DNA from: Syntrophus aciditrophicus SB
GTDB taxonomy: Bacteria; Desulfobacterota; Syntrophia; Syntrophales; Syntrophaceae
Length of the DNA stretch: 64,000 nucleotides
NCBI RefSeq assembly: GCF_000013405.1
Contig: NC_007759.1
Span: 372,001-436,000 of the forward strand
Direction: 5' to 3'
The notes under the pieces are model-generated. The model worked only from the letters and a program-made list of their open reading frames with translations. It ran no database searches and had not been told where the DNA came from. The position numbers and the translations under genes were made by a program. Below, piece after piece: positions 1-64,000 of this stretch (within the stretch, counting starts at the first letter, position 1; every line of letters starts with the position of its first letter).

Positions 1-701
1 AGAAAAATACGGTCCACCTGTTCCGTGAGCTGATGATGCTTTGTCTTGATCACCTCAAATTTTTCCCGGGGGTACTCGCCTCGCTCCACGATGGTTTCCA
101 GCTTTTCCATGGGGGTCGGCTGATCGTTGACGATGGGCATGACCACCGGACGGGTTATCTGGCCTATCTGGACCTGGACGATGGCGAACCCTTCCTCCTT
201 GACGCGGGCATCCAGATCCTTGAAAAACTGTTTCCCCTTTTCTTCGTACTTTTCGAGGATTTCCTTCTTCATCGTGAGATAATCCTCGCTCTCAAACAGC
301 ATGGGGACGTCTTTTTTCAGGTTTTCCACAAAGGAATGGATATCATCCCGGAACTGCCGCCCCATCCCGGCTTTGAAGCGGAGCAGCCTGGGCGCCTCCG
401 AGTTCTTGAAGTTATAAACGTAGCAGAGGTCGTCGGGAATGAGCTCCTTGCTGGCCATTTCCTCCAGGATTTTAAGCACCGTGGTCATCCGGCCCGTGCC
501 GGCGGAGCCGGTGACGAACATGTGGTAACCCTGTTTCCGGACGCCCAGTCCGAAGCGGAACGCTTCGAGGGCCCGGTTCTGTCCGATGATCTCCTTCAGG
601 GGATCGAGTTCGGTAGTGGTTTCAAAGGGGAGTGTCTGGGGGTCCAGTTTCCAGCGAAGTTTTTCCGGCGGTATGGCTAAAAGAGACTGAAGATCTGACA
701 T
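1..701 (-). CDS. Lon-like AAA+ protease, N-terminal part (gene cut by window edge)
   Basis: Reading the complement from an ATG at 701 gives an open frame to the edge of the window, about 233 codons. The protein begins MSDLQSLLAIPPEKLRWKL, followed by a P-loop region with the string GSAGTGR. An Arg replaces the usual Walker A Lys, which is typical of the AAA_32/Lon-related family rather than classical Lon. A long charged helical region follows. The family is a cytosolic ATP-dependent protease with a C-terminal Ser-Lys protease domain, which lies outside the window and cannot be checked. A purine-rich ribosome site (GAAAGGATG) precedes the start. The gene is divergent from everything downstream and is probably not part of the polysaccharide locus. 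Confidence 0.8.
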   Translation of the reverse strand, partial: MSDLQSLLAIPPEKLRWKLDPQTLPFETTTELDPLKEIIGQNRALEAFRFGLGVRKQGYHMFVTGSAGTGRMTTVLKILEEMASKELIPDDLCYVYNFKNSEAPRLLRFKAGMGRQFRDDIHSFVENLKKDVPMLFESEDYLTMKKEILEKYEEKGKQFFKDLDARVKEEGFAIVQVQIGQITRPVVMPIVNDQPTPMEKLETIVERGEYPREKFEVIKTKHHQLTEQVDRIF

Positions 702-897
702 GGCTTCTCAACATCCTTTCGAAAGATTAAGAATTCCAAAAAAGATTACCCTGCTTCAGTGATGTCCTCTGTTATCCCTTTCTTTTTCAGTGTGCGTTCA
801 ACCTGCGTAAATAGAAGTTATTTTGATTTATGCTACCAGATGTCCGCCATAAAAACAATCTGAACATCGGGGGTTATCGCCCTTCATCCTCTCAGGC

Positions 898-926
898 TTG
901 ACAAAGAGGAACCGTTTTTTTAAAGT
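898..926 (+). promoter_or_regulatory. Candidate sigma-70 promoter for the small cysteine-rich gene
   Basis: A perfect -35 hexamer TTGACA (898-903) is followed after 17 bases by TAAAGT (921-926), four of six matches to the -10 consensus. It lies about 80 bases before the ATG at 1008. The rest of the 702-1007 gap between the divergent genes shows nothing else that I recognise. Confidence 0.5.
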
Positions 927-1007
927 CTTATAAACATTGATTCCACAGGAAAAAGAAAATGTTTCCCTTTTTCCGTCATGAAGGGTCAAGAGAATAAGGA
1001 GGAAAAA

Positions 1008-1211
1008 ATGGAATGTAAAAAGGAAGAAAACCTGGTGTCCTGCCTGTGCACTTATTATTCCTGCTCCCGGAAGGGGGTATGCTGCGACTGCATCCGTTAT
1101 CACCTGAAAAGCCGCCAGCTTCCCGGCTGCTGTTTTTCCAGAGACGCGGAAGCGACCTATGACCGCTCATTCGAGCATTTCGCGCGTCTCGTTCAGGAAG
1201 GAAAAGTCTGA
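1008..1211 (+). CDS. Small cysteine-rich protein, DUF6485-like
   Basis: This 67-residue protein has seven cysteines, spaced as a single Cys, CLCTYYSC, CCDC and CC, a pattern that suggests metal binding or redox chemistry. It resembles the DUF6485 family of small anaerobe proteins of unknown function. I chose the ATG at 1008 because AAGGAGG ends seven bases before it. An in-frame ATG at 978 has no such site and would put the ribosome site inside the coding region. No signal peptide or membrane segment is visible. It stands alone with its own likely promoter and has no obvious link to the polysaccharide genes. Function unknown. Confidence 0.72.
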   Translation: MECKKEENLVSCLCTYYSCSRKGVCCDCIRYHLKSRQLPGCCFSRDAEATYDRSFEHFARLVQEGKV

Positions 1212-1466
1212 TCCGGGAGAATTTGCTCTCCTCCTGATTGTCCCTCTCTTTTCCTGAATCTATTAGAACCATCTAATCCTTTGGACCATACCAAAATAAG
1301 GTGTTGCGCCGGATATAAATCCTACAATACCTGATACCCCCTGCTGGAATCTCATAGTATCATCAAATCACTTTAATTTATCTTTCTTAGATAAGTGAGG
1401 ATCTGGATTAGTCCACAACCAGGAGAACCTCCCCTTCCAAATTTCGAAACAGAGAGGAGGTTTAAA

Positions 1467-1499
1467 ATGATTATCAGACGGGATTCCGAACTCATGTAA
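1467..1499 (+). other. Possible 10-codon leader ORF
   Basis: A strong ribosome site (GAGAGGAGG) directly precedes an ATG that opens only ten codons (MIIRRDSELM) before TAA. The following gene at 1521 has a much weaker ribosome site. The short frame could be a leader peptide, a translational-coupling device, or the stump of a truncated gene. The remainder of 1212-1520 holds no gene and no clear promoter. Confidence 0.3.
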
Positions 1500-1520
1500 T
1501 TCAGAAAGCGGAGCTGTGCC

Positions 1521-2480
1521 ATGAATGCTGATATCTTTGCGGAATGGCTGCGTCGTCAGGGATATAAAGTAGCTCGAACCCCTTCCAGCTACTGGTACGA
1601 AGCAAATGCGAAAGTCTATCAGGCCTTCCCCTATCACTGGGTCATTCAACCGAGTGAGGAGGAGCTGTCAGCCCTTCTGCGGCAAAATCAGGCCATCGCC
1701 CTGCGCTATTCCGCGCCGATTGACAACCCCTTGGGCTGCGTCAGCTATCATGCCGTAATCGACGAGCCCGGCTATGCCCTGGAAAAGCTGGATCGAAGAT
1801 CGCGGCAGAATATCCGCACGGGGCTGAAGAACTGTACCGTGGAGAATATTTCCCTGGAGCGTCTGGCGGAGGAAGGCTGGGAACTGGAGTCGGATACGGC
1901 CGACCGTCAGCAGAGGGAAATCGCCTCGAGCCAGGAAACCTGGCGCCGGCGGTATCTGTCCGCTGCGGACCTTCCCGGTTTCGAGGCGTGGGGAGCCTTG
2001 GTAAACGGCCGCCTGGTCGCGTCGCTTCTCGGCTTTCAATGCGGGGATTGCTTCGAACTCATCTCTCAGCAATGCCACCGGGACTTCCTGAACATCCGCG
2101 TCAATAACGCCGTGAGTTTCATTGCCACTCAGAACGTCAATAATCGGCCGGAAATTAAATCCATTTTCTATACGCTGCAGTCTCTCGACGCGCCGCCCAG
2201 TGTCGACGAATTCAAATTCCGGATGGGATATAGCGCCAAACCGCTGCGGCAGAGAGTGGTTTTCCATCCCTGGATACCCACTGAGGCAAATGGATTGACC
2301 CACGCCATTCTTGTGAAACTCCTGAAAAGAGATCCCAGCAGTCGCCTTTTAGCCAAGGCGGAAGGAATGCTCCGATTCTACCGCCAGGGTCTGCTGCCCC
2401 TCGCAGAGCAGGAATGGCCCGGCTGTCTGGCTGAGGCCAGAGAAAAAATCCTTCATCGTTCCTATGCGGACCAGGTCTGA
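1521..2480 (+). CDS. FemAB/GNAT-superfamily protein, paralogue of the gene at 11580
   Basis: This 319-residue soluble protein has no signal peptide or membrane segment. It shares a collinear set of blocks with the protein at 11580-12458: an N-terminal (F/W)L(M/R)RQG segment, SYWY or CYWY near residue 25, a middle GFEAWGA block, and a C-terminal QSLDAPxSxDxFKFRMG block. The fold looks like the GNAT/FemAB acyltransferases, which transfer acyl or aminoacyl groups from CoA or tRNA; the substrate cannot be read. The ATG at 1521 matches the paralogue's start (MNADIFAEWL versus MEPEVFSEFL), though its ribosome site is weak. Its position before the acyl-carrier cassette fits a role in decorating a sugar, but that is inference. 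Confidence 0.7.
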   Translation: MNADIFAEWLRRQGYKVARTPSSYWYEANAKVYQAFPYHWVIQPSEEELSALLRQNQAIALRYSAPIDNPLGCVSYHAVIDEPGYALEKLDRRSRQNIRTGLKNCTVENISLERLAEEGWELESDTADRQQREIASSQETWRRRYLSAADLPGFEAWGALVNGRLVASLLGFQCGDCFELISQQCHRDFLNIRVNNAVSFIATQNVNNRPEIKSIFYTLQSLDAPPSVDEFKFRMGYSAKPLRQRVVFHPWIPTEANGLTHAILVKLLKRDPSSRLLAKAEGMLRFYRQGLLPLAEQEWPGCLAEAREKILHRSYADQV

Positions 2481-2534
2481 AAAAAGGTCGTAATTCAATC
2501 TGACAGTCGACTCCTTCGCCCTGAAAAAAACATC

Positions 2535-3053
2535 ATGAAAGAATCAAGTAATTGCCAGATACCCTGCCTGCCTGAAATGGCTGAAGGGGAAGCAGCGGTC
2601 GGTCCGCAGCCTTTTATCATGGTTGTCAAAAGGAAGCTGGCCAAGCCGTGGAATTATTGTTTCAAGAACAGGCTGAAAAAATATTTTGCCTTCTTCCGCA
2701 AAGGGGGCGGTGCGCCTGTCGAGATAAACACGTCTTCCGGCTTGAAGGCGGGAGACCTTGTTCGTGTTCGCCCCCCTGAGGACATCAAGGGGTCGCTTGA
2801 TTCCTTTAATGAGCTCAAGGGATGCGCCTTTCTCGAATCCATGTGGCAATACTGCGGGACGACGCAACGGGTGCTCAAGCCCCTGGAGAAATTTCTGGAC
2901 GAGCGTGATTACAAGGTTAAAAAATGCAGAGGAATCGTCATTTTAGAGGGGGTCATCTGTAACGGCACCCCGGTCTTCGGCCGCTGCGACCGTTGCTGTC
3001 ATTTGTTCTGGAGAGAAGAGTGGCTGGAAAAGATCGGTGAATCAGAGAAATAA
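2535..3053 (+). CDS. Conserved hypothetical protein with Cys-rich C-terminal motif
   Basis: The protein has 172 residues. After a basic N-terminal half comes a GDLVRVR segment, which resembles the start of a small beta-barrel. Then follow MWQYCGTTQRVLK and a C-terminal block LEGVICNG...CDRCCHLFWREEWL. I recognise this pattern (MxxYCGxxxRV, then LEGVxCxG and a Cys/FWxExWL block) from uncharacterised proteins near glycosyltransferase and natural-product genes, but no function is known to me. Four or five cysteines in the C-terminal half could bind a metal. There is no signal peptide. It sits 95 bases before the acyl carrier gene and may be co-transcribed with it. The ATG at 2535 has no strong ribosome site, so the N-terminus is uncertain. 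Confidence 0.6.
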   Translation: MKESSNCQIPCLPEMAEGEAAVGPQPFIMVVKRKLAKPWNYCFKNRLKKYFAFFRKGGGAPVEINTSSGLKAGDLVRVRPPEDIKGSLDSFNELKGCAFLESMWQYCGTTQRVLKPLEKFLDERDYKVKKCRGIVILEGVICNGTPVFGRCDRCCHLFWREEWLEKIGESEK

Positions 3054-3148
3054 CGAATTCATTATTACAATGACTCCGCAGACCTGAAACGGAGGATAAA
3101 ATTCATTGTTCGAGACAGGCATGACCAATCGAATCAAGGAGGATGGAC

Positions 3149-3397
3149 ATGGTGGATAAACTGAAGATCCGGGAATTCATTCAAACGGAAATCATGAAGA
3201 AGGGGGATCTCTCCGGAGTGAAGGACTCGGATTCACTCATTGAATCCGGGATCATCGACTCCCTCGGCATACAGATTCTGCTGGAATACCTTGAAAAGTC
3301 ATTTTCCGTATCCATCAGCGATGATGAGCTGGTTCCGGAAAACTTCGAGTCAATTGACGCCATCGCGGAGTTCATCGGCAAGAAGCAGGCGGGTTGA
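3149..3397 (+). CDS. Acyl/peptidyl carrier protein
   Basis: This 82-residue acidic four-helix carrier protein contains the phosphopantetheine attachment motif DSLG in the context GIIDSLGIQ (Ser at about residue 38). The ATG at 3149 is preferred to the in-frame ATG at 3143, because the ribosome site AAGGAGG ends at 3142 and would abut the earlier codon. A stand-alone carrier next to an adenylating ligase and a flavin dehydrogenase is expected to hold the substrate as a thioester while it is oxidised. It would need a phosphopantetheinyl transferase encoded elsewhere. It is the first gene of the compact cassette running to 10241. Confidence 0.9.
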   Translation: MVDKLKIREFIQTEIMKKGDLSGVKDSDSLIESGIIDSLGIQILLEYLEKSFSVSISDDELVPENFESIDAIAEFIGKKQAG

Positions 3398-3463
3398 CCC
3401 AAAACCGGGCGGATTTCGATCCTCTCCGCAGCCGAAGAAAATTAAACTCTATGGGTACATATC

Positions 3464-4474
3464 ATGACTGACAAGAAGAGCGTCTCATCATCAGCCGTGG
3501 GCATCGTCGCGATGGCCTGCTGTTTTCCGGAAAAGATTCTGCCGATAAGCGAGATCTGCCTGCAGGAAGGGATCGACCCCGACTTCATCCTTGAAAATGA
3601 ACTCGATATCGGACAGGTCCGTGTTTTTGAAGGGGAGTGGCGGTCGGATCCGGCGGTTGCCGCGGCGAAGGAGTGCCTGTCACGGGCCGGCCTGAAGCCG
3701 ACGGATATCGATGTGATCGTTGACTTCTCCGTTCTGCCGCAGGATTACGTGGTCCCCGCCTGGAGCATGAGCAATAAAATTCAGTATGATATCGGGGCCG
3801 AGCACGCATTCAATATCGGATTCGGCGGCGGAGGCGTCACGAATCTGCTGGCAGCCTTCAAGTTCGTGTCGGCGCTGATCAAGGCCGATGACGGCGTCAG
3901 AACCGCGCTGCTGATTGCCAGTGATGTATCCATCCCCCGGAACAGGGTCATCAATCCCGATCAGCCCATGACGATCCTCGGCGATGGCGCGAGCGCCCTG
4001 ATCGTGTCCGACAGCGCGGACGTTCTGGAAATCCTTGAAACCGAAATTTCTTCCGACAGCTCCAGGCACGATGTCTTCAACATCCCCGGCGGCGGTCTGG
4101 CACATCCGGACCGTATCGATCTGTATCGGGTGAAGATCGATCCCCTCAAATATTCGGTCTCTTCCTCTTTCGACGCCCTGAAGCAGCTGAGCCGCAAGGC
4201 CGCTGATCTGGCAGGAATATCTCTTGATGAAGTGAATCATTTCATCGGACCGAATATCTCCGGAAAAGATCAATCCCGGTTTGCAGAACTGTTTCATCTT
4301 TCCGACGCCGATCCGTTTGGAAAGAACAGGCGGCAGTATGGACACGTGCAGGCAACGGATCTTGTAATCAATCTCTCGGATTTTCTGGAGAAGCAGGCTG
4401 GGCGGATGAGGGAATTCGGGCTCGTGTGTTCCCATGGGTGGGGACATTCGAGTGGAGCAATGCTGATTAAATGA
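3464..4474 (+). CDS. KAS III-like protein lacking the catalytic triad (first of a pair)
   Basis: The length (336 residues) and layout match FabH-type 3-oxoacyl-ACP synthase III, including the AF...LL.ASD core and the C-terminal half with the GHVQ block. Aligned by eye to E. coli FabH, the nucleophile Cys112 position is Gly122 (in a GFGGGG run), the His244 position is Pro263, and the Asn274 position is His294 (GHVQATD instead of GNTSAAS). It is therefore unlikely to perform normal decarboxylative condensation. The family also contains non-condensing acyltransferases acting on carrier-bound pyrrole acids. It lies 66 bases after the carrier gene and 24 bases before its own paralogue, suggesting a heterodimer. 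The ribosome site is weak. Confidence 0.82.
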   Translation: MTDKKSVSSSAVGIVAMACCFPEKILPISEICLQEGIDPDFILENELDIGQVRVFEGEWRSDPAVAAAKECLSRAGLKPTDIDVIVDFSVLPQDYVVPAWSMSNKIQYDIGAEHAFNIGFGGGGVTNLLAAFKFVSALIKADDGVRTALLIASDVSIPRNRVINPDQPMTILGDGASALIVSDSADVLEILETEISSDSSRHDVFNIPGGGLAHPDRIDLYRVKIDPLKYSVSSSFDALKQLSRKAADLAGISLDEVNHFIGPNISGKDQSRFAELFHLSDADPFGKNRRQYGHVQATDLVINLSDFLEKQAGRMREFGLVCSHGWGHSSGAMLIK

Positions 4475-4498
4475 CCACGTGAATGAAGAGGAACGGAT

Positions 4499-5506
4499 AT
4501 GGATATTGGCATCCTGGCTGAGGCCTATTACCTCCCGCCGAGCAAAAAAAAGGTTCAGGACATATTGGACGCAGAGAACATTCCTTTCGGGACCTTCGCA
4601 AAAAATGTCGATTTCCGGCGTGACATAGGAATTGAAGAGGTCCACGTCACGGACGAAATGCCTTCGGAAGTGGCTGTGAAAACCGCAAAAAACGTTATTT
4701 CGAAAAGCGGGATATCCGGGAGTGAAATCGACCTCATCATTGATTTCACGAGTCTTCCTCAGGATTACATCGGTCCGACATGGTCGGCGGCCGGGCTTGT
4801 TCAGGAAGCGATCGGCGCGGATCGGGCTTTCTGCACGGCGCTCACGGTGGGGGGCTGCGCCAGTTATCATTTCGCGATGCGATCGGCCCTTGCCCTGATG
4901 CGCAGTGACGAAAAGATCAATACGGTTCTTCTGGTCGCGGGAGACAGAACCCCCGACCTCAACAAAACCTATTATCCCATAACCGTGGCCAGTGATGGAG
5001 GAGGGGCCCTGATTCTGAAAAAGGGATGCGACCGGGCCGTCATACTGGGCATTGAAACCATTTCGATCGGACGCCTGCACGACGTGTGGTATGTCCCGGG
5101 GCTGGGCAGGAAAAAGCCGGATGAAGAGGCATCGGAAACCCTGATCCATATGTACTGCAATATGAAAAAGTTCAATGAAGGAGTCATCATCAGGAATTTT
5201 TTCATGTTCAGGAAAGTCATCAACAAGCTGTTGAGCAGGATCGGCATGACCATGGATGACATCGATTATTTTGTTTATCCGACCTTCTCGACATGGGATC
5301 AGAAGTACTTTTGTGAAGCCTTGAATATTCCCCGGGAAAAAGTATCGACAGAGGGACTCCGTCACCGGGGACATGTTCAGGAAAGCGACATGGTGATCAA
5401 TTATGCCCGCGCTGTGGAAGACGGCGCCATCAAAAAGGGCGACATCGTCATGGTGGTTTCCAACGGTGCGGGTTTCGCGTGGTCCGCGGTCGTCGTCAGG
5501 CATTAG
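4499..5506 (+). CDS. KAS III-like protein lacking the catalytic triad (second of a pair)
   Basis: This 335-residue FabH-fold protein is clearly paralogous to its upstream neighbour. Both share SLPQDY, the 40-residue core between AF and the following Asp, and GHVQxxD. The position of the nucleophilic Cys is Val117; a Cys occurs three residues later (Cys120), one helical turn away. The His position is Pro261 and the Asn position is His292. The same Pro and His replacements in both paralogues point to a conserved new function rather than decay. Known split KAS III pairs such as PqsB/PqsC keep one intact active site; this pair appears not to. A ribosome site (AGAGGAACGG) precedes the ATG. Confidence 0.82.
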   Translation: MDIGILAEAYYLPPSKKKVQDILDAENIPFGTFAKNVDFRRDIGIEEVHVTDEMPSEVAVKTAKNVISKSGISGSEIDLIIDFTSLPQDYIGPTWSAAGLVQEAIGADRAFCTALTVGGCASYHFAMRSALALMRSDEKINTVLLVAGDRTPDLNKTYYPITVASDGGGALILKKGCDRAVILGIETISIGRLHDVWYVPGLGRKKPDEEASETLIHMYCNMKKFNEGVIIRNFFMFRKVINKLLSRIGMTMDDIDYFVYPTFSTWDQKYFCEALNIPREKVSTEGLRHRGHVQESDMVINYARAVEDGAIKKGDIVMVVSNGAGFAWSAVVVRH

Positions 5507-5570
5507 GGTGGGCGCATCGGGTTCAGACGCCCCTATCCGGAAGTGAAAAGCGAGAGAAAGGAACTCAGCG

Positions 5571-6230
5571 ATGTTTGAGTATACTCGCATGAGACTGATG
5601 CAGGCCCGCGAATTTGTCGCAACCAAGGGGCTGTCACAGTATTTCAGAGAAAGGGTATATGTTCAAAGAAAGGCGATCGCCGTCCGGAAAGATCTGGCGG
5701 AAGCCCGATTTACCGCTGACCTGTTCGAGCGCGGCGATGTCCGGTTTATCGAGGTCACTCCAGAGAATTCTTTCGAACGTCATGGCGGATATGTGGATGA
5801 AAGCCGGAAATTGAAGGCGTTGTATTACCTTGAACAGGGATATCGGGGTTACGCCCTTGTCCGAGGCAGAAATATCATCGGAGACATCTGGTATTATGCT
5901 CCTGATCAGGCGGGCTGTGCGCGTGTCCATCCTGATTTGTACTGGCTGGGAATCGAACTGGGGCCGGGCCAGGTGTATGAATTCGACATCTATTTCACGC
6001 CGGATGAAAGAGGGACCGGTTTATCCGCCGGTTTGCAGAACAGCGCCGGGTATTCGCAATGCCAGAAAGGATATTCTACTGCTTTTGCCTATTACTGGGC
6101 CGATAATGTGCCGGCGATCTGGAATACCCGGGTGATCAACAAATACAAAGAATGGAAGCATATTAAAGTCAGCCGCTGTTTTCTTTACCCAGGCAGTCTG
6201 CGATTACTGCTCCGGCAGCTGAACCTGTAG
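5571..6230 (+). CDS. GNAT-like acyltransferase in the carrier-protein cassette
   Basis: This 219-residue soluble protein carries a GNAT-type motif A, PDERGTGLSAGL (RGTG loop for the CoA pyrophosphate), near residue 145, after a hydrophobic YEFDIYF strand. The C-terminal segment AYYWADNVPAIWNTRV resembles the late helix and strand of acetyltransferases. The first 60 residues are basic and helical without a recognised domain. GNAT enzymes move an acyl group from CoA, or sometimes from a carrier protein, to an amine or hydroxyl. Here the donor could be the cassette's own carrier. The ribosome site GAAAGGA precedes the ATG at good spacing. A short terminator-like hairpin follows the stop at once. 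Confidence 0.65.
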   Translation: MFEYTRMRLMQAREFVATKGLSQYFRERVYVQRKAIAVRKDLAEARFTADLFERGDVRFIEVTPENSFERHGGYVDESRKLKALYYLEQGYRGYALVRGRNIIGDIWYYAPDQAGCARVHPDLYWLGIELGPGQVYEFDIYFTPDERGTGLSAGLQNSAGYSQCQKGYSTAFAYYWADNVPAIWNTRVINKYKEWKHIKVSRCFLYPGSLRLLLRQLNL

Positions 6231-6231
6231 G

Positions 6232-6250
6232 CTCCCGCGAGGGAGTTTTT
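6232..6250 (+). terminator. Short intrinsic-terminator-like hairpin
   Basis: CTCCC (6232-6236), loop GCGA, GGGAG (6241-6245), then TTTTT. The stem is only five pairs but all-GC at the base of a U run, and it begins one base after the stop codon at 6230. It may attenuate transcription between the KAS III/GNAT genes and the ureohydrolase. Confidence 0.45.
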
Positions 6251-6338
6251 CCGTATTCTGTCGGCTGTGGCAAATGCCGGGGCTTCGGTTTGCTGGACTG
6301 TTGTCGCCGATGAACTGAATCGAATAAGGGGGATATCC

Positions 6339-7340
6339 ATGAATCGCAAGAACGTTCCGATGGTCGCGAACAGAAAAGGCTCTTTGCCACGAGTCTATGG
6401 AGATACGCCTTCGTTCCTGGGGGTCGATGTCGTTGACATCAATCGCCTTGAGAAGGGCAGGGACGTGATCTTCTCCGGGGTGCCCTGGGAAGGAACGGTG
6501 ACCTGGGGGTCTTTTTCGGGCTGCGAGCTCGCGCCGCGGGCAATCCGGCACAGCGCGGCGCGATACGGCGGATTTCTGCCGGAATACGAGCTGGATTTCT
6601 TTGACTATCTGACTGTCGCAGATGCCGGGGATGTGTCCGTTGATCCGAACAGTCCGGAAAAAACGATGAACAACATCTATTCTTCCATGGACAGGATTTA
6701 CGGGAAGGGAAGCATTCCAGTCACGGTAGGCGGCGATCATTCCATTACCCCGCCCATTGTGGATGCCCTAGGCAACAACGCGAAGGGCCCTATCGGCATT
6801 CTTCATTTCGACGCTCATCTGGACAACGCGAAGGTTTTCGGTGAAGATCTGTTCGCCCGCTGCAGTCCCCTGCATCGCATCGCCCAGAATGAAAAAGTGA
6901 GAACGGAAAGCATCGTTCATATCGGCATTCGGGGGCCGAGAAATTCTCCCTCCCAGTTGGAGTATGCCTGGCAGATAGGGGCGAGAGTCTTCAACATCCG
7001 GGAGATCAGAGAAAGAGGCATGACTTCGGTCATCGACGAAGCGCTCAGGATCGCGTCAAACCAGACTGAACATGTGTATGTGACAATTTGCAGCGACTGC
7101 ATTGACGCGTCCTTCAATCCCGGAGGCCCAGCGGATTTCAACGGCCTGTTTCCTCACGAATTGTTCTCGGCTCTCTACACGATCGGAAGGGCGGGGATAT
7201 CCGGTTTGGACTACGTGGAAGTCTATCCGATTCAGGACCCGAATTCGTTTTCTTCTCACCTGGCTTCCTGGGCGATCATCCATGCCCTCGTGGGGCTGGC
7301 CTCGGGAAAGAAAAAAAAGAGCGAAACGGCAACGGCCTGA
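6339..7340 (+). CDS. Agmatinase/arginase-family ureohydrolase with altered active site
   Basis: This 333-residue protein has the ureohydrolase fold signature: GGDHS (His134) and FDAHLDN (Asp158, His160, Asp162). The last metal-binding segment is changed. Where agmatinases read S-x-D-x-D, this protein reads T-I-Cys251-S-Asp253, so the first of the two bridging Asp residues is Cys. The catalytic His of the (S)HG loop also appears to be Arg174. Normal family members hydrolyse a guanidino group to urea and an amine through a di-manganese centre. The changes suggest another substrate or chemistry. The ATG at 6339 follows AAGGGGG. The C-terminus is short and basic. Location inside the carrier cassette argues for a biosynthetic, not catabolic, role. 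Confidence 0.8.
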   Translation: MNRKNVPMVANRKGSLPRVYGDTPSFLGVDVVDINRLEKGRDVIFSGVPWEGTVTWGSFSGCELAPRAIRHSAARYGGFLPEYELDFFDYLTVADAGDVSVDPNSPEKTMNNIYSSMDRIYGKGSIPVTVGGDHSITPPIVDALGNNAKGPIGILHFDAHLDNAKVFGEDLFARCSPLHRIAQNEKVRTESIVHIGIRGPRNSPSQLEYAWQIGARVFNIREIRERGMTSVIDEALRIASNQTEHVYVTICSDCIDASFNPGGPADFNGLFPHELFSALYTIGRAGISGLDYVEVYPIQDPNSFSSHLASWAIIHALVGLASGKKKKSETATA

Positions 7341-7481
7341 CGCGGTCGGTTTCCCAGGGGAGGCGGGTTCTGCGGTTCCGTCCGCCTCAGGACGAGAAGG
7401 TTCAAACGACATCTGAAAGTTGCGTGTTGCAGGGATTATTCTGAATTCTTTCATTTTTCCTGAGACAACGGGAGGGAAAAC

Positions 7482-8627
7482 ATGGATTTTTCATTGACCG
7501 CCGAACAGATCAGATTCAAGGAATCCGTCGTGGAGTTCGCGCGTCGCGCCCTTAAAAACGAGGCGCTCGAACACGGCGACCCGCGGGAGTTTTACTGGGA
7601 AGGATGGCGCCGGTGCGCCGAATTCGGCATTCAGGGCATCGCGATGCCCAAAGCTTACGGGGGCCTTGAACTGGATCTGCTGACCTGCGTTCTCATCATG
7701 CAGGGGCTTGGCTACGCGTGCAGGGACGCCGGTTTGATCTTCTCCCTCAATACCCAGATCTGGACGTGTGAATGCCCCATCCTGAAATTTGGAACGGACG
7801 AGCAGAAAGAAAAGTATCTGGGGCGACTGATCAGCGGCTCCATCGTCGGCGGCCACGCCATGACGGAACCGGATTCCGGCTCCGATGCCTTCAGTATGAA
7901 GACCCGGGCGGTCAGGGACGGCGACAGGTACATTCTCAACGGGACGAAGATTTTTATCACCAATGCCCCCATCGCCGATATCCTTCTCGTCTTCGCCGTA
8001 ACGAACGAGCAGAAAAAATTCGGAGGCGTTTCCGCCTTCATCGTTGAAAAGGGATTTCCCGGATTCTCCGTGGGAAAGCCCTTCAGTCTCATGGGACTCA
8101 GGAGCTGCCCCATCGGGGAAGTCATCCTGCAGGACTGCGAGGTTCCCGCCGAAAACAGACTCGGGAGCGAGGGAGCGGGCTCGGCCATTTTCAATTCCGA
8201 AATGGAGCAGGAAAGGAGCTGCCTGTTCGCCTCCCAGCTCGGCGCCATGGAAAAGATCCTGGAGGATTGTGTGCAGTACGCGAAAGCGCGATCTCAGTTC
8301 GGGCAGCCCATCGGAGATTACCAGGCCGTATCCCATAAGATTGCGGACATGAGGGTCCGGATCGAACTGTCCCGGCTGATTCTCTATCAGGTGGCCTGGA
8401 TGAAGGCTTCCGGGAAACGGGCGCCCGTCGAATCTTCCATTGCCAAACTGTACGTCAGTGAAAGTTATGTTCAGACCTGCATGGATGCCCTTCAGATTCA
8501 TGGCGCCTATGGTTATTCCACGGAGTTTCCCATCGAGAGGAATCTCCGTGATTCCATCGCCGGAAAAATCTATTCCGGAAGCTCCGAGATTCAGAGAAAT
8601 ATCCTGGCAAGCTTTCTGGGGTTATAG
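7482..8627 (+). CDS. Acyl-CoA-dehydrogenase-type flavoprotein (carrier-bound substrate likely)
   Basis: At 381 residues this is a full-length acyl-CoA dehydrogenase with the N-terminal helical domain, the GGHAMTEPDSGSD flavin/substrate strand near residue 125, and the C-terminal helical domain with QFGQPIG and QIHGAYGY. The usual catalytic Glu in the YEGT motif is Ser365 (YSGS). Instead Glu244, in MEQERS, falls where isovaleryl-CoA dehydrogenase has its base. Pyrrole-forming prolyl-carrier dehydrogenases belong to this superfamily too. Sixteen bases separate it from the adenylating ligase, so the two are surely co-transcribed. The expected role is FAD-dependent alpha,beta-oxidation of an aminoacyl group held on the carrier at 3149. 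GGGAGGG precedes the ATG. Confidence 0.85.
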   Translation: MDFSLTAEQIRFKESVVEFARRALKNEALEHGDPREFYWEGWRRCAEFGIQGIAMPKAYGGLELDLLTCVLIMQGLGYACRDAGLIFSLNTQIWTCECPILKFGTDEQKEKYLGRLISGSIVGGHAMTEPDSGSDAFSMKTRAVRDGDRYILNGTKIFITNAPIADILLVFAVTNEQKKFGGVSAFIVEKGFPGFSVGKPFSLMGLRSCPIGEVILQDCEVPAENRLGSEGAGSAIFNSEMEQERSCLFASQLGAMEKILEDCVQYAKARSQFGQPIGDYQAVSHKIADMRVRIELSRLILYQVAWMKASGKRAPVESSIAKLYVSESYVQTCMDALQIHGAYGYSTEFPIERNLRDSIAGKIYSGSSEIQRNILASFLGL

Positions 8628-8642
8628 CGGAGGGGATAAAGA

Positions 8643-10241
8643 ATGCCGAACCACCTACTGCACCATCAACTGACCAATACGTCCTGGCGATGCCCGGAAA
8701 AAGAAGCGGTCATCGCCGTTGATCGGTCGATATCCTACCAGGAACTGGAGGAGCGGAGCAATCAGCTTGCCTCGGTCCTCATGCGCGCCGGTGTTCAAAA
8801 GGGAGACCGGGTCGGGATATTTCTTCCCAAGTCCATCGAATCCCTGATCAGCCTGTTCGCTATTCTGAAAAACGGCTCCACTTATGTTCCCATCGATCCC
8901 AGGCTGCCTTCCGGCAGAATAGAGTACATTCTTCAAAATTGCGACATCGCGTGCATGATTTCCTCCTCCGCAACGTTGAAGAAAGTCCTGGCGGATTTGA
9001 GCGATGACCTTGCCCTGAAAAAGGTCATTCTTACCGACTGGGATGGGGATGAAAACGAAAAGCCGGAGGGACATCCGCAATTCATCCCCTGGACGAGCAT
9101 CAGGGATGAGGATGGACAGAGGAATCCGGGACCGGACATCGCCGATGTCAATCCCGCCTACATCCTCTATACATCCGGATCGACGGGCACCCCCAAGGGG
9201 GTGGCCATCTCCCACTTGAATTCCCTCACGTTCGTCAATATGGCCGCTGAATATTTCGGCATCGATACTCCGGACAGGCTGGCGAGTTTCGCCCCCCTTC
9301 ATTTCGATCTGTCGATCTTCGACATTTTTACCGCGGTCCGTCAAGGGGCCTCCATTGTCCTCGTCCCTGAATTTTATTCCACGTTTCCGATAAGACTCGC
9401 GGAATATATCGATAAACAGCGCGTCACCGTCTGGAATTCCGTTTCTTCCGTCCTCATCATGCTCGTGGATATGGGAAAGCTCGAGAAGTGCGGCTTTGAA
9501 ACGCTCAGGCTCATTCATTTTTCCGGTGACATTCTTCCTCCCAGATACCTCCGGGAATTGAAAAGTCATATGAAAAACGCGGACTTCTACAATATCTACG
9601 GCCAGACCGAGGCGAACTCGTCCATGTGTTATCACATCGGCGCCGTTCCGCCGGGTGATCACTGGAAAATCCCCATCGGCAAACCGTTTCCCAATTTTGA
9701 AGTTTTCGCGGTCAACGAGGATGGGCGGAAAATATCCTCGCCCGGCCAGGAGGGTGAACTTTACGTCAAAAGCTCCACGGTTGCCGTCGGGTACTGGAAT
9801 GACGGAGAAAGAACGAAGGAGCGATTCACTTCCAATCCCCTGGATCCGGCTGACGCGTCACGATGCTATAAAACAGGCGATATTGTAAAACTGGATGACA
9901 AAGGAAATTTTGTCTTCGTGGGGCGCAAAGACTCCATGGTGAAGAGCAGGGGGTACCGCATCGAGCTCAATGAAATCGAAATCATTCTGAACGGCCATCC
10001 CCTGGTGAGACAGGCCGTGGCCGTCGCGGCGCCCGATGAAAAAATAGGCCACCTAGTGGTCGGTTTCGCGTCGCTCGTTGAAGGAGAATCCCTGTCGGAA
10101 ATCGATCTCCTTCGTTACTGTCAGGATCGTCTGCCCAAATACATGGTTCCGGAATCGATTCACTTTTTGAAGCGCCTTCCGACGACGTCGTCGGGAAAAG
10201 TGGACCGGAAAGCGATGGAAAAAGAGGCGCTGGAAGGGTAG
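8643..10241 (+). CDS. Amino-acid adenylating ligase (prolyl-carrier-ligase/DltA type)
   Basis: This 532-residue stand-alone adenylation enzyme shows the NRPS-type core motifs in order: YTSGSTGTPKG near residue 175, HFDLSIFDI (Asp222, the residue that usually binds the alpha-amino group), NIYGQTE, YKTGD, GRKDSMVKSRGYRIE, and the C-terminal SSGKVDRK with the catalytic Lys. Asp222 makes an alpha-amino acid substrate likely. The layout matches enzymes that load proline or D-alanine onto a free-standing carrier. I cannot assign the amino acid from the sequence alone. It should activate the substrate with ATP and load the carrier encoded at 3149. GGAGGGG precedes the start. Its stop is followed within 15 bases by a glycosyltransferase gene. 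Confidence 0.85.
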   Translation: MPNHLLHHQLTNTSWRCPEKEAVIAVDRSISYQELEERSNQLASVLMRAGVQKGDRVGIFLPKSIESLISLFAILKNGSTYVPIDPRLPSGRIEYILQNCDIACMISSSATLKKVLADLSDDLALKKVILTDWDGDENEKPEGHPQFIPWTSIRDEDGQRNPGPDIADVNPAYILYTSGSTGTPKGVAISHLNSLTFVNMAAEYFGIDTPDRLASFAPLHFDLSIFDIFTAVRQGASIVLVPEFYSTFPIRLAEYIDKQRVTVWNSVSSVLIMLVDMGKLEKCGFETLRLIHFSGDILPPRYLRELKSHMKNADFYNIYGQTEANSSMCYHIGAVPPGDHWKIPIGKPFPNFEVFAVNEDGRKISSPGQEGELYVKSSTVAVGYWNDGERTKERFTSNPLDPADASRCYKTGDIVKLDDKGNFVFVGRKDSMVKSRGYRIELNEIEIILNGHPLVRQAVAVAAPDEKIGHLVVGFASLVEGESLSEIDLLRYCQDRLPKYMVPESIHFLKRLPTTSSGKVDRKAMEKEALEG

Positions 10242-10255
10242 GAGGAATTCAACCC

Positions 10256-11590
10256 GTGCGTATTCTTGAAATCGGCATGTTCTATGAACCGGATCTCGGC
10301 CCCGGCGCTCCCCTGTGCACGATGCTCAGCAGAGAGCTGGCCAGTCTGGGGCATCAGGTCACGGCTCTCGCCGCGGTGCCGCATTATCCAACCGGACAGG
10401 TTCAGAGAGCGTTCCGCGGCAGATGGCTCCGGACGACGGTTGAAGACGGGGTCGAGGTGGTGCGGGTTGGGCTTCCTTCGGTAAACCGGGCCGATCTCGT
10501 TCAGCGTTTTACCCAGTTTTTCTGCTATCAGGTGGGAGCCGCCCTGTCGGGACTGACCAAGAGATATGACGTTGTTCTCGCGGCGAATCCCTTTCTGATG
10601 GTGTGGCTTCCCTTTGCGCTGCTGGGAGCCCTGAAGCATAAACCGATCGTCTATATCGTACAGGATTTATATCCTGATGTCGGCATCAAACTGGGGGTCT
10701 TCAAAAACCGGTTCGTAATCAGCGCCGCAACCGCCCTGGAACGCTATTGCCTGGTGAATTCCGATGTCGTTCACATCATTTCCGATTCATTCCGGCCCAG
10801 CCTGCGCGCGCTCGGCGTATCAGACGACAAGATGGCCCTGGTGTACAACTGGGTCGATACCGATTTGGTCCGTCCCTTGCCCCGGAATAATGCATTCGCT
10901 CAGGAACATGATTTAGGGGGTCGATTCGTAATTCTCTATGCGGGAAATATCGGGTTTTCCCAGGATCTGGACAAGGTCCTGGATGCCGCCCAGGCTCTCG
11001 CGGATCAGGATGAAATCCTGTTCCTGTTCATCGGCGACGGGGTGGGGCGGGAACCTCTGATCGCGGACGCGAAAAAGAGGCGGCTGACGAATGTGAAGTT
11101 TCTGCACTACCAGCCGCGGGAACGGCTGCCGGAAGTGCTGGCTTGCGCGGATGTTTCACTGGTCATTCTGCGCGAGGGAATCGGTACGGCCTCTGTACCA
11201 TCGAAGGCTCTTTCCATCCTGGCAAGCGGCAGGCCGATGGTGGCCAGTGTGGACGAAGGAAGCGACCTCTGGAATCTCGTGAAGGAAGCCGAGGCGGGGC
11301 TGTGCATCCCTCCCGGCAGTTCGAACGATCTTGTCCAGGCTATCCTGACCCTCAAGCAGGACAAGGACCTGCGGGAACGTCTGGGGAACAACGGGCGGAC
11401 CTGGGCAGAAAAGCATCATTCCCCCCGGGTCGCCGCGAGAAGGTTCGAAAGTTTATTGCGGCAAGCCATTGCATGCAAAACGCGTGATGGCATCTGCCCG
11501 GCGAAAGCGTCAACTGAGCGGTCATCTTTGATTTCAGGCAGCCAAAACGAAATCGATGGTCTTAACCGAGGTGGAAAAGATGGAACCTGA
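10256..11590 (+). CDS. Glycosyltransferase, GT4 family (WbuB-like)
   Basis: This 444-residue cytosolic GT-B enzyme has an N-terminal Rossmann domain beginning EIGMFYEPDLGPGAP and a C-terminal nucleotide-sugar domain with YAGNIGFSQDLDKVLDA and PSKALSILASGRPMVA. The PSK variant in place of the usual EX7E is seen in WbuB-type L-fucosamine transferases. The start is GTG at 10256, preceded by GGAGGA. The gene directly follows the adenylating ligase and overlaps the next gene slightly, so the carrier cassette and this transferase appear to share one transcript. It probably adds one sugar to the lipid-linked repeat unit. The last 30 residues are low-complexity and may be a poorly conserved extension. 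Confidence 0.85.
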   Translation: MRILEIGMFYEPDLGPGAPLCTMLSRELASLGHQVTALAAVPHYPTGQVQRAFRGRWLRTTVEDGVEVVRVGLPSVNRADLVQRFTQFFCYQVGAALSGLTKRYDVVLAANPFLMVWLPFALLGALKHKPIVYIVQDLYPDVGIKLGVFKNRFVISAATALERYCLVNSDVVHIISDSFRPSLRALGVSDDKMALVYNWVDTDLVRPLPRNNAFAQEHDLGGRFVILYAGNIGFSQDLDKVLDAAQALADQDEILFLFIGDGVGREPLIADAKKRRLTNVKFLHYQPRERLPEVLACADVSLVILREGIGTASVPSKALSILASGRPMVASVDEGSDLWNLVKEAEAGLCIPPGSSNDLVQAILTLKQDKDLRERLGNNGRTWAEKHHSPRVAARRFESLLRQAIACKTRDGICPAKASTERSSLISGSQNEIDGLNRGGKDGT

Positions 11591-12458
11591 AGTGTTTTCT
11601 GAATTTCTGATGCGGCAGGGTCATCATGTGGTCAAGACGGAAAGCTGCTACTGGTATGATGCTCAACCGGGTTTTTACTTCTATTTCCCGTACCACAGAC
11701 TGATCAATCCGGGACAAGATGAACTGGACCGGATTTTCTGGGGGCAGCGAAGCATAGGCGTGAGATTTTTTGCGCCGATGGATTGTGTCGGAAAAGAAAG
11801 CTACTCGATCATGTGCTCCGACAAGCATTACGACATTACGTCGGTGGACGCAAAGTATGCCAGGCGCCAGACGCGGCGGGGGCTGGAAAGCTTCGAGATT
11901 CGAACATTGCCCTTCAGGGACCTGGCCACATTGGGCAACCCCTTGAACCATGACACCCTGTCCCGGCAGGAGCGCGATCCCGGCGCCTGGAACGAGCAGA
12001 AATGGCGGGAGTATTGTGAAGCGGCTGACGGTCTGGAGGGCTTTGAAGCATGGGGGGCGTTTTCGGACAAATCGCTGGCATCGTTCATGGTCACTTTCCA
12101 GATGGAGGATGTGTTCACGATCCTCCATCACAGTTCGGCAACGGAGTATCTGCGCTTTTATCCCAACAATGCGCTGGTCTATTTTGTGACCCAACTCAAG
12201 CTTTCGCAGCCGGATGTCCATGCCGTCTCCTATGGCCCTCAATCGCTGGATGCACCGGAATCCCTGGATACGTTCAAGTTCCGGATGGGTTTTCAGAAAA
12301 TGCCGATGAAGCAGGCCATTGTCTTTAATCCTCTGATCAGGCCGTTTATCTGCGGACCCTTTCATAAAGCGGTTCAACTGGCCGCCCAGGCCAGACCAAA
12401 AAGTGATACGTTCAGAAAACTGGAGGGCGTTCTCCGGTTTTATCTTGAAGCCTCCTGA
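11580..12458 (+). CDS. FemAB/GNAT-superfamily protein, paralogue of the gene at 1521
   Basis: The ATG at 11580 gives 292 residues, starting inside the last codons of the upstream glycosyltransferase, an arrangement that suggests translational coupling. GAGGTGG precedes it. The protein is collinear with the product of 1521-2480: shared RQG...CYWY near residue 20, GFEAWGA in the middle and QSLDAPESLDTFKFRMG near residue 230. The most likely role is an acyl- or aminoacyl-transferase of the FemAB/GNAT fold; substrates are unknown. The two paralogues bracket the carrier cassette, so they may act on the same glycan or on its product. Confidence 0.7.
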   Translation: MEPEVFSEFLMRQGHHVVKTESCYWYDAQPGFYFYFPYHRLINPGQDELDRIFWGQRSIGVRFFAPMDCVGKESYSIMCSDKHYDITSVDAKYARRQTRRGLESFEIRTLPFRDLATLGNPLNHDTLSRQERDPGAWNEQKWREYCEAADGLEGFEAWGAFSDKSLASFMVTFQMEDVFTILHHSSATEYLRFYPNNALVYFVTQLKLSQPDVHAVSYGPQSLDAPESLDTFKFRMGFQKMPMKQAIVFNPLIRPFICGPFHKAVQLAAQARPKSDTFRKLEGVLRFYLEAS

Positions 12459-12588
12459 CCGTTTGAGAAAAAACGAAAAAGAGCGCAGCGGTGTAAAAAT
12501 TCGAGCCCTGCCGGAGGATGGGGAAGAGATCGCCGGCTTTCTCCGATGGGCTCGGAGGGTTTCTCCCCGATGAAGAAGGAAATGCGTG

Positions 12589-13779
12589 ATGCGTCTTTTG
12601 TGCTTTATTGATTATCTGGGATCGGGAGGGGCTCAGCGACAGTTGACATTCCTGGCTCGGCACTTGAAAAAGTCGGGTGTCGATGTGGAGGTGCTGACCT
12701 ATCATGAAAGCGATTTCTTTATCCCGGTCCTTGCGGAAGCCGGCATCAATGTCGAAACCGTCAGGGGCGGGGGGCGGTTTACGAAAGTTTTCAGCCTGCG
12801 AAAAAGCATCAGGGCCAGAAAATTCGATGTCCTTCTCGCCTTTTTGAACGCCCCCGCCCTCTATGCCGAAATCGCCGCTCTTCCCCGCAGGAGGTGGGGG
12901 CTTGTGGTATCGGAGCGGCTGGCTGTTCCGGGCAGTTCCATGGGATTCGCACGCTTTCGCCGATACCTGCACGGCCTTGCTGACTACGTCACGACGAACT
13001 CCCATACCAACCGTCTGCTGATCGAAAAAGCGGTGCCGGGATTGACCGGCAAGGTGGTCACCATCTACAACGCCCTGGATCTCGAGTATTTTTCACCGCT
13101 CCAGGGCCCTGTTCCCGCAGGGGATGGACGATTGCGCTTTGTTGTCCTGGCAAGTCATCAATTGAAAAAAAACCTGCTGGGACTCGTGGAAGCCGCGCAT
13201 CAGGTGGTACAGGCCGCTCCTGAGCTCGATTTTACGATCGAATGGTTCGGCCGGTTCGATGCCGGAAAGAACGGGCCCGGGGATACGGGACCTTTTGAGC
13301 AGGCAAAACGGCGCATCGAAACCTTCCGGATTCAGGACCGCTTTATCTTCAGTGAACCCACTTCCGACGTGGCCGCGGTTTATCGCCGGGCCGATGCGCT
13401 GATCCTCCCGTCTTTTTATGAAGGTCTTCCCAATGTGGTCTGCGAGGCAATGGCGTGCGGCAGGCCGGTTTTGATGAGCAATGTGTGCGACGCGGAAAAC
13501 CTCGTCAGGGAGGGAGACAACGGATTTCTCTTCGACCCGCGGGACCCGGCCGACATGGCCCGCGCAATACTTCGTTTCGCGGCCTTGAGCGGCGACGATA
13601 GGAAACTGATGGGGGAGAAGTCCCGCAAGCGCGCTGTTATCCTGTTCAATCCGGAGCGTTTTGCCGCCCACTACCGCCGTGTCCTTGAGTCGGCGATGCG
13701 GAGAGAACAGACGATCATTCCTCACTGGTGTGAGTCGATTCCTCAATCGGCCATTCGGATGATTGAAAACGAAAAATGA
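12589..13779 (+). CDS. Glycosyltransferase, GT4 family
   Basis: This 396-residue GT-B enzyme begins MRLLCFIDYLGSGGAQRQL, the glycine-rich acceptor loop typical of GT4 retaining transferases. The C-terminal donor domain carries SFYEGLPNVVCEAMACGRPVL, with the EX7E pair. A GTG directly before the ATG could also serve; I prefer the ATG because GAAGGA is well spaced from it. The enzyme is cytosolic or peripheral on the inner membrane. It belongs to the run of transferases that build the repeat unit; donor and acceptor cannot be read from sequence. The gap of 130 bases upstream holds no visible terminator. Confidence 0.87.
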   Translation: MRLLCFIDYLGSGGAQRQLTFLARHLKKSGVDVEVLTYHESDFFIPVLAEAGINVETVRGGGRFTKVFSLRKSIRARKFDVLLAFLNAPALYAEIAALPRRRWGLVVSERLAVPGSSMGFARFRRYLHGLADYVTTNSHTNRLLIEKAVPGLTGKVVTIYNALDLEYFSPLQGPVPAGDGRLRFVVLASHQLKKNLLGLVEAAHQVVQAAPELDFTIEWFGRFDAGKNGPGDTGPFEQAKRRIETFRIQDRFIFSEPTSDVAAVYRRADALILPSFYEGLPNVVCEAMACGRPVLMSNVCDAENLVREGDNGFLFDPRDPADMARAILRFAALSGDDRKLMGEKSRKRAVILFNPERFAAHYRRVLESAMRREQTIIPHWCESIPQSAIRMIENEK

Positions 13780-13819
13780 ACCGTCCGGTCCCCCTATGGA
13801 AGAGTACGAAGGTTCAACT

Positions 13820-14926
13820 ATGAAAATATTGCTGATTTCTCCCTTGCCGCCGCCGCCTGGAGGGATTACCACCTGGACGGAAAAATATGTTGAATGGGCG
13901 AAAGATCATTCCATTTGCGCCGAAGTCGTGAATAACGCGGTCATCGGAGGCAGAGCCACGCACCTGGGCAGCAAGAGGGAGATTTCCTCCGAGATTCAGA
14001 GAACCCGCCGGATATTGACGGAGTTGAAGCGGAAAATTTCCATGTGCCGCCCGGACGCCGTTCATCTGAATTCGCCCTGCGGCCGGTTCGGCATCATGCG
14101 GGATTACCTGTGCGCGTTGGCGGTTAAGAAGAAGGGTATTCCTGTGATTGTGCATTTCCGCTGCAATATCGAAGATCAGATCAATAACAGCAGACTCAGC
14201 CTGTACTTTTTCAAAAAGCTGGCGGCGTCAGCGAATTCCATTCTTGTATTGAACAGCCCTTCAAAGGAGTTCGTACTGAAGCACGCCCGGCGAGACAGCC
14301 GCCAGGTGGCCAATTTCATTGATGATGATTATGTCATCGAACAGCCGAAACCTATCTCTCCCGAGATCAGGAAAGTCCTGTTTGTCGGCAATGTTCTGGA
14401 ATCAAAGGGAGCGAAAGAGATTGTCTCGGCTGCGTCGGATTTTCCCGGAACCGAATTCATTCTGGCCGGGCCGGTGGAAGATAAAGTTTCTTCTCTGAAT
14501 GCCCCGGGCAACGTCAGGCTGCTGCGGAAGCAGATCCCTCACGAAGAGATCCGGGATCTGCTGGATGAAGCGGATGTTTTTTTGTTTCCATCCTATACCG
14601 AAGGATTTTCCAATGCGATGCTGGAAGCCATGGCGAGAGGAGTGCCGATTATCGCCACCGGGGTGGGAGCAAACGCGGACATGATCGAGGATTCCGGCGG
14701 GATGCTTGTCCGCGCCGGGAGCGTCCCGGACATCGTGCATTCCTTGAGATCAATTAGCCCGGCATCCGTGAGAGAACGCATGTCCCGCTGGAATGTAAAT
14801 AAAGTCAGGGATGCGTATTTAATCAACAGAGTCATGGAATGTCTGATCGGGATTTATGATGAGGTCATCAACGATGAGAGGAAATACGGCAAGGTTCACA
14901 TGGACCTTGTGTCAAATTCTCTGTGA
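13820..14926 (+). CDS. Glycosyltransferase, GT4 family
   Basis: This 368-residue protein begins MKILLISPLPPPPGGITTW, a classic GT4 acceptor loop. The donor domain shows VGNVLESKGAKEI and SYTEGFSNAMLEAMARGVPII with the EX7E glutamates. I chose the ATG at 13820, since the open frame upstream to 13763 overlaps the previous gene and lacks typical sequence. It is a cytosolic retaining sugar transferase for the repeat unit. The following acetyltransferase gene overlaps its 3' end, so the two are likely translated in a coupled manner. Confidence 0.87.
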   Translation: MKILLISPLPPPPGGITTWTEKYVEWAKDHSICAEVVNNAVIGGRATHLGSKREISSEIQRTRRILTELKRKISMCRPDAVHLNSPCGRFGIMRDYLCALAVKKKGIPVIVHFRCNIEDQINNSRLSLYFFKKLAASANSILVLNSPSKEFVLKHARRDSRQVANFIDDDYVIEQPKPISPEIRKVLFVGNVLESKGAKEIVSAASDFPGTEFILAGPVEDKVSSLNAPGNVRLLRKQIPHEEIRDLLDEADVFLFPSYTEGFSNAMLEAMARGVPIIATGVGANADMIEDSGGMLVRAGSVPDIVHSLRSISPASVRERMSRWNVNKVRDAYLINRVMECLIGIYDEVINDERKYGKVHMDLVSNSL

Positions 14927-15449
14927 GGCGCCTTACCGGTTGACCATCATGCCCTGGAAGAAAGCCATGCTGGCGTCATGCGGGAAGAATGTCTTATTGC
15001 AGAGAGGATGCAAAATGACCTGGCAGAATGTTTATATTGGCGATGACGTCACTGTCGGTCCCAACGCTCTGTTTCTGTGCACCCGCGCCAGGATAAGAAT
15101 TGGAAGCCACACCATGTTCGGACCCGGTGTGACGATGATCACCGGCGGCCATCGGATGGATGTTGCGGGACGTTATATGAATTCAATTACCAATGATGAA
15201 AAGCTGCCCGAAAATGACAGGGATATCGTTCTTGAAGGAGACAACTGGATCGGAGCGAATGCCACGATTCTGAAAGGGGTAACCATCGGAGAAGGGGCTG
15301 TGGTGGCTGCGGGAGCGGTGGTCACTAAGAATATACCGGCATATTCCATCTGGGGCGGCGTTCCGGCTGAACGGATCGGCATGAGATTTAACGACGAAAC
15401 GCTGTCAATTCATAAAGAGTTGATGAAAAAAGCAGGGTTTCCGGGCTGA
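14874..15449 (+). CDS. Hexapeptide-repeat O-acetyltransferase (WbbJ/maltose-acetyltransferase type)
   Basis: This protein of about 191 residues is built of left-handed beta-helix turns (IGSHTMFGPGVTMITGG, IGANATILKGVTIGEGAV). The catalytic His lies in GGHR, and the C-terminal cap SIWGGVPAERIG is typical of acyl-CoA-dependent sugar acetyltransferases. Starts at 14856 and 14874 are both possible. The later one has GAGG about ten bases upstream and matches family N-termini (RGNTxRF...YRLTIMPWKK). It probably forms a trimer in the cytosol and acetylates a sugar of the repeat unit. It overlaps the preceding transferase gene by about 50 bases. Confidence 0.82.
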   Translation: MRGNTARFTWTLCQILCEAPYRLTIMPWKKAMLASCGKNVLLQRGCKMTWQNVYIGDDVTVGPNALFLCTRARIRIGSHTMFGPGVTMITGGHRMDVAGRYMNSITNDEKLPENDRDIVLEGDNWIGANATILKGVTIGEGAVVAAGAVVTKNIPAYSIWGGVPAERIGMRFNDETLSIHKELMKKAGFPG

Positions 15450-15452
15450 TGA

Positions 15453-16916
15453 ATGATGACTGATCAGAAAACACTCAAGATTGTAGAAGACCTTTGCGGC
15501 GCGCTGGCGGAAGAAAAAGTCGATTATTGCCACTGGAAAAGCAACGAGGCCCTTGATCGTTCCGCCAGCGGCGACAATGATCTTGACCTGCTGATCGGCC
15601 GCGCCGATGTGCGGAAGCTCACCGAAATCTTATACCGCCTCGATTTTCGCGAAGCGCGGTCGGATATGGATGGAAGACTTCCGGGCATCCTTAATTATTA
15701 TGGTTTCGATACCGGAACCGGACGCCTGATTCATGTCCACGCCCATTATCAACTGGTATTGGGAAGCGATCTGTCAAAGAATTATCGGATTCCGATCGAG
15801 CGGGCTTATCTGGATTCATCTGTGCAGACGGAGCTGTTCCGCGTTCCGGCCCCCGAGTTTGAACTGGTGATTTTTGTTCTGCGGATGGCGTTCAAACATA
15901 TCAGCTGGGATTCGGTTCTTTTGCGGCATGGAAGCCTCTCCCCTTCCGAGTACCGCGAACTCGCCTATCTGGCGACTCCGGAGAATCTGGGGAAAGTCGG
16001 CGAAGTGCTGAGAGAGTGCCTGCCGTATCTTGATCAGGATTTGTTCGATGCCTGCCTGCAATCACTGAAGCCGGGCTGTCCCCTTGCAAAACGCGTCTGG
16101 ACGGGACAGCGCCTTCAACGGAGACTGGAAGCCTGCTCCCGTTACCCGCAGGCTCTCGATATCGTCTCGAAGTTTTCGCGCCGACTGTGGGCGCCTGTTC
16201 AATCACGCATCCTTCGGCGGACTTTTAAGCGGCGCGTCACCCACGGGGGGTTGCTGATCGCCATTGTAGGCGGGGACGGCGCGGGCAAGACAACCGTAAT
16301 CGAGGAAGTCCATAAATGGCTTGGCAGAAAATTCGATGTGATGAAACTGCACATGGGCAAGCCCGCAAGGTCCCGGACAACCATTTTGGGGTCGGGATTT
16401 CTGAAAATCGGCACGATGCTGGGCCTGTATCCCGCTACGGCGGATTTGTACGCCGAAGAGGCCGAATTCCCTGGATATCCCTTTCTGATCCGGATGGTCT
16501 TTCTTGCTTATGACCGCTATTTAACTTACCTCAAGGCGCGGCGCTTCGCCTCCAATGGCGGGCTGGTCATCTGCGATCGTTATTTCCTCGCTGATCTGCT
16601 GACCATGGACGGTCCCAGATGCAAGATGATGGCGAAAGCGTTCAACAGGTCGAACTTTTTCATGAACTGGCTTATAAGGATTGAGGCTTCCTGCTATGAA
16701 AAAATGATGTCGCCCGATCTGTTGATCGTTTTAAGGCTGAATCCGGAGATTGCCGTTCAGCGAAAGACGGATGAAACGGCGGTATCCGTTCGTGCCCGGT
16801 CCACTTCGATCTGGGAATACGATTGGAGCAAAACATCGGCCTGCGTAGTCGATTCCAGCCGTCCGAAAGAAGAAGTTCTTGCTCAGGTTCAGTCGCTGAT
16901 CTGGCGTTACCTGTAA
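15453..16916 (+). CDS. Two-domain protein: nucleotidyltransferase-like N-terminus plus thymidylate-kinase-like P-loop domain
   Basis: The protein has 487 residues. The N-terminal 230 contain HWKSNEALDRSASGDNDLDL, which looks like the GxxD.D metal-binding strand of an aminoglycoside-nucleotidyltransferase-type fold. From about residue 270 there is a P-loop kinase domain with GGDGAGKTT and a DRY-type segment (ICDRYFLADLL) as in thymidylate kinases. Such fusions are common in polysaccharide loci, but their reaction is not known to me. Phosphorylation of a sugar or a lipid-linked intermediate is possible. It is cytosolic by sequence. It starts four bases after the acetyltransferase stop and ends the operon before a 538-base gap. 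Confidence 0.75.
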   Translation: MMTDQKTLKIVEDLCGALAEEKVDYCHWKSNEALDRSASGDNDLDLLIGRADVRKLTEILYRLDFREARSDMDGRLPGILNYYGFDTGTGRLIHVHAHYQLVLGSDLSKNYRIPIERAYLDSSVQTELFRVPAPEFELVIFVLRMAFKHISWDSVLLRHGSLSPSEYRELAYLATPENLGKVGEVLRECLPYLDQDLFDACLQSLKPGCPLAKRVWTGQRLQRRLEACSRYPQALDIVSKFSRRLWAPVQSRILRRTFKRRVTHGGLLIAIVGGDGAGKTTVIEEVHKWLGRKFDVMKLHMGKPARSRTTILGSGFLKIGTMLGLYPATADLYAEEAEFPGYPFLIRMVFLAYDRYLTYLKARRFASNGGLVICDRYFLADLLTMDGPRCKMMAKAFNRSNFFMNWLIRIEASCYEKMMSPDLLIVLRLNPEIAVQRKTDETAVSVRARSTSIWEYDWSKTSACVVDSSRPKEEVLAQVQSLIWRYL

Positions 16917-16999
16917 AAATGTCTCAATTATAATCAATACTTAAGGAGTGCTTTTCCCGTATCTGAATTGTTTGCCGCATTTTTTTGGGTTAAGAACGC

Positions 17000-17028
17000 T
17001 TGACAAGAGAAAGTTTTTTCAGTACAAA
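17000..17028 (+). promoter_or_regulatory. Candidate sigma-70 promoter with long leader
   Basis: TTGACA (17000-17005), a 17-base spacer, and TACAAA (17023-17028) lie in the 538-base gap before the secreted lyase gene. Transcription from here would make a leader of about 420 bases. Between 17030 and 17454 I see no convincing gene; the 75-codon open frame at 17125 lacks a ribosome site and protein-like composition. Confidence 0.45.
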
Positions 17029-17454
17029 CCCGCGGTAAGCGTAAGATGGAAAGCCGGATCAGCGCCGCAGCGGCTCTGATTGAGCTGGATTATGAGTTAG
17101 AGTGACCAGTTAAAATTCACCTGTTTGATGTGCATCGTATCTCTGGTGCACAGCGATGAGAACGCATCTCTATATCTCCCTGCTGTACTCTGTCAGAATT
17201 CTGTTAAACTGCCATTAAACTTCAATTTCTCCTGTTTCTGCATTTCTGCCTGTTCGCCATTTCGATCGATCGAAAAGCGGGCTTTCCTGAAACGGAAAAT
17301 CAATTTTTTCAAAGATTCCTGCGTTCAGGAAAATTCGCGGGATTACCAGTGACCCGGACCTGCTTTTGAAGGGCGGCTGTAAGGGGCGGTCTTCACCCCG
17401 ACAGGCGCCTCCACAGATGCGGCTCGTGTCCCTGGTGAGAGGAGAGAAAAGTTC

Positions 17455-18954
17455 ATGAAGAAGATCGTGAAATGGATGTTGATGATTTGTCTGGTGCTGC
17501 TGCCAATGGAAAGCTTTGCCGTTGTCGCTTTTCCGGGAGCGGAAGGTTATGGAGCAAACACCATCGGAGGGAGAGGGAGCTCTGCGGGTCCTTACTCATT
17601 CAGTGTCTATGAAGTAACGAATTTGAACGACAGCGGCGCCGGCAGTCTCAGGGCCGCCGTTCAGGCCAGCGGACCGAGGTTCGTCATTTTCAAAACCGGC
17701 GGGACGATCACCCTGTCGTCCACGTTGAACGTATCCAATCCCTACATCACCATCGCCGGACAGACCGCTCCAGGCGGCGGGATTACCATCAAAGGGGCGG
17801 ATTTCAACATCGCGACTCATGATGTCGTCGTGCGATATCTCACCTTCAGGCGGGGGCCGGGCGGCGAGAATCATGCTGTGTCGGTATCCAAACACAACAG
17901 CAATGATGTTTACAATATTGTTGTGGATCATTGTTCGATCAGCTGGGGCACCGACGAATGCCTGGGGCAGCAATACAGGGTTTACAATATGACGGCTTCG
18001 TGGAACATGATCTACGAGGGGCTCAACTGCAGCACCCATTCCAAAGGATGCCACAGCAAAGGGGGCATGTTTGCGGGGAGATACATGAACAACGACGCTA
18101 CTGCCGGCGGTGCTTATAACATCACCCTTCATCACAATCTTCTGGCTCACAACGGAGACAGAAATCCCCTGTTCGATTTAGCCGGCGCCGGACAGAGCGT
18201 CAACAACGTCACCTATAACGCGAAGTCCCGCACCCATTCGATTTACGATCGCGGCGAATATACGAGGGCGGCGTATAATATTATCAAGAACTATTCGAAA
18301 GCCGGTCCCCACAGCGCGACAAAGCCCTATACCGTTCAAGTCTGGAAATATACGCCGAATTCAATCTCCTTCGGCATGTATGTGGAGGGAAATATCGATT
18401 CATACAGAACTTCCGATTCCCTGGCGCAGAATTTATGCGTGGAATCCGGATCGAGAGGATACCTGGCAGGAAGCAGATATTCTCAGCCTTCAATTAAGGA
18501 GACGTCGGCCGCGCAGGCCTATGCGGACGTTATTGCCGATGGCGGGGCGGGAAACAGCAGGATGCTCAATGCAGACGGCACCTGGACAAACCGGAGAGAC
18601 GCCCATGATGCCAGGGTGATCAATGATGTTAAAAATGGAAAGGCTTCATACGGGGACGGCCTGATTAATGATCCCTCGAACGTCGGCGGATGGCTGTCCA
18701 TTTCAGCAGGTACAGGGTATAAGGATTCAGACCGCGACGGGATGCCTGATGCGTGGGAAACCGCGAAAGGCCTCAATCCCAATAATGCGGCAGATGCGCG
18801 TCTGGATTCGAACGGCAACGGATATTCGAATTTAGAGGAATTTTTAAACGGGAGCGGAAGCGCGGCGTCATCAACGACCTATTCAACGACCTCATCGCAG
18901 ACAACCTCTTCTGTGCCGCCATCTTCCCCCAGCGGTCTGAAAGTTTCGCCGTAA
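17455..18954 (+). CDS. Secreted pectate-lyase-like polysaccharide lyase with calcium-binding C-terminus
   Basis: The protein has 499 residues. A Sec signal peptide (MKKIVKWMLMICLVLLPMES, cleavage near residue 22) is followed by FPGAEGYGANTIGGRGS, the usual opening of PL1-type pectate lyases. Right-handed beta-helix strands follow, with VDHCSISWGTDE (calcium Asp) and HNGDRNPLFD (candidate catalytic Arg). Residues 420-465 contain DSDRDGMPD...DSNGNGYSNLEEF, a calcium-binding module often appended to bacterial lyases. The tail is Ser/Thr-rich and ends PSSPSGLKVSP. The likely role is trimming or releasing the locus's own uronic-acid polysaccharide in the periplasm or outside. Substrate is inferred, not shown. 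The gene has its own promoter region and a hairpin behind it. Confidence 0.82.
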   Translation: MKKIVKWMLMICLVLLPMESFAVVAFPGAEGYGANTIGGRGSSAGPYSFSVYEVTNLNDSGAGSLRAAVQASGPRFVIFKTGGTITLSSTLNVSNPYITIAGQTAPGGGITIKGADFNIATHDVVVRYLTFRRGPGGENHAVSVSKHNSNDVYNIVVDHCSISWGTDECLGQQYRVYNMTASWNMIYEGLNCSTHSKGCHSKGGMFAGRYMNNDATAGGAYNITLHHNLLAHNGDRNPLFDLAGAGQSVNNVTYNAKSRTHSIYDRGEYTRAAYNIIKNYSKAGPHSATKPYTVQVWKYTPNSISFGMYVEGNIDSYRTSDSLAQNLCVESGSRGYLAGSRYSQPSIKETSAAQAYADVIADGGAGNSRMLNADGTWTNRRDAHDARVINDVKNGKASYGDGLINDPSNVGGWLSISAGTGYKDSDRDGMPDAWETAKGLNPNNAADARLDSNGNGYSNLEEFLNGSGSAASSTTYSTTSSQTTSSVPPSSPSGLKVSP

Positions 18955-18966
18955 GATCATCAGGGA

Positions 18967-18994
18967 GCGCCGGTCCGGAAAAACGGACCGGCGC
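18967..18994 (+). terminator. Strong hairpin after the lyase gene, no U tract
   Basis: An 11-pair perfect stem, GCGCCGGTCCG (18967-18977), loop GAAAAA, CGGACCGGCGC (18984-18994), begins 13 bases after the stop codon. There is no T run after it on the + strand. It may protect the 3' end of the message or act with another factor rather than as a classical terminator. Confidence 0.5.
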
Positions 18995-19118
18995 ATCATA
19001 AAAAAGAGAAAGGGCCTTTCCGCAACCAGAAGGGAAACACCGCCGTTTCCTTCCAGCCGATTTTAAAACCGAAATCCAACCCCAACTCCCCAACCCGGAA
19101 CAAAATTTTCAATTTCAT

Positions 19119-19652
19119 ATGATTAAGCAGGTCTTCAACTATATACTCATGCTTCTCGGTCCGATGCGGTATGCAAGACGGCTGGGTGTAACCATTGGGG
19201 AAAATTGCAGAATCAGCACCTACAGCTGGGGAGCTGAACCTTACCTCATCGAGATCGGAAACCATGTTCATGTAACCCTGGGGGTTAAATTTGTCACCCA
19301 TGATGGAGCCGTATGGGTTTTTCGAGAAAAAATTCCCGATCTGGATGTATTCGGGAAAATCAGGATCGGCGACAATACCTTTATCGGGAACAACGCGACG
19401 ATCCTGCCGGGGGTGACCATCGGCAGGAATTGCATCGTCGGCGCGGAGAGCGTCGTAACCAAGTCCGTTCCTGACAACACCGTCGTGGCGGGAAATCCGG
19501 CTAAATTCGTAACGGATACGGAGAGTTATTTAAAAAAAATTGCTCCCTTGAATGCAAAAACGAAATTATTGAACCGGGAGGACAAAAAAAGAGCCGTTTT
19601 GAACCTGGATGAAAGCTCCCTCATCTTTAAAGATCCGTTGCGCCGCCCCTGA
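19119..19652 (+). CDS. Hexapeptide-repeat acyltransferase
   Basis: This 177-residue left-handed beta-helix protein has hexapeptide turns such as IGNNATILPGVTIGRNCIVGAESVV, and a VVAGNPAKFV cap as in serine/sugar acetyltransferases. A candidate catalytic His lies in THDGAVW. It should be a cytosolic trimer that acetylates a sugar of the repeat unit from acetyl-CoA. The ATG at 19119 has no clear ribosome site. The upstream gap from 18995 is AT-rich without a recognised promoter. It is a different subtype from the gene at 14874; the two are not close duplicates. Confidence 0.8.
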   Translation: MIKQVFNYILMLLGPMRYARRLGVTIGENCRISTYSWGAEPYLIEIGNHVHVTLGVKFVTHDGAVWVFREKIPDLDVFGKIRIGDNTFIGNNATILPGVTIGRNCIVGAESVVTKSVPDNTVVAGNPAKFVTDTESYLKKIAPLNAKTKLLNREDKKRAVLNLDESSLIFKDPLRRP

Positions 19653-19734
19653 CCCGCTGAATCGGAAATAAATCCTGTACAGCCCTGGAGATGTCGAGAT
19701 TGTTTTATTTGCAGCCGGCGCCTGTTCATATACC

Positions 19735-20433
19735 ATGAAAAAGCCCCTCCTTATCGTTGAGCTGGCCGGCCCCGCCGGAGTGGGAAAATCGACTTTGACC
19801 AGAGCGTTGAGCGAATCCAATGCAAACATCCGGATCGGTGAGGTCCCATACATCCGCGACGGAAGAAATTCCGGTTTTTATCTCTGGAATGCGCTTCTGC
19901 TGTTTCCCGTTTTCGCCGCGGTTGCCCTTGACAGAAGCGACCGGGCGCTTACGCCTCAGCAGATGGTGGCCATGACCATCCTCAAGGGATGGCGCCGGCG
20001 GCTGAGAGACGCGGATTCAGGAGAGGGCAAAGTGATTGTTCTGGACCAGGGACCTGTTCACATGCTGTCCGATCTGCTGCGATTCGGTCATAAAAATCTG
20101 CGCTCCACGGCTTCTTCCTGGTGGGATCGGACCTGTCGGGATTGGGCTGAAATCCTGGATGTGATCGTTTGTCTCGACGCGCCCGACCATCTTCTGCTGA
20201 AACGCGTGAGAACAAGGGAAACGAAAAACCATCGGATCAAGACATACGGCGATGAGGAGGCTGTCCGGTTTCTGGCGATGTGCCGCCGGACGCAGAACGA
20301 AACCCTCTCATCCCTGCGCGCCTGTTCCCGTGAGTTGAACGTGGTTGAGTTCGATACCTCCCAGCTGTCCCTGGGCGACACGATAGAAAAAATCCGGACA
20401 CTGTTTCTAAATTCCATCAAAAAGCAGAGATGA
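19735..20433 (+). CDS. Thymidylate-kinase-like P-loop protein
   Basis: This 232-residue protein carries a Walker A GPAGVGKST near residue 15, a VIVLDQGPVH strand near residue 100 and a lid-like Arg-rich segment (KRVRTRETKNHR). It is a kinase of the thymidylate-kinase class without the usual DRY. Its open frame ends at 20433 and overlaps the next start (ATGA), so it is tightly coupled to the Wzx flippase gene. Genes of this class are frequent in capsule and exopolysaccharide loci, without an established reaction. It is only distantly similar to the C-terminal domain of the 15453 protein. No membrane segment is present. Confidence 0.7.
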   Translation: MKKPLLIVELAGPAGVGKSTLTRALSESNANIRIGEVPYIRDGRNSGFYLWNALLLFPVFAAVALDRSDRALTPQQMVAMTILKGWRRRLRDADSGEGKVIVLDQGPVHMLSDLLRFGHKNLRSTASSWWDRTCRDWAEILDVIVCLDAPDHLLLKRVRTRETKNHRIKTYGDEEAVRFLAMCRRTQNETLSSLRACSRELNVVEFDTSQLSLGDTIEKIRTLFLNSIKKQR

Positions 20434-22013
20434 TGCCTATTTCGAGTCTTAACCGCCCATTGGAATTTGTCTCCGGCCTGCTGGCGGACACTACCCTGAC
20501 CAAGAAGGCCTATCTCAATACCCTGGCGTCCATGCTGGAGTATGCTACGTCTTTGCTTGTCGGTTTTTTTCTGACGCCGTACATGGTGAAAGGGCTCGGA
20601 GATTATTCGTTCGGACTGTGGCAGGTTTTGAGTCGTCTGATCGGCTACCTCTCGCCGGCGAGCGGCCGCCCGACTCACGCGTTGAAATGGACGCTGGCCA
20701 ATCAGCAGGCTTCATCGGACTATGAGCAGAAACGACGCTATGTCGGCAGTGCGTTGGCCGTATGGGCGATTTTCCTCCCGGTCGTGCTCGGACTGGGTTG
20801 CATCGTTGCCTGGTTTGTCCCCGTCTGGATCAAGGCGCCCGCCGAATTTGTCTGGACCGTGCGCGTTGTCGCTTTCGTGCTTGTGTCAAACATCCTGCTG
20901 GACGCGCTTTCATCGATACCCCAGGGGGTTCTGCAGGGTGAAAATCTGGGCTACAAGCGCATGGGGATCACGGCCGGTCTGGTTCTGTTCGGGGGAGGGG
21001 TGACATGGTTTGCCATTTATCTCAAAACCGGCATTGTCGGCGTGAGTTTTTCCGTTCTGCTGAAAACGGTTCTGGCGGGCATCGTCCTGTTTCTGATTGT
21101 CAGCCGTTACGTGAAATGGTTTGGATTCGCCAAGCCCCTGAAAACGGATATGCACGTCATGCTGGGACGCAGCGGCTGGTTTCTCGGCTGGAATCTCGTA
21201 ACGACTCTGCTGATCGCCAGTGATGTCGTGGTTCTGGGGCTGTGCAGCTCGATTGTGGCGGTGACGAACTATTCCCTCACCAAATACGTTCCTGAGATGA
21301 TGATCAGCATTATCGCCAACATCATCTTCGCCATCATGCCGGGGCTGGGCGGCATTATCGGCGCCGGCGACCTGAAAAGAGCCGTCCGCCTGCGCAGCGA
21401 GATTCTGTCCTTTGTCTGGCTTGTTGTAACGGTTATCGGCGCAAGCGTCCTGCTGTTGAACCGGTCTTTTCTCGAACTATGGGTGGGAACGGGCCGGTTT
21501 TCCGGCGCCCTGCCTCATCTGCTGATCGTCGTCGGGGTTATGCAGCTGATTTTCATCCGAAGCGACGCCAACATCATCGACCTGACTCTTAACCTCAGCC
21601 AAAAAGTCCTGCTGGGTTTATTGTCTGTAGCCATTTCGATTTCCGCCGCCAGCGTGATGGTAGGATACTTTCATATGGGAGTTGTCGGCTTGTGCCTCGG
21701 AATCATGAGTGGCCGCCTGATTTTAACAGCGGGCTATCCCCTGCTCATCAGCCGCTTTCTGGATATTCCGCTGTCCGCGCAGATGAAAGGCGTGGTCAGA
21801 CCCATGCTGGTCACGATCCTGCTGTTCGGCAGCGCGCTTTTTCTCGATAACCTGCTGCAGACGATGCGCTGGCCGGGTTTGCACAGCTGGATCGGCTTTT
21901 TCCTTTCCGCGGCATTTGCCGGTGCGGTCGTTCTGATGTTATCTTTCTTTGGAGGCCTGACGCCGGAGCAGCGGGAGAGCATTTCCCGTCGGGTTCACAG
22001 GGCAATTACTTAG
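20430..22013 (+). CDS. Wzx-type oligosaccharide flippase (first set)
   Basis: This 527-residue integral membrane protein has about 12 to 14 hydrophobic segments across its length, the MOP-superfamily layout of polysaccharide translocases. It should move the completed undecaprenyl-linked repeat unit to the periplasmic face of the inner membrane. The start overlaps the preceding stop (ATGA). The gene is followed 18 bases later by a polymerase-like gene, giving a standard Wzx-Wzy pair. A second flippase of a different subfamily is encoded at 49745, so the region holds two export sets. Confidence 0.85.
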   Translation: MMPISSLNRPLEFVSGLLADTTLTKKAYLNTLASMLEYATSLLVGFFLTPYMVKGLGDYSFGLWQVLSRLIGYLSPASGRPTHALKWTLANQQASSDYEQKRRYVGSALAVWAIFLPVVLGLGCIVAWFVPVWIKAPAEFVWTVRVVAFVLVSNILLDALSSIPQGVLQGENLGYKRMGITAGLVLFGGGVTWFAIYLKTGIVGVSFSVLLKTVLAGIVLFLIVSRYVKWFGFAKPLKTDMHVMLGRSGWFLGWNLVTTLLIASDVVVLGLCSSIVAVTNYSLTKYVPEMMISIIANIIFAIMPGLGGIIGAGDLKRAVRLRSEILSFVWLVVTVIGASVLLLNRSFLELWVGTGRFSGALPHLLIVVGVMQLIFIRSDANIIDLTLNLSQKVLLGLLSVAISISAASVMVGYFHMGVVGLCLGIMSGRLILTAGYPLLISRFLDIPLSAQMKGVVRPMLVTILLFGSALFLDNLLQTMRWPGLHSWIGFFLSAAFAGAVVLMLSFFGGLTPEQRESISRRVHRAIT

Positions 22014-22031
22014 GAGTTCAGGAGTCGGATC

Positions 22032-23249
22032 ATGAGTCAGTTAGAAATTTCACCAGTAGAGTCTACGTCGGAGTCTGCATCGGAATATTCCTCGTTCTAT
22101 GTCTGGACGATATCCGGGGCAGCCTTCGTTTATGTCATCGTTGCCTTCGGCCTGAGCGCCATCCCGAGTCTGTCGCGCCTGGCGCTTTATGCATCCGTGA
22201 TGCTTCTGGCGATGCTGATTCTCAGCATGGGAAAACTCAAACTGTCGCTCTGGATGCTCGTGTTGACGCTGTTTTACCTTTATCTCGCCCTGCCCGCATT
22301 GGCTTTGAGCAATGTGCCCATCTACAGACTCAGCACTCTTACCACGGTATTTCTGGGGACGCTATCGATCGGCATTGCTCTGCAAAACAGAATGCTATCC
22401 TACAAAGCGTTAACCTATGGAGCGATCGCCGCCGCGATTATCAATGTTGTGGCTATCTTCGCCGGAGTGGAAACATCCAGTCATGATGTTGAAGCCATAG
22501 GACGTTACTCGGGACTGATGGGAAACGCCAACGCCCTTGCCATCAGTATGGCCCTGGCTGCATTTCTGATATGGCTCTACCCCGAGCGCTTCAGTCGACA
22601 GGTCCGGGCGCTGGGAATATTCCTGGTGCTGTACGGAATGTATATCACGGGGTCGATCAAAGGCGTCCTGATGGCGATGGCATTGTTCGCCCTGGTTTTC
22701 ATGAACCACCTGGTGAAGCTCAGCATGGTCAGAATCCTGGCCTATCTCTCCGCGGCCGCCGCGGCTGTCCTGGCGCTTTACGGGGGCCTTACGGCAATTG
22801 CCGCGAAATACAGCACACAGATCGTCGCGATTGACCGGATTCTGACCGCTTTTGCCGGAGAGAATGCCTCCATCAACGCGCGACTGTCCATGATCGATTT
22901 CGGCCTGAACCTGTGGGAGAAAGCGCCTGTATTCGGATATGGACTCAATCAGTTTGCGACTCTCAGTAAAACCGGTTCCTATGCCCATAACAATTATATT
23001 GAACTTGCCGTATCCGGCGGCATTATCGCGTTGATCTTCTTTTACGCCCTGTACGTCATAATCGCGTGCAACGCGCTGAAACAGTCCAAGGATTTTTGCA
23101 TCCGCCTCCTGTTGCTCGTGGCGACTCTTTTCATGATCGATACCGCAGCCGTTTCCTTTTTAGACAAAGGGATCATGTGCATGGTGGGCGTTCTGCTCGC
23201 TGTTTCCTCCGAAGAAAAGGCAGAGGAAAGCGATAGATATCAAACGTGA
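22032..23249 (+). CDS. O-antigen polymerase/ligase (Wzy/WaaL-like), first set
   Basis: This 405-residue inner-membrane protein has about ten to twelve hydrophobic helices. A periplasmic loop between about residues 270 and 320 contains ARLSMIDFGLNLWEKAPVFG and AHNNYIELAVSGGI, the H-N-x-x-x motif region typical of the Wzy_C/O-antigen ligase family. It should polymerise flipped repeat units or ligate glycan to a carrier. AGGAGTCGG precedes the ATG at good spacing. It is the last gene before a 620-base gap without genes. Confidence 0.82.
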   Translation: MSQLEISPVESTSESASEYSSFYVWTISGAAFVYVIVAFGLSAIPSLSRLALYASVMLLAMLILSMGKLKLSLWMLVLTLFYLYLALPALALSNVPIYRLSTLTTVFLGTLSIGIALQNRMLSYKALTYGAIAAAIINVVAIFAGVETSSHDVEAIGRYSGLMGNANALAISMALAAFLIWLYPERFSRQVRALGIFLVLYGMYITGSIKGVLMAMALFALVFMNHLVKLSMVRILAYLSAAAAAVLALYGGLTAIAAKYSTQIVAIDRILTAFAGENASINARLSMIDFGLNLWEKAPVFGYGLNQFATLSKTGSYAHNNYIELAVSGGIIALIFFYALYVIIACNALKQSKDFCIRLLLLVATLFMIDTAAVSFLDKGIMCMVGVLLAVSSEEKAEESDRYQT

Positions 23250-23872
23250 TAAAATGTCCGTATAAACGGTCACTTGCTATGGTTACCCTCCTGTCTCATC
23301 CCTACAAGTAAGGTTTTTGGAAGTTTAAAATCAGACTCTCCCCGATAGCATCCGGCTGATCAGATTGTTATTATAAGGAAAATTGAGACAGACGCAGCAC
23401 AGGACGTAATCGTTCAGTAACGGTTCAAACCGCAGTTCACACGGTCATTACGATCACGGATCACGTTTTCGGCAACTGTATCGCTGCTTCCCGAAAAGCA
23501 TTCCAGTGATTTCGACACGGCTTGATCTTCTGCAGCATCTCAGAAATTCCAGAATTCGTTCAAACGATTCCACACACTCTTCCCTGCGGACATGCGGAGG
23601 AGAGCCCAGGTCCTGAAAAAGCAGGTTACAGTCAACGTTGTTAAATCGGCAAGCAAGGAACTGACTGCCCGTGTCAGCTCTTTTCCCTGATCTTCAAAGA
23701 GCAAGAATCGCCAGGGAGGTGAATTCGGAGAGGGGAAACGGTTCAGGAGGAAATGATCAAGGAACTCCGCAGGCTGACCCGGGAAACTGATGTCGTCAGA
23801 AAGTGTTCATCCAGGCCTTAATGAGAGTGAGTTTTTACGCTGTAAAAGGGGTTGCGGTTACGAGGGCGGGCC
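23250..23872 (+). other. Non-coding gap, possible transposase scrap at its end
   Basis: No gene, clear promoter or terminator was found over most of this stretch. Near the end, the frame with ATG at 23754 reads QEEMIKELRRLTRETDVVRK and then stops. This resembles the C-terminal coiled-coil of IS3-family OrfA proteins (ELRRL...E...LK) but is only about 30 codons long, so it would be a remnant at best. Confidence 0.3.
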
Positions 23873-25447
23873 ATGGGAATCAGCATCAGCATTTCGGGTG
23901 TTTTAAAGCAGGAAGCCAAACCCGTTAGTGATTTCTTCAAGAGAATTTTCGACATCGTCGTCTCGTTGACGGTGCTGGTTCTCTGTGCGCCTTTTTTTGC
24001 CCTCATCGCGTTGGCGATCACGCGCGAAACACCCGGTCCCGTCTTCTATCGAGGCGCGCGCGTCGGGCGGGGAGGGAAGTGCTTCAAGATCCTCAAATTC
24101 CGCACCATGTACGAGAATCCCCAGAGCTATGCCGGCCCGAGGGTCACCGCGCAGGACGACATCCGGGTCACACCGCTCGGGCACTGGCTGAGGGACACCA
24201 AGCTGAATGAGTTCCCACAGTTCTGGAACGTCCTCAAAGGGGAGATGAGCCTGGTCGGTCCGCGTCCCGAAGACCCGACACTCGCCACGGAATGGCCAGC
24301 TGAGGTGGCGCGGGAAATCCTGTCCGTCCGCCCCGGCATCACCAGTCCTTCCTCCGTCATGTATCGGGACGAGGAAAGCCTGCTGTGCGCCGACAATCTC
24401 ATCAATCAGTATCTGTGCGACCTGAGCCCCAACAAGATCCGGCTTGACCAGCTCTACGTGCGCCATCGCTCCTTCCTGCTCGATCTCGATACGATGCTCT
24501 GGACGGTCCTGCTTTTACTGCCCCGGCTTAGGGCCTATTCCCCTCCGGAATCGTTTTTGATCGTGGGTCCAGTTACCCGCCTGATCAAGCGCCACGTGAG
24601 CTGGTATATTCTGGACTTTCTTGTTCTGCTTTTCTCGATCGGGATTTCGGTCATGCTGCTGCGGGACGTCGCTCCCATCAGAATAGACTGGATCGCGCTG
24701 CTGGAGATGGCCTTTGCCTACCTGGCGCTCTACAGCCTGATCGCCGTCAAGACGGGGGCCAATCTGACCCGCTGGGACAAGGCCACCAACCGCGATGCCG
24801 CCCGTCTCACCATGGCGTGGCTTATCGCCACGGCGGCCGTGGTGGCGATCCATTTCGCGGTAGGGATTACATCCGACCTGAGACGGATCCTGATACTGAT
24901 GTCTTCCATCTTCTTCCTGACGGGAATGCTGCTCGCCCGTTACCGGAGCCGCGTGCTGATCGGGCTGCTCCGGAGCATCGTGATCCGCCGGACCAAGGCG
25001 AAGGCCACGGCGGAACGCGTCCTGATCGTGGGCTCCGGGCGGACCGCCGAGCACGTCCTCTGGCTCCTTGATCATCCGTCCTATTCCCTGAAGTATCAGG
25101 TTGCGGGCATCATCGACGATGACCTCTTTTCGCAGGGGATGAAAGTCTACGGTGTCAAAGTGGTCGGCGAAACGAATAACATCGCCGGGATCGTTAAGGA
25201 AAAGGATGTCGGCTTAGTCATCCTGGCGGACCATCGCCTCGATGAGTCAAGCTATAGTCTATTGCGCGAAGCCCTGAAGGACATTCCCGTCAGGATCGCC
25301 GTTGCGCCCGACCTCTACGGTTCCATGGAAGGTCTGTCCCGGGCCGTGTCGGGCGGCCCTTCGACGCCTGCCCTCGACAGCTTTCAGTGTCGCCACTGTC
25401 TGGCCAGAATCCGCTCCCACGTGGAGACGCCGGCCGACGGGAAGTAA
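23873..25447 (+). CDS. Polyprenyl-phosphate sugar-phosphate transferase, reversed domain order
   Basis: The protein has 524 residues. The catalytic domain of the bacterial sugar transferase family comes first: a membrane hairpin near residues 25-50, KFRTM near residue 75, then LNEFPQFWNVLKGEMSLVGP and RPGIT. After residue 210 come four transmembrane segments and then a Rossmann-like CoA_binding_3 domain (RVLIVGSGRTAEHVLW near residue 385). In WcaJ, WbaP and EpsL-type enzymes this order is the opposite. It should start repeat-unit synthesis by moving a sugar-1-phosphate to undecaprenyl phosphate at the inner membrane. ATG at 23873 is preferred over the TTG at 23852, because GAGGG lies before it. 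Confidence 0.85.
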   Translation: MGISISISGVLKQEAKPVSDFFKRIFDIVVSLTVLVLCAPFFALIALAITRETPGPVFYRGARVGRGGKCFKILKFRTMYENPQSYAGPRVTAQDDIRVTPLGHWLRDTKLNEFPQFWNVLKGEMSLVGPRPEDPTLATEWPAEVAREILSVRPGITSPSSVMYRDEESLLCADNLINQYLCDLSPNKIRLDQLYVRHRSFLLDLDTMLWTVLLLLPRLRAYSPPESFLIVGPVTRLIKRHVSWYILDFLVLLFSIGISVMLLRDVAPIRIDWIALLEMAFAYLALYSLIAVKTGANLTRWDKATNRDAARLTMAWLIATAAVVAIHFAVGITSDLRRILILMSSIFFLTGMLLARYRSRVLIGLLRSIVIRRTKAKATAERVLIVGSGRTAEHVLWLLDHPSYSLKYQVAGIIDDDLFSQGMKVYGVKVVGETNNIAGIVKEKDVGLVILADHRLDESSYSLLREALKDIPVRIAVAPDLYGSMEGLSRAVSGGPSTPALDSFQCRHCLARIRSHVETPADGK

Positions 25448-25516
25448 CGCTTCCTTGATCTATGCAGAGGTCTGCAGTTCTGCGGGAATTTCATCACAAC
25501 AGGAGGGAAAGATCAC

Positions 25517-26512
25517 ATGGGAAGTTTCTGGGCGGATAAGAAAGTGCTGGTAACCGGCGCCGGTGGATTTATCGGCAGTCACCTGGTGGAGCGGCTTGCC
25601 GGGGAAGGGGCTTCAGTGCGGGCCTTCGTCCGCTACAACTCCCGTGCCGACGCGGGGCTGCTCAAGCTGGCGCCTCCGGAGATTCTTTCCCGCATCGAGC
25701 TGATCGGCGGAGATCTGCGGGATTCCGATGCCGTGCGCAAGGCCGTGGAAGGCTGCCGGATTGTGTTCCACCTGGGTGCGCTCATTTCCATTCCCTATTC
25801 CTATTATCATCCCGTGGAAGTGGCCGAGACGAATCTCATGGGGACGTTGAACGTGCTTCTCGCCTGCCGCGACCTCGGCGTGGAGCGCCTGATCCACACG
25901 TCCACCAGCGAAGTCTATGGCACCGCCCAGCGCGTCCCCATCGACGAGGCGCATCCCCTCCAGGGGCAGTCCCCCTATTCCGCCAGCAAGATCGGGGCGG
26001 ACAAACTGGCGGAGAGCTTCTTCTGCGCCTTCAGCGTGCCGGTGGTGACCGTCCGTCCCTTCAACACATTCGGCCCGCGCCAGTCCGCCCGCGCAGTCAT
26101 CCCCACGATCATCACCCAGGTGCTTGCCCGGCAGAGCATCCGTCTGGGAAATCTCGAAACCACCCGTGATTTCACCTACGTAGACGACACCGTCAGCGGT
26201 TTTCTCTGTGCCGCGCAGAAGGAGGGCATCGAAGGCATGACCTTCAACCTGGGGACGGGGTCGGAGATTGCGATCGGCGTTCTTGCCCGGACAATCATCG
26301 AAAAAATCGGAGTCCCCGTTTCAGTCGAACTGGATCCGGAGCGGCTCCGTCCGGAAGGCTCCGAGGTGATGCGGCTTCTGTCCGACAATTCGCGGGCCCG
26401 TTCCCAACTCGGGTGGGGGCCCGAAGTGGGCCTGGATGAAGGACTCAACAGGACCATCGCCTGGATTCGGGAGAATCTGGGGAATTACCGCATCGGCGTT
26501 TATGAATTATAG
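25517..26512 (+). CDS. NDP-sugar 4,6-dehydratase, extended SDR (LegB-like)
   Basis: This 331-residue protein has the NAD-binding GAGGFIGSH motif, the active site TSTSEVYGTAQ in which Ser-Glu replaces the Asp-Glu of RmlB, and YSASK with the catalytic Tyr and Lys. This variant is characteristic of GDP-/UDP-GlcNAc 4,6-dehydratases such as LegB. It would give a 4-keto-6-deoxy sugar nucleotide, the substrate for the aminotransferase two genes downstream. AGGAGGGAAAG precedes the start. It heads a tight three-gene run with the nucleotidyltransferase and aminotransferase. Whether the nucleotide is GDP or UDP cannot be told. Confidence 0.83.
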   Translation: MGSFWADKKVLVTGAGGFIGSHLVERLAGEGASVRAFVRYNSRADAGLLKLAPPEILSRIELIGGDLRDSDAVRKAVEGCRIVFHLGALISIPYSYYHPVEVAETNLMGTLNVLLACRDLGVERLIHTSTSEVYGTAQRVPIDEAHPLQGQSPYSASKIGADKLAESFFCAFSVPVVTVRPFNTFGPRQSARAVIPTIITQVLARQSIRLGNLETTRDFTYVDDTVSGFLCAAQKEGIEGMTFNLGTGSEIAIGVLARTIIEKIGVPVSVELDPERLRPEGSEVMRLLSDNSRARSQLGWGPEVGLDEGLNRTIAWIRENLGNYRIGVYEL

Positions 26513-26539
26513 TATGAATTATAGAAGGGAGGGCAACCT

Positions 26540-27262
26540 ATGAAAGCCGTAGTCCTGGCAGGCGGAAAAGGCGCACGCCTCGCGCCTTACACAAAAATTC
26601 TTCCCAAACCGTTAATGCCCATAGGGGACATGCCCATTCTGGAAGTCCTCCTGCGGCAGATGAAAGTGGCCGGGATCGACCATGTCATCCTCACCGTGGG
26701 ACATCTGTCCGAACTCCTGCGCGCCTTCTTCCAGGACGGCAGTCAATTCGGCGTCGACATTTCCTACAGCTACGAAAAATGTCCGCTTGGAACCGCCGGG
26801 CCGATCTCCCTGATCGACGGCCTGGACGAGACGTTCCTGGTGACCAACGGCGACGTGCTAACCACCCTGAGCCTGCGCGAGCTGATCGGCTTTCACCGGG
26901 AGCAGAAAGCCGCCGCGACCATCGCCGTCCATCAGAGGCAGACGAAGATCGACCTGGGCGTCATCCAGTGGAACGGCAACTACGAAGTGAAAGGCTACAT
27001 CGAAAAGCCGGTCTATGACTACACCGTCAGCATGGGGGTTTATGTGTTCGAGCCGAAGGTCCTTTCCTATATCCCCCACGGGGAATACCTCGATTTTCCC
27101 GATCTGGTGAAAAAGCTGATCGCCGCCGGCGAAAAAGTGGTCGGCTACCGGTTCCACGGCTACTGGGAAGATCTGGGGCGGCCGGATGATTACGAGAGGG
27201 CGTCGCGCGACTTTGAAAGCATGCGCGAACAGTTCCTTCCTGGCATGGAATGCAGAGGGTGA
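26540..27262 (+). CDS. Sugar-nucleotide pyrophosphorylase (RmlA/PtmE-like)
   Basis: This 240-residue protein opens with the pyrophosphorylase signature VVLAGGKGARLAPYTKILPKP, has the metal-binding Asp in VTNGDVL, and ends EDLGRPDDYERA, typical of NDP-hexose pyrophosphorylases. It joins a sugar-1-phosphate to a nucleotide in the cytosol. Unlike many homologues in amino-sugar pathways it has no N-terminal CBS domain. It lies 28 bases after the dehydratase and five bases before the aminotransferase, so it probably supplies the activated HexNAc for those two enzymes. A ribosome site (AGAAGGGAGG) precedes the ATG. Confidence 0.85.
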   Translation: MKAVVLAGGKGARLAPYTKILPKPLMPIGDMPILEVLLRQMKVAGIDHVILTVGHLSELLRAFFQDGSQFGVDISYSYEKCPLGTAGPISLIDGLDETFLVTNGDVLTTLSLRELIGFHREQKAAATIAVHQRQTKIDLGVIQWNGNYEVKGYIEKPVYDYTVSMGVYVFEPKVLSYIPHGEYLDFPDLVKKLIAAGEKVVGYRFHGYWEDLGRPDDYERASRDFESMREQFLPGMECRG

Positions 27263-27266
27263 CATC

Positions 27267-28418
27267 ATGGACTGGCGCATAACGCTTTCCGACATCGACA
27301 TGGGAAATGAAGAAATCGAGGCGGTGGATCGCGTCCTCCGCAGCAAATGGCTCACCATGGGATCGGTAACGCAGGAATTCGAGAAAGCGGTCGCCGACTA
27401 CGTGGAGGCAAAGCATGCCGTCGCGGTCACCAACGCCACGGCTGCCCTGCATCTTGCCTGCGTGGCGGCGGGGCTGGGGCCGGGGAAAGAGGCGATTGTC
27501 CCTTCGCTGACGTTCGTCGCCACGGCAAACGCGGTCCGTTACACGGGCGCCTCCGTTGTCTTCGCGGATATCGCCGGGGAACAGGACCTGAACATTTCGG
27601 TCGAGGCGATCGAGCGGTCCGTGACGGAAAGGACCCGCGCCATTGTGGTCGTCCATTACGGCGGGTATGCCTGCGCCATGCCCGCGATTCTGGAGTTGGC
27701 TCGGCGGCACAACCTGGCTGTGATCGAAGACGCGGCTCACGCGATCGGCTCCGAACTGCAGGGGAAAAAGCTGGGCGCCTGGGGAGACGTGGGATGCTTC
27801 AGCTTTTTTTCCAACAAGAACATGACCACGGCGGAAGGGGGAATGCTGGTGACCAGTGACGACGCCCTCGCCGAAAGGCTCCGCCTGCTCCGGTCCCACG
27901 GAATGACCACCCTGACGCTGGACCGCCACAAAGGGCACGCGTGGAGCTACGATGTGGTTGATCTGGGATACAATTACCGCATCGATGAAATCCGCTCGGC
28001 GATGGGCCTTGTGCAGCTCGGCAGACTGGACAGGAACAATCGCCGCCGCCGGGAATTTACGCGGCTCTATCGCGAGTTGCTGCGGAATGAAGCGCCGCAG
28101 GTCACTCTGCCGTTTTCCAGTCACCCGGGAGTATCGGCCGCGCATCTCATGCCGATCCTGCTGCCGCCGGGTGCGGACCGTCTCCGCTTCATGGAGCACA
28201 TGAAGTCTCGGGGCATCCAGACCAGCATCCATTACCCGCCGATCCACCGGTTCAGCGCCTATCGGGAAGAGGGTGATGCGCAGAGGATAAAACTGCCGAT
28301 TACGGAAGAGGTCGCCGCGAGAATTGTCACACTGCCGTTGTATCCCACGATGACGGACGAAAACGTGCTGGAAGTGGTTAGCTGTGCCGCTGGAGGGATC
28401 CTGCCGAAGGGATGCTGA
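27267..28418 (+). CDS. DegT/DnrJ/EryC1 sugar aminotransferase (LegC/PseC-like)
   Basis: This 383-residue PLP enzyme shows NATAALHLA near residue 50, EDAAHAIGSE (the PLP-pyridine Asp) near 155, and FFSNKNMTTAEGG with the Schiff-base Lys near 185. It should transaminate the 4-keto-6-deoxy sugar made by the dehydratase to a 4-amino sugar nucleotide. The ATG at 27267 is used; an upstream open frame overlaps the previous gene. No NeuB-type synthase is present in the window, so the pathway probably stops at a 4-amino-4,6-dideoxy sugar here. A broken copy of its last 60 codons is found at 31579. Confidence 0.87.
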   Translation: MDWRITLSDIDMGNEEIEAVDRVLRSKWLTMGSVTQEFEKAVADYVEAKHAVAVTNATAALHLACVAAGLGPGKEAIVPSLTFVATANAVRYTGASVVFADIAGEQDLNISVEAIERSVTERTRAIVVVHYGGYACAMPAILELARRHNLAVIEDAAHAIGSELQGKKLGAWGDVGCFSFFSNKNMTTAEGGMLVTSDDALAERLRLLRSHGMTTLTLDRHKGHAWSYDVVDLGYNYRIDEIRSAMGLVQLGRLDRNNRRRREFTRLYRELLRNEAPQVTLPFSSHPGVSAAHLMPILLPPGADRLRFMEHMKSRGIQTSIHYPPIHRFSAYREEGDAQRIKLPITEEVAARIVTLPLYPTMTDENVLEVVSCAAGGILPKGC

Positions 28419-28419
28419 A

Positions 28420-31400
28420 ATGAAAGCAACAAGATATTTCCTCGCCGTGCTGGCCGCCCTGTTCGCTTTTTCCGGATTTTTCGCGCCGGCAGTTCTGGCC
28501 GCCGAGACCGTAACTGCCGTGCTGGAGCGGATTACCCTGACCTCGGAGTTTTCACCGCCCAGTCCCGATCCCGCGGGGATCGTCTATCTTTCGGACTACA
28601 ACACCCTGCTGATCAGTGACTGTGAAGTCGACGAGATGCCTCCCTACTTCACGGGGAAAAATCTCTTTGAAGCGACTCTGGGAGGGAGCCTGCTGGGCAC
28701 GCTGACGACGACCTCCTTTTCAGACGAACCCACCGGGGTCGCCTACGATCCTTCCACCAGACGCCTGTTCGTCAGCGACGACAACAAGGGACGGATCTGG
28801 ATCGTGAAGCCGGGAGACGACGGGGTTTACAATACGGAAGACGATGTTCTCACCAATTTCCGGACTTCCTCGTTCGGGATTGTGGACCCCGAAGACGTCG
28901 TATTTGACAGTTGGCGGGATCATCTGGTTGTCATAGACGGCACGGGGGAAGAGGTCTGGGATATCTCTCCGGGTGCCAACGGCGTTTTTGACGGCGCTTC
29001 GGGTGATGATCAGGCAAGCCACTTCGATACGGAGGCTATGGGAATTCATGATCCGGAGGGGATCGCCTTCGATACGAACAACGGCCATCTGTATCTGCTG
29101 AGCAGCAAATGCGACAGGATCGCGGAGACCACCATCAGTGGGACCTTAATCCGCTACATTGATATTTCCCGTCTCAAGTCCTCATACGCTGCCAGCATGT
29201 GCGCCGGTTTGACCTATGCGCCCTCCAGCAGCACTTCCGGCAAAATGAACCTCTACATGGTCACCCGCGGCGTGGACAACGGAGCAGATCCTTACGAGAA
29301 CGACGGCCGGATTTACGAGATATCCTTCCCGCCACTGGAGCCCTCGGACAATCTGGCTCCGGTGGTGAATGCGGGAGCAGATCAGACGATCACGTTTCCC
29401 GGCAGTGCAGCCCTTGCCGGCACGGCTTCGGACGACGGCCTGCCCAGTCCGCCCGCGACGCTTACCTATTCCTGGAGCAAAGTCAGCGGGCCGGGGACGG
29501 TGACCTTCGGCAGCGCCTCTTCGCTTGCGACGACGGCGAGCTTCTCGGCAGCGGGGACTTACACCCTGCGCCTGACGGTCTCCGACAGCGCTCTGTCGTC
29601 GAGCGACGACATAGTCGTGACGGTGAACGACAGTGGGGGGACAGAACCCCAGAGCTTCTCCGTGCGCGTTTCGGCTGGCAGCGACGATGCGGAAGAGTTT
29701 ACCGCCTCGAACGGCTGGATATATCTCACCGGCAATGATCTCGAACTGATTCATGACAGTGAAGATCAGATTGTGGGCATGCGTTTCAACAGCATCCCCG
29801 TTCCGGCAGGGGCAACGATTCTCGATGCCCGCGTTCAGTTCACGGTCAAGGACGCCACAACCGGGGTCTGCAGCCTGGTGATTCGAGGGGAGGCTGCAGA
29901 CCATGCCACGACCTTCACCACAACCCGCTACAACATCAGCAGCCGGCTGCTCACTTCCGCCGCGGTGAACTGGACTCCCGCGGCCTGGACCGCGGTGGGC
30001 GCAGCGGGTCCGGACCAGCAGACCCCCAATCTGAGCTCTATCCTGCAGGAGATCGTCAGCCGTCCCGGCTGGCAGTCGGGCAACAGCCTGGCGCTGATCG
30101 TCACAGGCTCAGGCACGCGAACCGCCTCCGCTTATGAGCGTTCGGCGAGTCAAGCGCCGCAGCTCCTGGTCACATATTCGACCTCATCCCAGCCCACAAA
30201 TCAGATGCCTGTTGCCAACGCACAGTCGGTGTCGACAGCCGAGAATATGGCGAAAGCGATTACCCTGACGGGCAGCGACCCGGATGGGGATTCACTGATC
30301 TACAGTGTGGTGACAGCCCCGGCACACGGCACACTGAGCGGAACGGCGCCAAATCTGACGTACACGCCGTCTTTCAACTACAGTGGTTCGGACAGCTTCA
30401 CCTTCAAGGTGAATGACGGCACGGCGGATTCGGCCCCGGCGACGGTTTCGATCACAGTGACGGAGGCGGCGAACAATCCGCCTGTTGCCAATGCACAGTC
30501 GGTGTCGACAGCCGAGAATACGGCGAAAGCGATCACCCTGACGGCTAGCGACCCGGATGGGGATTCACTGACCTACGTCGTGGTGACAGCCCCGTCACAC
30601 GGTACGCTGAGCGGAACAGCGCCTGATCTGACTTACACGCCGGCTTCCGGCTACAGTGGTTTGGACAGCTTCACCTTCAAGGTGAATGACGGCACGGTGG
30701 ACTCAGCCTCGGCGACGGTTTCGATCACGGTTACGGCGGTGAACGACGCACCGGTGGCTAACGCGCAGTCGGTGTCGACGGCTGAGGATACGGCGAAAGC
30801 GATTACCCTGACGGGCAGCGACCCGGATGGAGATTCTCTGACCTACAGTGTGGTGACATCCCCGTCACACGGTACGCTGAGCGGAACAGCGCCTGATCTG
30901 ATCTACACGCCGGCTTCCAACTACAGTGGTTCGGATAGTTTCACCTTCAAGGTGAATGACGGCACGGTGGACTCATCCCCGGCGACGGTTTCGATCACGA
31001 TTACGGCGGTGAACGACGCACCGGTGGCTAACCCCCAATCTGTAACGACTCCCGCAAATATGTCGACAACGATCACTCTGACGGGCAGCGATCCGGATGG
31101 CGATAAGCTGACCTACAATGTGGTAAGCGGGCCGACACAAGGCACGCTGAGCGGGTCAGCCCCCAACCTGATCTATACGCCGGCATCGCCATACTATGTT
31201 GGACCGGACAGTTTTACATTCACTGTCAATGACGGCATGATTGGATCGACCCCGGCCACGGTTTCGATCACGATCACTGCACCGGTGAATTCGGCACCGA
31301 TCGTCAATGCGGGCATTGATCAAACCATCATACTTTCCGCCAGTGCCTACCTTAACGGGTCAGCCACGGACGACGGACTGCCCAACCCACCCGCGATGCT

Positions 31401-31575
31401 CACTTACACCTGGAGCAAGGTCACGGGACCGGGCACAGTAACTTTCGAAAACACCTCGTCGCCTGTCACAACAGCAACGTTTTCCAAGGGGGGAGGCTAC
31501 ACGCTGCGGTTGACCGTTTCGGATGGTGACCTGTCATCCAGTGATGATATCGCGGTGAATGTCAGAAGGAAATAA
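28420..31575 (+). CDS. Giant secreted beta-propeller/PKD/cadherin-like protein (first copy)
   Basis: The protein has 1051 residues. It contains a Sec signal peptide (cleavage near residue 27), a beta-propeller-like domain to about 310 (DEPTGVAYDPSTRRLFVSDD, DPEGIAFDTNNGHLYLL), and a PKD/REJ-type domain at about 314-400 (APVVNAGADQTI). A DNRLRE/CBM-like domain follows at about 409-590 (ILDARVQFTVKD). Four cadherin-like Ig repeats of about 90 residues then start near 594, 686, 775 and 864 (GSDPDGDSL, GTLSGTAP, YSGSDSFTFKVNDG). A final PKD domain starts near 957. The protein is acidic and probably calcium-stabilised and extracellular. No PEP-CTERM or LPXTG signal is seen. The ATG lies one base after the aminotransferase stop, so the two are in one operon. 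Role unknown; adhesin or matrix protein is likely. Confidence 0.85.
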   Translation: MKATRYFLAVLAALFAFSGFFAPAVLAAETVTAVLERITLTSEFSPPSPDPAGIVYLSDYNTLLISDCEVDEMPPYFTGKNLFEATLGGSLLGTLTTTSFSDEPTGVAYDPSTRRLFVSDDNKGRIWIVKPGDDGVYNTEDDVLTNFRTSSFGIVDPEDVVFDSWRDHLVVIDGTGEEVWDISPGANGVFDGASGDDQASHFDTEAMGIHDPEGIAFDTNNGHLYLLSSKCDRIAETTISGTLIRYIDISRLKSSYAASMCAGLTYAPSSSTSGKMNLYMVTRGVDNGADPYENDGRIYEISFPPLEPSDNLAPVVNAGADQTITFPGSAALAGTASDDGLPSPPATLTYSWSKVSGPGTVTFGSASSLATTASFSAAGTYTLRLTVSDSALSSSDDIVVTVNDSGGTEPQSFSVRVSAGSDDAEEFTASNGWIYLTGNDLELIHDSEDQIVGMRFNSIPVPAGATILDARVQFTVKDATTGVCSLVIRGEAADHATTFTTTRYNISSRLLTSAAVNWTPAAWTAVGAAGPDQQTPNLSSILQEIVSRPGWQSGNSLALIVTGSGTRTASAYERSASQAPQLLVTYSTSSQPTNQMPVANAQSVSTAENMAKAITLTGSDPDGDSLIYSVVTAPAHGTLSGTAPNLTYTPSFNYSGSDSFTFKVNDGTADSAPATVSITVTEAANNPPVANAQSVSTAENTAKAITLTASDPDGDSLTYVVVTAPSHGTLSGTAPDLTYTPASGYSGLDSFTFKVNDGTVDSASATVSITVTAVNDAPVANAQSVSTAEDTAKAITLTGSDPDGDSLTYSVVTSPSHGTLSGTAPDLIYTPASNYSGSDSFTFKVNDGTVDSSPATVSITITAVNDAPVANPQSVTTPANMSTTITLTGSDPDGDKLTYNVVSGPTQGTLSGSAPNLIYTPASPYYVGPDSFTFTVNDGMIGSTPATVSITITAPVNSAPIVNAGIDQTIILSASAYLNGSATDDGLPNPPAMLTYTWSKVTGPGTVTFENTSSPVTTATFSKGGGYTLRLTVSDGDLSSSDDIAVNVRRK

Positions 31576-31578
31576 AGA

Positions 31579-31765
31579 CCGCTGATCCACCGGTTCAGCG
31601 CCTATCGGGAATACAGTGTGATACGCAGAGGATAAAACTGCCGATTGCGGAAGAGGTTGCCGCGGGAATTGTCACACTGCCGCTGTATCCCACGACGACG
31701 GACGAAGACGTGCTGGACGTGGTTAACTGTATCACTGGAGGGATCCTGCCGAAGGGGGTGCTGAA
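31579..31765 (+). pseudogene. Duplicated 3' end of the aminotransferase gene (broken)
   Basis: About 185 bases here match 28240-28419, the end of the aminotransferase gene, from the CCACCGGTTCAGCGCC segment through CTGGAGGGATCCTGCC. Extra bases near 31610 shift the frame to an early TAA. This scrap marks the left end of a tandem duplication unit that also contains the following giant gene. It still supplies that gene's upstream sequence and ribosome site. Confidence 0.88.
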
Positions 31766-34700
31766 TTGAAGGCAACAAGATATCTTCTCGCCGTCCTGGC
31801 TGCCCTGTTCGCTTTTTCCGGATTTTTCGAGCCGGCAGTCCTGGCCGCCGAAACCGTAACCGCCGTGCTGGAGCGGATCACCCTGACCTCGGAGTTTTCG
31901 CCGCCCAGCCCGGATCCGGCGGGGATCGTCTATCTTTCGGACTCCAACACCCTGCTGATCAGTGACTGTGAAGTCGACGAAATGCCTCCCTACTTCACGG
32001 GGAAGAATCTCTTTGAAGCGACTCTGGGGGGCAGCCTGCTGGGCACGCTGACGACGACCTCCTTTTCAAACGAACCCACCGGGGTCGGGTACGATCCTTC
32101 CACCAGACGCCTGTTCGTCAGCGACGACGACGAGGGACGGATCTGGATCGTGAAGCCGGGAAGCGACGGGGTTTACAATACGGCAGACGATATCCTCGCC
32201 AGCTTTCGGACTTCCTTGTTCGCGATTGCTGACCCTGAAGACGTCGTATTTGACAGCTGGCGAGGCCATCTGGTTGTCATAGACGGCACGGGGGAAGAGG
32301 TCTGGGATATCTCCCCGGGCGCCAACGGCGTGTTTGACGGGGCCTCGGGTGATGATCAGGCAAGCCACTTCGATACGGAGGCTATGGGAATTCATGATCC
32401 GGAGGGGATCGCCTTCGATACGAACAACGGCCATCTGTATCTTCTGAGCAGTAAATGCGACAGGATCGCGGAGACTACCGTCAGTGGGACCTTAATCCGC
32501 TACATTGATATTTCCCGCCTCAAGACCTCTTATGGTGCGAAAATGTGTGCCGGATTGACCTATGCGCCCTCCAGCAGCATTACCGGCAAAATGAACCTCT
32601 ACATGGTGACCCGCGGCGTGGACAACGGGGCCGATCCTTACGAGAACGACGGCCGAATTTACGAAATATCGTTCCCTCCACTGGGACCCTCGAATAACGT
32701 GGCTCCGGTGGTCAATGCGGGTCCTGATCAGACGATCACGCTACCCGGCAGTGCAGTCCTTGCCGGCACGGCCTCGGACGACGGTCTTCCCAACCCTCCC
32801 GCAACGCTCACCTATTCCTGGATCACGGTCAGCGGTCCGGGGACGGTGACCTTTGGCAGTGCCTCTTCACTTGCGTCGACGGCGAGCTTCTCATCAGCGG
32901 GGACCTACACCCTGCGCCTGACGGTCTCCGACAGCGCCCTGTCGTCGAGCGACGACGTGGTCGTGACGGTCCAGTCCTCCACATCCACAAACCTGGCACC
33001 GGTGGTGAATGCGGGAGCAGATCAGACGATCACGCTACCCGGCAGTGCGGCTCTTGCCGGCACGGCATCGGACGACGGCCTTCCCAACCCTCCCGCAGCG
33101 CTTACCTATGCGTGGAGCACGGTCAGCGGTCCAGGAACCGTGAACTTCGGCAGCGCCTCATCGCTTACGACAACGGCAAGCTTCTCATCAGCAGGAACTT
33201 ACACCCTGCGCCTGACGGTCTCCGACAGTGTTCTATCGTCGAGCGACGATGTGGTTGTGACGGTGAACGACAGTGGGGGGACAGAACCCCAGAGTTTTTC
33301 CGTGCGCGTTTCGGCTGGCAGCGACGATGCGGAAGAGTTCACCTCCTCGAACGGCTGGATATATCTCACCGGCAATGATCTCGAACTGATTCATGACAGT
33401 GAAGATCAGATTGTGGGCATGCGCTTCAACAGCATCCCCATTCCGGCAGGGGCAACGATTCTCGATGCCCGCGTTCAGTTCACGGTCAAGGACGCGACAA
33501 CGGGAGCATGCAGCCTGGTGATTCGAGGGCAGGCTGCCGACCATGCCACGACCTTCACCACATCCCGCTACAACATCAGCAGCCGGCTGCTCACTTCGGC
33601 CGCGGTGAACTGGATTCCCGCTGCCTGGCCAGCGGTGGGCGCAGCGGGTCCGGACCAGCAGACGCCCAACCTGAGTTCCATTCTGCAGGAGATCGTCAGT
33701 CGTCCCGGCTGGCAGTCGGGAAACAGCCTGGCGCTGATCGTCACAGGCTCAGGCACGCGAACCGCCTCCGCTTATGAGCGTTCGGCGAGTCAGGCGCCGC
33801 AGCTCCTGGTCACGTATTCGACCTCGACCACACCTGCAAACTCGGCGCCGGTGGTGAATGCGGGAGCTGATCAGACGATCACGCTACCCGGCAGTGCGAC
33901 TCTTGCCGGTACGGCTTCGGATGACGGTCTTCCCAGCCCTCCCGCAGCGCTTACCTATGCGTGGAGCACGGTCAGCGGGCCGGGAACAGTGACCTTCGGC
34001 AGCGCCTCTTCGCTTGCGACAACGGCAGGCTTCTCATCAGCGGGGACCTACACCCTGCGCCTGACGGTTTCCGACAGCGTCCTGTCGTCGAGCGACGACT
34101 TGGTCGTGACGGTCCAGTCCTCCACATCCACAAACCTGGCACCGGTGGTGAATGCGGGAGCAGATCAGACGATCACGCTACCCGGCAGTGCGGCCCTTGC
34201 CGGCACAGCCTCGGACGACGGCTTGCCCAGTCCGCCCGCGACGCTCACCTATTCGTGGAGCAAAGTCAGCGGGCCGGGCACGGTAACCTTCGGCAGCGCC
34301 TCTTCGCTTGCGACGACGGCGAGCTTCTCGGCAGCGGGGACCTACATCCTGCGCCTGACGGTCTCCGACAGCGTTCTGTCGTCGAGCGATGATGTGGTTG
34401 TGACGGTGAACGACAGTGGGGGGACAGAACCCCAGAGTTTTTCCGTGCGCGTTTCGTTGGGCAGCGACGATGCGGAAGAGTTCACCGCCTCGAACGGCTG
34501 GATATATCTCACCGGCAATGATCTCGAACTGATTTACGACACCCAGGTTCAGATTGTAGGCATGCGATTCAATAACATCCCCATTCCGAATGGGGCCACG
34601 ATTCTCGATGCCCGCGTTCAGTTCACGGTCAAGGACGCCACAACCGGGGTCTGCAGCCTGGTGATTCGAGGGGAGGCTGCCGACCATGCCACGACCTTCA

Positions 34701-34981
34701 CCACAACCCGCTACAACATCAGCAGCCGGCTGCTCACTTCCGCCGCGGTGAACTGGATTCCCGCGGCCTGGCCTGCGGTGGGCGCAGCGGGTCCGGACCA
34801 GCAGACACCCAACCTGATCTCTATCATACAGGAGATCGTCAGCCGTCCCGGCTGGCAGTCGGGCAACAGCCTGGCGCTGATCGTCACAGGCTCAGGAACG
34901 CGAACCGCCTCCGCTTATGAGCGCTCGGCGAGTCAGGCGCCGCAGCTCCTGGTCACGTATTCGACCTCGACCGCGCCATAA
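31766..34981 (+). CDS. Giant secreted beta-propeller/PKD protein (second copy)
   Basis: The protein has 1071 residues from a TTG start; the first copy has ATG at the same spot. The signal peptide and beta-propeller (to about 305) are nearly identical to the first copy. After that the architecture differs: PKD domains near 310 and 409, a DNRLRE/CBM-like domain near 508-690, PKD domains near 692 and 791, and a second DNRLRE-like domain near 889-1071. The cadherin-like repeats are absent. The block from about 32990 to 33840 is almost repeated from 34133 to 34981, so one internal module has been duplicated again. It is probably extracellular, with the same general role as its neighbour. It ends the amino-sugar operon. 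Confidence 0.85.
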   Translation: MKATRYLLAVLAALFAFSGFFEPAVLAAETVTAVLERITLTSEFSPPSPDPAGIVYLSDSNTLLISDCEVDEMPPYFTGKNLFEATLGGSLLGTLTTTSFSNEPTGVGYDPSTRRLFVSDDDEGRIWIVKPGSDGVYNTADDILASFRTSLFAIADPEDVVFDSWRGHLVVIDGTGEEVWDISPGANGVFDGASGDDQASHFDTEAMGIHDPEGIAFDTNNGHLYLLSSKCDRIAETTVSGTLIRYIDISRLKTSYGAKMCAGLTYAPSSSITGKMNLYMVTRGVDNGADPYENDGRIYEISFPPLGPSNNVAPVVNAGPDQTITLPGSAVLAGTASDDGLPNPPATLTYSWITVSGPGTVTFGSASSLASTASFSSAGTYTLRLTVSDSALSSSDDVVVTVQSSTSTNLAPVVNAGADQTITLPGSAALAGTASDDGLPNPPAALTYAWSTVSGPGTVNFGSASSLTTTASFSSAGTYTLRLTVSDSVLSSSDDVVVTVNDSGGTEPQSFSVRVSAGSDDAEEFTSSNGWIYLTGNDLELIHDSEDQIVGMRFNSIPIPAGATILDARVQFTVKDATTGACSLVIRGQAADHATTFTTSRYNISSRLLTSAAVNWIPAAWPAVGAAGPDQQTPNLSSILQEIVSRPGWQSGNSLALIVTGSGTRTASAYERSASQAPQLLVTYSTSTTPANSAPVVNAGADQTITLPGSATLAGTASDDGLPSPPAALTYAWSTVSGPGTVTFGSASSLATTAGFSSAGTYTLRLTVSDSVLSSSDDLVVTVQSSTSTNLAPVVNAGADQTITLPGSAALAGTASDDGLPSPPATLTYSWSKVSGPGTVTFGSASSLATTASFSAAGTYILRLTVSDSVLSSSDDVVVTVNDSGGTEPQSFSVRVSLGSDDAEEFTASNGWIYLTGNDLELIYDTQVQIVGMRFNNIPIPNGATILDARVQFTVKDATTGVCSLVIRGEAADHATTFTTTRYNISSRLLTSAAVNWIPAAWPAVGAAGPDQQTPNLISIIQEIVSRPGWQSGNSLALIVTGSGTRTASAYERSASQAPQLLVTYSTSTAP

Positions 34982-35160
34982 ACCGGAGGGCGAGTAGAAA
35001 ATATTCCGGCCTCTCCGGAAAATCGGATGGAATGGAAAAATCCGTTTGCAGAAGTCGGTTTTTCCCTTTACTCGAATTTTGGGTGTGAATTTTTAAATTT
35101 TTACATCCAGAAAAGGAACGAATAAATTAAATTATTGAACAAAATTTGTTTGCCGCATGG
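34982..35160 (+). other. Spacer after the giant genes
   Basis: Non-coding. A small perfect hairpin TTCCGG/CCGGAA lies at 35004-35020 without a U run. The rest is AT-rich with no gene visible. The effective terminator is the next feature. Confidence 0.5.
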
Positions 35161-35190
35161 AAAAACAGGGCCGGATTGGCCCTGTTTTTT
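35161..35190 (+). terminator. Intrinsic terminator
   Basis: AAAAACAGGGCC (35161-35172), loop GGATT, GGCCCTGTTTTT (35178-35189) and further T. This is a strong GC stem with a U run, and because of the A run on the other side it could also act on the minus strand. It closes the operon containing the two giant protein genes. Confidence 0.85.
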
Positions 35191-35276
35191 TTGTTTTCCA
35201 GGCTGTCACTGCCGATCAAAACTCACACCCCTTCTTTGAAAGTATGGGCTCCTGCTGAGGGCATGTGAAGAAGTCG

Positions 35277-35292
35277 TGGTATTTTTAATGCA
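35277..35292 (+). promoter_or_regulatory. Possible sigma-54 promoter before galE
   Basis: TGGTAT-TTTTA-ATGCA places GG at 35278-35279 and GC at 35290-35291, the required 12-base offset. It lies about 130 bases before the galE start. The -12 part (ATGC for TTGC) is imperfect, and the run of T makes a chance match possible. Confidence 0.35.
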
Positions 35293-35399
35293 AATGTGAT
35301 TTAGATTTTCACCCTTCTCAATGGACAAAACGGGCTGGGCTTGCCGCAAAAATTCAGCCATTGAGAAGGCTGAACAGGAAAAAACCGAAACTCGGGTGA

Positions 35400-36419
<1,020 letters not shown>

Positions 36420-36458
36420 AACCCCTGACAATAAAACTCATACAAGAAAGGAATCCAA

Positions 36459-38108
36459 GTGAATCAATCCGATAAAACGTGGTCTGTCAGTCCTGGTGGT
36501 GAATCATTTCCTTTGCCTTTGCCGGAAGAGTACCCGGGAGAATTCGAGCGACTTCAGCAGATCGTCCAGGAGCAGCGCAGCTTGGGCCGGGAGATTGTTG
36601 TCGTCATGGGGCTGGGTTTTGTGGGGGCAGTGATGGCGGGGGTCGTGGCCGATTCGGTGGATCGCGATACCGGCAAACCGATGAAGTTCGTCATCGGGAT
36701 GCAGCGCCCTTCGGTACGATCCTATTGGAAGATCCCCCTGTTCAACCGCGGAATCGCCCCCGTGGAGGCGGAAGATCCGGAGGTCGTTCCGCTGATTGAC
36801 CGCTGCGTCAACAAGAAAAAGACCCTGATGGCCACCTATACGGATGATGTCCTTTCCCTGGCCGATGTTGTGGTCGTCGATGTCCAGTGCGACTATTTCA
36901 AGGAATGCCTGGGCAATGTCCGGGAAGGGCATGCGGAAATCGCCGCGCTGGAGGACAGCCTGCGCATCCTGGGGGAAAAGATCCGACCGGAATGCCTCGT
37001 CCTGATCGAAACGACGGTTCCGCCGGGGACAACGGAATATATCGCCTATCCCATCATCAAGAAGGCCTTTGAAAAGCGCGGACTAAAGGATGCGGAGCCT
37101 CTGCTGGGCCATTCCTTCGAGCGGGTCATGCCGGGCCGGGAGTATGTGGCCTCCATCCGGGATTTCTGGCGGGTCTGCAGCGGGATCAACGATACCGCCA
37201 GAGAGCGGGTGCGGAAGTTCCTGTCGGATATACTGAATGTGGAAAAATATCCCCTGACCGTTCTGGACCGTCCCATCGAGAGCGAGACCTGCAAGATTGT
37301 GGAAAATTCCTACCGGGCGACCCTCCTGGCCTTCCTGGATGAATGGAGCCTGTTTGCAGAACGCAACGGCGTGGATCTGATCAAGGTGATCCAGGCGATC
37401 AAGGTCCGCCCCACCCATTCCAACATGATCTTTCCCGGACCCGGGATCGGCGGTTACTGCCTGCCCAAGGACGGCGGCCTGGGGGTCTGGTCCTACCGGA
37501 CCCTGATGGGATATGATGATGAAATCTTCAGGCTGACGCCCATGGCAATCGATATCAACGACACCCGGGCGCTTCACGCCGCGGAGCTGGTGCGGGATGC
37601 CCTCAGGAACATGGGCAAGATCGTCGCGGCCTCGAAGATTGCCATTCTCGGGGCCTCATACCGGGAAGATGTGGGGGACACCCGCTACAGCGGCTCGGAG
37701 ATCCTGGTCCGCAAGCTGACGGAAATGGGCGCTGAAATTTCCGTTCATGATCCTTATGTCCAGCACTGGTGGGAGTTTGAAAAACAGGAGAGCTATCCGG
37801 CAACCGGTCACTCCTGGTCCCGATTCTTCCGCAATCAGGAAAGGCTCAGTGAACTCCGCATCAGCAAGGATCTGGGGGAGGCCCTGGATGGATCCGATGC
37901 CGCTGTCTTAGCCGTCCGTCACCAGCTCTACCTGAGCTTGACGCCGGATGATATCGTCCGCATGGCCGGTCGGCCGATTGCCGTGGTGGACTGTTTCGGG
38001 ATTCTCTATGACGAGGGAATCCGGCGGTTTATTGAACTGGGATGCGAAGTCAAAGGCCTGGGACGCGGCCACATCAGGCGGATCAAGGATCAGGTGCAAA
38101 AAAGATGA
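36459..38108 (+). CDS. UDP-glucose/GDP-mannose-type nucleotide-sugar dehydrogenase
   Basis: At 549 residues this is about 100 longer than usual family members. It has an N-terminal NAD domain with VVMGLGFVGAVMAGVVAD from about residue 50, ETTVPPGTTEY, a central dimer helix (VENSYRATLLAFLDEW), and the catalytic Cys334 in GPGIGGYCLPKDG. It oxidises C6 of a sugar nucleotide to a uronic acid in two NAD-dependent steps. Substrate is most likely UDP-glucose given galE upstream, but the divergent active-site loop makes that uncertain. The start is GTG at 36459, with AAAGGAAT before it. The extra length is spread over the N-terminus and an insertion near residue 430. Confidence 0.82.
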   Translation: MNQSDKTWSVSPGGESFPLPLPEEYPGEFERLQQIVQEQRSLGREIVVVMGLGFVGAVMAGVVADSVDRDTGKPMKFVIGMQRPSVRSYWKIPLFNRGIAPVEAEDPEVVPLIDRCVNKKKTLMATYTDDVLSLADVVVVDVQCDYFKECLGNVREGHAEIAALEDSLRILGEKIRPECLVLIETTVPPGTTEYIAYPIIKKAFEKRGLKDAEPLLGHSFERVMPGREYVASIRDFWRVCSGINDTARERVRKFLSDILNVEKYPLTVLDRPIESETCKIVENSYRATLLAFLDEWSLFAERNGVDLIKVIQAIKVRPTHSNMIFPGPGIGGYCLPKDGGLGVWSYRTLMGYDDEIFRLTPMAIDINDTRALHAAELVRDALRNMGKIVAASKIAILGASYREDVGDTRYSGSEILVRKLTEMGAEISVHDPYVQHWWEFEKQESYPATGHSWSRFFRNQERLSELRISKDLGEALDGSDAAVLAVRHQLYLSLTPDDIVRMAGRPIAVVDCFGILYDEGIRRFIELGCEVKGLGRGHIRRIKDQVQKR

Positions 38109-38224
38109 GAAAATGCCGGTCGCTGACACCGCCTTTCCTTCCCTCCAATCAGGCAATCATCCCCAGTTGTTGCTGAAACAACGCCCTGATTCAATTCATC
38201 ATTCCTCCTGAAGCATTTTTGATG

Positions 38225-38254
38225 GATGCCCGTCAGTTTGACGGGCATCTTTTC
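38225..38254 (+). terminator. Intrinsic terminator
   Basis: GATGCCCGTCA (38225-38235), loop GTT, TGACGGGCATC (38239-38249), then TTTT. The 11-pair stem is perfect. It closes the galE-dehydrogenase operon. Confidence 0.9.
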
Positions 38255-38312
38255 TGTTACTCAGAGGATCCCATGCGGCATTCAAGCGTGGCCAGAGTGG
38301 AACAGTGAACCA

Positions 38313-38346
38313 TATCACATTGTTATGAGTAATGATTATCACATTG
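38313..38346 (+). promoter_or_regulatory. Paired TATCACATTG sites upstream of the sigma-54 activator gene
   Basis: TATCACATTG occurs at 38313-38322 and again at 38337-38346, 24 bases apart. The same pair with the same spacing and orientation lies upstream of the minus-strand gene at 41931. This suggests a two-site operator. The rest of 38256-38734 is AT-rich and shows no gene; a weak -24/-12-like string at 38539 is discussed elsewhere. Confidence 0.5.
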
Positions 38347-38734
38347 CCACTGTTGAATTTAATCGATCATGAGGTTAATGTTGAATCAAAAGAGAGTCAT
38401 TTTGAACACATCATGAAAGTGAATCAAGCGGGTGCTAACAGGGCGGGGTTATCACCAGTCAGAAACGGGAATCTGAGGTCCTTACGAGAGACGTGATCGT
38501 GATCAGTAAAAACCCTTAGTCTTTCTAAGGTTATTTTCTGGCCCAATTCAGGCTTTAATTAGGAATTATACTGAACATCCTGATGGCATTTTCCCCGTGA
38601 TTCATGTAAAAAAAACAAGGGAATAACTGCAAGATACCATTGTCCACTATTATTCAATTCAATCTTTCACCTGCTCCCTGTTATTGAAGGGCGTGGCGAA
38701 GTGCAGAAAACACGGCAACAGAAAAGAAGGAAAG

Positions 38735-40621
38735 GTGGATAGAGCTTTGGCATCTCCGGTTTCACACAAAAAATCCGGCATGAAGAAATGGGCGGACAAT
38801 GTCGTCCCGATCCGGGATTCCAGACCGTTTTCCGCCGGTTATCACGATCTTGTTGACAATGCCCGAATCGGCCTTTTCAGAACCAATCTCAAAGGCGATA
38901 TTCTTTATGTCAACAAATGCGGTCTGGCGATGCTGGGTTTAGAAAATCTCGATGAGGCCAAGCCGGGAGACGCTCTCGCCTGGTATCGGAATCCGGAGGA
39001 CCGGAAAACCTTCCTGGAAAGACTGGGGAAAACCGGCCGGATCGATCAGTTTGAGGCGGAATGTGTCACGGCAAAAAGGGAATCCATTGTTCTGCTGGTC
39101 AATGCCGTCCTTGAAGGGGACGTTATAACGGGGGCGATGATCGATATTTCCGCTTTGAAGCACAAGCACGAGGCCCTCATCAGGAGGGAGAAAAGGCTGG
39201 CCGACGCCCAGCGGATCGCCCATCTGGGCTGCTGGGACTGGGACATCGTCACGGGGGAACTGTTCTGGTCCGATGAGGTCTATCGGATCTTCGGGCTGCG
39301 TCCCCAGGAATTCGGCGCGACCTATGAGGATTTTCTCGCCCGGATCCATCCCGACGACCGCCGGACCGTCGAAGAGCGTGTGAATTTGTCCCTTGCCGAT
39401 CCCGGTATCCCTTACTCGGTGAGTCACCGGATACTCCTTCCTGATGGAGCAGAATGCAAAGTATTCGAAAAGGGTGAGGTGACCTTTGACGGATTCGGCA
39501 AGCCGGTGCGCATGATCGGGACTGTCCACCCGCTTATTATGCGAAAACAGACCGAGGAGGAACTGATTCGTGCCTATGAGGAGATCCAGGCGCTGAAGGA
39601 AAAACTGGAGGCCGAAAACACCTATCTTCGTGAAGAGGTGGGTCTGCAGCATGGCGCCGGGGAAATCATCGGTGACAGCGAGGCGATCAAAAACACTATG
39701 CACAGGGCGCTTCAGGTGGCGCGCACTTCGGTGACGGTGCTTCTGACGGGTGAGACGGGTACGGGAAAGGGGATTTTCGCCCATTTCCTTCACCAGAACA
39801 GCGGCCGTGCGGACAAACCCTTCGTCCACGTCAACTGCGCCGGATTGCCCCACAACCTGATCGAGAGCGAACTTTTCGGCAGGGAAAAGGGGGCGTTCAC
39901 CGGTTCGACGGCACGGCAGATCGGCCGCTTTGAACTGGCCCACGGGGGAACCATTTTTCTCGATGAGATTGGTGAGCTTCCCCTGGAGCTGCAGGCGAAG
40001 CTTCTCAGAGTCATCGAGGACGGGAAATTCGAGCGCCTCGGCAGCCCGCATTCCATCAAGGTGGACGCGCGGATCATCACCTCGACCAACCGCAATCTCG
40101 AGGACGAGATCAGCGAAGGGCGGTTTCGGGAGGATCTTTTTTTCCGGCTCAGTGTTTTTCCGATCATCATCCCGCCCCTGCGCGAGAGAAAAGCGGACAT
40201 TCCTCTTCTGGTAGAATTTTTTACTCATAAATGCAGCAAGGTTCACAGAAAAAACATTCGCCACATCCCCGCGCAGACCATGAAGTCCCTCGAAAATTAC
40301 GGATGGCCGGGAAACGTCCGGGAGCTGATGAACGTGATCGAGCGGGCGGTGATCGTCACCCAGGGGACCGAACTCCAGCTTGCCGGACAACTCAGCGCCC
40401 ACTCTATCAGATCCAGGAAAGAGAGGGGGATCGAGGGTTCGGAAAAGCCGGCCTTCAAAGGGCTCAACGGAGTGGAACGCCGGCATATCCTCGAAACGCT
40501 TCAGGAAGCGGGATGGAAGATCGAGGGTCCGGGAGGCGCGGCGCAGCGCCTGGAAATGAACCCGAGCACCCTGAGGACCCGGATGAAAAAACTGCAGATC
40601 AAACGGCCGGAAACATTATAG
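38735..40621 (+). CDS. Sigma-54-dependent activator with two PAS domains
   Basis: About 628 residues. There are PAS domains near residues 35-145 and 160-275 (the second begins [20 protein letters not shown]), a coiled coil near 275-305, then the AAA+ domain with [14 protein letters not shown] for sigma-54 contact, FLDEIGE and WPGNVREL. A Fis-type helix-turn-helix lies at the end ([18 protein letters not shown]). It binds enhancer sites and drives RNA polymerase-sigma54 in response to a signal sensed by PAS. There is no receiver domain. I use the GTG at 38735, which has AGAAGG before it; TTG 38684 and ATG 38780 are alternatives. Nearby -24/-12 promoters at the PEP-CTERM genes are likely targets. 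Confidence 0.88.
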
Positions 40622-40682
40622 AACCTGCCTGAAATCGCCTTCCTCTTCAATTATATTAATGCGGGGATTTCCTTCGGAGAAT

Positions 40683-41069
40683 TCAGGGCGAGACGCTGAT
40701 TCTTCCATTCGAATCCAGCGCGTATGTTTTTGTTCCCTTGGGGTGCTTGAACTTCGCATCGCATCGAATGGCAATGCCGGAAACGACATAGACAAACGAA
40801 CCACGAAAGGGAGGCATATCGTCATAATCGGGAGGAAGGTGGTTGCCGTCGAAAAACTTGTCCCCGGTTAAATCGACATCGGACAGGCAGGCCAGATAAA
40901 AGTTCCTAGCGCCGTTTTCAGCCTGCCGGTTGAGCTCCTTCTGCTGGCAGGCGTTATACCAGTATCCGGCCATCAGGAGCAGTATCCCCAGAATCATTCC
41001 TGTGGAAACGGTAAGTTTGATGAGTTTGAAGTAACGCTTCTCTTTTTTGCCTGTCAATGTGGTCTTCAT
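40683..41069 (-). CDS. Hypothetical membrane-anchored protein
   Basis: This 128-residue protein has a basic N-terminus, one transmembrane helix (about residues 18-37, TGMILGILLLMAGYWY) and a soluble C-terminal part that is probably periplasmic, with a CLSDVDLTGDKFFDG segment and IAIRCDAKFKH. It superficially resembles a pilin or minor pseudopilin but lacks the prepilin peptidase motif GFTLIE. No family is recognised. It is convergent with the sigma-54 activator gene, 61 bases away, without a visible terminator between them. The ATG at 41069 has only a weak ribosome site. Confidence 0.6.
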   Translation of the reverse strand: MKTTLTGKKEKRYFKLIKLTVSTGMILGILLLMAGYWYNACQQKELNRQAENGARNFYLACLSDVDLTGDKFFDGNHLPPDYDDMPPFRGSFVYVVSGIAIRCDAKFKHPKGTKTYALDSNGRISVSP

Positions 41070-41336
41070 CTGCTCTGCATTCGGGTTTCCGATCTTTTAA
41101 TCATTTCGCAAGAGAAATACGGGATGAGGTGTAACAGAATTCAGCCGTTTTACAGGCTGGAACGAAAAGAGCTGCATACTTAGAATAGAATCCGGCTGCC
41201 GGTCAATACTTGAAAATCAGTATTTTTACCTAAGAAAAAGACTTAAAATCAACCGCCGCAAAAAAGTTTTACGGGAAGCTATAAAAGAGTCCGGAATCAC
41301 CGGCATCGACATTGGTATGTTTTTTCTGTTTCCGAA

Positions 41337-41564
41337 CTAATCCCCAGTTGTGGCCCAGATAATATATTCCCTGTTGACGAAGGTAACCTTTTCGGATGCT
41401 TCCTCAGGATCTTCAGACAGAACGGTAATGAATTTATCCGTGCCCTGTTTCAGATAATCAGCCAACCGGTTAAAGTTGGCGATGTTTATTTTTCCTCTGA
41501 TAAGGGAACCATCTGACATTTTCACGATGATATTCTTATATTTTACTTCATATGTCGGAATCAT
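41337..41564 (-). CDS. Small conserved-looking hypothetical protein
   Basis: This protein has 75 residues from the ATG at 41564, preceded on the minus strand by GAGAGGAGGAGC, a strong ribosome site. A longer frame to 41735 has no such site and overlaps the next gene. The sequence (VKMSDGSLIRGKINIANFNRL...FITVLSEDPEE...VNREYIIWA) looks like a small beta-sheet protein of the type found in DUF6812-like proteins. No enzyme motif, signal peptide or helix is seen. Function unknown. It probably shares a transcript with the gene at 41683-41931. Confidence 0.6.
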   Translation of the reverse strand: MIPTYEVKYKNIIVKMSDGSLIRGKINIANFNRLADYLKQGTDKFITVLSEDPEEASEKVTFVNREYIIWATTGD

Positions 41565-41682
41565 AAACGCTCCTCCTCTCTTCGCCCTTTCATGCAACGA
41601 AATATCTGCATGAAGGGAATAAGGGCAACCGCCGTCTTGAGATTCATATCCGCCATTTCCATCCGCCGCAACGCTTCCTGAT

Positions 41683-41931
41683 CTATGAAAAAGCTGAATT
41701 TGTCGCCGTGCAGACGATTTTTGGGCGATATTCATGGGAAATTTCAGGGATAGATTTGCCTTTCATGTCATCACCGGCAATCTGAAACGCTATATAATCA
41801 CAAACCTTTTTTTTCAACTCCTCATTGCCGCACTCACACATGAAGATGGTCATTCTGAGCAGTCGCCTGTCCCAATCGCGTTCCGCTTCAGCCTCATTCC
41901 AATTCTTCTGCTGCTCGATATTCATCACCAT
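41683..41931 (-). CDS. Small hypothetical protein
   Basis: This 82-residue, highly charged, mainly helical protein has two or three cysteines (CECGNEELKKKVCDY). No family is recognised. The ATG at 41931 is preceded by GGGAGG at eight bases on the minus strand. The paired TATCACATTG-like sites at 41998-42031 lie 67-100 bases upstream, where a regulator could act. It is probably the first gene of a small minus-strand operon with 41337-41564. Confidence 0.55.
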   Translation of the reverse strand: MVMNIEQQKNWNEAEAERDWDRRLLRMTIFMCECGNEELKKKVCDYIAFQIAGDDMKGKSIPEISHEYRPKIVCTATNSAFS

Positions 41932-41997
41932 TTGGACGCCTCCCTGTCTTATTTTTTATGTAAATTTATCCTCACAATTGATTTTATTCAATATGGT

Positions 41998-42031
41998 CAA
42001 TGTGATAGTCCTCACCGAGATCAGTGTGATA
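41998..42031 (-). promoter_or_regulatory. Paired TATCACATTG-like sites upstream of the minus-strand small genes
   Basis: On the minus strand TATCACACTG (42031-42022) and TATCACATTG (42007-41998) are spaced 24 bases, exactly as in the pair at 38313-38346. The flanking AAC(C)ATATCAC is shared as well. They lie just upstream of the gene starting at 41931. A partial third copy (ATCACATATG) follows near 42038-42047. Confidence 0.5.
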
Positions 42032-42185
42032 TGTTTCATATGTGATGAAATGAAATCCCCAGTTTTTTCATGATTTGTCCGATTTGACATGGCCCACGAA
42101 AGTTCTTTTGCCTGCAGAAACCTGCCCGAAGCACCTTTTTCCCCCATCAAAAAATGAACCCGCAATATCCCACGGCATCCGTGTC

Positions 42186-42225
42186 ATGCCACGGATAAAT
42201 TTCGGTTCGATGGATGCCACGAAAT
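42186..42225 (+). promoter_or_regulatory. Candidate enhancer sites for the first PEP-CTERM promoter
   Basis: ATGCCACGGATAAAT (42186-42200) and ATGCCACGAAAT (42214-42225) lie 107 and 79 bases before the -24 element at 42293. An inverted copy (ACGGCAT) lies just before, near 42172. Similar strings precede the second PEP-CTERM promoter. Confidence 0.4.
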
Positions 42226-42291
42226 CTTTTTGATTCATGATAAATACGTAAAATTAATTACTTATATCTTTATTTTCCTGAATGTATCAAA

Positions 42292-42307
42292 CGGTATAAG
42301 TTTTGCC
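42292..42307 (+). promoter_or_regulatory. Sigma-54 promoter of the first PEP-CTERM gene
   Basis: CGGTATAAGTTTTGCC has GG at 42293-42294 and GC at 42305-42306, the invariant 12-base offset, with TTGC at -12. Transcription should start near 42318, leaving a leader of about 170 bases before the ATG at 42491. Confidence 0.7.
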
Positions 42308-42490
42308 CTGATTACATTTACCGGTGTAAAACGTCATGAAAGAGAACTTTATGAAAAATGATGTCACGTCCGGGAAATGGTTTCTGGTTTCGTTGACACT
42401 GGTGTGGTGGAGCTGGGCGGGATAAGGCGAAGAACTATGAAATAACGTTAATAACCTGCATGAGGCAACACACGCACAGGAGGTAGAGGT

Positions 42491-43063
42491 ATGAAGAACA
42501 TGAAAGTAGTAAAAGTGTTTTTGACGGCGTTATTTGCGGTTCTCATGGTCTTTGGCATCATGACCAGCGCAAGTGCTTACGTAGCTCCTTACGACGTTCC
42601 TGTTGACACTTTACAGACATGGACGATAAACACCACCCCAAACCTTGATGCAGATGATGTAAAGGGGATAGTGGGGTACACTGGGACTGCTCCTTTTGTT
42701 GAACTATACAAGAGGAATGCCGGTGATTCTTACGATACTGGTCCTTATGCATCATCTTTTGATACCACTTACGGCACCGGTAACGAAACAGCAACAATAA
42801 CATGGACGGGTTCAACTGCCGCGACATTCAATCCTCTTTATCTTCTTGTGAAAGACGGTGCGCAGGGCGATCCTGCACAGTTTATTTTTAATATAAGCAA
42901 CTGGAACGGTACTGATCCCATCAATATTGCGCAATTATGGCCGACTCAGGGCAGTATTTCCCACGTGGCCCTGTACGCGCCTGTTCCCGTTCCCGCCGCC
43001 GTGTGGCTGTTGGGGACCGGATTGATCGGTCTGGTAGGTATCCGCCGCAGGATGGTGAAATAA
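42491..43063 (+). CDS. PEP-CTERM sorting-domain protein
   Basis: This 190-residue secreted protein has a signal peptide (residues 1-29, ending TSASA), a beta-rich Ser/Thr-rich body without a recognised domain, and a C-terminal sorting signal VPVPAAVWLLGTGLIGLVGI followed by RRRMVK. The signal is the VPxPAA form of PEP-CTERM, cut and anchored by an exosortase; no exosortase gene is in this window. The protein should end up at the cell surface or in the exopolysaccharide matrix. AGGAGGTAGAGGT precedes the ATG. It is expressed from its own -24/-12 promoter and ends in its own terminator, separate from the glycan operons. Confidence 0.88.
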   Translation: MKNMKVVKVFLTALFAVLMVFGIMTSASAYVAPYDVPVDTLQTWTINTTPNLDADDVKGIVGYTGTAPFVELYKRNAGDSYDTGPYASSFDTTYGTGNETATITWTGSTAATFNPLYLLVKDGAQGDPAQFIFNISNWNGTDPINIAQLWPTQGSISHVALYAPVPVPAAVWLLGTGLIGLVGIRRRMVK

Positions 43064-43118
43064 CGAACGTTTCTCCCTATATTCTCCTGTGAACGTGAGA
43101 GATGAAAGGTGATTTGAA

Positions 43119-43163
43119 GCCTCCAGGGGTGCAAGCCGTCTGCCCTCTGGGGGCTTTGTTATC
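43119..43163 (+). terminator. Intrinsic terminator of the first PEP-CTERM gene
   Basis: A stem formed by GCCTCCAGGG and CCCTCTGGGGGC, with a loop containing GTGCAAGCCGTCTG, is followed by TTTGTT. A near-identical hairpin follows the second PEP-CTERM gene. The rest of the gap to 43253 shows a short tandem (CTGCCGGATGGATGA twice) and no gene. Confidence 0.7.
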
Positions 43164-43255
43164 CTGCCGGATGGATGAATCCTGCCGGATGGATGATCCC
43201 TGCCGAAGGTGGGAAATTGATTCGGAAACAGCCGGCCTCGAAAAATAAATCCGTT

Positions 43256-43291
43256 GAATGCCAAGGTTATCCACTGAATGCCACGGAAAAT
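43256..43291 (+). promoter_or_regulatory. Candidate enhancer sites for the second PEP-CTERM promoter
   Basis: TGAATGCCAAGG (43256-43267) and TGAATGCCACGGAAAAT (43275-43291) are direct repeats 20 bases apart, located 126 and 106 bases before the -24 element at 43384. They match the ATGCCACG strings before the first promoter. Confidence 0.4.
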
Positions 43292-43382
43292 TGCCCGTCG
43301 ATAAGAAGAACCGAAGTCTTTTCTTTCGTAAAACTATTGTAATATTAATTGATTGGAACTGTAGTTTCTTAATTGTTTCGAT

Positions 43383-43398
43383 TGGTACAAGTTTTGCC
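43383..43398 (+). promoter_or_regulatory. Sigma-54 promoter of the second PEP-CTERM gene
   Basis: TGGTACAAGTTTTGCC has GG at 43384-43385 and GC at 43396-43397, close to the consensus TGGCAC-N5-TTGC. The AAGTTTTGCC half is identical to that of the first gene's promoter. Transcription should begin near 43408, 48 bases before the ATG. Confidence 0.78.
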
Positions 43399-43455
43399 GT
43401 CATATGTGGAAGATCGGTACGAGGGACATGAAAATTACAAAAGGAGGTTATTAAT

Positions 43456-44097
43456 ATGCGCAAGCAACAGAGGAAAATAATTATTTGTTTACTGGTCATT
43501 GCGGCTTTTGTTTCTTTTCTTCCCTTGGCCGCACACGCCTACACTGTAAATCTTACCTCTTTTCAAACGGATGGCATTACTTCAGGCGAGATATACGGTT
43601 CCGGGACAAGGGAAAATGGAGAAAGTACAAGTCCTTTCTTCTTCTGCCTGGAAACACAAGTAAACGTCGGAGTACCTGGAACGTATAACGTTACCGAAAC
43701 AACATTAACTGATAATTTTTTGCGAGCGGCGTGGTTGATGAACAACTATTCTCCTACCTGGAATGGGGCATATTCGGGATATAATTTTCTGCAAACAGGC
43801 GAGGCGGTGCAATATGCCATATGGAAAACAATAGGGCAGACCCTGCCAGTCGCGCCTTCAGCGGTTATTACTCTTGCAGATACTCTGTTTTCACTTGCAG
43901 GCACACAAAGCCTGGAAAGTTTGACTTATCTTCAGTCGTCTTATTACCGAATGAACCTGACGACATTGGCGGGAGCGCCAGTGCAAGATCTTATCGGAGG
44001 GGGGCCGAGCCGTGTTGTTCCCATCCCCGCCGCCGTCTGGCTGTTGGGGACCGGATTGATCGGTCTGGTAGGTATCCGCCGCAGGATGGTGAAATAA
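43456..44097 (+). CDS. PEP-CTERM protein with possible thioester-type domain
   Basis: The protein has 213 residues: signal peptide (ending about AHA, residue 27), a mature domain, and a C-terminal sorting signal VPIPAAVWLLGTGLIGLVGI plus RRRMVK. The mature domain has one early Cys in FFFCLE, a RAAWLMNNYSP segment and VQYAIWKT. This order (Cys, hydrophobic helix, Q-x-A-I-W) recalls bacterial thioester domains of the TQXA kind, in which Cys and Gln form a covalent bond used for surface attachment. That is inference from motifs only. Surface location via an exosortase is expected. AAAGGAGG precedes the ATG. Driven by its own -24/-12 promoter. Confidence 0.85.
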   Translation: MRKQQRKIIICLLVIAAFVSFLPLAAHAYTVNLTSFQTDGITSGEIYGSGTRENGESTSPFFFCLETQVNVGVPGTYNVTETTLTDNFLRAAWLMNNYSPTWNGAYSGYNFLQTGEAVQYAIWKTIGQTLPVAPSAVITLADTLFSLAGTQSLESLTYLQSSYYRMNLTTLAGAPVQDLIGGGPSRVVPIPAAVWLLGTGLIGLVGIRRRMVK

Positions 44098-44151
44098 CGA
44101 ACGGTCCTGCCTCGATCCTCCTGTAACCGTAAGACAGGAAAGGTGATTTGA

Positions 44152-44195
44152 AGCCCCCAGGGGTGCAAGCTGTCTGCCCTTTGGGGGTTTTGTTA
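44152..44195 (+). terminator. Intrinsic terminator of the second PEP-CTERM gene
   Basis: AGCCCCCAGGGG and CCCTTTGGGGG pair around a GTGCAAGCTGTCTG loop, followed by TTTTGTT. It is a near copy of the hairpin at 43119-43163, including bases in the loop. Confidence 0.75.
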
Positions 44196-44272
44196 TTTGT
44201 CGCATGGCCAATCCCCTCCTGCTGCCAACTGCCAACCTTTACGCCCTGTTCTTACAAGGTGTTTCTCCCCGC

Positions 44273-44293
44273 ATCTCATCCTCTGGATGAGAT
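44273..44293 (+). repeat. Perfect 9-bp inverted repeat
   Basis: ATCTCATCC (44273-44281), loop TCT, GGATGAGAT (44285-44293). No U run follows, so it is not an obvious terminator; an operator or RNA hairpin is possible. Confidence 0.5.
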
Positions 44294-44419
44294 CCATTTA
44301 AGGGATAAAGAGGGTAATAATACTTAATTGCCCGATGCCATCCTTTTAGGTTTTCGTGGTAAAAATAGCAGGAAAAACGTTGAAGTCCTATAACAACTCT
44401 TCATTCCGGGAATGAGAAA

Positions 44420-44560
44420 ATGGAATTGAAGGAGCGGAGCTTTGTTTGCTACACGGCATTTCATCCAGCAGCTTCGACTGTGCGGGAGCAGGTCCTGGCT
44501 GAATGTGTCATGTCTTCCAGCCGGATCGAAGGCATGGCGATCGATCTCCCGGCTTTATGA
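44420..44560 (+). pseudogene. Short ORF resembling a truncated antitoxin-like protein
   Basis: Forty-six codons from ATG at 44420. The segment REQVLAECVMSSSRIEGMAI resembles the (S)xxIEGM motif seen in small VbhA-like antitoxins and Fic N-terminal regions. It stops early and lacks the C-terminal half expected of such proteins. No ribosome site is evident. I see no other gene in 44196-44683. Confidence 0.3.
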
Positions 44561-44683
44561 AATTCCTTGAAACAGGGACGCAGAAAGGGTAAGGAAGGCG
44601 GCATTACCCTTCTTCATATAATCGAGGAACGATCAGATTTTCGATAAGTCATTCCCAAGATAAGAAATAAAGGGGTTGTACGA

Positions 44684-45016
44684 ATGGCTGGTATATCAAA
44701 TGAAACAATCGAGACCGTGAGACGATTTGTCCGACTTGTCAAAAATGCCAATATCAAGGTGGAGAAGGTCGTTATATTCGGTTCTTACGCAAAGGGAACC
44801 GCGGGGAAATGGAGCGACGTGGATCTCGCCATTGTCTCGGAGGATTTTTCGGGGATCGATTTTAATGATCATAAAAAATTAGTTCCATTTTTGCTGAAAT
44901 TGGATTCGAAGATCGAACCACACCCTTTCCGACCGGAAGACTTTACCGAAGATAATGCTTTTGCAAGGGAAATCATGAAAAGCGGCATTGAATTGCATCT
45001 GTCTGAATTATCCTGA
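44684..45016 (+). CDS. MNT-type minimal nucleotidyltransferase
   Basis: This 110-residue DNA-polymerase-beta-fold protein has the signature GSYAKGTAGKWSDVDLAIV near residues 31-49: GS, then DxD for metal binding. Such minimal nucleotidyltransferases usually pair with a HEPN-domain partner as toxin-antitoxin modules and adenylylate their targets. No HEPN gene is adjacent here, so this is a solitary or orphaned copy. The ATG at 44684 is preceded by AAAGGGG. The downstream dehydrogenase gene starts 14 bases after its stop, so the two may be co-transcribed by chance of insertion. Confidence 0.8.
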   Translation: MAGISNETIETVRRFVRLVKNANIKVEKVVIFGSYAKGTAGKWSDVDLAIVSEDFSGIDFNDHKKLVPFLLKLDSKIEPHPFRPEDFTEDNAFAREIMKSGIELHLSELS

Positions 45017-45030
45017 GAGCGGAGGTGCGA

Positions 45031-46311
<1,281 letters not shown>

Positions 46312-46317
46312 TCCGCC

Positions 46318-47337
46318 ATGACTGAAAGAGGAAACATACTGGTCACCGGCGCCGCGGGATTCATCGGCTTTCATCTGTCGCGGCGGCTGCTGGCGGCGGG
46401 ACATTCGGTCGTCGGCCTGGACAACCTGAACGACTACTACGACGTCCGCCTGAAGGAGGCCCGCCTGGCCCGCCTGACGCCCCATCCCAATTTCCGGTTT
46501 GTCCGCCAGGGTCTGGAAGAGCGGGAGAAACTGCACGCCCTCTTTGCCGCGGAGAGCTTCGCGACCGTCGTCAACCTGGCCGCCCAGGCGGGGGTGCGCT
46601 ATTCCCTGACCAATCCCTACGCCTACATCGACAGCAACATCGTCGGCTTTGTCAATCTCCTCGAAGGGTGCCGCCATTACGGAGTCCGGCACCTGGTTTA
46701 CGCCTCCTCCAGTTCCGTCTACGGCGCCAACACGGCGATGCCCTTCTCCGTACACCATAACGTGGATCATCCCGTTTCCCTGTATGCCGCCACCAAAAAG
46801 GCCAACGAGCTGATGGCGCACACCTATTCCAGCCTCTACGGAATACCCGCCACGGGCCTTCGCTTTTTCACGGTTTACGGCCCCTGGGGCCGCCCGGACA
46901 TGGCCCTGTTTCTTTTTACCCGGGCGATTCTCGAAGGCCGTCCCATCGATGTCTTCAACTACGGAAAAATGCGGAGGGACTTCACCTATGTCGATGACAT
47001 CGTCGAGGGGGTGGTGCGGGTGATGGACCGAATTCCCGAGGGCAATCCGGCCTGGAGCGGCGACCATCCCGATCCCGGAACCAGCTATGCCCCCTATAAA
47101 ATTTACAACATCGGGAACAACAACCCCGTGGAACTGCTCTCCTTCATCGAGGCGCTGGAGGACTGCCTGGGGAAAAAGGCCGAAAAGAACTTCCTGCCCC
47201 TGCAGGCCGGCGATGTACCCGCCACCTATGCCGATGTGGACGACCTGATGCGGGATGTGGGCTTCCAGCCGTCCACCCCCATCGAGGAAGGCATCCGGCG
47301 GTTTGTGACGTGGTATCGGGAGTATTACGCGCTGTAA
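46318..47337 (+). CDS. UDP-glucuronate/UDP-HexNAc 4-epimerase, extended SDR
   Basis: This 339-residue protein has GAAGFIGFH at the NAD site, [13 protein letters not shown] (the region characteristic of UDP-glucuronate 4-epimerases), SSSSVYG, the catalytic YAATK, and [14 protein letters not shown]. It inverts C4 of a UDP-uronic acid or UDP-HexNAc. Its position directly behind the HexNAc dehydrogenase suggests that the pair makes a galacto-configured (N-acetyl)uronic acid donor. That sugar would also fit the lyase-like protein encoded at 17455. No ribosome site stronger than ATCCGCC is visible, so translation is likely coupled to the upstream gene. Confidence 0.85.
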
Positions 47338-47367
47338 TCATCGGCCAGGCAACGGTCAAAGGTATTG

Positions 47368-48801
47368 ATGCTTTTCAACTCTCTTGAATTTGCCCTGTTC
47401 TTTTCCCTGACCGGTCTGGTTTATTTTCTCTCGCCATTCCGGCTGAGAGTTCCTCTTCTCGTTGTTGCCAGTTACATTTTCTACATAACCTGGCGCTGGG
47501 AATATGCTTTTCTGCTGCTCGCACAGACAGGGATCAATTTCGGTTGCGGCTGGGCGATCTCCTGCTCAAAGTCACAACGTTCCCGCTCTTTATGGCTTGC
47601 CTGTGCGGTTGTTTCCAGCTTGGGAATTCTGTTCCTGTTCAAGTATTATAATTTCTTCCTTGATGCTCTCGGTTTTGTGATTCCTGCATCGTCAGAAAAA
47701 ACCGGACTTGCGGCGATGAACATCGCCATTCCCGTTGGCATATCCTTCTATACCCTGCAGGCCCTGGGGTATTCCTTTGATGTCTACAGGGGGAAAATTG
47801 AACGGGAAAAAGATCCGGTGCAATTCGCACTTTTCGTCGGATTTTTCCCCCAGCTTCTCTCCGGTCCCATCGAACGTGCCGGAAACATGCTCAAGCAGTT
47901 TCGGCCGGAAAATGCGTTCGATCTGGACAGAATGTACTCCGGCCTTGCCCTCATGCTCTGGGGGCTCTTCAAGAAGGTCGTGATCGCCGACCGCCTGGCT
48001 GTTTATGTCAATCTGGTCTACAACGATCCCCAAGGCTTTTCAGGCCCGACCCTTCTTCTGGCCACCTATTTCTTTGCGTTTCAGATCTACTGCGACTTTT
48101 CCGGATACTCGGACATGGCGATCGGCGCTGCACGGGTCCTGGGCTACGACATCATGACCAATTTCCGGCTTCCCTATTTCGCCGATTCCATCTCGGATTT
48201 CTGGCACCGCTGGCACATTTCGCTTTCTACATGGTTCCGGGATTACCTGTATATCCCGCTGGGAGGGAACCGGGGAAGCCTTTTCCGCCAACAGGCCAAC
48301 ATCCTGATGGTCTTTGCGGTCAGCGGCCTCTGGCATGGCGCGAACTGGACGTTTGTTCTCTGGGGGGCGCTCCACGGCTTCTATTATATACTGGAGCGGG
48401 TTTTTGGGGGTCCGGCTGCGCGACTCTGCGCCATTCTGGGTGTCCAAGGGTCCCTTTTGAAAGGATTGAAGATTTTCATTATCTTCCACCTTGTCACTCT
48501 GGCCTGGGTATTTTTCAAGGCCCGCTCTGTGACTGATGCACTCCATGTCCTTCGAGGCATTTTTACGAATTTCGGAGGGGCGCTCTACCTTGGCCCTTCA
48601 CAGTTGACAACGCTCATCGGCGCATCTCTGATCTTTCTTCTCATGATCGTTCAATTCTTCCAGTATCGCGGTCTGATACCCCTGCTCAGAGCCGAACGCA
48701 GCTTCCCGATCTACATCCGCTGGCCGGCCTATGCTGCCATGATTTTCGGGATCTCCATCTTCGGAATCAGCAGCAATGAATTCATCTATTTCCAGTTTTA
48801 G
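47368..48801 (+). CDS. MBOAT-family O-acyltransferase (AlgI/DltB-like)
   Basis: This 477-residue inner-membrane protein with about ten helices begins MLFNSLEFALFFSL, the common AlgI opening. DFWHRWHISLSTWFRDYLY and SGLWHGANWTF carry the two conserved His residues of the MBOAT active site. Family members pass acetyl or other acyl groups across the membrane to periplasmic partners that modify polysaccharide. The ATG at 47368 is used, directly after an alternative TTG. The following gene starts 26 bases inside its 3' end and encodes a likely SGNH-type partner. This is the standard two-gene layout for periplasmic glycan O-acetylation. Confidence 0.88.
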   Translation: MLFNSLEFALFFSLTGLVYFLSPFRLRVPLLVVASYIFYITWRWEYAFLLLAQTGINFGCGWAISCSKSQRSRSLWLACAVVSSLGILFLFKYYNFFLDALGFVIPASSEKTGLAAMNIAIPVGISFYTLQALGYSFDVYRGKIEREKDPVQFALFVGFFPQLLSGPIERAGNMLKQFRPENAFDLDRMYSGLALMLWGLFKKVVIADRLAVYVNLVYNDPQGFSGPTLLLATYFFAFQIYCDFSGYSDMAIGAARVLGYDIMTNFRLPYFADSISDFWHRWHISLSTWFRDYLYIPLGGNRGSLFRQQANILMVFAVSGLWHGANWTFVLWGALHGFYYILERVFGGPAARLCAILGVQGSLLKGLKIFIIFHLVTLAWVFFKARSVTDALHVLRGIFTNFGGALYLGPSQLTTLIGASLIFLLMIVQFFQYRGLIPLLRAERSFPIYIRWPAYAAMIFGISIFGISSNEFIYFQF

Positions 48802-49744
48802 GAAGCGGGAAGAGCCCCACCGTAAAAATCCGAGCAAGCTCAGCCGATCTTTTGCGCGGGCTGCCTTTTTTATGATGTTCCTTGTTGTTTTCGATCTGAT
48901 GATCGGTTCGGTTCTGGATGTGGGATTGCGCCGCTATTTCGGTATGGATGGGAAAGTGGATGTTCTGTGCGTCGGGCACAGCCGCACCGTTCTGGGAATT
49001 GACGCCGAAATGCTTTCACGGGAAACCGGCTTGAGGGTTGCCAAGTACGCCGTCAACGGTGCGAATATCGCGGACCGTGATGCCATGATCCGCCAGTTTC
49101 TTACCGATCATCCCGAGGTCCGGCTGATCATATATGATGTGGAAGCTTCCACCTTCTCGGATGACGGCCTGAGTTCAAATTCTTACCGTCTGTTTTTCCC
49201 CTTTCTGGATAACCCGGAAATGGGCGCTTACCTGAAAAAGCAAGGGCTTGCCAGTTCGGATTTTTGGCTGAAAAAAATTGTCAGGACGGCCAGATATGAT
49301 GAAACGACCTTTTCCCTGGCCATGCGGGGCCTGCTGGGCATGAACCGAAACCTGAAACACGGGCGGTTTGATGAGGCCAGAGCCAGACGATGGATCGAAC
49401 AGGGAAAGAACCGCTCCGTGAAGATCGATTCCAAAAGCTACAAGGCCTTCCTGGCCACGGTGGATTTTGTGCATTCTCGTGGGGTTACCATGCTGCTCGT
49501 GGATATGCCCACGGTGGACCTGCTGAATCAGGCTGAACGGCCGGCAAGTGAAGCGGTGAGGGCCATGTTCGGAAAGTTTGAAGAACAATATACAAACCTG
49601 GATTATTACGACTTGAGCACCGCTTACGAGAGCGACTATGGGATCTTTTATGACATGATTCATCTGAATGCCGGGGGGCAGAAGATAGTTACGAGTGTCC
49701 TTACTCAAGAAGTGAAAAAAAGAATTCTGAAAATTCAGGCATAA
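48776..49744 (+). CDS. Periplasmic SGNH/DHHW-like acyltransferase partner
   Basis: The protein has 322 residues with a basic N-terminus and one membrane-spanning helix near residues 28-48, so it is probably anchored with the catalytic domain in the periplasm. VGHSRTVLGID near residue 68 provides a candidate Ser nucleophile, and FYDMIHLNAGGQKI near residue 293 supplies Asp and His, the SGNH block V pattern. Such proteins take the acyl group from the MBOAT partner and place it on polysaccharide. It overlaps the MBOAT gene by 26 bases. A plain AlgX/AlgJ assignment is not justified; only the fold class is. Confidence 0.75.
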   Translation: MNSSISSFRKREEPHRKNPSKLSRSFARAAFFMMFLVVFDLMIGSVLDVGLRRYFGMDGKVDVLCVGHSRTVLGIDAEMLSRETGLRVAKYAVNGANIADRDAMIRQFLTDHPEVRLIIYDVEASTFSDDGLSSNSYRLFFPFLDNPEMGAYLKKQGLASSDFWLKKIVRTARYDETTFSLAMRGLLGMNRNLKHGRFDEARARRWIEQGKNRSVKIDSKSYKAFLATVDFVHSRGVTMLLVDMPTVDLLNQAERPASEAVRAMFGKFEEQYTNLDYYDLSTAYESDYGIFYDMIHLNAGGQKIVTSVLTQEVKKRILKIQA

Positions 49745-51202
49745 ATGTCTGATTCATTAAAAAATACGACAATTCGCAATATAGGCTACACCTCAATTAC
49801 TAAGGTCATACAAATTGTTACCAGTGCGATCGCAAACATTATTCTTACCAGGACTCTGCTTCCAAACGATTACGGTATTGTCGGTTTTGCCGTTATTTTC
49901 ATATCTTTTCTTGCTCAGTTTGGTGATCTTGGTATCGGTAGTGCTATTATCCAAAAAAAGGATCTTAACGATGACGAGCTCTATACAGCCTTTACTATTA
50001 AAATATTACTTAGTTTAGTACTTTTTCTTTTCGCTTTTATATTTGCTCCTCTAACAATTCGCTTTTTTGACAATCAGGCAATAGTTCCCGTAATACGTGT
50101 TCTCGCATTTACCTTTGTATTGAATACCTTCTCTTTTCTACCCAATGTTCTTCTAACCCGCGATTTGAACTATAAAAAAATATCCTGTGCCAATATTGTT
50201 TCAGCGATAATCAATTCCAGCGTGGCAGTCGTTTTAGCATTGACGGGTTTTAAGTATTGGAGTCTTGTTATTGCTGGGATATGTATGACTCTTAGTCTTT
50301 CTGTCTTGGTTAATATCTTCCGCCCGGTTCGATACAGGTTTGCATACAATTCTGATGCCGCGAGGAACTTTCTGAAATATGGTGGGAATCTCTTTCTGGC
50401 AGGCTTCAGTGTCTTTCTAATCTTCAATGCAGATAATTTTATTATTGGTTCCGTGAAAGGCGCAACCAACCTCGGGTATTACAGCGTGGCTTTTACTTGG
50501 GGAACCATGGTTTGTAGCATGATAGGATCTATGGTACTGAATGTACTTTTCCCTACATTTTCTAAGATTCAGGGTAATAGGGACCGGCTTAAGAGAGCTT
50601 ATCTAAGGATACTCCAGTATGTCAGCTTTGGCGGATTACTGATAAATATGACTCTGTTTGTTGCTTCGAGGGATTTCCTGCTGATTGTGTTGGGGCACAA
50701 TACAGATAAATGGATGCCGGCATTGTCAGCATTACGCATCCTTTGTTTCTATGGGATAGCGAGACTTCTTCTTGAACCGGTTGGATCGGTCATGATGGCT
50801 CTCGGTCGGACAGATATTTTGAAGAAAGCTAACTTTCTGGCAGCAGCCATTGAGTTAGGTGGGCTATATCCTGTACTTTATTTTTATGGCATAGAAGGAG
50901 TGGCCGTTCTTGTTACGTGTGCTTATATTTCTCAGTATCTTTTGTATTACCTGACATTGAGGGGGGAATTACAAATCGGTTTTAAGGAACTATGTACATG
51001 TGTAAACCCGGCACTCATGGCCGTTGTTCCTTTAGTTATATTATTTTTTGCCGGTGAAGCAAAACACAGCGACTCCATACCCATCTTTATAGTCAAATTG
51101 ATTGGGTGCACTTGCATGTATTTGATCACATATGGCCTGATAACAAAGTGGTCTCTTTATAAAGACATGAGACGCCAACTACTTAATCTGGATATTAGGT
51201 GA
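49745..51202 (+). CDS. Wzx-type polysaccharide flippase (second set)
   Basis: This 485-residue integral membrane protein has about 12 to 14 helices and the Polysacc_synt (WzxC-like) opening IRNIGYTSITKVIQIVTSAI. It is unrelated in detail to the flippase at 20430. It should translocate a second lipid-linked oligosaccharide. From here codon use turns strongly AT-rich compared with the previous genes, although the start directly abuts the preceding stop. This gene therefore marks the left edge of the likely imported segment. Confidence 0.85.
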   Translation: MSDSLKNTTIRNIGYTSITKVIQIVTSAIANIILTRTLLPNDYGIVGFAVIFISFLAQFGDLGIGSAIIQKKDLNDDELYTAFTIKILLSLVLFLFAFIFAPLTIRFFDNQAIVPVIRVLAFTFVLNTFSFLPNVLLTRDLNYKKISCANIVSAIINSSVAVVLALTGFKYWSLVIAGICMTLSLSVLVNIFRPVRYRFAYNSDAARNFLKYGGNLFLAGFSVFLIFNADNFIIGSVKGATNLGYYSVAFTWGTMVCSMIGSMVLNVLFPTFSKIQGNRDRLKRAYLRILQYVSFGGLLINMTLFVASRDFLLIVLGHNTDKWMPALSALRILCFYGIARLLLEPVGSVMMALGRTDILKKANFLAAAIELGGLYPVLYFYGIEGVAVLVTCAYISQYLLYYLTLRGELQIGFKELCTCVNPALMAVVPLVILFFAGEAKHSDSIPIFIVKLIGCTCMYLITYGLITKWSLYKDMRRQLLNLDIR

Positions 51203-51260
51203 ACAGGAATGGAACAATGCACATCCTATATACGTTTTTTTTACCATAATGTTTAATATT

Positions 51261-51737
51261 ATGATGGACTCAATAATCGTCATAGTCGTAACCTACAACT
51301 GTGATCATGACTTACATGAACGCATGCATGCCGTGTAGAAGGCAGGCATTGATCTTCTGATTGTAGACAATGGTTCAGAAACTACAGGTACAGGTATTGT
51401 CGAACAATACACACAGGTAAACGGGATTGGCTCAATCTTAAACTTTGCTAACATGGGGATTGCATATGCCCTGAATCAAGGAGTGTCTTTCTCCAGAGAG
51501 CACGGTTTTCGGTGGATCTTAACACTTGATACCGTAGCGAGGCATAATGTTACTGCATTAATGAGTCCTATTGGAGATAGCGATAGTCTTGCTGGGAATA
51601 TCATTCGGTTAATTGAGGACGTTGAATTAATGATGAAAATAGCGCAAAATGGTTATAATTGTATCAAAAATTTTACATGGGAAAGAGCGTATAACAAATT
51701 AAAGACTTTAATCCAAACTATCCAGTTAAACAAATGA
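51261..51737 (+). pseudogene. Chimeric glycosyltransferase pseudogene (GT2 start joined to GT4 end)
   Basis: The frame from ATG 51261 reads DSIIVIVVTYNCDHDLHERM, stops at TAG 51336, then continues in the same frame with AGIDLLIVDNGSETT, NMGIAYALNQGVSFS and ILTLDT, a rhamnosyltransferase-like GT2 N-terminus. At about 51560 it switches to SDSLAGNIIRLIED...NGYNCIKNFTWERAYNKL, the end of a GT4 enzyme. A deletion between two transferase genes explains this. A stop codon inside the GT2 part means it is not functional as a whole. Confidence 0.8.
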
Positions 51738-51753
51738 TTATTCGTTTCCACCA

Positions 51754-52848
51754 ATGATCCCTTTGTATGTTCCAAAGCCAAATACAGACATGTATCCCAA
51801 AGTTACCCTTTTTGTTTATACATATAACCACGAAAGATTCATTCAGCAGGCCATCGAAGGGGCATTTGCACAAGATTATCCAAATCTTGAGATTATTTTA
51901 TCAGATGATTGTTCCGCGGACAGTACGTTTGACATCATGCAACGGATGGCAGAGAGATATTCCGGACCATACAAAATCGTCCTCAATCGAAACGAGCATA
52001 ATCTTGGTATAACAAATCATTTAAACAAGATAATGACAATTGGTCATGGTGATTGGTTTGTTCTATGTGCCGGTGATGATGTTTCAACCCATGACAGAGT
52101 ATCCAGGATAATGAAAGCTGTTTCACAATGTCAAACGATCCTAGCAGTCAACACTGCCTACAACACCATTGATGAAGATGGCAGAATCACAGGTTATTGT
52201 GGGTTCAAAAAAGATAACCTTGTAGCCTTGGGGGCTACGGGTGCATGGAGACGAACTCTCTTCGATTATTTTGGTCCCATTACCCATCAAACTGTAGGAG
52301 AAGATGAAGTGATCCCAGTAAGGGCAATTCTTTTAGGGAAGCTGTTGTTCATGAACTACCCTACGATCCTCTACAGACATCATACCCACAGTATTTCTAG
52401 CCCAACGGAAGTGACTCACATCTCTGCCATTCAGCATATGAAATCATTGCATCTTTCACGGATCGCCTCTCTTTCTCAGCGTCTGGATGATTTGGAAATG
52501 GCATACCGCAGGAAAATCATAACAAATAATAATTATGAGTATTTACATCTAATTTATAAAAAAGAGATCGTGTCCTTGGAAAAGCTAATAAATGAAAAAA
52601 CTATAATAGAAAAAATATATCAATCGTCGGTGTATGAAAGATTTAAGTATCTGAGGGGAATACGTTTGGGCAAAAGTGTCCCGGCTGTAAAAAGGTTGAA
52701 AACATTTCTCCTGTCCTTCAAGACTATATATATACTGAACCATAAAATAAAACGGTCGCGTATTTTATCCGAATTTATAGCAGACGATATCGTCATTGAC
52801 ATGGATTACTTCGTCAACAAAGAACATGGCCTCATGATGTGGCGATAA
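51754..52848 (+). CDS. Glycosyltransferase, GT2 family
   Basis: This 364-residue cytosolic GT-A enzyme opens KVTLFVYTYNHERFIQQAIE and carries LSDDCSADSTFDIM for nucleotide binding and LCAGDDVS as the DxD-type metal motif. The C-terminal third is helical and basic, probably membrane-associated. It transfers one sugar to the repeat unit; donor and linkage are not readable. It sits between the chimeric pseudogene and another GT2 gene in AT-rich DNA. A later in-frame ATG at 51790 (MYPKVTLF) is an alternative start that would fit the family better; neither has a strong ribosome site. Confidence 0.83.
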   Translation: MIPLYVPKPNTDMYPKVTLFVYTYNHERFIQQAIEGAFAQDYPNLEIILSDDCSADSTFDIMQRMAERYSGPYKIVLNRNEHNLGITNHLNKIMTIGHGDWFVLCAGDDVSTHDRVSRIMKAVSQCQTILAVNTAYNTIDEDGRITGYCGFKKDNLVALGATGAWRRTLFDYFGPITHQTVGEDEVIPVRAILLGKLLFMNYPTILYRHHTHSISSPTEVTHISAIQHMKSLHLSRIASLSQRLDDLEMAYRRKIITNNNYEYLHLIYKKEIVSLEKLINEKTIIEKIYQSSVYERFKYLRGIRLGKSVPAVKRLKTFLLSFKTIYILNHKIKRSRILSEFIADDIVIDMDYFVNKEHGLMMWR

Positions 52849-52854
52849 TAAACT

Positions 52855-53940
52855 ATGCTTCTCCCCCCCCCCAAAGTCAGCATTGTTGTTCCTGTATATA
52901 ATGTCGAAAAGTATCTCCGGCGATGTTTGAATAGTCTAATTGTGCAAACATATGATGATCTTGAAATTATTATTGTTAACGATTGTTCCCCCGATGATTC
53001 GGAGCGGATAATTCAAGAGTATCAGATGCAAGATCCTCGTATTCGTTATCTGAAAAATGATGTCAATCTTGGATTGGGAAAGAGTCGGGACTGCGGTATA
53101 AGCGCTGCCACAGGTAAGTATATCATGTTTGTTGACAGTGATGATTTCATTCATCACACGACAATAGAACATTGTGTTGAATGGATGGAGAAATATGATA
53201 GTGATATCGTTGAATTCAAATTTGTCTACTATAGAGAGGGTGATGTAATCGATCTTGATAGACAGAAACCTGAATATAAAATTGAGTATATAGCGGTGGA
53301 CAATAGGGAAACTGATTTAACCTGTATTAACGAAAAAATCGATGGTGTTTGTTGGAATAAACTATTAAAAACTGAGCTAATCAAGAAACTTGGACTGAAG
53401 TTTTATGCAAGATTCTATGAAGATAGCCCGTTCACAAGGGCATATGTAATGAACATCAAGCGAGCAGTAATTGTATCTTTGCCGCTATATTATTATTCTA
53501 TAAACCCCTCTTCAATAACACATACAACAGATGTCCATAAGGTAATTGCCGCTGTCGATTGTTCTTGCAAAGCACTAGATTCCTTTTTTAAGTTTAATGC
53601 GCCCCTTCCGATCCGAGAAAAGTATCTCAACTCCGCACGAAAATCGATCCTGAAATTACTTCTAACTATACCTACGGATCAAAGAATCAAGGTTTGCTCT
53701 TACATCGAGCGAAAAAATGAGATGCTAAGCGGTAAAATGCATTCAATAAATCTACTTGTTTTAAATAACCACAAGTGTCTCTTTATTGGTCTATGCTTCT
53801 TTATATTGGGACCGAAATTTTGGTTTAAAAAGTCGATTCTATGGGACCAAAATCCATTATTTCGCAGAACATACGAGCATTTCCGCCGAAGATTAATAGA
53901 AAAAATAGAAAAGTTATTTCACTCTGATAATCTTTGTTGA
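52855..53940 (+). CDS. Glycosyltransferase, GT2 family, with poly-C tract at the start
   Basis: The protein has 361 residues. KVSIVVPVYNVEKYLRRCLN is a textbook GT2 opening, with VNDCSPDDSERI and FVDSDDFIH as nucleotide and metal motifs. Codons 3 to 6 are formed by ten consecutive C bases (52863-52872). Gain or loss of one C would shift the frame at the fifth codon and switch the gene off, the classical signature of slipped-strand phase variation. As written the gene is in frame (on). Only six bases separate it from the previous stop. The product is probably a late-acting transferase that varies the surface glycan. Confidence 0.85.
   Translation: MLLPPPKVSIVVPVYNVEKYLRRCLNSLIVQTYDDLEIIIVNDCSPDDSERIIQEYQMQDPRIRYLKNDVNLGLGKSRDCGISAATGKYIMFVDSDDFIHHTTIEHCVEWMEKYDSDIVEFKFVYYREGDVIDLDRQKPEYKIEYIAVDNRETDLTCINEKIDGVCWNKLLKTELIKKLGLKFYARFYEDSPFTRAYVMNIKRAVIVSLPLYYYSINPSSITHTTDVHKVIAAVDCSCKALDSFFKFNAPLPIREKYLNSARKSILKLLLTIPTDQRIKVCSYIERKNEMLSGKMHSINLLVLNNHKCLFIGLCFFILGPKFWFKKSILWDQNPLFRRTYEHFRRRLIEKIEKLFHSDNLC
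52863..52872 (+). repeat. C10 homopolymer within glycosyltransferase gene
   Basis: Ten C in a row at codons 3-6 of the GT2 gene, in an otherwise AT-rich stretch. Its length could be a sequencing-sensitive site; the downstream frame is intact with ten. Confidence 0.9.
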
Positions 53941-54200
53941 TTGGATGGGAAATCTTGCTCTCTATTTTCTGACGTTGCCAAAGGGTTGATTCACTTCCAG
54001 ATCATAAAAAAGAGGGATAAGAATTGTATTCCTTGAGTGAAATGTGGATTTCTTTCAGATGAGTGAATTTGATCTGAAAATTGCCAGAAAAAATGAAAGT
54101 TGCAAGTATTATAAACACGTTAACGTAATTTTGGCGTTTATTTAAACCATCAAAATCAGGCTCCGTTTGCGGAGTTGTGCAAAGGTTTTAGAAGATTTCA

Positions 54201-55355
54201 ATGAAAGTGTTGGTTGTTGATAATAGCAGATGGTGGGGTGGGGCAGAAAAAAATCTTCAAACTCTTGTTGATAACAGAAGTAATGCCATTGAATTTAATG
54301 TACTGTCTGATTATCCAATGAGTCATAATATTACTTATAGAGATTTTTGTGGTGTCCGATACCGATTTGACAACTCATATTTTATTAGGTATCTGGATAA
54401 CAAATATCAAATCAAAGGAATGAGAATATTTCGATTGATTTATAAGTCTTTATATTTAATTCCATCTCTTGTAAGGTATAATCCGGATATAGTCCATTTT
54501 AATTTATATAGAAGTTCTGATATATTAGATATCATTGTCTGTAAAATCTTAAGAAAGAAAGTGGTATTACATATTCGCTCATTGGCAAATCGAATAAAAA
54601 TAGCCCCCTTGACAATCAAATTGGCAGACGCAGTGATATGTGTTTCTAAATCAGTCAAACAAGGATTTTCTTTTACTGGCAATAAATATCATGTCATTTA
54701 TAATGGTATTGACTCAAAGTATTATCATCTTGTTCCCCAAGATCAAGCAAGAGAAAAACTTGGAATCAACTTAACAAGCTTTGTCATCGGGTCGATTGGC
54801 AATCTTGAACGTGAGAAAGGTCACGATGTTGCTGTGAAAGCACTGAAAAAAATTATTGATGATGGAAATGTTGTAGTAGCACTAATTATTGTAGGGAAAG
54901 ATTCAACAATTAATGAGTCGGAAACAAAAAGAATATTAACATTGAGCAAAGATTTAGGTGTTCAAGGCCATATTAAAATATTTTCAATATCTCACAAGGA
55001 TATTCACTATGTATATAGTGCCTGTGATATTGTGTTGACACTTTGTATCGATGGGGAAGCTTTTGGTATGATTCCTTTAGAAGCAGCAATGCACAATCGT
55101 CCCGTTATCGCTACGAATGTAGGTGCATGCAGAGAGACAATCATCCATAACCAAACAGGGCTTTTATGTGAACCTAATTCACCAGTTGCTTTGGTTCAGG
55201 CTATTGACACTATTATGAAAGATAAAAAATATTGTGATCAACTTACCGAAAGCGCCAGGAATCGTGTTTTACATAAGTATTCAGCCGATGCATACCGTGA
55301 TTCAGTATATAAAATTTACATAACGATTACGAAGGAAAATAAGAGAAAACTTTAA
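54201..55355 (+). CDS. Glycosyltransferase, GT4 family
   Basis: This 384-residue GT-B enzyme begins MKVLVVDNSRWWGGAEKNLQ (acceptor loop). The donor domain has IGNLEREKGHDVAVKAL and DGEAFGMIPLEAAMHNRPVIA with the EX7E glutamates. It is a cytosolic retaining sugar transferase for the second repeat unit. It is strongly AT-rich like its neighbours. The 260-base gap before it (53941-54200) is AT-rich, shows no gene and no clear promoter. Only two bases separate it from the following secreted beta-helix gene, an unusual operon partner for a transferase. Confidence 0.86.
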   Translation: MKVLVVDNSRWWGGAEKNLQTLVDNRSNAIEFNVLSDYPMSHNITYRDFCGVRYRFDNSYFIRYLDNKYQIKGMRIFRLIYKSLYLIPSLVRYNPDIVHFNLYRSSDILDIIVCKILRKKVVLHIRSLANRIKIAPLTIKLADAVICVSKSVKQGFSFTGNKYHVIYNGIDSKYYHLVPQDQAREKLGINLTSFVIGSIGNLEREKGHDVAVKALKKIIDDGNVVVALIIVGKDSTINESETKRILTLSKDLGVQGHIKIFSISHKDIHYVYSACDIVLTLCIDGEAFGMIPLEAAMHNRPVIATNVGACRETIIHNQTGLLCEPNSPVALVQAIDTIMKDKKYCDQLTESARNRVLHKYSADAYRDSVYKIYITITKENKRKL

Positions 55356-55357
55356 CT

Positions 55358-57220
55358 ATGGTAAATCATGGGTTAACAATGTATAAGTTGTGCTTTAGAT
55401 TATTCTCGCATACTATTGACATAAATTTGCCTTTGTTTTTTTCTGTTTTTCTAATTTTCCTGTTTCTTGTTTCCCCCGCATGGCCTGCCAATTGGTATGT
55501 GAGTAATGACGGTGCTGGCATAAGAAATGGCACAAGTATTAATAATTCCTGGCCAAAGACTGCTATACAATGGAACCGGATGAGGGCGGGAGATACCTTG
55601 TATATCGTGGGGGTATTGCATGGATTGTTTACTTTTAATGTACAAGCGAATGGAACAATTAATACTTATTTCACGATAGCTGGTTATGACTCAACGTCAG
55701 GCATAGTTAAGGGGTATGAATATCCTTATAAAGCATGGACTGGTCCAGATATTTATGGAACATATAGAATTTCATATAATAACGTTTGTCATGGATTATA
55801 CGAATGGATAACTGCTTTTGGGCCATTAAATTACAAAAAACTAAACGATGCAGGAAAAGTTCCCGATCGAACATGGGTTGAAGGAAGCTATTACTACGAC
55901 AAGATGAACAAAATTCTCTACTGGAAACCGTATGGAGGAACAATAACAAATAAAACAGCTACGGTTTATCATTCATCTGCAGTATATCTTGATGGCAGGA
56001 GTTGGGTAAAAGTAACAAACCTCAAAACAGTAGGAACAGAATGGTGTATTGGTAGTACAGCACCCTCAAACCACATTTGGTTGGATCATCTTACAATAGA
56101 AAATACGATGAAAAGATGTTCTTACAATGCCGCAATACAGGTTGGTCTCGCAAAAACTTTACCTGGAACCGACAACGTAAGAATTAGTTACTGCACCATA
56201 TCCGATGGTGATAACGGCATTTACACTTTCAGCCAGTCAACATCAACGAATAACGACAACATTAAAATAGATCACAACACGATTACAAATATGTATGGTA
56301 ATGCAGATGCCCATTGTATCGGTTTTCAGGGTGGGAGCAATAACATAATAGAGTATAATGACTTATCCTACTGTAACACGGGAATTACCATGTTTTCGTT
56401 TGCGCGACAGCAAGCGAATAAAAACATTATCCGATATAACCATGTTTACAAAATGGAAGGGAATAGAGCCCCCGATCCAGGAAACAAAGGTTGGAATAGA
56501 GGCTATGGAATTGGATGGGAGGGTAATGTAACGGATCCATCTTTGCGAACTGAAAATTGGGTGTACTATAACATTGTTCATGACTGCTCTGGAAATATTC
56601 CGTTCGGGATCAATTCAAAAGCCGTGAAGGGTTCTCTTAATTACACTTTGAACAATGTAGTGAGAAACTGCAATCCGAGTTACAGAATATCCGGTAATGG
56701 ATCAGGCATCGGAGTGGGTGGTGTTTATCAAAATAACATCAGTCTTGAACCAGGCGGAGCTTACTCGTGGCACTGGCAGGATGGGGCGTTTCATAACGGT
56801 GATTATTCCGGAATAACCGTTAATCATAACCTGTATTATCCAGATGGGAACAGATTCCGTTTAGGAAACAGGGATTATAATTTTGCAGGTTGGAAAAATC
56901 AATTAAGAGCAAAAAATGTAAGAGGGGCAGACTTAAAAAGTAATCTGTCCGATCCTTTATTTATTAATAGCAGCGGTTCATATTTCAAGGCCACCGACTT
57001 TCAGATAAAATCCGCCTCCCCCACCATCGACAACGGAGACAATTCTGCGTGGTCGGGAAAGCCGGGGATCTTTGACTTTACTGGTTCGACCGGCATAACA
57101 GATAGTTCGGGAACAATCATCGCACCCGGCGGTGTTGTTGATATCGGAGCTTATGAGGGAGCCATACCCGAATCAAAGCTGCCAAGACCACCAATTAATC
57201 TTAAAGTAATTAATGAGTGA
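55358..57220 (+). CDS. Secreted right-handed beta-helix protein
   Basis: The protein has 620 residues. A hydrophobic stretch (LPLFFSVFLIFLFLVSP) with likely cleavage after PAWPA provides Sec export. The mature part is a parallel beta-helix with repeated short strands and N-rich turns (NVRISYCTISDGDNGIYTF, NIIEYNDLSYCNTGITM, NIIRYNHVYKMEGN), and it closes with VVDIGAYEG, as in the choice-of-anchor/Beta_helix families. It ends PRPPINLKVINE, similar to the tail of the lyase at 17455. Polysaccharide lyase, hydrolase or epimerase activity on the local glycan is likely; catalytic residues are not certain. In-frame starts at 55358 and 55379 are both possible. Confidence 0.75.
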   Translation: MVNHGLTMYKLCFRLFSHTIDINLPLFFSVFLIFLFLVSPAWPANWYVSNDGAGIRNGTSINNSWPKTAIQWNRMRAGDTLYIVGVLHGLFTFNVQANGTINTYFTIAGYDSTSGIVKGYEYPYKAWTGPDIYGTYRISYNNVCHGLYEWITAFGPLNYKKLNDAGKVPDRTWVEGSYYYDKMNKILYWKPYGGTITNKTATVYHSSAVYLDGRSWVKVTNLKTVGTEWCIGSTAPSNHIWLDHLTIENTMKRCSYNAAIQVGLAKTLPGTDNVRISYCTISDGDNGIYTFSQSTSTNNDNIKIDHNTITNMYGNADAHCIGFQGGSNNIIEYNDLSYCNTGITMFSFARQQANKNIIRYNHVYKMEGNRAPDPGNKGWNRGYGIGWEGNVTDPSLRTENWVYYNIVHDCSGNIPFGINSKAVKGSLNYTLNNVVRNCNPSYRISGNGSGIGVGGVYQNNISLEPGGAYSWHWQDGAFHNGDYSGITVNHNLYYPDGNRFRLGNRDYNFAGWKNQLRAKNVRGADLKSNLSDPLFINSSGSYFKATDFQIKSASPTIDNGDNSAWSGKPGIFDFTGSTGITDSSGTIIAPGGVVDIGAYEGAIPESKLPRPPINLKVINE

Positions 57221-57316
57221 CAGCCTAATCTTCACATCGAAAGCAATAGTACGGGTAACCGTATGAATAAACATCATCTTTATTAATAAACTCGTTTCAT
57301 CTGGAGACTTAAGAAC

Positions 57317-58039
57317 ATGCCGAATGACAAGTTACGTATTAGCTCACATTATCTTGGTGATTCGGGTAAAAAATACTTTGAAGATGGTTTTAAGAAGGAG
57401 AGTGAACCGGGACGACTATTCCAATCAAGATATTTCCAACCATACTGCGACAGGGATATAGATTTGCTCGATTTTGGCTGTGCCGATGGGTTCATCCTTA
57501 GGTCTCTGCCGGCCAGACGAAGAATAGGAATCGAAGTCAACCCCGCTGCCCGTCAACGTTGTGAGGAGTTGTGTCTCAAGGAAAACACGTCTATTGAACT
57601 CCACGATACTCTAACCTGTGTCGAAAATGAAGCGGTGGATACCATCATTTCAAACCATTGCCTTGAGCATGTTCCCAACCCCATGGAGAACCTTGAACAC
57701 ATGAAGCGATGCTTGAGACCGCGAGGTTACTTGGTTTTGGTAGTACCTTTTGATGATTGGAGAAATGCACAACACCGGGTTTGGCAACCAAATAATAAAG
57801 ACCATCACCTCTATACCTGGTCCCCAATGAATTTGGGAAACATGGTGTCCGAGGCAGGGTTCCAGATCGTTTCCGTATCCCTTTGCTCCCAGGCATGGAG
57901 TCCGAAAATCATCTGGATTCAGAGAAAAATGGGCGATTTCTTCTTCAAAATTGCCTGCCGTGTACTTAGTATTATCAAGAACCGGCGTGAAGTCTTACTT
58001 GTGGCCAGGAAGCCTTGCGTACAGAGCTGTCATTATTAG
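57317..58039 (+). CDS. SAM-dependent methyltransferase, class I
   Basis: This 240-residue protein has motif I LLDFGCADGFILRSLP, an acidic GIEVNP strand end, and SNHCLEHVPNPMENLEHM, the Methyltransf_11/23 post-I pattern. A candidate motif with RPRGYLVLVVP closes the Rossmann sheet. It methylates a small molecule or a sugar hydroxyl; capping of a glycan chain or methylation of a sugar is plausible from context. It is cytosolic, with no membrane segment. It lies in the AT-rich segment, but its base composition is less extreme than that of its left neighbours. Confidence 0.83.
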   Translation: MPNDKLRISSHYLGDSGKKYFEDGFKKESEPGRLFQSRYFQPYCDRDIDLLDFGCADGFILRSLPARRRIGIEVNPAARQRCEELCLKENTSIELHDTLTCVENEAVDTIISNHCLEHVPNPMENLEHMKRCLRPRGYLVLVVPFDDWRNAQHRVWQPNNKDHHLYTWSPMNLGNMVSEAGFQIVSVSLCSQAWSPKIIWIQRKMGDFFFKIACRVLSIIKNRREVLLVARKPCVQSCHY

Positions 58040-58061
58040 CACCATCAATTAGAGAAGTTTT

Positions 58062-59063
58062 ATGGATCTCGTTTCAATTATAATTCCAGCTTACAACGCT
58101 GAAGCAACTCTTAAGCGTTGTTTAGACAGTGTATTTTTTCAGACATATCGTGAACATCAAGTTATCGTCATCAACGATGGCTCAACTGATAACACCAGGG
58201 GCATTGCCTCTGAATACAAGGATGCCATTGAGTACATTGAACAGGATAATCAAGGGCCAGGGCGGTCAAGAAATGTCGGGTTAGGTCGTGCGAAAGGCAG
58301 CTTCATTGCTTTTTTGGATGCTGACGACTACTGGTTGCCAGCATTTTTGTCTAAGTGTTTAATTTTTATGAAAGAAAACCACGATGCTGCTGCGGTTACA
58401 ACGGGGCAGTATATCAAACTGTGGGGTCATTCTGATATCATTCGTCCCCCAATTCTTAACGAGCCCAGCTGCCGAAAAGTCCCTTTTATTATTGATAATT
58501 TTTTTTCTTTTTGGGCTGCCCAGAATCACGTGGTCACTGGTGCAAGTCTAATAAGACGAAATGTCATTGAAAGAGCTGGCTATCAAAGGACCGATTTCCG
58601 TGTGTGTGAAGATCTTGAGTACTGGGGATATCTGGCAACGTTTGGCAAATGGGGATTCATACCCGAAGTCCTGTGGATCGGGGACCCGACACCGGCAGTG
58701 GCATCCCAGGGGTGGTTGAAAAAGCACTTGCGGCGGTGGGCGAACCTGCCGACCCTCGACCAGTGGGAGAAGCGGATCCTGCCGAGGCTCAGCACGGAAG
58801 ACTTGCCTGGCTTCCACAGGGTAAAGGGCCGGGTGGCTGCAAGCCTCGTTCATCAGAATATCCTTGCCGGAAATGACAGGGAAGCGAAGCGCATTCTAAA
58901 CCAATTGGGTAATAATGTTCCGGAGAGCCGCATTATGAAATTATTACAGACCGGCATCAAGGGGGGAGCTGTGGGATGGTATCTTGTTTGTCAAATGATC
59001 CGGTTGCGCGAAAGACTGAAATCAAATGCAGTCGCTATTTCCAGCCGGCACATCTCAAGATAA
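58062..59063 (+). CDS. Glycosyltransferase, GT2 family, with composition break
   Basis: This 333-residue protein has the GT-A opening VSIIIPAYNAEATLKRCLDS, VINDGSTDNTRG and FLDADDYW, the standard nucleotide-sugar and metal motifs. Up to about position 58660 the gene is AT-rich; after that it becomes GC-rich (VLWIGDPTPAVASQGW onward). This suggests a recombination junction within the gene. The C-terminal half has a basic helical region (LKKHLRRWANLPTLDQWEKR). It adds a sugar to the repeat unit. It starts 22 bases after the methyltransferase stop. Confidence 0.85.
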   Translation: MDLVSIIIPAYNAEATLKRCLDSVFFQTYREHQVIVINDGSTDNTRGIASEYKDAIEYIEQDNQGPGRSRNVGLGRAKGSFIAFLDADDYWLPAFLSKCLIFMKENHDAAAVTTGQYIKLWGHSDIIRPPILNEPSCRKVPFIIDNFFSFWAAQNHVVTGASLIRRNVIERAGYQRTDFRVCEDLEYWGYLATFGKWGFIPEVLWIGDPTPAVASQGWLKKHLRRWANLPTLDQWEKRILPRLSTEDLPGFHRVKGRVAASLVHQNILAGNDREAKRILNQLGNNVPESRIMKLLQTGIKGGAVGWYLVCQMIRLRERLKSNAVAISSRHISR

Positions 59064-59142
59064 TAAGGACACTTCAAGGTCATCATTTTTTTAGGATTCG
59101 GAGTAAATCATCAATAATATCTCCATAACTGATACTCGACTT

Positions 59143-60453
59143 TTGGAAAAGAGCACCGATCTATCATCTGATTCTTTGCCGGAACGCCGGGTAGCGCGCA
59201 AAGCTGTTCAGACGGTCGCCTGGGTCATCTGGATCGCCCACTTTGCTTTCATTGCCCGTCAGAAGATCTTTGTCAGGGGACGTCTGGATTTTGATACGGT
59301 CGATACCTATGCCGCAGTCGATGTGCTCGTTGTGTTTTTCCTGGCGCTTGTCCTTCTTTTCAGCCGCAAGATTTCTCAATTCCTTTCAATCGCTTTCAAG
59401 TCATCGCTTTTCTGGCTGCTGGCTTACTACATGGTCTGTGCCCTGAGCGCTATCTGGTCGTTACGCCCCCTCTATTCACTCTATCGTTCCGTCGAATGTG
59501 TAATATTTATATCATCCCTGTTTGTTGCGCTGTCATACTGCTCCTCATTCGAAAAAGCAGAGCGGAAAGTGCTGTTCCTTTCTCTTCTATCGGTTTTCGT
59601 GCAGATGGGGATTCATATGAGAAGCGGACTCGTCTTTTCACTTGGGGCATGGCACACAAATGCCTATTCCGCATCAGCAGCCGTGCTTTTTGCCTACTGT
59701 GCCGGCGAATATCTGGCCCTGGGAAAAAAGAAACTGCTGGAAACAGGGGAGCGGCTTCGACGAAAGATGTTGTTCCGTTACGGTCTGTTGTCTTTTCTGC
59801 TTCTAATTCTTGGCACCAGCTCGGCAAGCAACGTGGCGGTACTGTTTGGGATTATCGTCATCCTCTTCGCGCAGCGGCGAATTGGGCTGATGATGTTTAT
59901 CATGTATGCTTCAATCCTTCTCTTTTTTCTTGGTGGAGGGATGGAACCACTGAAGGATTTTTTATTTCCCGGGAAAACGAATCAAGGGATAGAAACGCTT
60001 GGCGGTCGGACGATTGCTTGGACTTATTATGCTGAAAGAATAGCGAATAGTCCGATCTGGGGGTATGGGCTTGGGGTCGTACCCTCCGGTAAAGGGACGG
60101 TATTTGAGGCTTATTCAAAAGGTGGAGTGGGGGCTGCATATTCTCATAATTTTGTACTTTCAATCTTGATCGGGACGGGGGTTCTGGGACTTTTTGTTTT
60201 TATTATCTTCCCGTTAAAGCTGGTGCGAGAAATGATGCGGTCTCTGAGAAGAAAGATCCAAGGTGCGACAGGAGTGCTGGGGGCGATGGCGGCAGGTTTT
60301 GTAAACAGCCTTGCTATGCCGATGATCGCCGACCGGTGGGTTACGGCAAGTTTTGCCTTTTTCTCGATACTGGCATTGTTTATCCTTCACGTATATCCTC
60401 ACAGTTCTCGATCTTCCAAACAATCTTTGGCTGAATTCTCAAAACAGACCTAA
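59143..60453 (+). CDS. O-antigen ligase/polymerase (Wzy/WaaL-like), second set
   Basis: This 436-residue integral membrane protein has about eleven helices. The late periplasmic loop contains GGRTIAWTYYAERIANSPIW and YSHNFVLSILIGTGVLG, the H-N motif region of the O-antigen ligase family. Together with the flippase at 49745 it forms a second Wzx/Wzy-type set. The start is probably TTG at 59143, as no ATG with a ribosome site precedes the conserved region. It stands 80 bases after the GT2 gene. Confidence 0.8.
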   Translation: MEKSTDLSSDSLPERRVARKAVQTVAWVIWIAHFAFIARQKIFVRGRLDFDTVDTYAAVDVLVVFFLALVLLFSRKISQFLSIAFKSSLFWLLAYYMVCALSAIWSLRPLYSLYRSVECVIFISSLFVALSYCSSFEKAERKVLFLSLLSVFVQMGIHMRSGLVFSLGAWHTNAYSASAAVLFAYCAGEYLALGKKKLLETGERLRRKMLFRYGLLSFLLLILGTSSASNVAVLFGIIVILFAQRRIGLMMFIMYASILLFFLGGGMEPLKDFLFPGKTNQGIETLGGRTIAWTYYAERIANSPIWGYGLGVVPSGKGTVFEAYSKGGVGAAYSHNFVLSILIGTGVLGLFVFIIFPLKLVREMMRSLRRKIQGATGVLGAMAAGFVNSLAMPMIADRWVTASFAFFSILALFILHVYPHSSRSSKQSLAEFSKQT

Positions 60454-60510
60454 ATTATTATGCATCTCAACAAAAACTCTCACTTTGAACCACCGACTGG
60501 GTAAACACTC

Positions 60511-61683
60511 TTGCATATTGCGTATATCGGCAGATCTTTTCTGGATTATAGGGTGCCAGTATTCGATGTGCTCAATCGAATGACGAATGGGGAGCTCCAC
60601 GTCATTTATGGGAAGGAAGTTACTCCTTGTCGAGTTCAGAAAAAAATTTCCGCAGTTCTTGGGTCTCAGGGGATCGGGCTTGAGGGTGAAAAGAGAATAG
60701 GGCCAAAAGTGTTGAGCGGGTATGCGAATGAAACATTGCGAATTGTTTATCAGCCGGGTGCACTGTCAGCGCTGAAAAGGATAAAGCCTGATGTAGTCGT
60801 TGGGGATGGTTTCTTTCAATGGACAGCTTTCGCGTTAGCTTACAGGATTCTGTATGGCATCCCTCTTGTGGTTTGTTATGAGCGGACTGCATACACGGAA
60901 AGAAAAGCTCAATGGTATCGAAGTGTATATCGAAACTTAGTGCTTAAATTTGTTGGGGCGATGTCCTGCAACGGAAAGCTGTCGAAAGAATACGCTCAAT
61001 CGCTCGGGATGGATAGCAGAAGAATAACTACGGGGCACATGGTAGCTGATACAGATAACTTAAAGCAGCGGACAGCTGAGATCAGCAATGCACAATGCCA
61101 GGATTTGCGGGCATCCTGGGGAGCACCGAAGATGGTGTTTCTTTCAGTAGGTCGCTTGGTTGCACTAAAGGGATTCAGCCACCTGCTGGAAGGATGGTCA
61201 AAATTTTCGGGAGCTTACGACGGGACAAGTGCTCTTGTAATTGTAGGTTCAGGCCCTGAGTATGCCGCGCTTCATGAACTGATCAAACGTATGACACTGA
61301 AATCCGTACATTTGGTTGGTGATGTGGATTACGATCAGATTGCAACCTATTACGCTTCTGCAGATATCTTCGTCATGCCGACCTTGGAGGATAATTGGAG
61401 CCTTGTGGTGCCCGAAGCCATGGCGTGCGGTTTGCCGGTTATCTGCTCAATTTACAATGGGTGTTGGCCGGAGCTGGTGCAGGAGGGCCGTAACGGATGG
61501 GTTTTCGATCCTCTGCAGCGGGACAGCATCGTTCGAACTTTGACAAAGGCCCTGAGCAGTGTGGACGACTTGCCACGGATGGGCTCCGAATCACGTTCAA
61601 TTGTCGCGAATCATACACCTGAACATGCCGCCAAGGCCATATGGGATGCATGCAAAATTGCACTGGGAACAAAGCACTTGTAA
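60511..61683 (+). CDS. Glycosyltransferase, GT4 family
   Basis: This 390-residue GT-B enzyme from a TTG start begins MHIAYIGRSFLDYRVPVFDV. The donor domain carries VGRLVALKGFSHLLEGW and PTLEDNWSLVVPEAMACGLPV, with the EX7E glutamates. It is a cytosolic retaining transferase. The CapK-like gene follows closely. The upstream gap of 57 bases shows no clear ribosome site, so the start is uncertain by a few codons. Confidence 0.85.
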   Translation: MHIAYIGRSFLDYRVPVFDVLNRMTNGELHVIYGKEVTPCRVQKKISAVLGSQGIGLEGEKRIGPKVLSGYANETLRIVYQPGALSALKRIKPDVVVGDGFFQWTAFALAYRILYGIPLVVCYERTAYTERKAQWYRSVYRNLVLKFVGAMSCNGKLSKEYAQSLGMDSRRITTGHMVADTDNLKQRTAEISNAQCQDLRASWGAPKMVFLSVGRLVALKGFSHLLEGWSKFSGAYDGTSALVIVGSGPEYAALHELIKRMTLKSVHLVGDVDYDQIATYYASADIFVMPTLEDNWSLVVPEAMACGLPVICSIYNGCWPELVQEGRNGWVFDPLQRDSIVRTLTKALSSVDDLPRMGSESRSIVANHTPEHAAKAIWDACKIALGTKHL

Positions 61684-61702
61684 GGTGAAGCCTGCCGGCG
61701 CC

Positions 61703-63073
61703 ATGTATACGAATTGGTTGGAAAAGCGACTCTACCAGGGAGTCTTTTATAAGATAAACCTGTTCAACAAGGGAATATCTGAGGAAATGCTTGCGACCTA
61801 TTACGGAAGGGATCTTTTAACTCAGAATCAAATAGCAGAAATCCAAAATGAAAAGCTAAGAGAATTCTTGAAGTATTGTAATGACAACTCTCCCTATTAC
61901 CACAAACAGATTCAAGAACATTCCGTGAATCTGAGAGCCGAAGACATGTTTGCGGAACTTCGAAAGATTCCATCCATAAGTAAAATGGAAATTACCCGGA
62001 ATTTGGAAAGCATCTTTTCTAGAGAATATGTGGGAAGAAAAGGTTTGATTGCAAAGTTTACGGGAGGATCGACGGGGACTCCGTTGGAAATCTGGGGGAA
62101 TCATGACGATTATCGCGAAAATAATGTAATCATAGCCAGGCAGAGACGATGGGTAAACTGGGTGGGAGGAATGAAAACGATGACTTTGTTTGGCGGATCT
62201 GTCGATCTACCAAGCAGTCTTCGGCGCATTACGAAAAGGGTTCTCATCAACGATACCATATTGAACATAATGGACCGGTCGAATACCGATTTTTCGTCAA
62301 TTGTAGCCGTTATTCGAAAGAAGACCCCTCACGCTTTAATAGCATATTTCAGCATACTCAAAGAATTGTCTCAGGTTTGTGAATGTGAAAAGCGGCCATT
62401 ATCGGGTATCAACGTTGCCATTGCCTGTGCGGAACCGATAGAGGAACGTGCACGACGACATGCTGAACAATGGCTTAATGCACCGATCTACTTTCAGTAT
62501 GGCACCAGAGAAACCGGAACCTTCGCACAGGAATGCAGAGCGCAGAATGGTTATCATTATGCACAGGATATAATCTTTTGCGAGGTTCTTGACGATGACG
62601 ACAATCCTTGTGAGTTCGGTAATCTGGTGATTACGTGGTTCGCAAACAAGGTCGTGCCACTCGTTCGTTACAAAATCGGTGATTCCGCTTCCATCGTGAC
62701 TGAAGCCTGTGCATGTGGGTTGCCCTACCACAGGATCGATAGAATAGAAGGGCGCATGGCTTCCATGATCATAACGCCTGACAATCGCAGGATCACATCT
62801 CTTATATTCCCACACTTGTTGAAAGATTATGACTGGATCATTGAATATCAGGCTGAACAAACTGCGAAAGACCACATTGTCATAAGAATAAGAACCAATA
62901 GGAAAAGCAGTATTTCGGATGCGTTAGAAGACATCAAAAAGAAATTCAATGAACTGCTTGGTAGAGACATATGTTTGGAATTCAAGATAAATGAAGATTT
63001 CCTCAAAGTTCCCACTGGAAAGCACCTATACTTTGTATCCCATCTGAATTCGATTCCGGGATGCACAGAGTAA
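61703..63073 (+). CDS. CapK/PaaK-like adenylate-forming enzyme
   Basis: This 456-residue protein has the AMP-binding P-loop FTGGSTGTPLEIWG near residue 118, followed by the FQYGTRETG and RIEGRMASMI segments of the phenylacetate-CoA-ligase/CapK/coenzyme-F390-synthetase group. Homologues are common in capsule loci, where they are thought to activate a carboxylate for attachment to a sugar; no acid can be assigned here. I take ATG 61703 (MYTNWLEKRLYQGVFYK), because the longer open frame overlaps the preceding gene. It is the second adenylate-forming enzyme of the window, distinct from that at 8643. No membrane segment. Confidence 0.83.
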   Translation: MYTNWLEKRLYQGVFYKINLFNKGISEEMLATYYGRDLLTQNQIAEIQNEKLREFLKYCNDNSPYYHKQIQEHSVNLRAEDMFAELRKIPSISKMEITRNLESIFSREYVGRKGLIAKFTGGSTGTPLEIWGNHDDYRENNVIIARQRRWVNWVGGMKTMTLFGGSVDLPSSLRRITKRVLINDTILNIMDRSNTDFSSIVAVIRKKTPHALIAYFSILKELSQVCECEKRPLSGINVAIACAEPIEERARRHAEQWLNAPIYFQYGTRETGTFAQECRAQNGYHYAQDIIFCEVLDDDDNPCEFGNLVITWFANKVVPLVRYKIGDSASIVTEACACGLPYHRIDRIEGRMASMIITPDNRRITSLIFPHLLKDYDWIIEYQAEQTAKDHIVIRIRTNRKSSISDALEDIKKKFNELLGRDICLEFKINEDFLKVPTGKHLYFVSHLNSIPGCTE

Positions 63074-63135
63074 TGACTGCCGTCCCTGAAAATCAAAAAA
63101 TCAAGATCTGACCCTGAAATTTCATGTCCTCCTTC

Positions 63136-64000
63136 ATGAAAATCCTTTTCGTTCATAACGACTATGCCAAGCCAAGCGGTGAAGAGCATGCGGTTCAGAA
63201 CATTGCCGGCCTTCTGACGTCTCACGGTCATCAGATTTCCTGGCTGAGAACCAGCTCCGACGTCATTGGGGATTCTGCATCTCAAAAGATAAAGGCTTTC
63301 TTTTCGGGAATTTACAGCACAGATTCCCGAAGGCGAATGGAAAGTCTTCTGGACCAGGGGAAATATGATCTCGTTCAGGTACAGAACCTCTATCCGTTTC
63401 TTTCACCTTCTGTCCTTGCACCTTGCCGGACCCGTGGGATTCCCATAGTCATGCGCTGTCCAAATTATCGGTTGTTCTGTCCCAATGGATTGCACTTATC
63501 GCACGGCCAGGTGTGCGAGCGCTGCGTGGGCGGCCGGGAATGGCAATGCATTCTTCGAAACTGCCTTGACGGCCGATTGAAAAGTGCCGGTTACGCGGTT
63601 CGGAATGCGTTTGCAAGAATGACCAGGATGATTCTCGACAATGTCACGATATTCGTTGTCCTTTCGGAGTTTCAGAAACGGCGCTTCATGGATGCGGGTA
63701 TTCCGGCTGAACGAATTGAAATCCTGCCGAATATTGCGCCGAAAATGGATGGGAATGTCGACGAAAATGATGAGAGTGACGCCATTTCTTTTGTTGGAAG
63801 AGTGAGCCCCGAGAAAGGCATTCTGGAGTTTCTCGATGCCGCCCGCAAGCTTCCCCGGAATCGGTTCGTTGTTGCCGGCAGTACGGATGCCATGCCGGAA
63901 GTCACAAGACTGGCTCCCGCCAATGTTGAATTTACTGGGTTTTTGCGGGGGAAGGATCTGGATGACATATTCTACAGGAGCAGGCTGCTTGTTTTCCCCA
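63136..64000 (+). CDS. Glycosyltransferase, GT4 family (cut by window edge)
   Basis: The frame opens MKILFVHNDYAKPSGEEHAV at 63136 (an in-frame ATG also lies at 63124) and runs without a stop to the window end, 288 codons. A small Cys cluster (LFCPNGLHL...CERCVGG...CILRNCL) near residues 115-155 is typical of a GT4 subfamily with a zinc-like insert. The donor domain begins FVGRVSPEKGILEFLDAA. The C-terminal EX7E lies beyond the window. It is a sugar transferase of the locus. Confidence 0.83.
   Translation, partial: MKILFVHNDYAKPSGEEHAVQNIAGLLTSHGHQISWLRTSSDVIGDSASQKIKAFFSGIYSTDSRRRMESLLDQGKYDLVQVQNLYPFLSPSVLAPCRTRGIPIVMRCPNYRLFCPNGLHLSHGQVCERCVGGREWQCILRNCLDGRLKSAGYAVRNAFARMTRMILDNVTIFVVLSEFQKRRFMDAGIPAERIEILPNIAPKMDGNVDENDESDAISFVGRVSPEKGILEFLDAARKLPRNRFVVAGSTDAMPEVTRLAPANVEFTGFLRGKDLDDIFYRSRLLVFP

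Follow-up and report, generated by a model that had tools for sequence, protein, structure and literature searches.

The window, a stretch of 64,000 nucleotides corresponding to positions 372001-436000 of the single-contig genome of Syntrophus aciditrophicus SB (3,179,300 bases), contains at 3149-10241 a cassette of seven genes, all on the + strand and separated by intergenic gaps of 14 to 141 bases (Table 1). Profile models and ORF coordinates bear out the initial annotation in that all seven named gene families are present, intact and co-directional. Its placement of the genes in a polysaccharide locus likewise holds, as they sit inside a Wzx/Wzy locus and a GT4 glycosyltransferase gene begins 14 bases past the end of the ligase gene. 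The surroundings comprise glycosyltransferases, hexapeptide transferases, a flippase, a Wzy-like protein, an initiating sugar transferase and amino-sugar genes, the last of which are, by their profile matches, a possible source of an amino-sugar acceptor.

Table 1. Features of the cassette and its polysaccharide surroundings, in window positions.
Feature	Position	Strand	Evidence
Stand-alone carrier protein	3149..3397	+	PF00550 22.9 bits, above cut-off; serine in SGIIDSLGI
KASa, KAS III-fold without conserved active-site Cys	3464..4474	+	ACP_syn_III-like; weak FabH-family matches
KASb, KAS III-fold with conserved Cys (GGCASYH)	4499..5506	+	ACP_syn_III-like
GNAT-like protein, putative acyltransferase	5571..6230	+	Motif only
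Arginase-family ureohydrolase, Cys-variant (TICSDCID)	6339..7340	+	PF00491, 223 bits
Acyl-CoA-dehydrogenase-type flavoprotein, prolyl-carrier dehydrogenase group	7482..8627	+	PigA/RedW models, 4irn
Stand-alone amino-acid adenylation ligase, pocket DLFNHSISSK	8643..10241	+	TIGR01733, above cut-off
WcaI-like GT4 glycosyltransferase	10256..11590	+	PF00534, NF007640
Wzx-like flippase, Wzy/ligase-like protein, initiating sugar transferase	20430..25447	+	Polysaccharide locus
LegB-like dehydratase, nucleotidyltransferase, PseC-like aminotransferase	25517..28418	+	Matches below curated cut-offs

Predicted enzymes of the cassette

The carrier gene could start at 3143 or 3149, of which the latter is better placed, behind AAGGAGG. 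The DSL motif is kept in all relatives aligned, and a free carrier with the DSL serine, a feature of the PltF/PltL/PltE-type triad, is thus present here. The ligase is matched best by the amino-acid adenylation domain model TIGR01733 (369.6 bits, above cut-off), with TIGR03098 second at 367 bits, below its cut-off of 592, and the best solved-structure match of its core region is 6o6e, the proline ligase PltF. The ten specificity positions were read by alignment and compared with pockets from solved proline ligases, since a text search found no proline pocket code. The code, whose extraction had been proposed in the initial annotation, was obtained as DLFNHSISSK and lacks a match to proline: the same reading gives DLLYLALVC for PltF and DLFYIAWVC for a second solved proline ligase, 7thn, and the window ligase does not fit the resulting pattern D-L-[LF]-Y-[LI]-A-[LW]-V-C. 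Asp235 is kept, whereas positions 278, 299, 301, 322, 330 and 331 all differ from PltF, which speaks against proline, the precursor of the pyrrole initially suggested. Judged by its pocket residues, the ligase is atypical as a proline ligase, and pyrrole is therefore an unlikely product for the window, although pocket codes are imperfect predictors of substrate and a proline analogue could still fit. Arg or Orn as the substrate is disfavoured by the lack of an acidic pocket residue beyond Asp235, which is a weak argument.

The flavoprotein is by its sequence matches nearest to the prolyl-carrier dehydrogenases. Its best curated model is the PigA prolyl-carrier dehydrogenase (437 bits, below the cut-off of 500), the RedW model scores 405 bits (below the cut-off of 650), and the best solved structure is the prolyl-ACP dehydrogenase 4irn (AnaB; 433.9 bits). 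The helix-G Glu of 4irn, the catalytic base of this group, is kept.

The ureohydrolase, whose open frame starts at 6267, shares its fold family and most metal ligands with agmatinase, guanidinopropionase and proclavaminate amidinohydrolase. GGDHS and DAHLD are kept, but the DxD pair reads CSD, so the set of six ligands is incomplete. Unlike in the guanidino hydrolases, Cys replaces the first Asp of the pair in the whole subgroup (all five members aligned), and the protein thus belongs, by alignment, to a subfamily of the arginase family with a putative Cys-for-Asp metal-ligand exchange.

The GNAT-like call at 5571-6230 stands as far as the motif PDERGTGLSAGL is concerned, with no Pfam or NCBIfam match to accompany it. 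The fold model of the protein is unusable (pLDDT 38.6) and a plasmid search for the gene gave nothing; a 38-41% identical protein occupies the same place in one related locus, L062. The GNAT assignment is accordingly weak.

Of the two KAS III-like proteins, KASa has G/V at the Cys position, where its relatives have S/C, and has both His244 and Asn274 replaced, while KASb keeps the Cys but has His244 exchanged for Pro and Asn274 for His (RGHVQESD). None of the FabH Cys-His-Asn triad is thus left in KASa, and the Cys alone in KASb, the fold model of which (mean pLDDT 74.5) matches FabH, DpsC and ChlB3. The pair resembles the heteromeric FabH-like enzyme PqsBC, in which two adjacent genes also encode KAS III folds, one without and one with the catalytic Cys. 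All three catalytic residues are missing from PqsB, and PqsC retains both the Cys and the His (PMC4807248); KASb differs from PqsC in having Pro in place of His244, its own His standing at the Asn274 position.

Related gene sets in other genomes

Close ureohydrolases (51-67% identity) are found in 4 of the 297 genomes of the phylum that were searched. In two genomes, both of one other genus (loci L061 and L062), the gene lies in cassette order, with the succession carrier, acyltransferase, ureohydrolase, dehydrogenase kept; the ligase adjoins the set in L061 and lies three genes further on in L062, and the transferase slot is taken by the GNAT relative in L062 and by a hexapeptide protein in L061. 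Identities to the window are 46-53% for the carrier, 63-66% for the ureohydrolase, 68-70% for the dehydrogenase and 53-56% for the ligase, and the ligase pocket is identical. These loci hold genes for an XrtA-type ATPase, Gfo/Idh, an aminotransferase, a sugar dehydrogenase, WecB and a flippase. The conserved order argues against a chance grouping, and since both relatives belong to one genus, only two independent lineages carry the ureohydrolase-type set among glycan genes (the window, and L061 with L062).

The remaining two of the four ureohydrolases lie near BpsA (L063) or a SpeD-SpeE fusion (L064), and no PF00491 match besides the cassette ureohydrolase occurs in the genome of the window or in either relative. 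As a sole match in all three genomes, with lone subfamily members near polyamine genes, it may serve polyamine metabolism, and the cassette would then consist of carrier, ligase, dehydrogenase and transferase only, with an unrelated agmatinase-like enzyme among them. Such an arrangement is rather unlikely, given that the gene stands between transferase and dehydrogenase in either lineage and goes together with one particular ligase pocket. For the same reasons, the ureohydrolase is likely a true cassette member, as first annotated. The genome of the window has a single match to the spermidine synthase family (G000:C1:707751-708284), and this contains one in-frame TGA.

The KAS pair fares differently. 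The co-occurrence of the gene set extends to carrier, acyltransferase, ureohydrolase, dehydrogenase and ligase, but the pair is absent from the L061 and L062 loci, and neither genome has a close KASb (best 29% identity). A KASb scan of 84,980 species genomes yielded ten loci, all in Alphaproteobacteria (Stappia, Mesorhizobium and others), at 61-65% identity, and KASa is 37-42% identical to its alphaproteobacterial counterpart. The initial view of the pair as a cassette member is thus not supported, and by gene distribution it is an extra outside the conserved glycan cassette. Other KAS candidates were rejected: the distant KASb relatives within the same order (L002-L015) are for the most part PRK06840-like genes belonging to ABC-transporter and CoA-ligase clusters, and further hits in the phylum (L016-L021) are lone KAS genes adjoining crotonases.

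The alphaproteobacterial loci read contain a dehydrogenase (46-48% identity; not in the stretch of L031 that was covered), a carrier, a B12 radical-SAM protein, KASa and KASb. The radical-SAM protein is of the TIGR04190 type by model in L025 and by eye in others; L025 also holds a 3-hydroxyisobutyryl-CoA-hydrolase-like gene, with TRAP transporter and LysR genes nearby. A related ligase (35-41% identity), with the pocket DLFQFAIDVK or near, is present in 5/5 of the genomes; in four of them it shares a contig with the dehydrogenase, at a distance of no more than about 12 kb, and in the fifth it is on another contig. No ureohydrolase or glycan genes were seen in the loci read. From these identity percentages, on which the reading rests, the window cassette looks like a mosaic of a glycan cassette and a KAS pair related to the alphaproteobacterial module.

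In Alphaproteobacteria the carrier, the ligase, the dehydrogenase and the KAS pair thus have relatives with no glycan genes seen nearby; their neighbours are instead TRAP transporters, a LysR regulator, a hydrolase and a B12 radical-SAM protein. This would fit a set that makes a free natural product and is merely placed among glycan genes in the window. Such a reading is unlikely, however, as both lineages found to have the ureohydrolase-type set carry it in a glycan locus, and the set itself showed neither a transporter nor a release enzyme.

Carrier, prolyl-carrier-type dehydrogenase and stand-alone ligase also recur near other glycan genes, with a proline pocket in at least two loci. The pocket DLFYLALVCK is found in the Desulfobacterota loci L084, L085 and L086 and in the Microvirga plasmid locus L091. 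Pfam matches mark L084 and L091 as glycan loci, and in L091 the carrier, proline-pocket ligase and dehydrogenase (8054-11146) lie inside an exopolysaccharide locus. In L085 (9132-16111) a proline-pocket ligase and a dehydrogenase are accompanied by two carriers and by a TIGR04190-type B12 radical-SAM protein reminiscent of CloN6, and the set as a whole is reminiscent of the CloN set. Hydrolases of the exosortase-linked kind are matched weakly in this locus, and what may be an initiating transferase lies at its edge; L086 has no clear glycan genes. A fourth pocket type, DIFFIGSMCK, belongs to roseobacter plasmid glycan loci, where the order carrier, dehydrogenase, methyltransferase, ligase stands beside polysaccharide export and sugar amidotransferase genes; L090 (7564-11741) and L095 (14721-18898) represent the same polysaccharide locus on plasmids of two roseobacter genera. 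Since the triad recurs near glycan genes with a canonical proline pocket, gene sets for oxidised aminoacyl groups do exist in glycan loci. The proposed tie between carrier-bound amino-acid oxidation and glycan loci is therefore upheld, both by L061 and L062 and by the proline-type sets, and the general idea fits these other loci better than the window itself, since the proline pocket is found there and DLFNHSISSK here.

Proposed function and known systems

From the observed gene content, conservation, and pocket and active-site residues, a full series of reactions, their order and a glycan target may be proposed. The cassette would make a carrier-bound oxidised amino acid and give it to a sugar of the polysaccharide of this locus, a reading with about an even chance of being correct. 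First, the ligase would adenylate an alpha-amino acid (Asp235 being kept), other than plain proline, and load it onto the carrier. Next, the flavoprotein would remove hydrogens across C-alpha/C-beta of the thioester, and the Cys-variant ureohydrolase would cleave a C-N bond in a guanidino or amidino group, whether of the free precursor or of the bound residue. Finally, the GNAT-like protein, replaced by a hexapeptide transferase in one relative, would acylate a nucleotide sugar or a lipid-linked sugar at an amino or hydroxyl group. The KASa/KASb pair, which would have joined the cassette in the window's lineage, is probably one heteromeric enzyme with the acyl group on the KASb Cys and may act in carrier-to-acceptor transfer or in one extension step.

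The nearest known systems are those of clorobiocin (CloN1-CloN7), PltF/PltL/PltE and anatoxin (AnaB/C/D), which likewise combine a stand-alone adenylation ligase, a free carrier and a prolyl-carrier-type dehydrogenase. In clorobiocin the protein that moves the acyl group between carriers is KAS III-like, and the acyl group ends on a sugar. The window differs from such sets in its non-proline pocket, the extra ureohydrolase, the second KAS-like partner and the polysaccharide locus. The XrtA/exosortase-linked loci with a TIGR03098 ligase, a carrier and hydrolases also place an AMP-forming ligase and a carrier in exopolysaccharide loci, whereas in the window TIGR03098 stays below cut-off and a dehydrogenase and a ureohydrolase are present.

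By analogy with clorobiocin, proline would be loaded and oxidised to a pyrrole-2-carboxyl or pyrroline-carboxyl group, which the KAS III-like proteins would then move to the sugar. While the dehydrogenase is nearest PigA/RedW/4irn, the ligase core is nearest PltF among solved structures, proline-pocket sets exist in other glycan loci (L085 with two carriers and the CloN6-reminiscent radical-SAM protein), and CloN2 does transfer the pyrrole acyl group between carriers (PMC11218499), this is very unlikely for the window with its deviating pocket, the co-variation of that pocket with the ureohydrolase and the single carrier gene of the cassette.

In line with the initial annotation, no described polysaccharide pathway with this gene set was found in the literature searched, coverage of which was partial. 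Under the preferred reading, an oxidised aminoacyl group given to a sugar, oxidised amino acids would be among the decorations that bacteria put on their surface sugars. More broadly, and tentatively, the window may represent a family of carrier-bound amino-acid oxidation sets in polysaccharide loci with at least three pockets near glycan genes (proline, DLFNHSISSK and DIFFIGSMCK), in which the Cys-ligand ureohydrolase and the heteromeric Cys/no-Cys KAS pair of the window type would contribute to a surface glycan decoration of a new, oxidised aminoacyl kind. If so, the chemistry of small-molecule antibiotics and toxins would also be used on the surface polysaccharides of bacteria, in versions for several substrates, and the gene set would provide a signature by which such glycans could be found, together with new aminoacyl-tailoring enzymes, among them a metal-site variant of the arginase family.

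Other features of the window

Two proteins with a mutual identity of 36%, encoded at 1521-2480 and 11556-12458, bracket the cassette; they are FemAB/GNAT-like by eye and have no convincing Pfam match. Two giant repeat proteins at 28384-34981 give tandem-95 and M36-peptidase-linked repeat matches. A DltB/MBOAT-like O-acyltransferase gene and the gene that follows it (47365-49744) suggest a second glycan acylation system, and a PEP-CTERM/VPLPA-CTERM sorting-domain protein (42491-43063) points to an exosortase system in the window's genome.

Follow-up and report, generated by a model that had tools for sequence, protein, structure and literature searches.

A conserved pair of KAS III-like proteins in Syntrophus aciditrophicus, one with a predicted Cys-His-Asp triad of the CerJ/ChlB3 type

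Two adjacent genes for KAS III-like proteins lie in a 64,000-nucleotide stretch of the Syntrophus aciditrophicus SB genome (NC_007759.1, positions 372,001 to 436,000; hereafter, the window). A sequence-only reading had concluded that both proteins lost the Cys-His-Asn triad of FabH in the same way, which raises the question of what reaction such a pair might catalyze and with which residues. Both open reading frames were intact where that reading had located them, encoding proteins of 336 and 335 amino acid residues (P1 and P2, respectively; Table 1), and its description of two adjacent KAS III paralogues held. KAS III models matched both proteins; P2 scored above the Pfam cut-offs and P1 slightly below them (24.8 bits against 26.6 bits and 23.7 against 24). 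The identity between P1 and P2 was 32%.

Table 1. Positions in the window of P1, P2, their key residues, and the associated genes
Feature	Position	Strand	Family match
First of two paralogues flanking the gene run	1521..2480	+	no Pfam/NCBIfam match
Acyl/peptidyl carrier protein, 84 aa, probable acyl donor	3143..3397	+	Pfam PP-binding, 22.9 bits
P1, KAS III-like putative partner subunit without nucleophile (Val125), with Pro263, His294, and Asp299	3464..4474	+	
P1 Val125 codon, FabH-nucleophile position	3836..3838	+	
P1 His294 to Asp299, inside GHVQATD	4343..4360	+	
P2, KAS III-like catalytic subunit (predicted) with Cys120, His292, and Asp297	4499..5506	+	
P2 Cys120 codon, predicted nucleophile	4856..4858	+	
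P2 His292 to Asp297, inside GHVQESD; predicted His-Asp pair of CerJ/ChlB3-type triad	5372..5389	+	
219-aa protein, possible tailoring transferase	5571..6230	+	no Pfam/NCBIfam match
Arginase/agmatinase-family ureohydrolase, in the same gene run	6267..7340	+	Pfam Arginase, 222.7 bits
Acyl-CoA-dehydrogenase-family enzyme closest to prolyl-carrier dehydrogenases	7482..8627	+	
Stand-alone amino-acid adenylating enzyme, altered pocket DLFNHSISSK	8643..10241	+	
Second paralogue flanking the gene run	11556..12458	+	no Pfam/NCBIfam match

The FabH nucleophile position was located in P1 and P2 by using nine FabH references from the phylum of the window (ten FabH-like references were considered, and L024 was excluded by a motif filter), each at three gap settings, giving 27 pairwise local alignments. 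Cys120 of P2 fell on the FabH Cys column in 26 of these alignments and in all four MAFFT modes. HMMER also matched it to the active-site Cys of the A. aeolicus FabH, both when P2 was used alone and when a 17-sequence profile was used. The central helix in the AF2 model of P2 comprises residues 121–136 and thus begins directly after Cys120, placing the predicted nucleophile at the helix N-terminus; the Cys itself was present in 9/9 P2 orthologues. The pairwise alignment of P1 was poor around the FabH Cys, with Val125 on the column in 6/27 alignments, a gap in 19/27, and other residues in 2/27; all four MAFFT modes placed Val125 there. In a model of P1 and P2 in tandem, the corresponding helix of P1 begins at residue 126, directly after Val125, so that the P1 of the window has no nucleophile at this site.

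As judged from the alignments and the model, Cys120 of P2 occupies the FabH nucleophile position. The assignments in the sequence-only reading, Gly122 in P1 and Val117 in P2, are at odds with these results. The same applies to the suggestion that Cys120 is a nucleophile relocated by one helical turn; since Cys120 is already at the normal position according to both the alignments and the helix start, a relocated nucleophile is unnecessary. The missing nucleophile of P2 was a false alarm, an alignment slip that arose because a one-residue insertion upstream of the Cys was missed in the hand alignment. The loss of Cys-His-Asn was correctly noted for the Cys of P1 and for the His and Asn of both proteins, but P2 keeps its Cys. 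The sequence-only reading had made its case depend on there being no Cys at the nucleophile position, and P2 has one there by sequence and helix position.

At the other two triad positions, the alignments agreed with what had been claimed: the FabH His is replaced by Pro263 in P1 and Pro261 in P2, the FabH Asn is replaced by His294 and His292, respectively, and the motif GHVQxxD is common to both proteins. An Asp residue follows this His at +5 (Asp299 and Asp297). P2 thus reads C-P-H and P1 reads V-P-H at the three positions of the FabH triad. We ruled out a canonical FabH pair because the FabH His and Asn are absent from both proteins. A His in place of the FabH Asn, combined with an Asp at +5, was found in P1, P2, and all complete orthologues.

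This arrangement has a published counterpart. In the accessible part of PMC9573744, the triad of ChlB3 is given as Cys113-His296-Asp301, and that of CerJ as Cys116 and His295 plus an Asp, with C116A, C116S, and H295N each abolishing CerJ activity. Cys120, His292, and Asp297 of P2 match C113, H296, and D301 of ChlB3 and C116 and H295 of CerJ by position and spacing. Judged by sequence, P2 carries a complete triad of the known CerJ/ChlB3 type, and P1 is a nucleophile-less partner keeping the His-Asp pair. The motif of P2 was also aligned by HMMER with GHLGGGD of DpsC, a protein reported with Ser instead of Cys (PMC9573744, in the same part of the text). Five relatives from the phylum (L002, L003, L005, L007, and L008) have Cys, a non-His residue, and GHFGxxD at the three positions, indicating that Cys-His-Asp also occurs in other KAS III-like proteins of the phylum.

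The AF2 model of P2 (pLDDT 87, pTM 0.90) has the KAS III/thiolase fold. VIA-align ranked ChlB3 first (Z 37.1, rmsd 2.6, 315 aligned), followed by DpsC (37.0), NatS (36.6), PqsC (36.0), and a Xanthomonas FabH/OleA entry (36.0); matches within 1 Z are ties, and the lead of ChlB3 and DpsC over PqsC, OleA, and FabH is near that margin. Foldseek E-values ranked FabHs first for this model. The argument for the CerJ/ChlB3 type is carried by the motif, not by fold rank. The tandem model, an artificial read-through fusion of P1 and P2 (680 residues) built from a thin alignment of 12 sequences (the window and 11 other rows, with five P1 rows shortened at their C-termini), had a mean pLDDT of 76 and a pTM of 0.83, and thiolase-fold chains matched both of its halves. 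Such a pTM is high for a two-domain chain and suggests that P1 packs against P2 in a defined way, which counts as support for an assembly rather than proof of it.

When the P1-P2 alignment was used to scan genome contigs, nine loci were obtained. One of them (L041; 22% identity and no P1) was set aside as a non-orthologue. In 8/8 of the other loci, P1 immediately preceded P2 on the same strand; these loci belong to Mesorhizobium sp. Root554 (L033), one Rhodothermales MAG, and six verrucomicrobial MAGs, so that the sample is small and six of its members are closely related. In a maximum-likelihood tree, the P1 group (92/93) and the P2 group (100/99) were joined as sisters (100/100), and organisms were arranged in broadly the same order within both clades; the connection to the FabH side brings long branches together, and the branch of the window P1 is itself long (1.14 vs 0.22 for P2). 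The idea in the sequence-only reading of a conserved pair centered on a shared His, which probably forms a heterodimer, drew support from the strict pairing and the sister clades; its premise that both members had lost the whole triad was not supported.

Cys120 was invariant in P2 (9/9, including the window), and the His and Asp residues were kept in 9/9 P1 and 8/8 complete P2 sequences. The residue at the nucleophile position of P1 was V, C, A, S, A, S, S, S, and S in the window and L033 to L040, respectively. The dN/dS of P1 was 0.04–0.15 over 10 pairs of verrucomicrobial sequences; this purifying selection indicates that P1 is functional. The P2 gene of L040 was interrupted after YPT (10780–10960) with the GHLQ region out of frame, which represents a broken gene or an assembly error. 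P1 matches were present in 123 of 297 genomes of the window's phylum at E ≤ 1e-10, and among these 297 genomes none outside its own exceeded 80 bits. P2 was rare: among 60 near relatives, only its own genome had a match at E ≤ 1e-20, and among the 236 genomes covered for the verrucomicrobial class, only that of L037 had one at E ≤ 1e-40. Two scans of viral contigs revealed no relatives of P1 or P2.

Among KAS III pairs in which one member is degenerate, PqsBC is the best analogue. It is described in the available text of PMC4807248 as a heterodimer of FabH-like paralogues, one with Cys and one degenerate, in which PqsC keeps the FabH His and has lost the Asn, and PqsB has lost all three residues. 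Unlike in PqsBC, the FabH His is Pro in P1 and P2, and both proteins keep His-Asp at the Asn position. Membership in the PqsBC family was ruled out on these residues (Pro261 at the FabH-His position of P2; His294-Asp299 kept in P1). The AmcF-AmcG pair of cispentacin biosynthesis is a KS-like heterodimer whose partner is described as having no functional motifs, and it differs from P1-P2 in belonging to the type II KS-CLF class, not KAS III, and in using a 2-oxoglutaryl starter (PMC10698177, accessible part). ChlB3 and CerJ resemble P2 in the KAS III fold, the Cys nucleophile, the His at the FabH-Asn position, and the Asp five residues on. ChlB3 is reported to be homodimeric, whereas here a conserved second gene encodes what would be a partner without Cys. 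In the open-licence literature, we found no report of a heterodimeric CerJ/ChlB3- or DpsC-type pair.

The surrounding genes point to an acyl group derived from an amino acid. The carrier gene was the only carrier match in the window; it scored 45 bits against the AmcB model, below the cut-off of 80. A second carrier was sought across the window and was not found, and a local second-carrier acceptor is thus not visible. The best PDB match of the dehydrogenase was the prolyl-ACP dehydrogenase 4irn (E 4e-129), and its NCBIfam PigA score was 437 bits, under the equivalog cut-off of 500. The pocket region of the adenylating enzyme was closest to the L-prolyl-carrier ligase 6o6e (E 4.6e-33). The two paralogues flanking the gene run shared 104 identical residues over 290 aligned and are possible final transferases. 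Glycosyltransferases are encoded in the surrounding window. The arginase-family gene sits between the KAS III pair and the dehydrogenase gene, and tblastn detected no counterpart of it at the other loci with the pair. A 172-aa Cys-rich protein with no family match is encoded at positions 2535–3053, immediately upstream of the gene for the carrier.

Similar genes accompany the pair in other organisms. A relative of the dehydrogenase was present in 7/8 pair genomes at E ≤ 1e-60; at E ≤ 1e-110, it was present in 6/8 pair genomes compared to 2/235 other genomes of the verrucomicrobial class; the class as a whole had it in 3/236 genomes, one being a pair genome. The adenylating enzyme had a relative in 7/8 pair genomes, and the one pair genome that had neither was that of L039, a 2.6 Mb MAG. 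A carrier gene occurred in the window and in 7/8 other pair loci. Some verrucomicrobial genomes (L057 and L058) had carriers near both P1-P2 and the adenylating enzyme, and two carriers fit with a carrier-to-carrier step. A Trp_halogenase-family flavoprotein gene followed P2 in 7/8 other loci; Mesorhizobium instead had a B12/radical-SAM gene (TIGR04190, 409 bits, cut-off 500) with a carrier gene upstream of it. Two genes downstream of the Mesorhizobium pair, positions 12107–13696 of L033 encode a cysteinyl-tRNA-synthetase-family protein (tRNA-synt_1e, 331 bits).

The proline pocket code of this adenylating class is DLFYLALVCK. This code was found in L056, L058, and L059, and its nine positions DLFYLALVC were found in L062, which is cut; L057 and L061 had the near-proline pockets DVFYLALVCK and DLLYNALVCK, respectively. 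The adenylating enzyme of the window and its Mesorhizobium relative (L060, DIFQFSIDVK) did not have the proline code. These pockets suggest that the acyl group in the verrucomicrobial and Rhodothermales loci is likely pyrrole-2-carboxyl and that the window and Mesorhizobium enzymes may load an amino acid other than proline; because their pockets differ from the proline code, the acyl group is uncertain in the window.

We consider it probable that P1 and P2 form a heterodimeric acyltransferase with the KAS III fold, of the CerJ/ChlB3/DpsC type, which uses a carrier-bound, dehydrogenated, pyrrolyl-like amino-acyl group. The adenylating enzyme would probably load an amino acid onto the carrier, and the dehydrogenase would probably oxidize it in the carrier-bound form. 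In the verrucomicrobial relatives, this would most likely convert proline to the pyrrole-2-carboxyl group, and in the window perhaps another amino acid would be used. Cys120 of P2, activated by His292-Asp297 as the base, would then take the acyl group from the phosphopantetheine of the carrier to form an acyl-enzyme; by analogy, ChlB3 and CerJ take the acyl group from a thioester. Finally, the acyl group would be handed to an acceptor, which may be a second carrier or an amine or hydroxyl of a sugar or glycan. CerJ is reported to acylate a sugar hydroxyl, and CloN2 and ChlB3 are reported to use a second carrier. As the other half of a FabH-like dimer, P1 would probably shape the pocket or dock the carrier or the acceptor. 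The computed results establish the pairing, the residue identities, the fold, and the co-occurrence; from these, the heterodimer, the donor, the acceptor, and acyl transfer in place of condensation are inferred.

CloN2 is KAS III-like and encoded by a single gene. It acts, as P1-P2 may, beside a proline-activating enzyme, a carrier, and an oxidizing enzyme. In the clorobiocin pathway, it is reported to move the pyrrole acyl group from the carrier CloN5 to the carrier CloN1, after which CloN6 methylates the group and CloN7 transfers it (PMC11218499, in the accessible text).

The main rival, which we regard as rather unlikely, is that P1-P2 is a DpsC-like condensing enzyme, in which the acyl group on Cys120 would react with a malonyl-carrier to form a C-C bond and P1 would resemble a chain-length factor. 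DpsC acts in starter-unit condensation for daunorubicin, has the GHxxxxD motif and fold in common with P2, and was the second-best fold match; it differs in having Ser for Cys, and we know of no partner subunit for it. It is described as Claisen-condensing in the available text of the ChlB3 paper (PMC9573744), and KS-like heterodimers with a degenerate partner do condense (PqsBC, PMC4807248; AmcF-AmcG, PMC10698177; accessible parts of both). The FabH His and Asn, which handle malonyl decarboxylation, are, however, absent from both P1 and P2, and no ketoreductase, dehydratase, or malonyltransferase was recognized among the scanned proteins of the gene run.

Also unlikely is a reading in which P1 and P2 each form a homodimer and act one after the other as separate enzymes. 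The invariant His-Asp of P1, together with Ser or Cys at the nucleophile position in 6/9 sequences, would allow active P1 sites in some lineages, but adjacency and gene order were strict in 8/8 loci, the P1 and P2 trees match, P1 has lost its nucleophile in three cases (V in the window and A in both L034 and L036), and the pTM of the tandem model favors an assembly. Because this His-Asp pair is invariant under purifying selection without a conserved nucleophile, it may instead form a second, non-covalent site in P1; the resulting two-site relay, with Cys120 of P2 carrying the acyl group and the His of P1 activating the acceptor or second carrier, is an improbable elaboration. If true, catalytic labor would be divided between the two subunits of a KAS III heterodimer, and in several phyla this enzyme would attach dehydrogenated amino-acyl groups to glycans of the cell surface or to small molecules. 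Very improbable is the sequence-only reading's proposal that both proteins are nucleophile-less, with a new active site on the shared His and a relocated Cys120, since the shared His and the change of the FabH His to Pro are real but Cys120 is at the normal position and the arrangement of a His and a +5 Asp has already been published for CerJ/ChlB3 (PMC9573744, accessible part).

CerJ/ChlB3-type acyltransferases are known from antibiotic pathways. The locus presents a known triad in a new two-gene form, and the pair is real and conserved. If the heterodimeric CerJ/ChlB3-type acyltransferase proposed here is correct, the acyltransferase branch has also given rise to KAS III pairs in which one member is degenerate, and such a heterodimer would span organisms from Mesorhizobium to Verrucomicrobia and would lie here within a large polysaccharide-type locus. 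It would also signal a family of as yet unstudied pathways that handle proline-like acyl groups bound to carriers; a search of the open-licence literature found no report of a polysaccharide-linked prolyl-carrier pathway. Judged by eye from the list of open reading frames, the window contains further polysaccharide-type genes, and positions 28384–31575 and 31766–34981 encode adjacent long paralogues of 1063 and 1071 aa, respectively, with many repeated segments.
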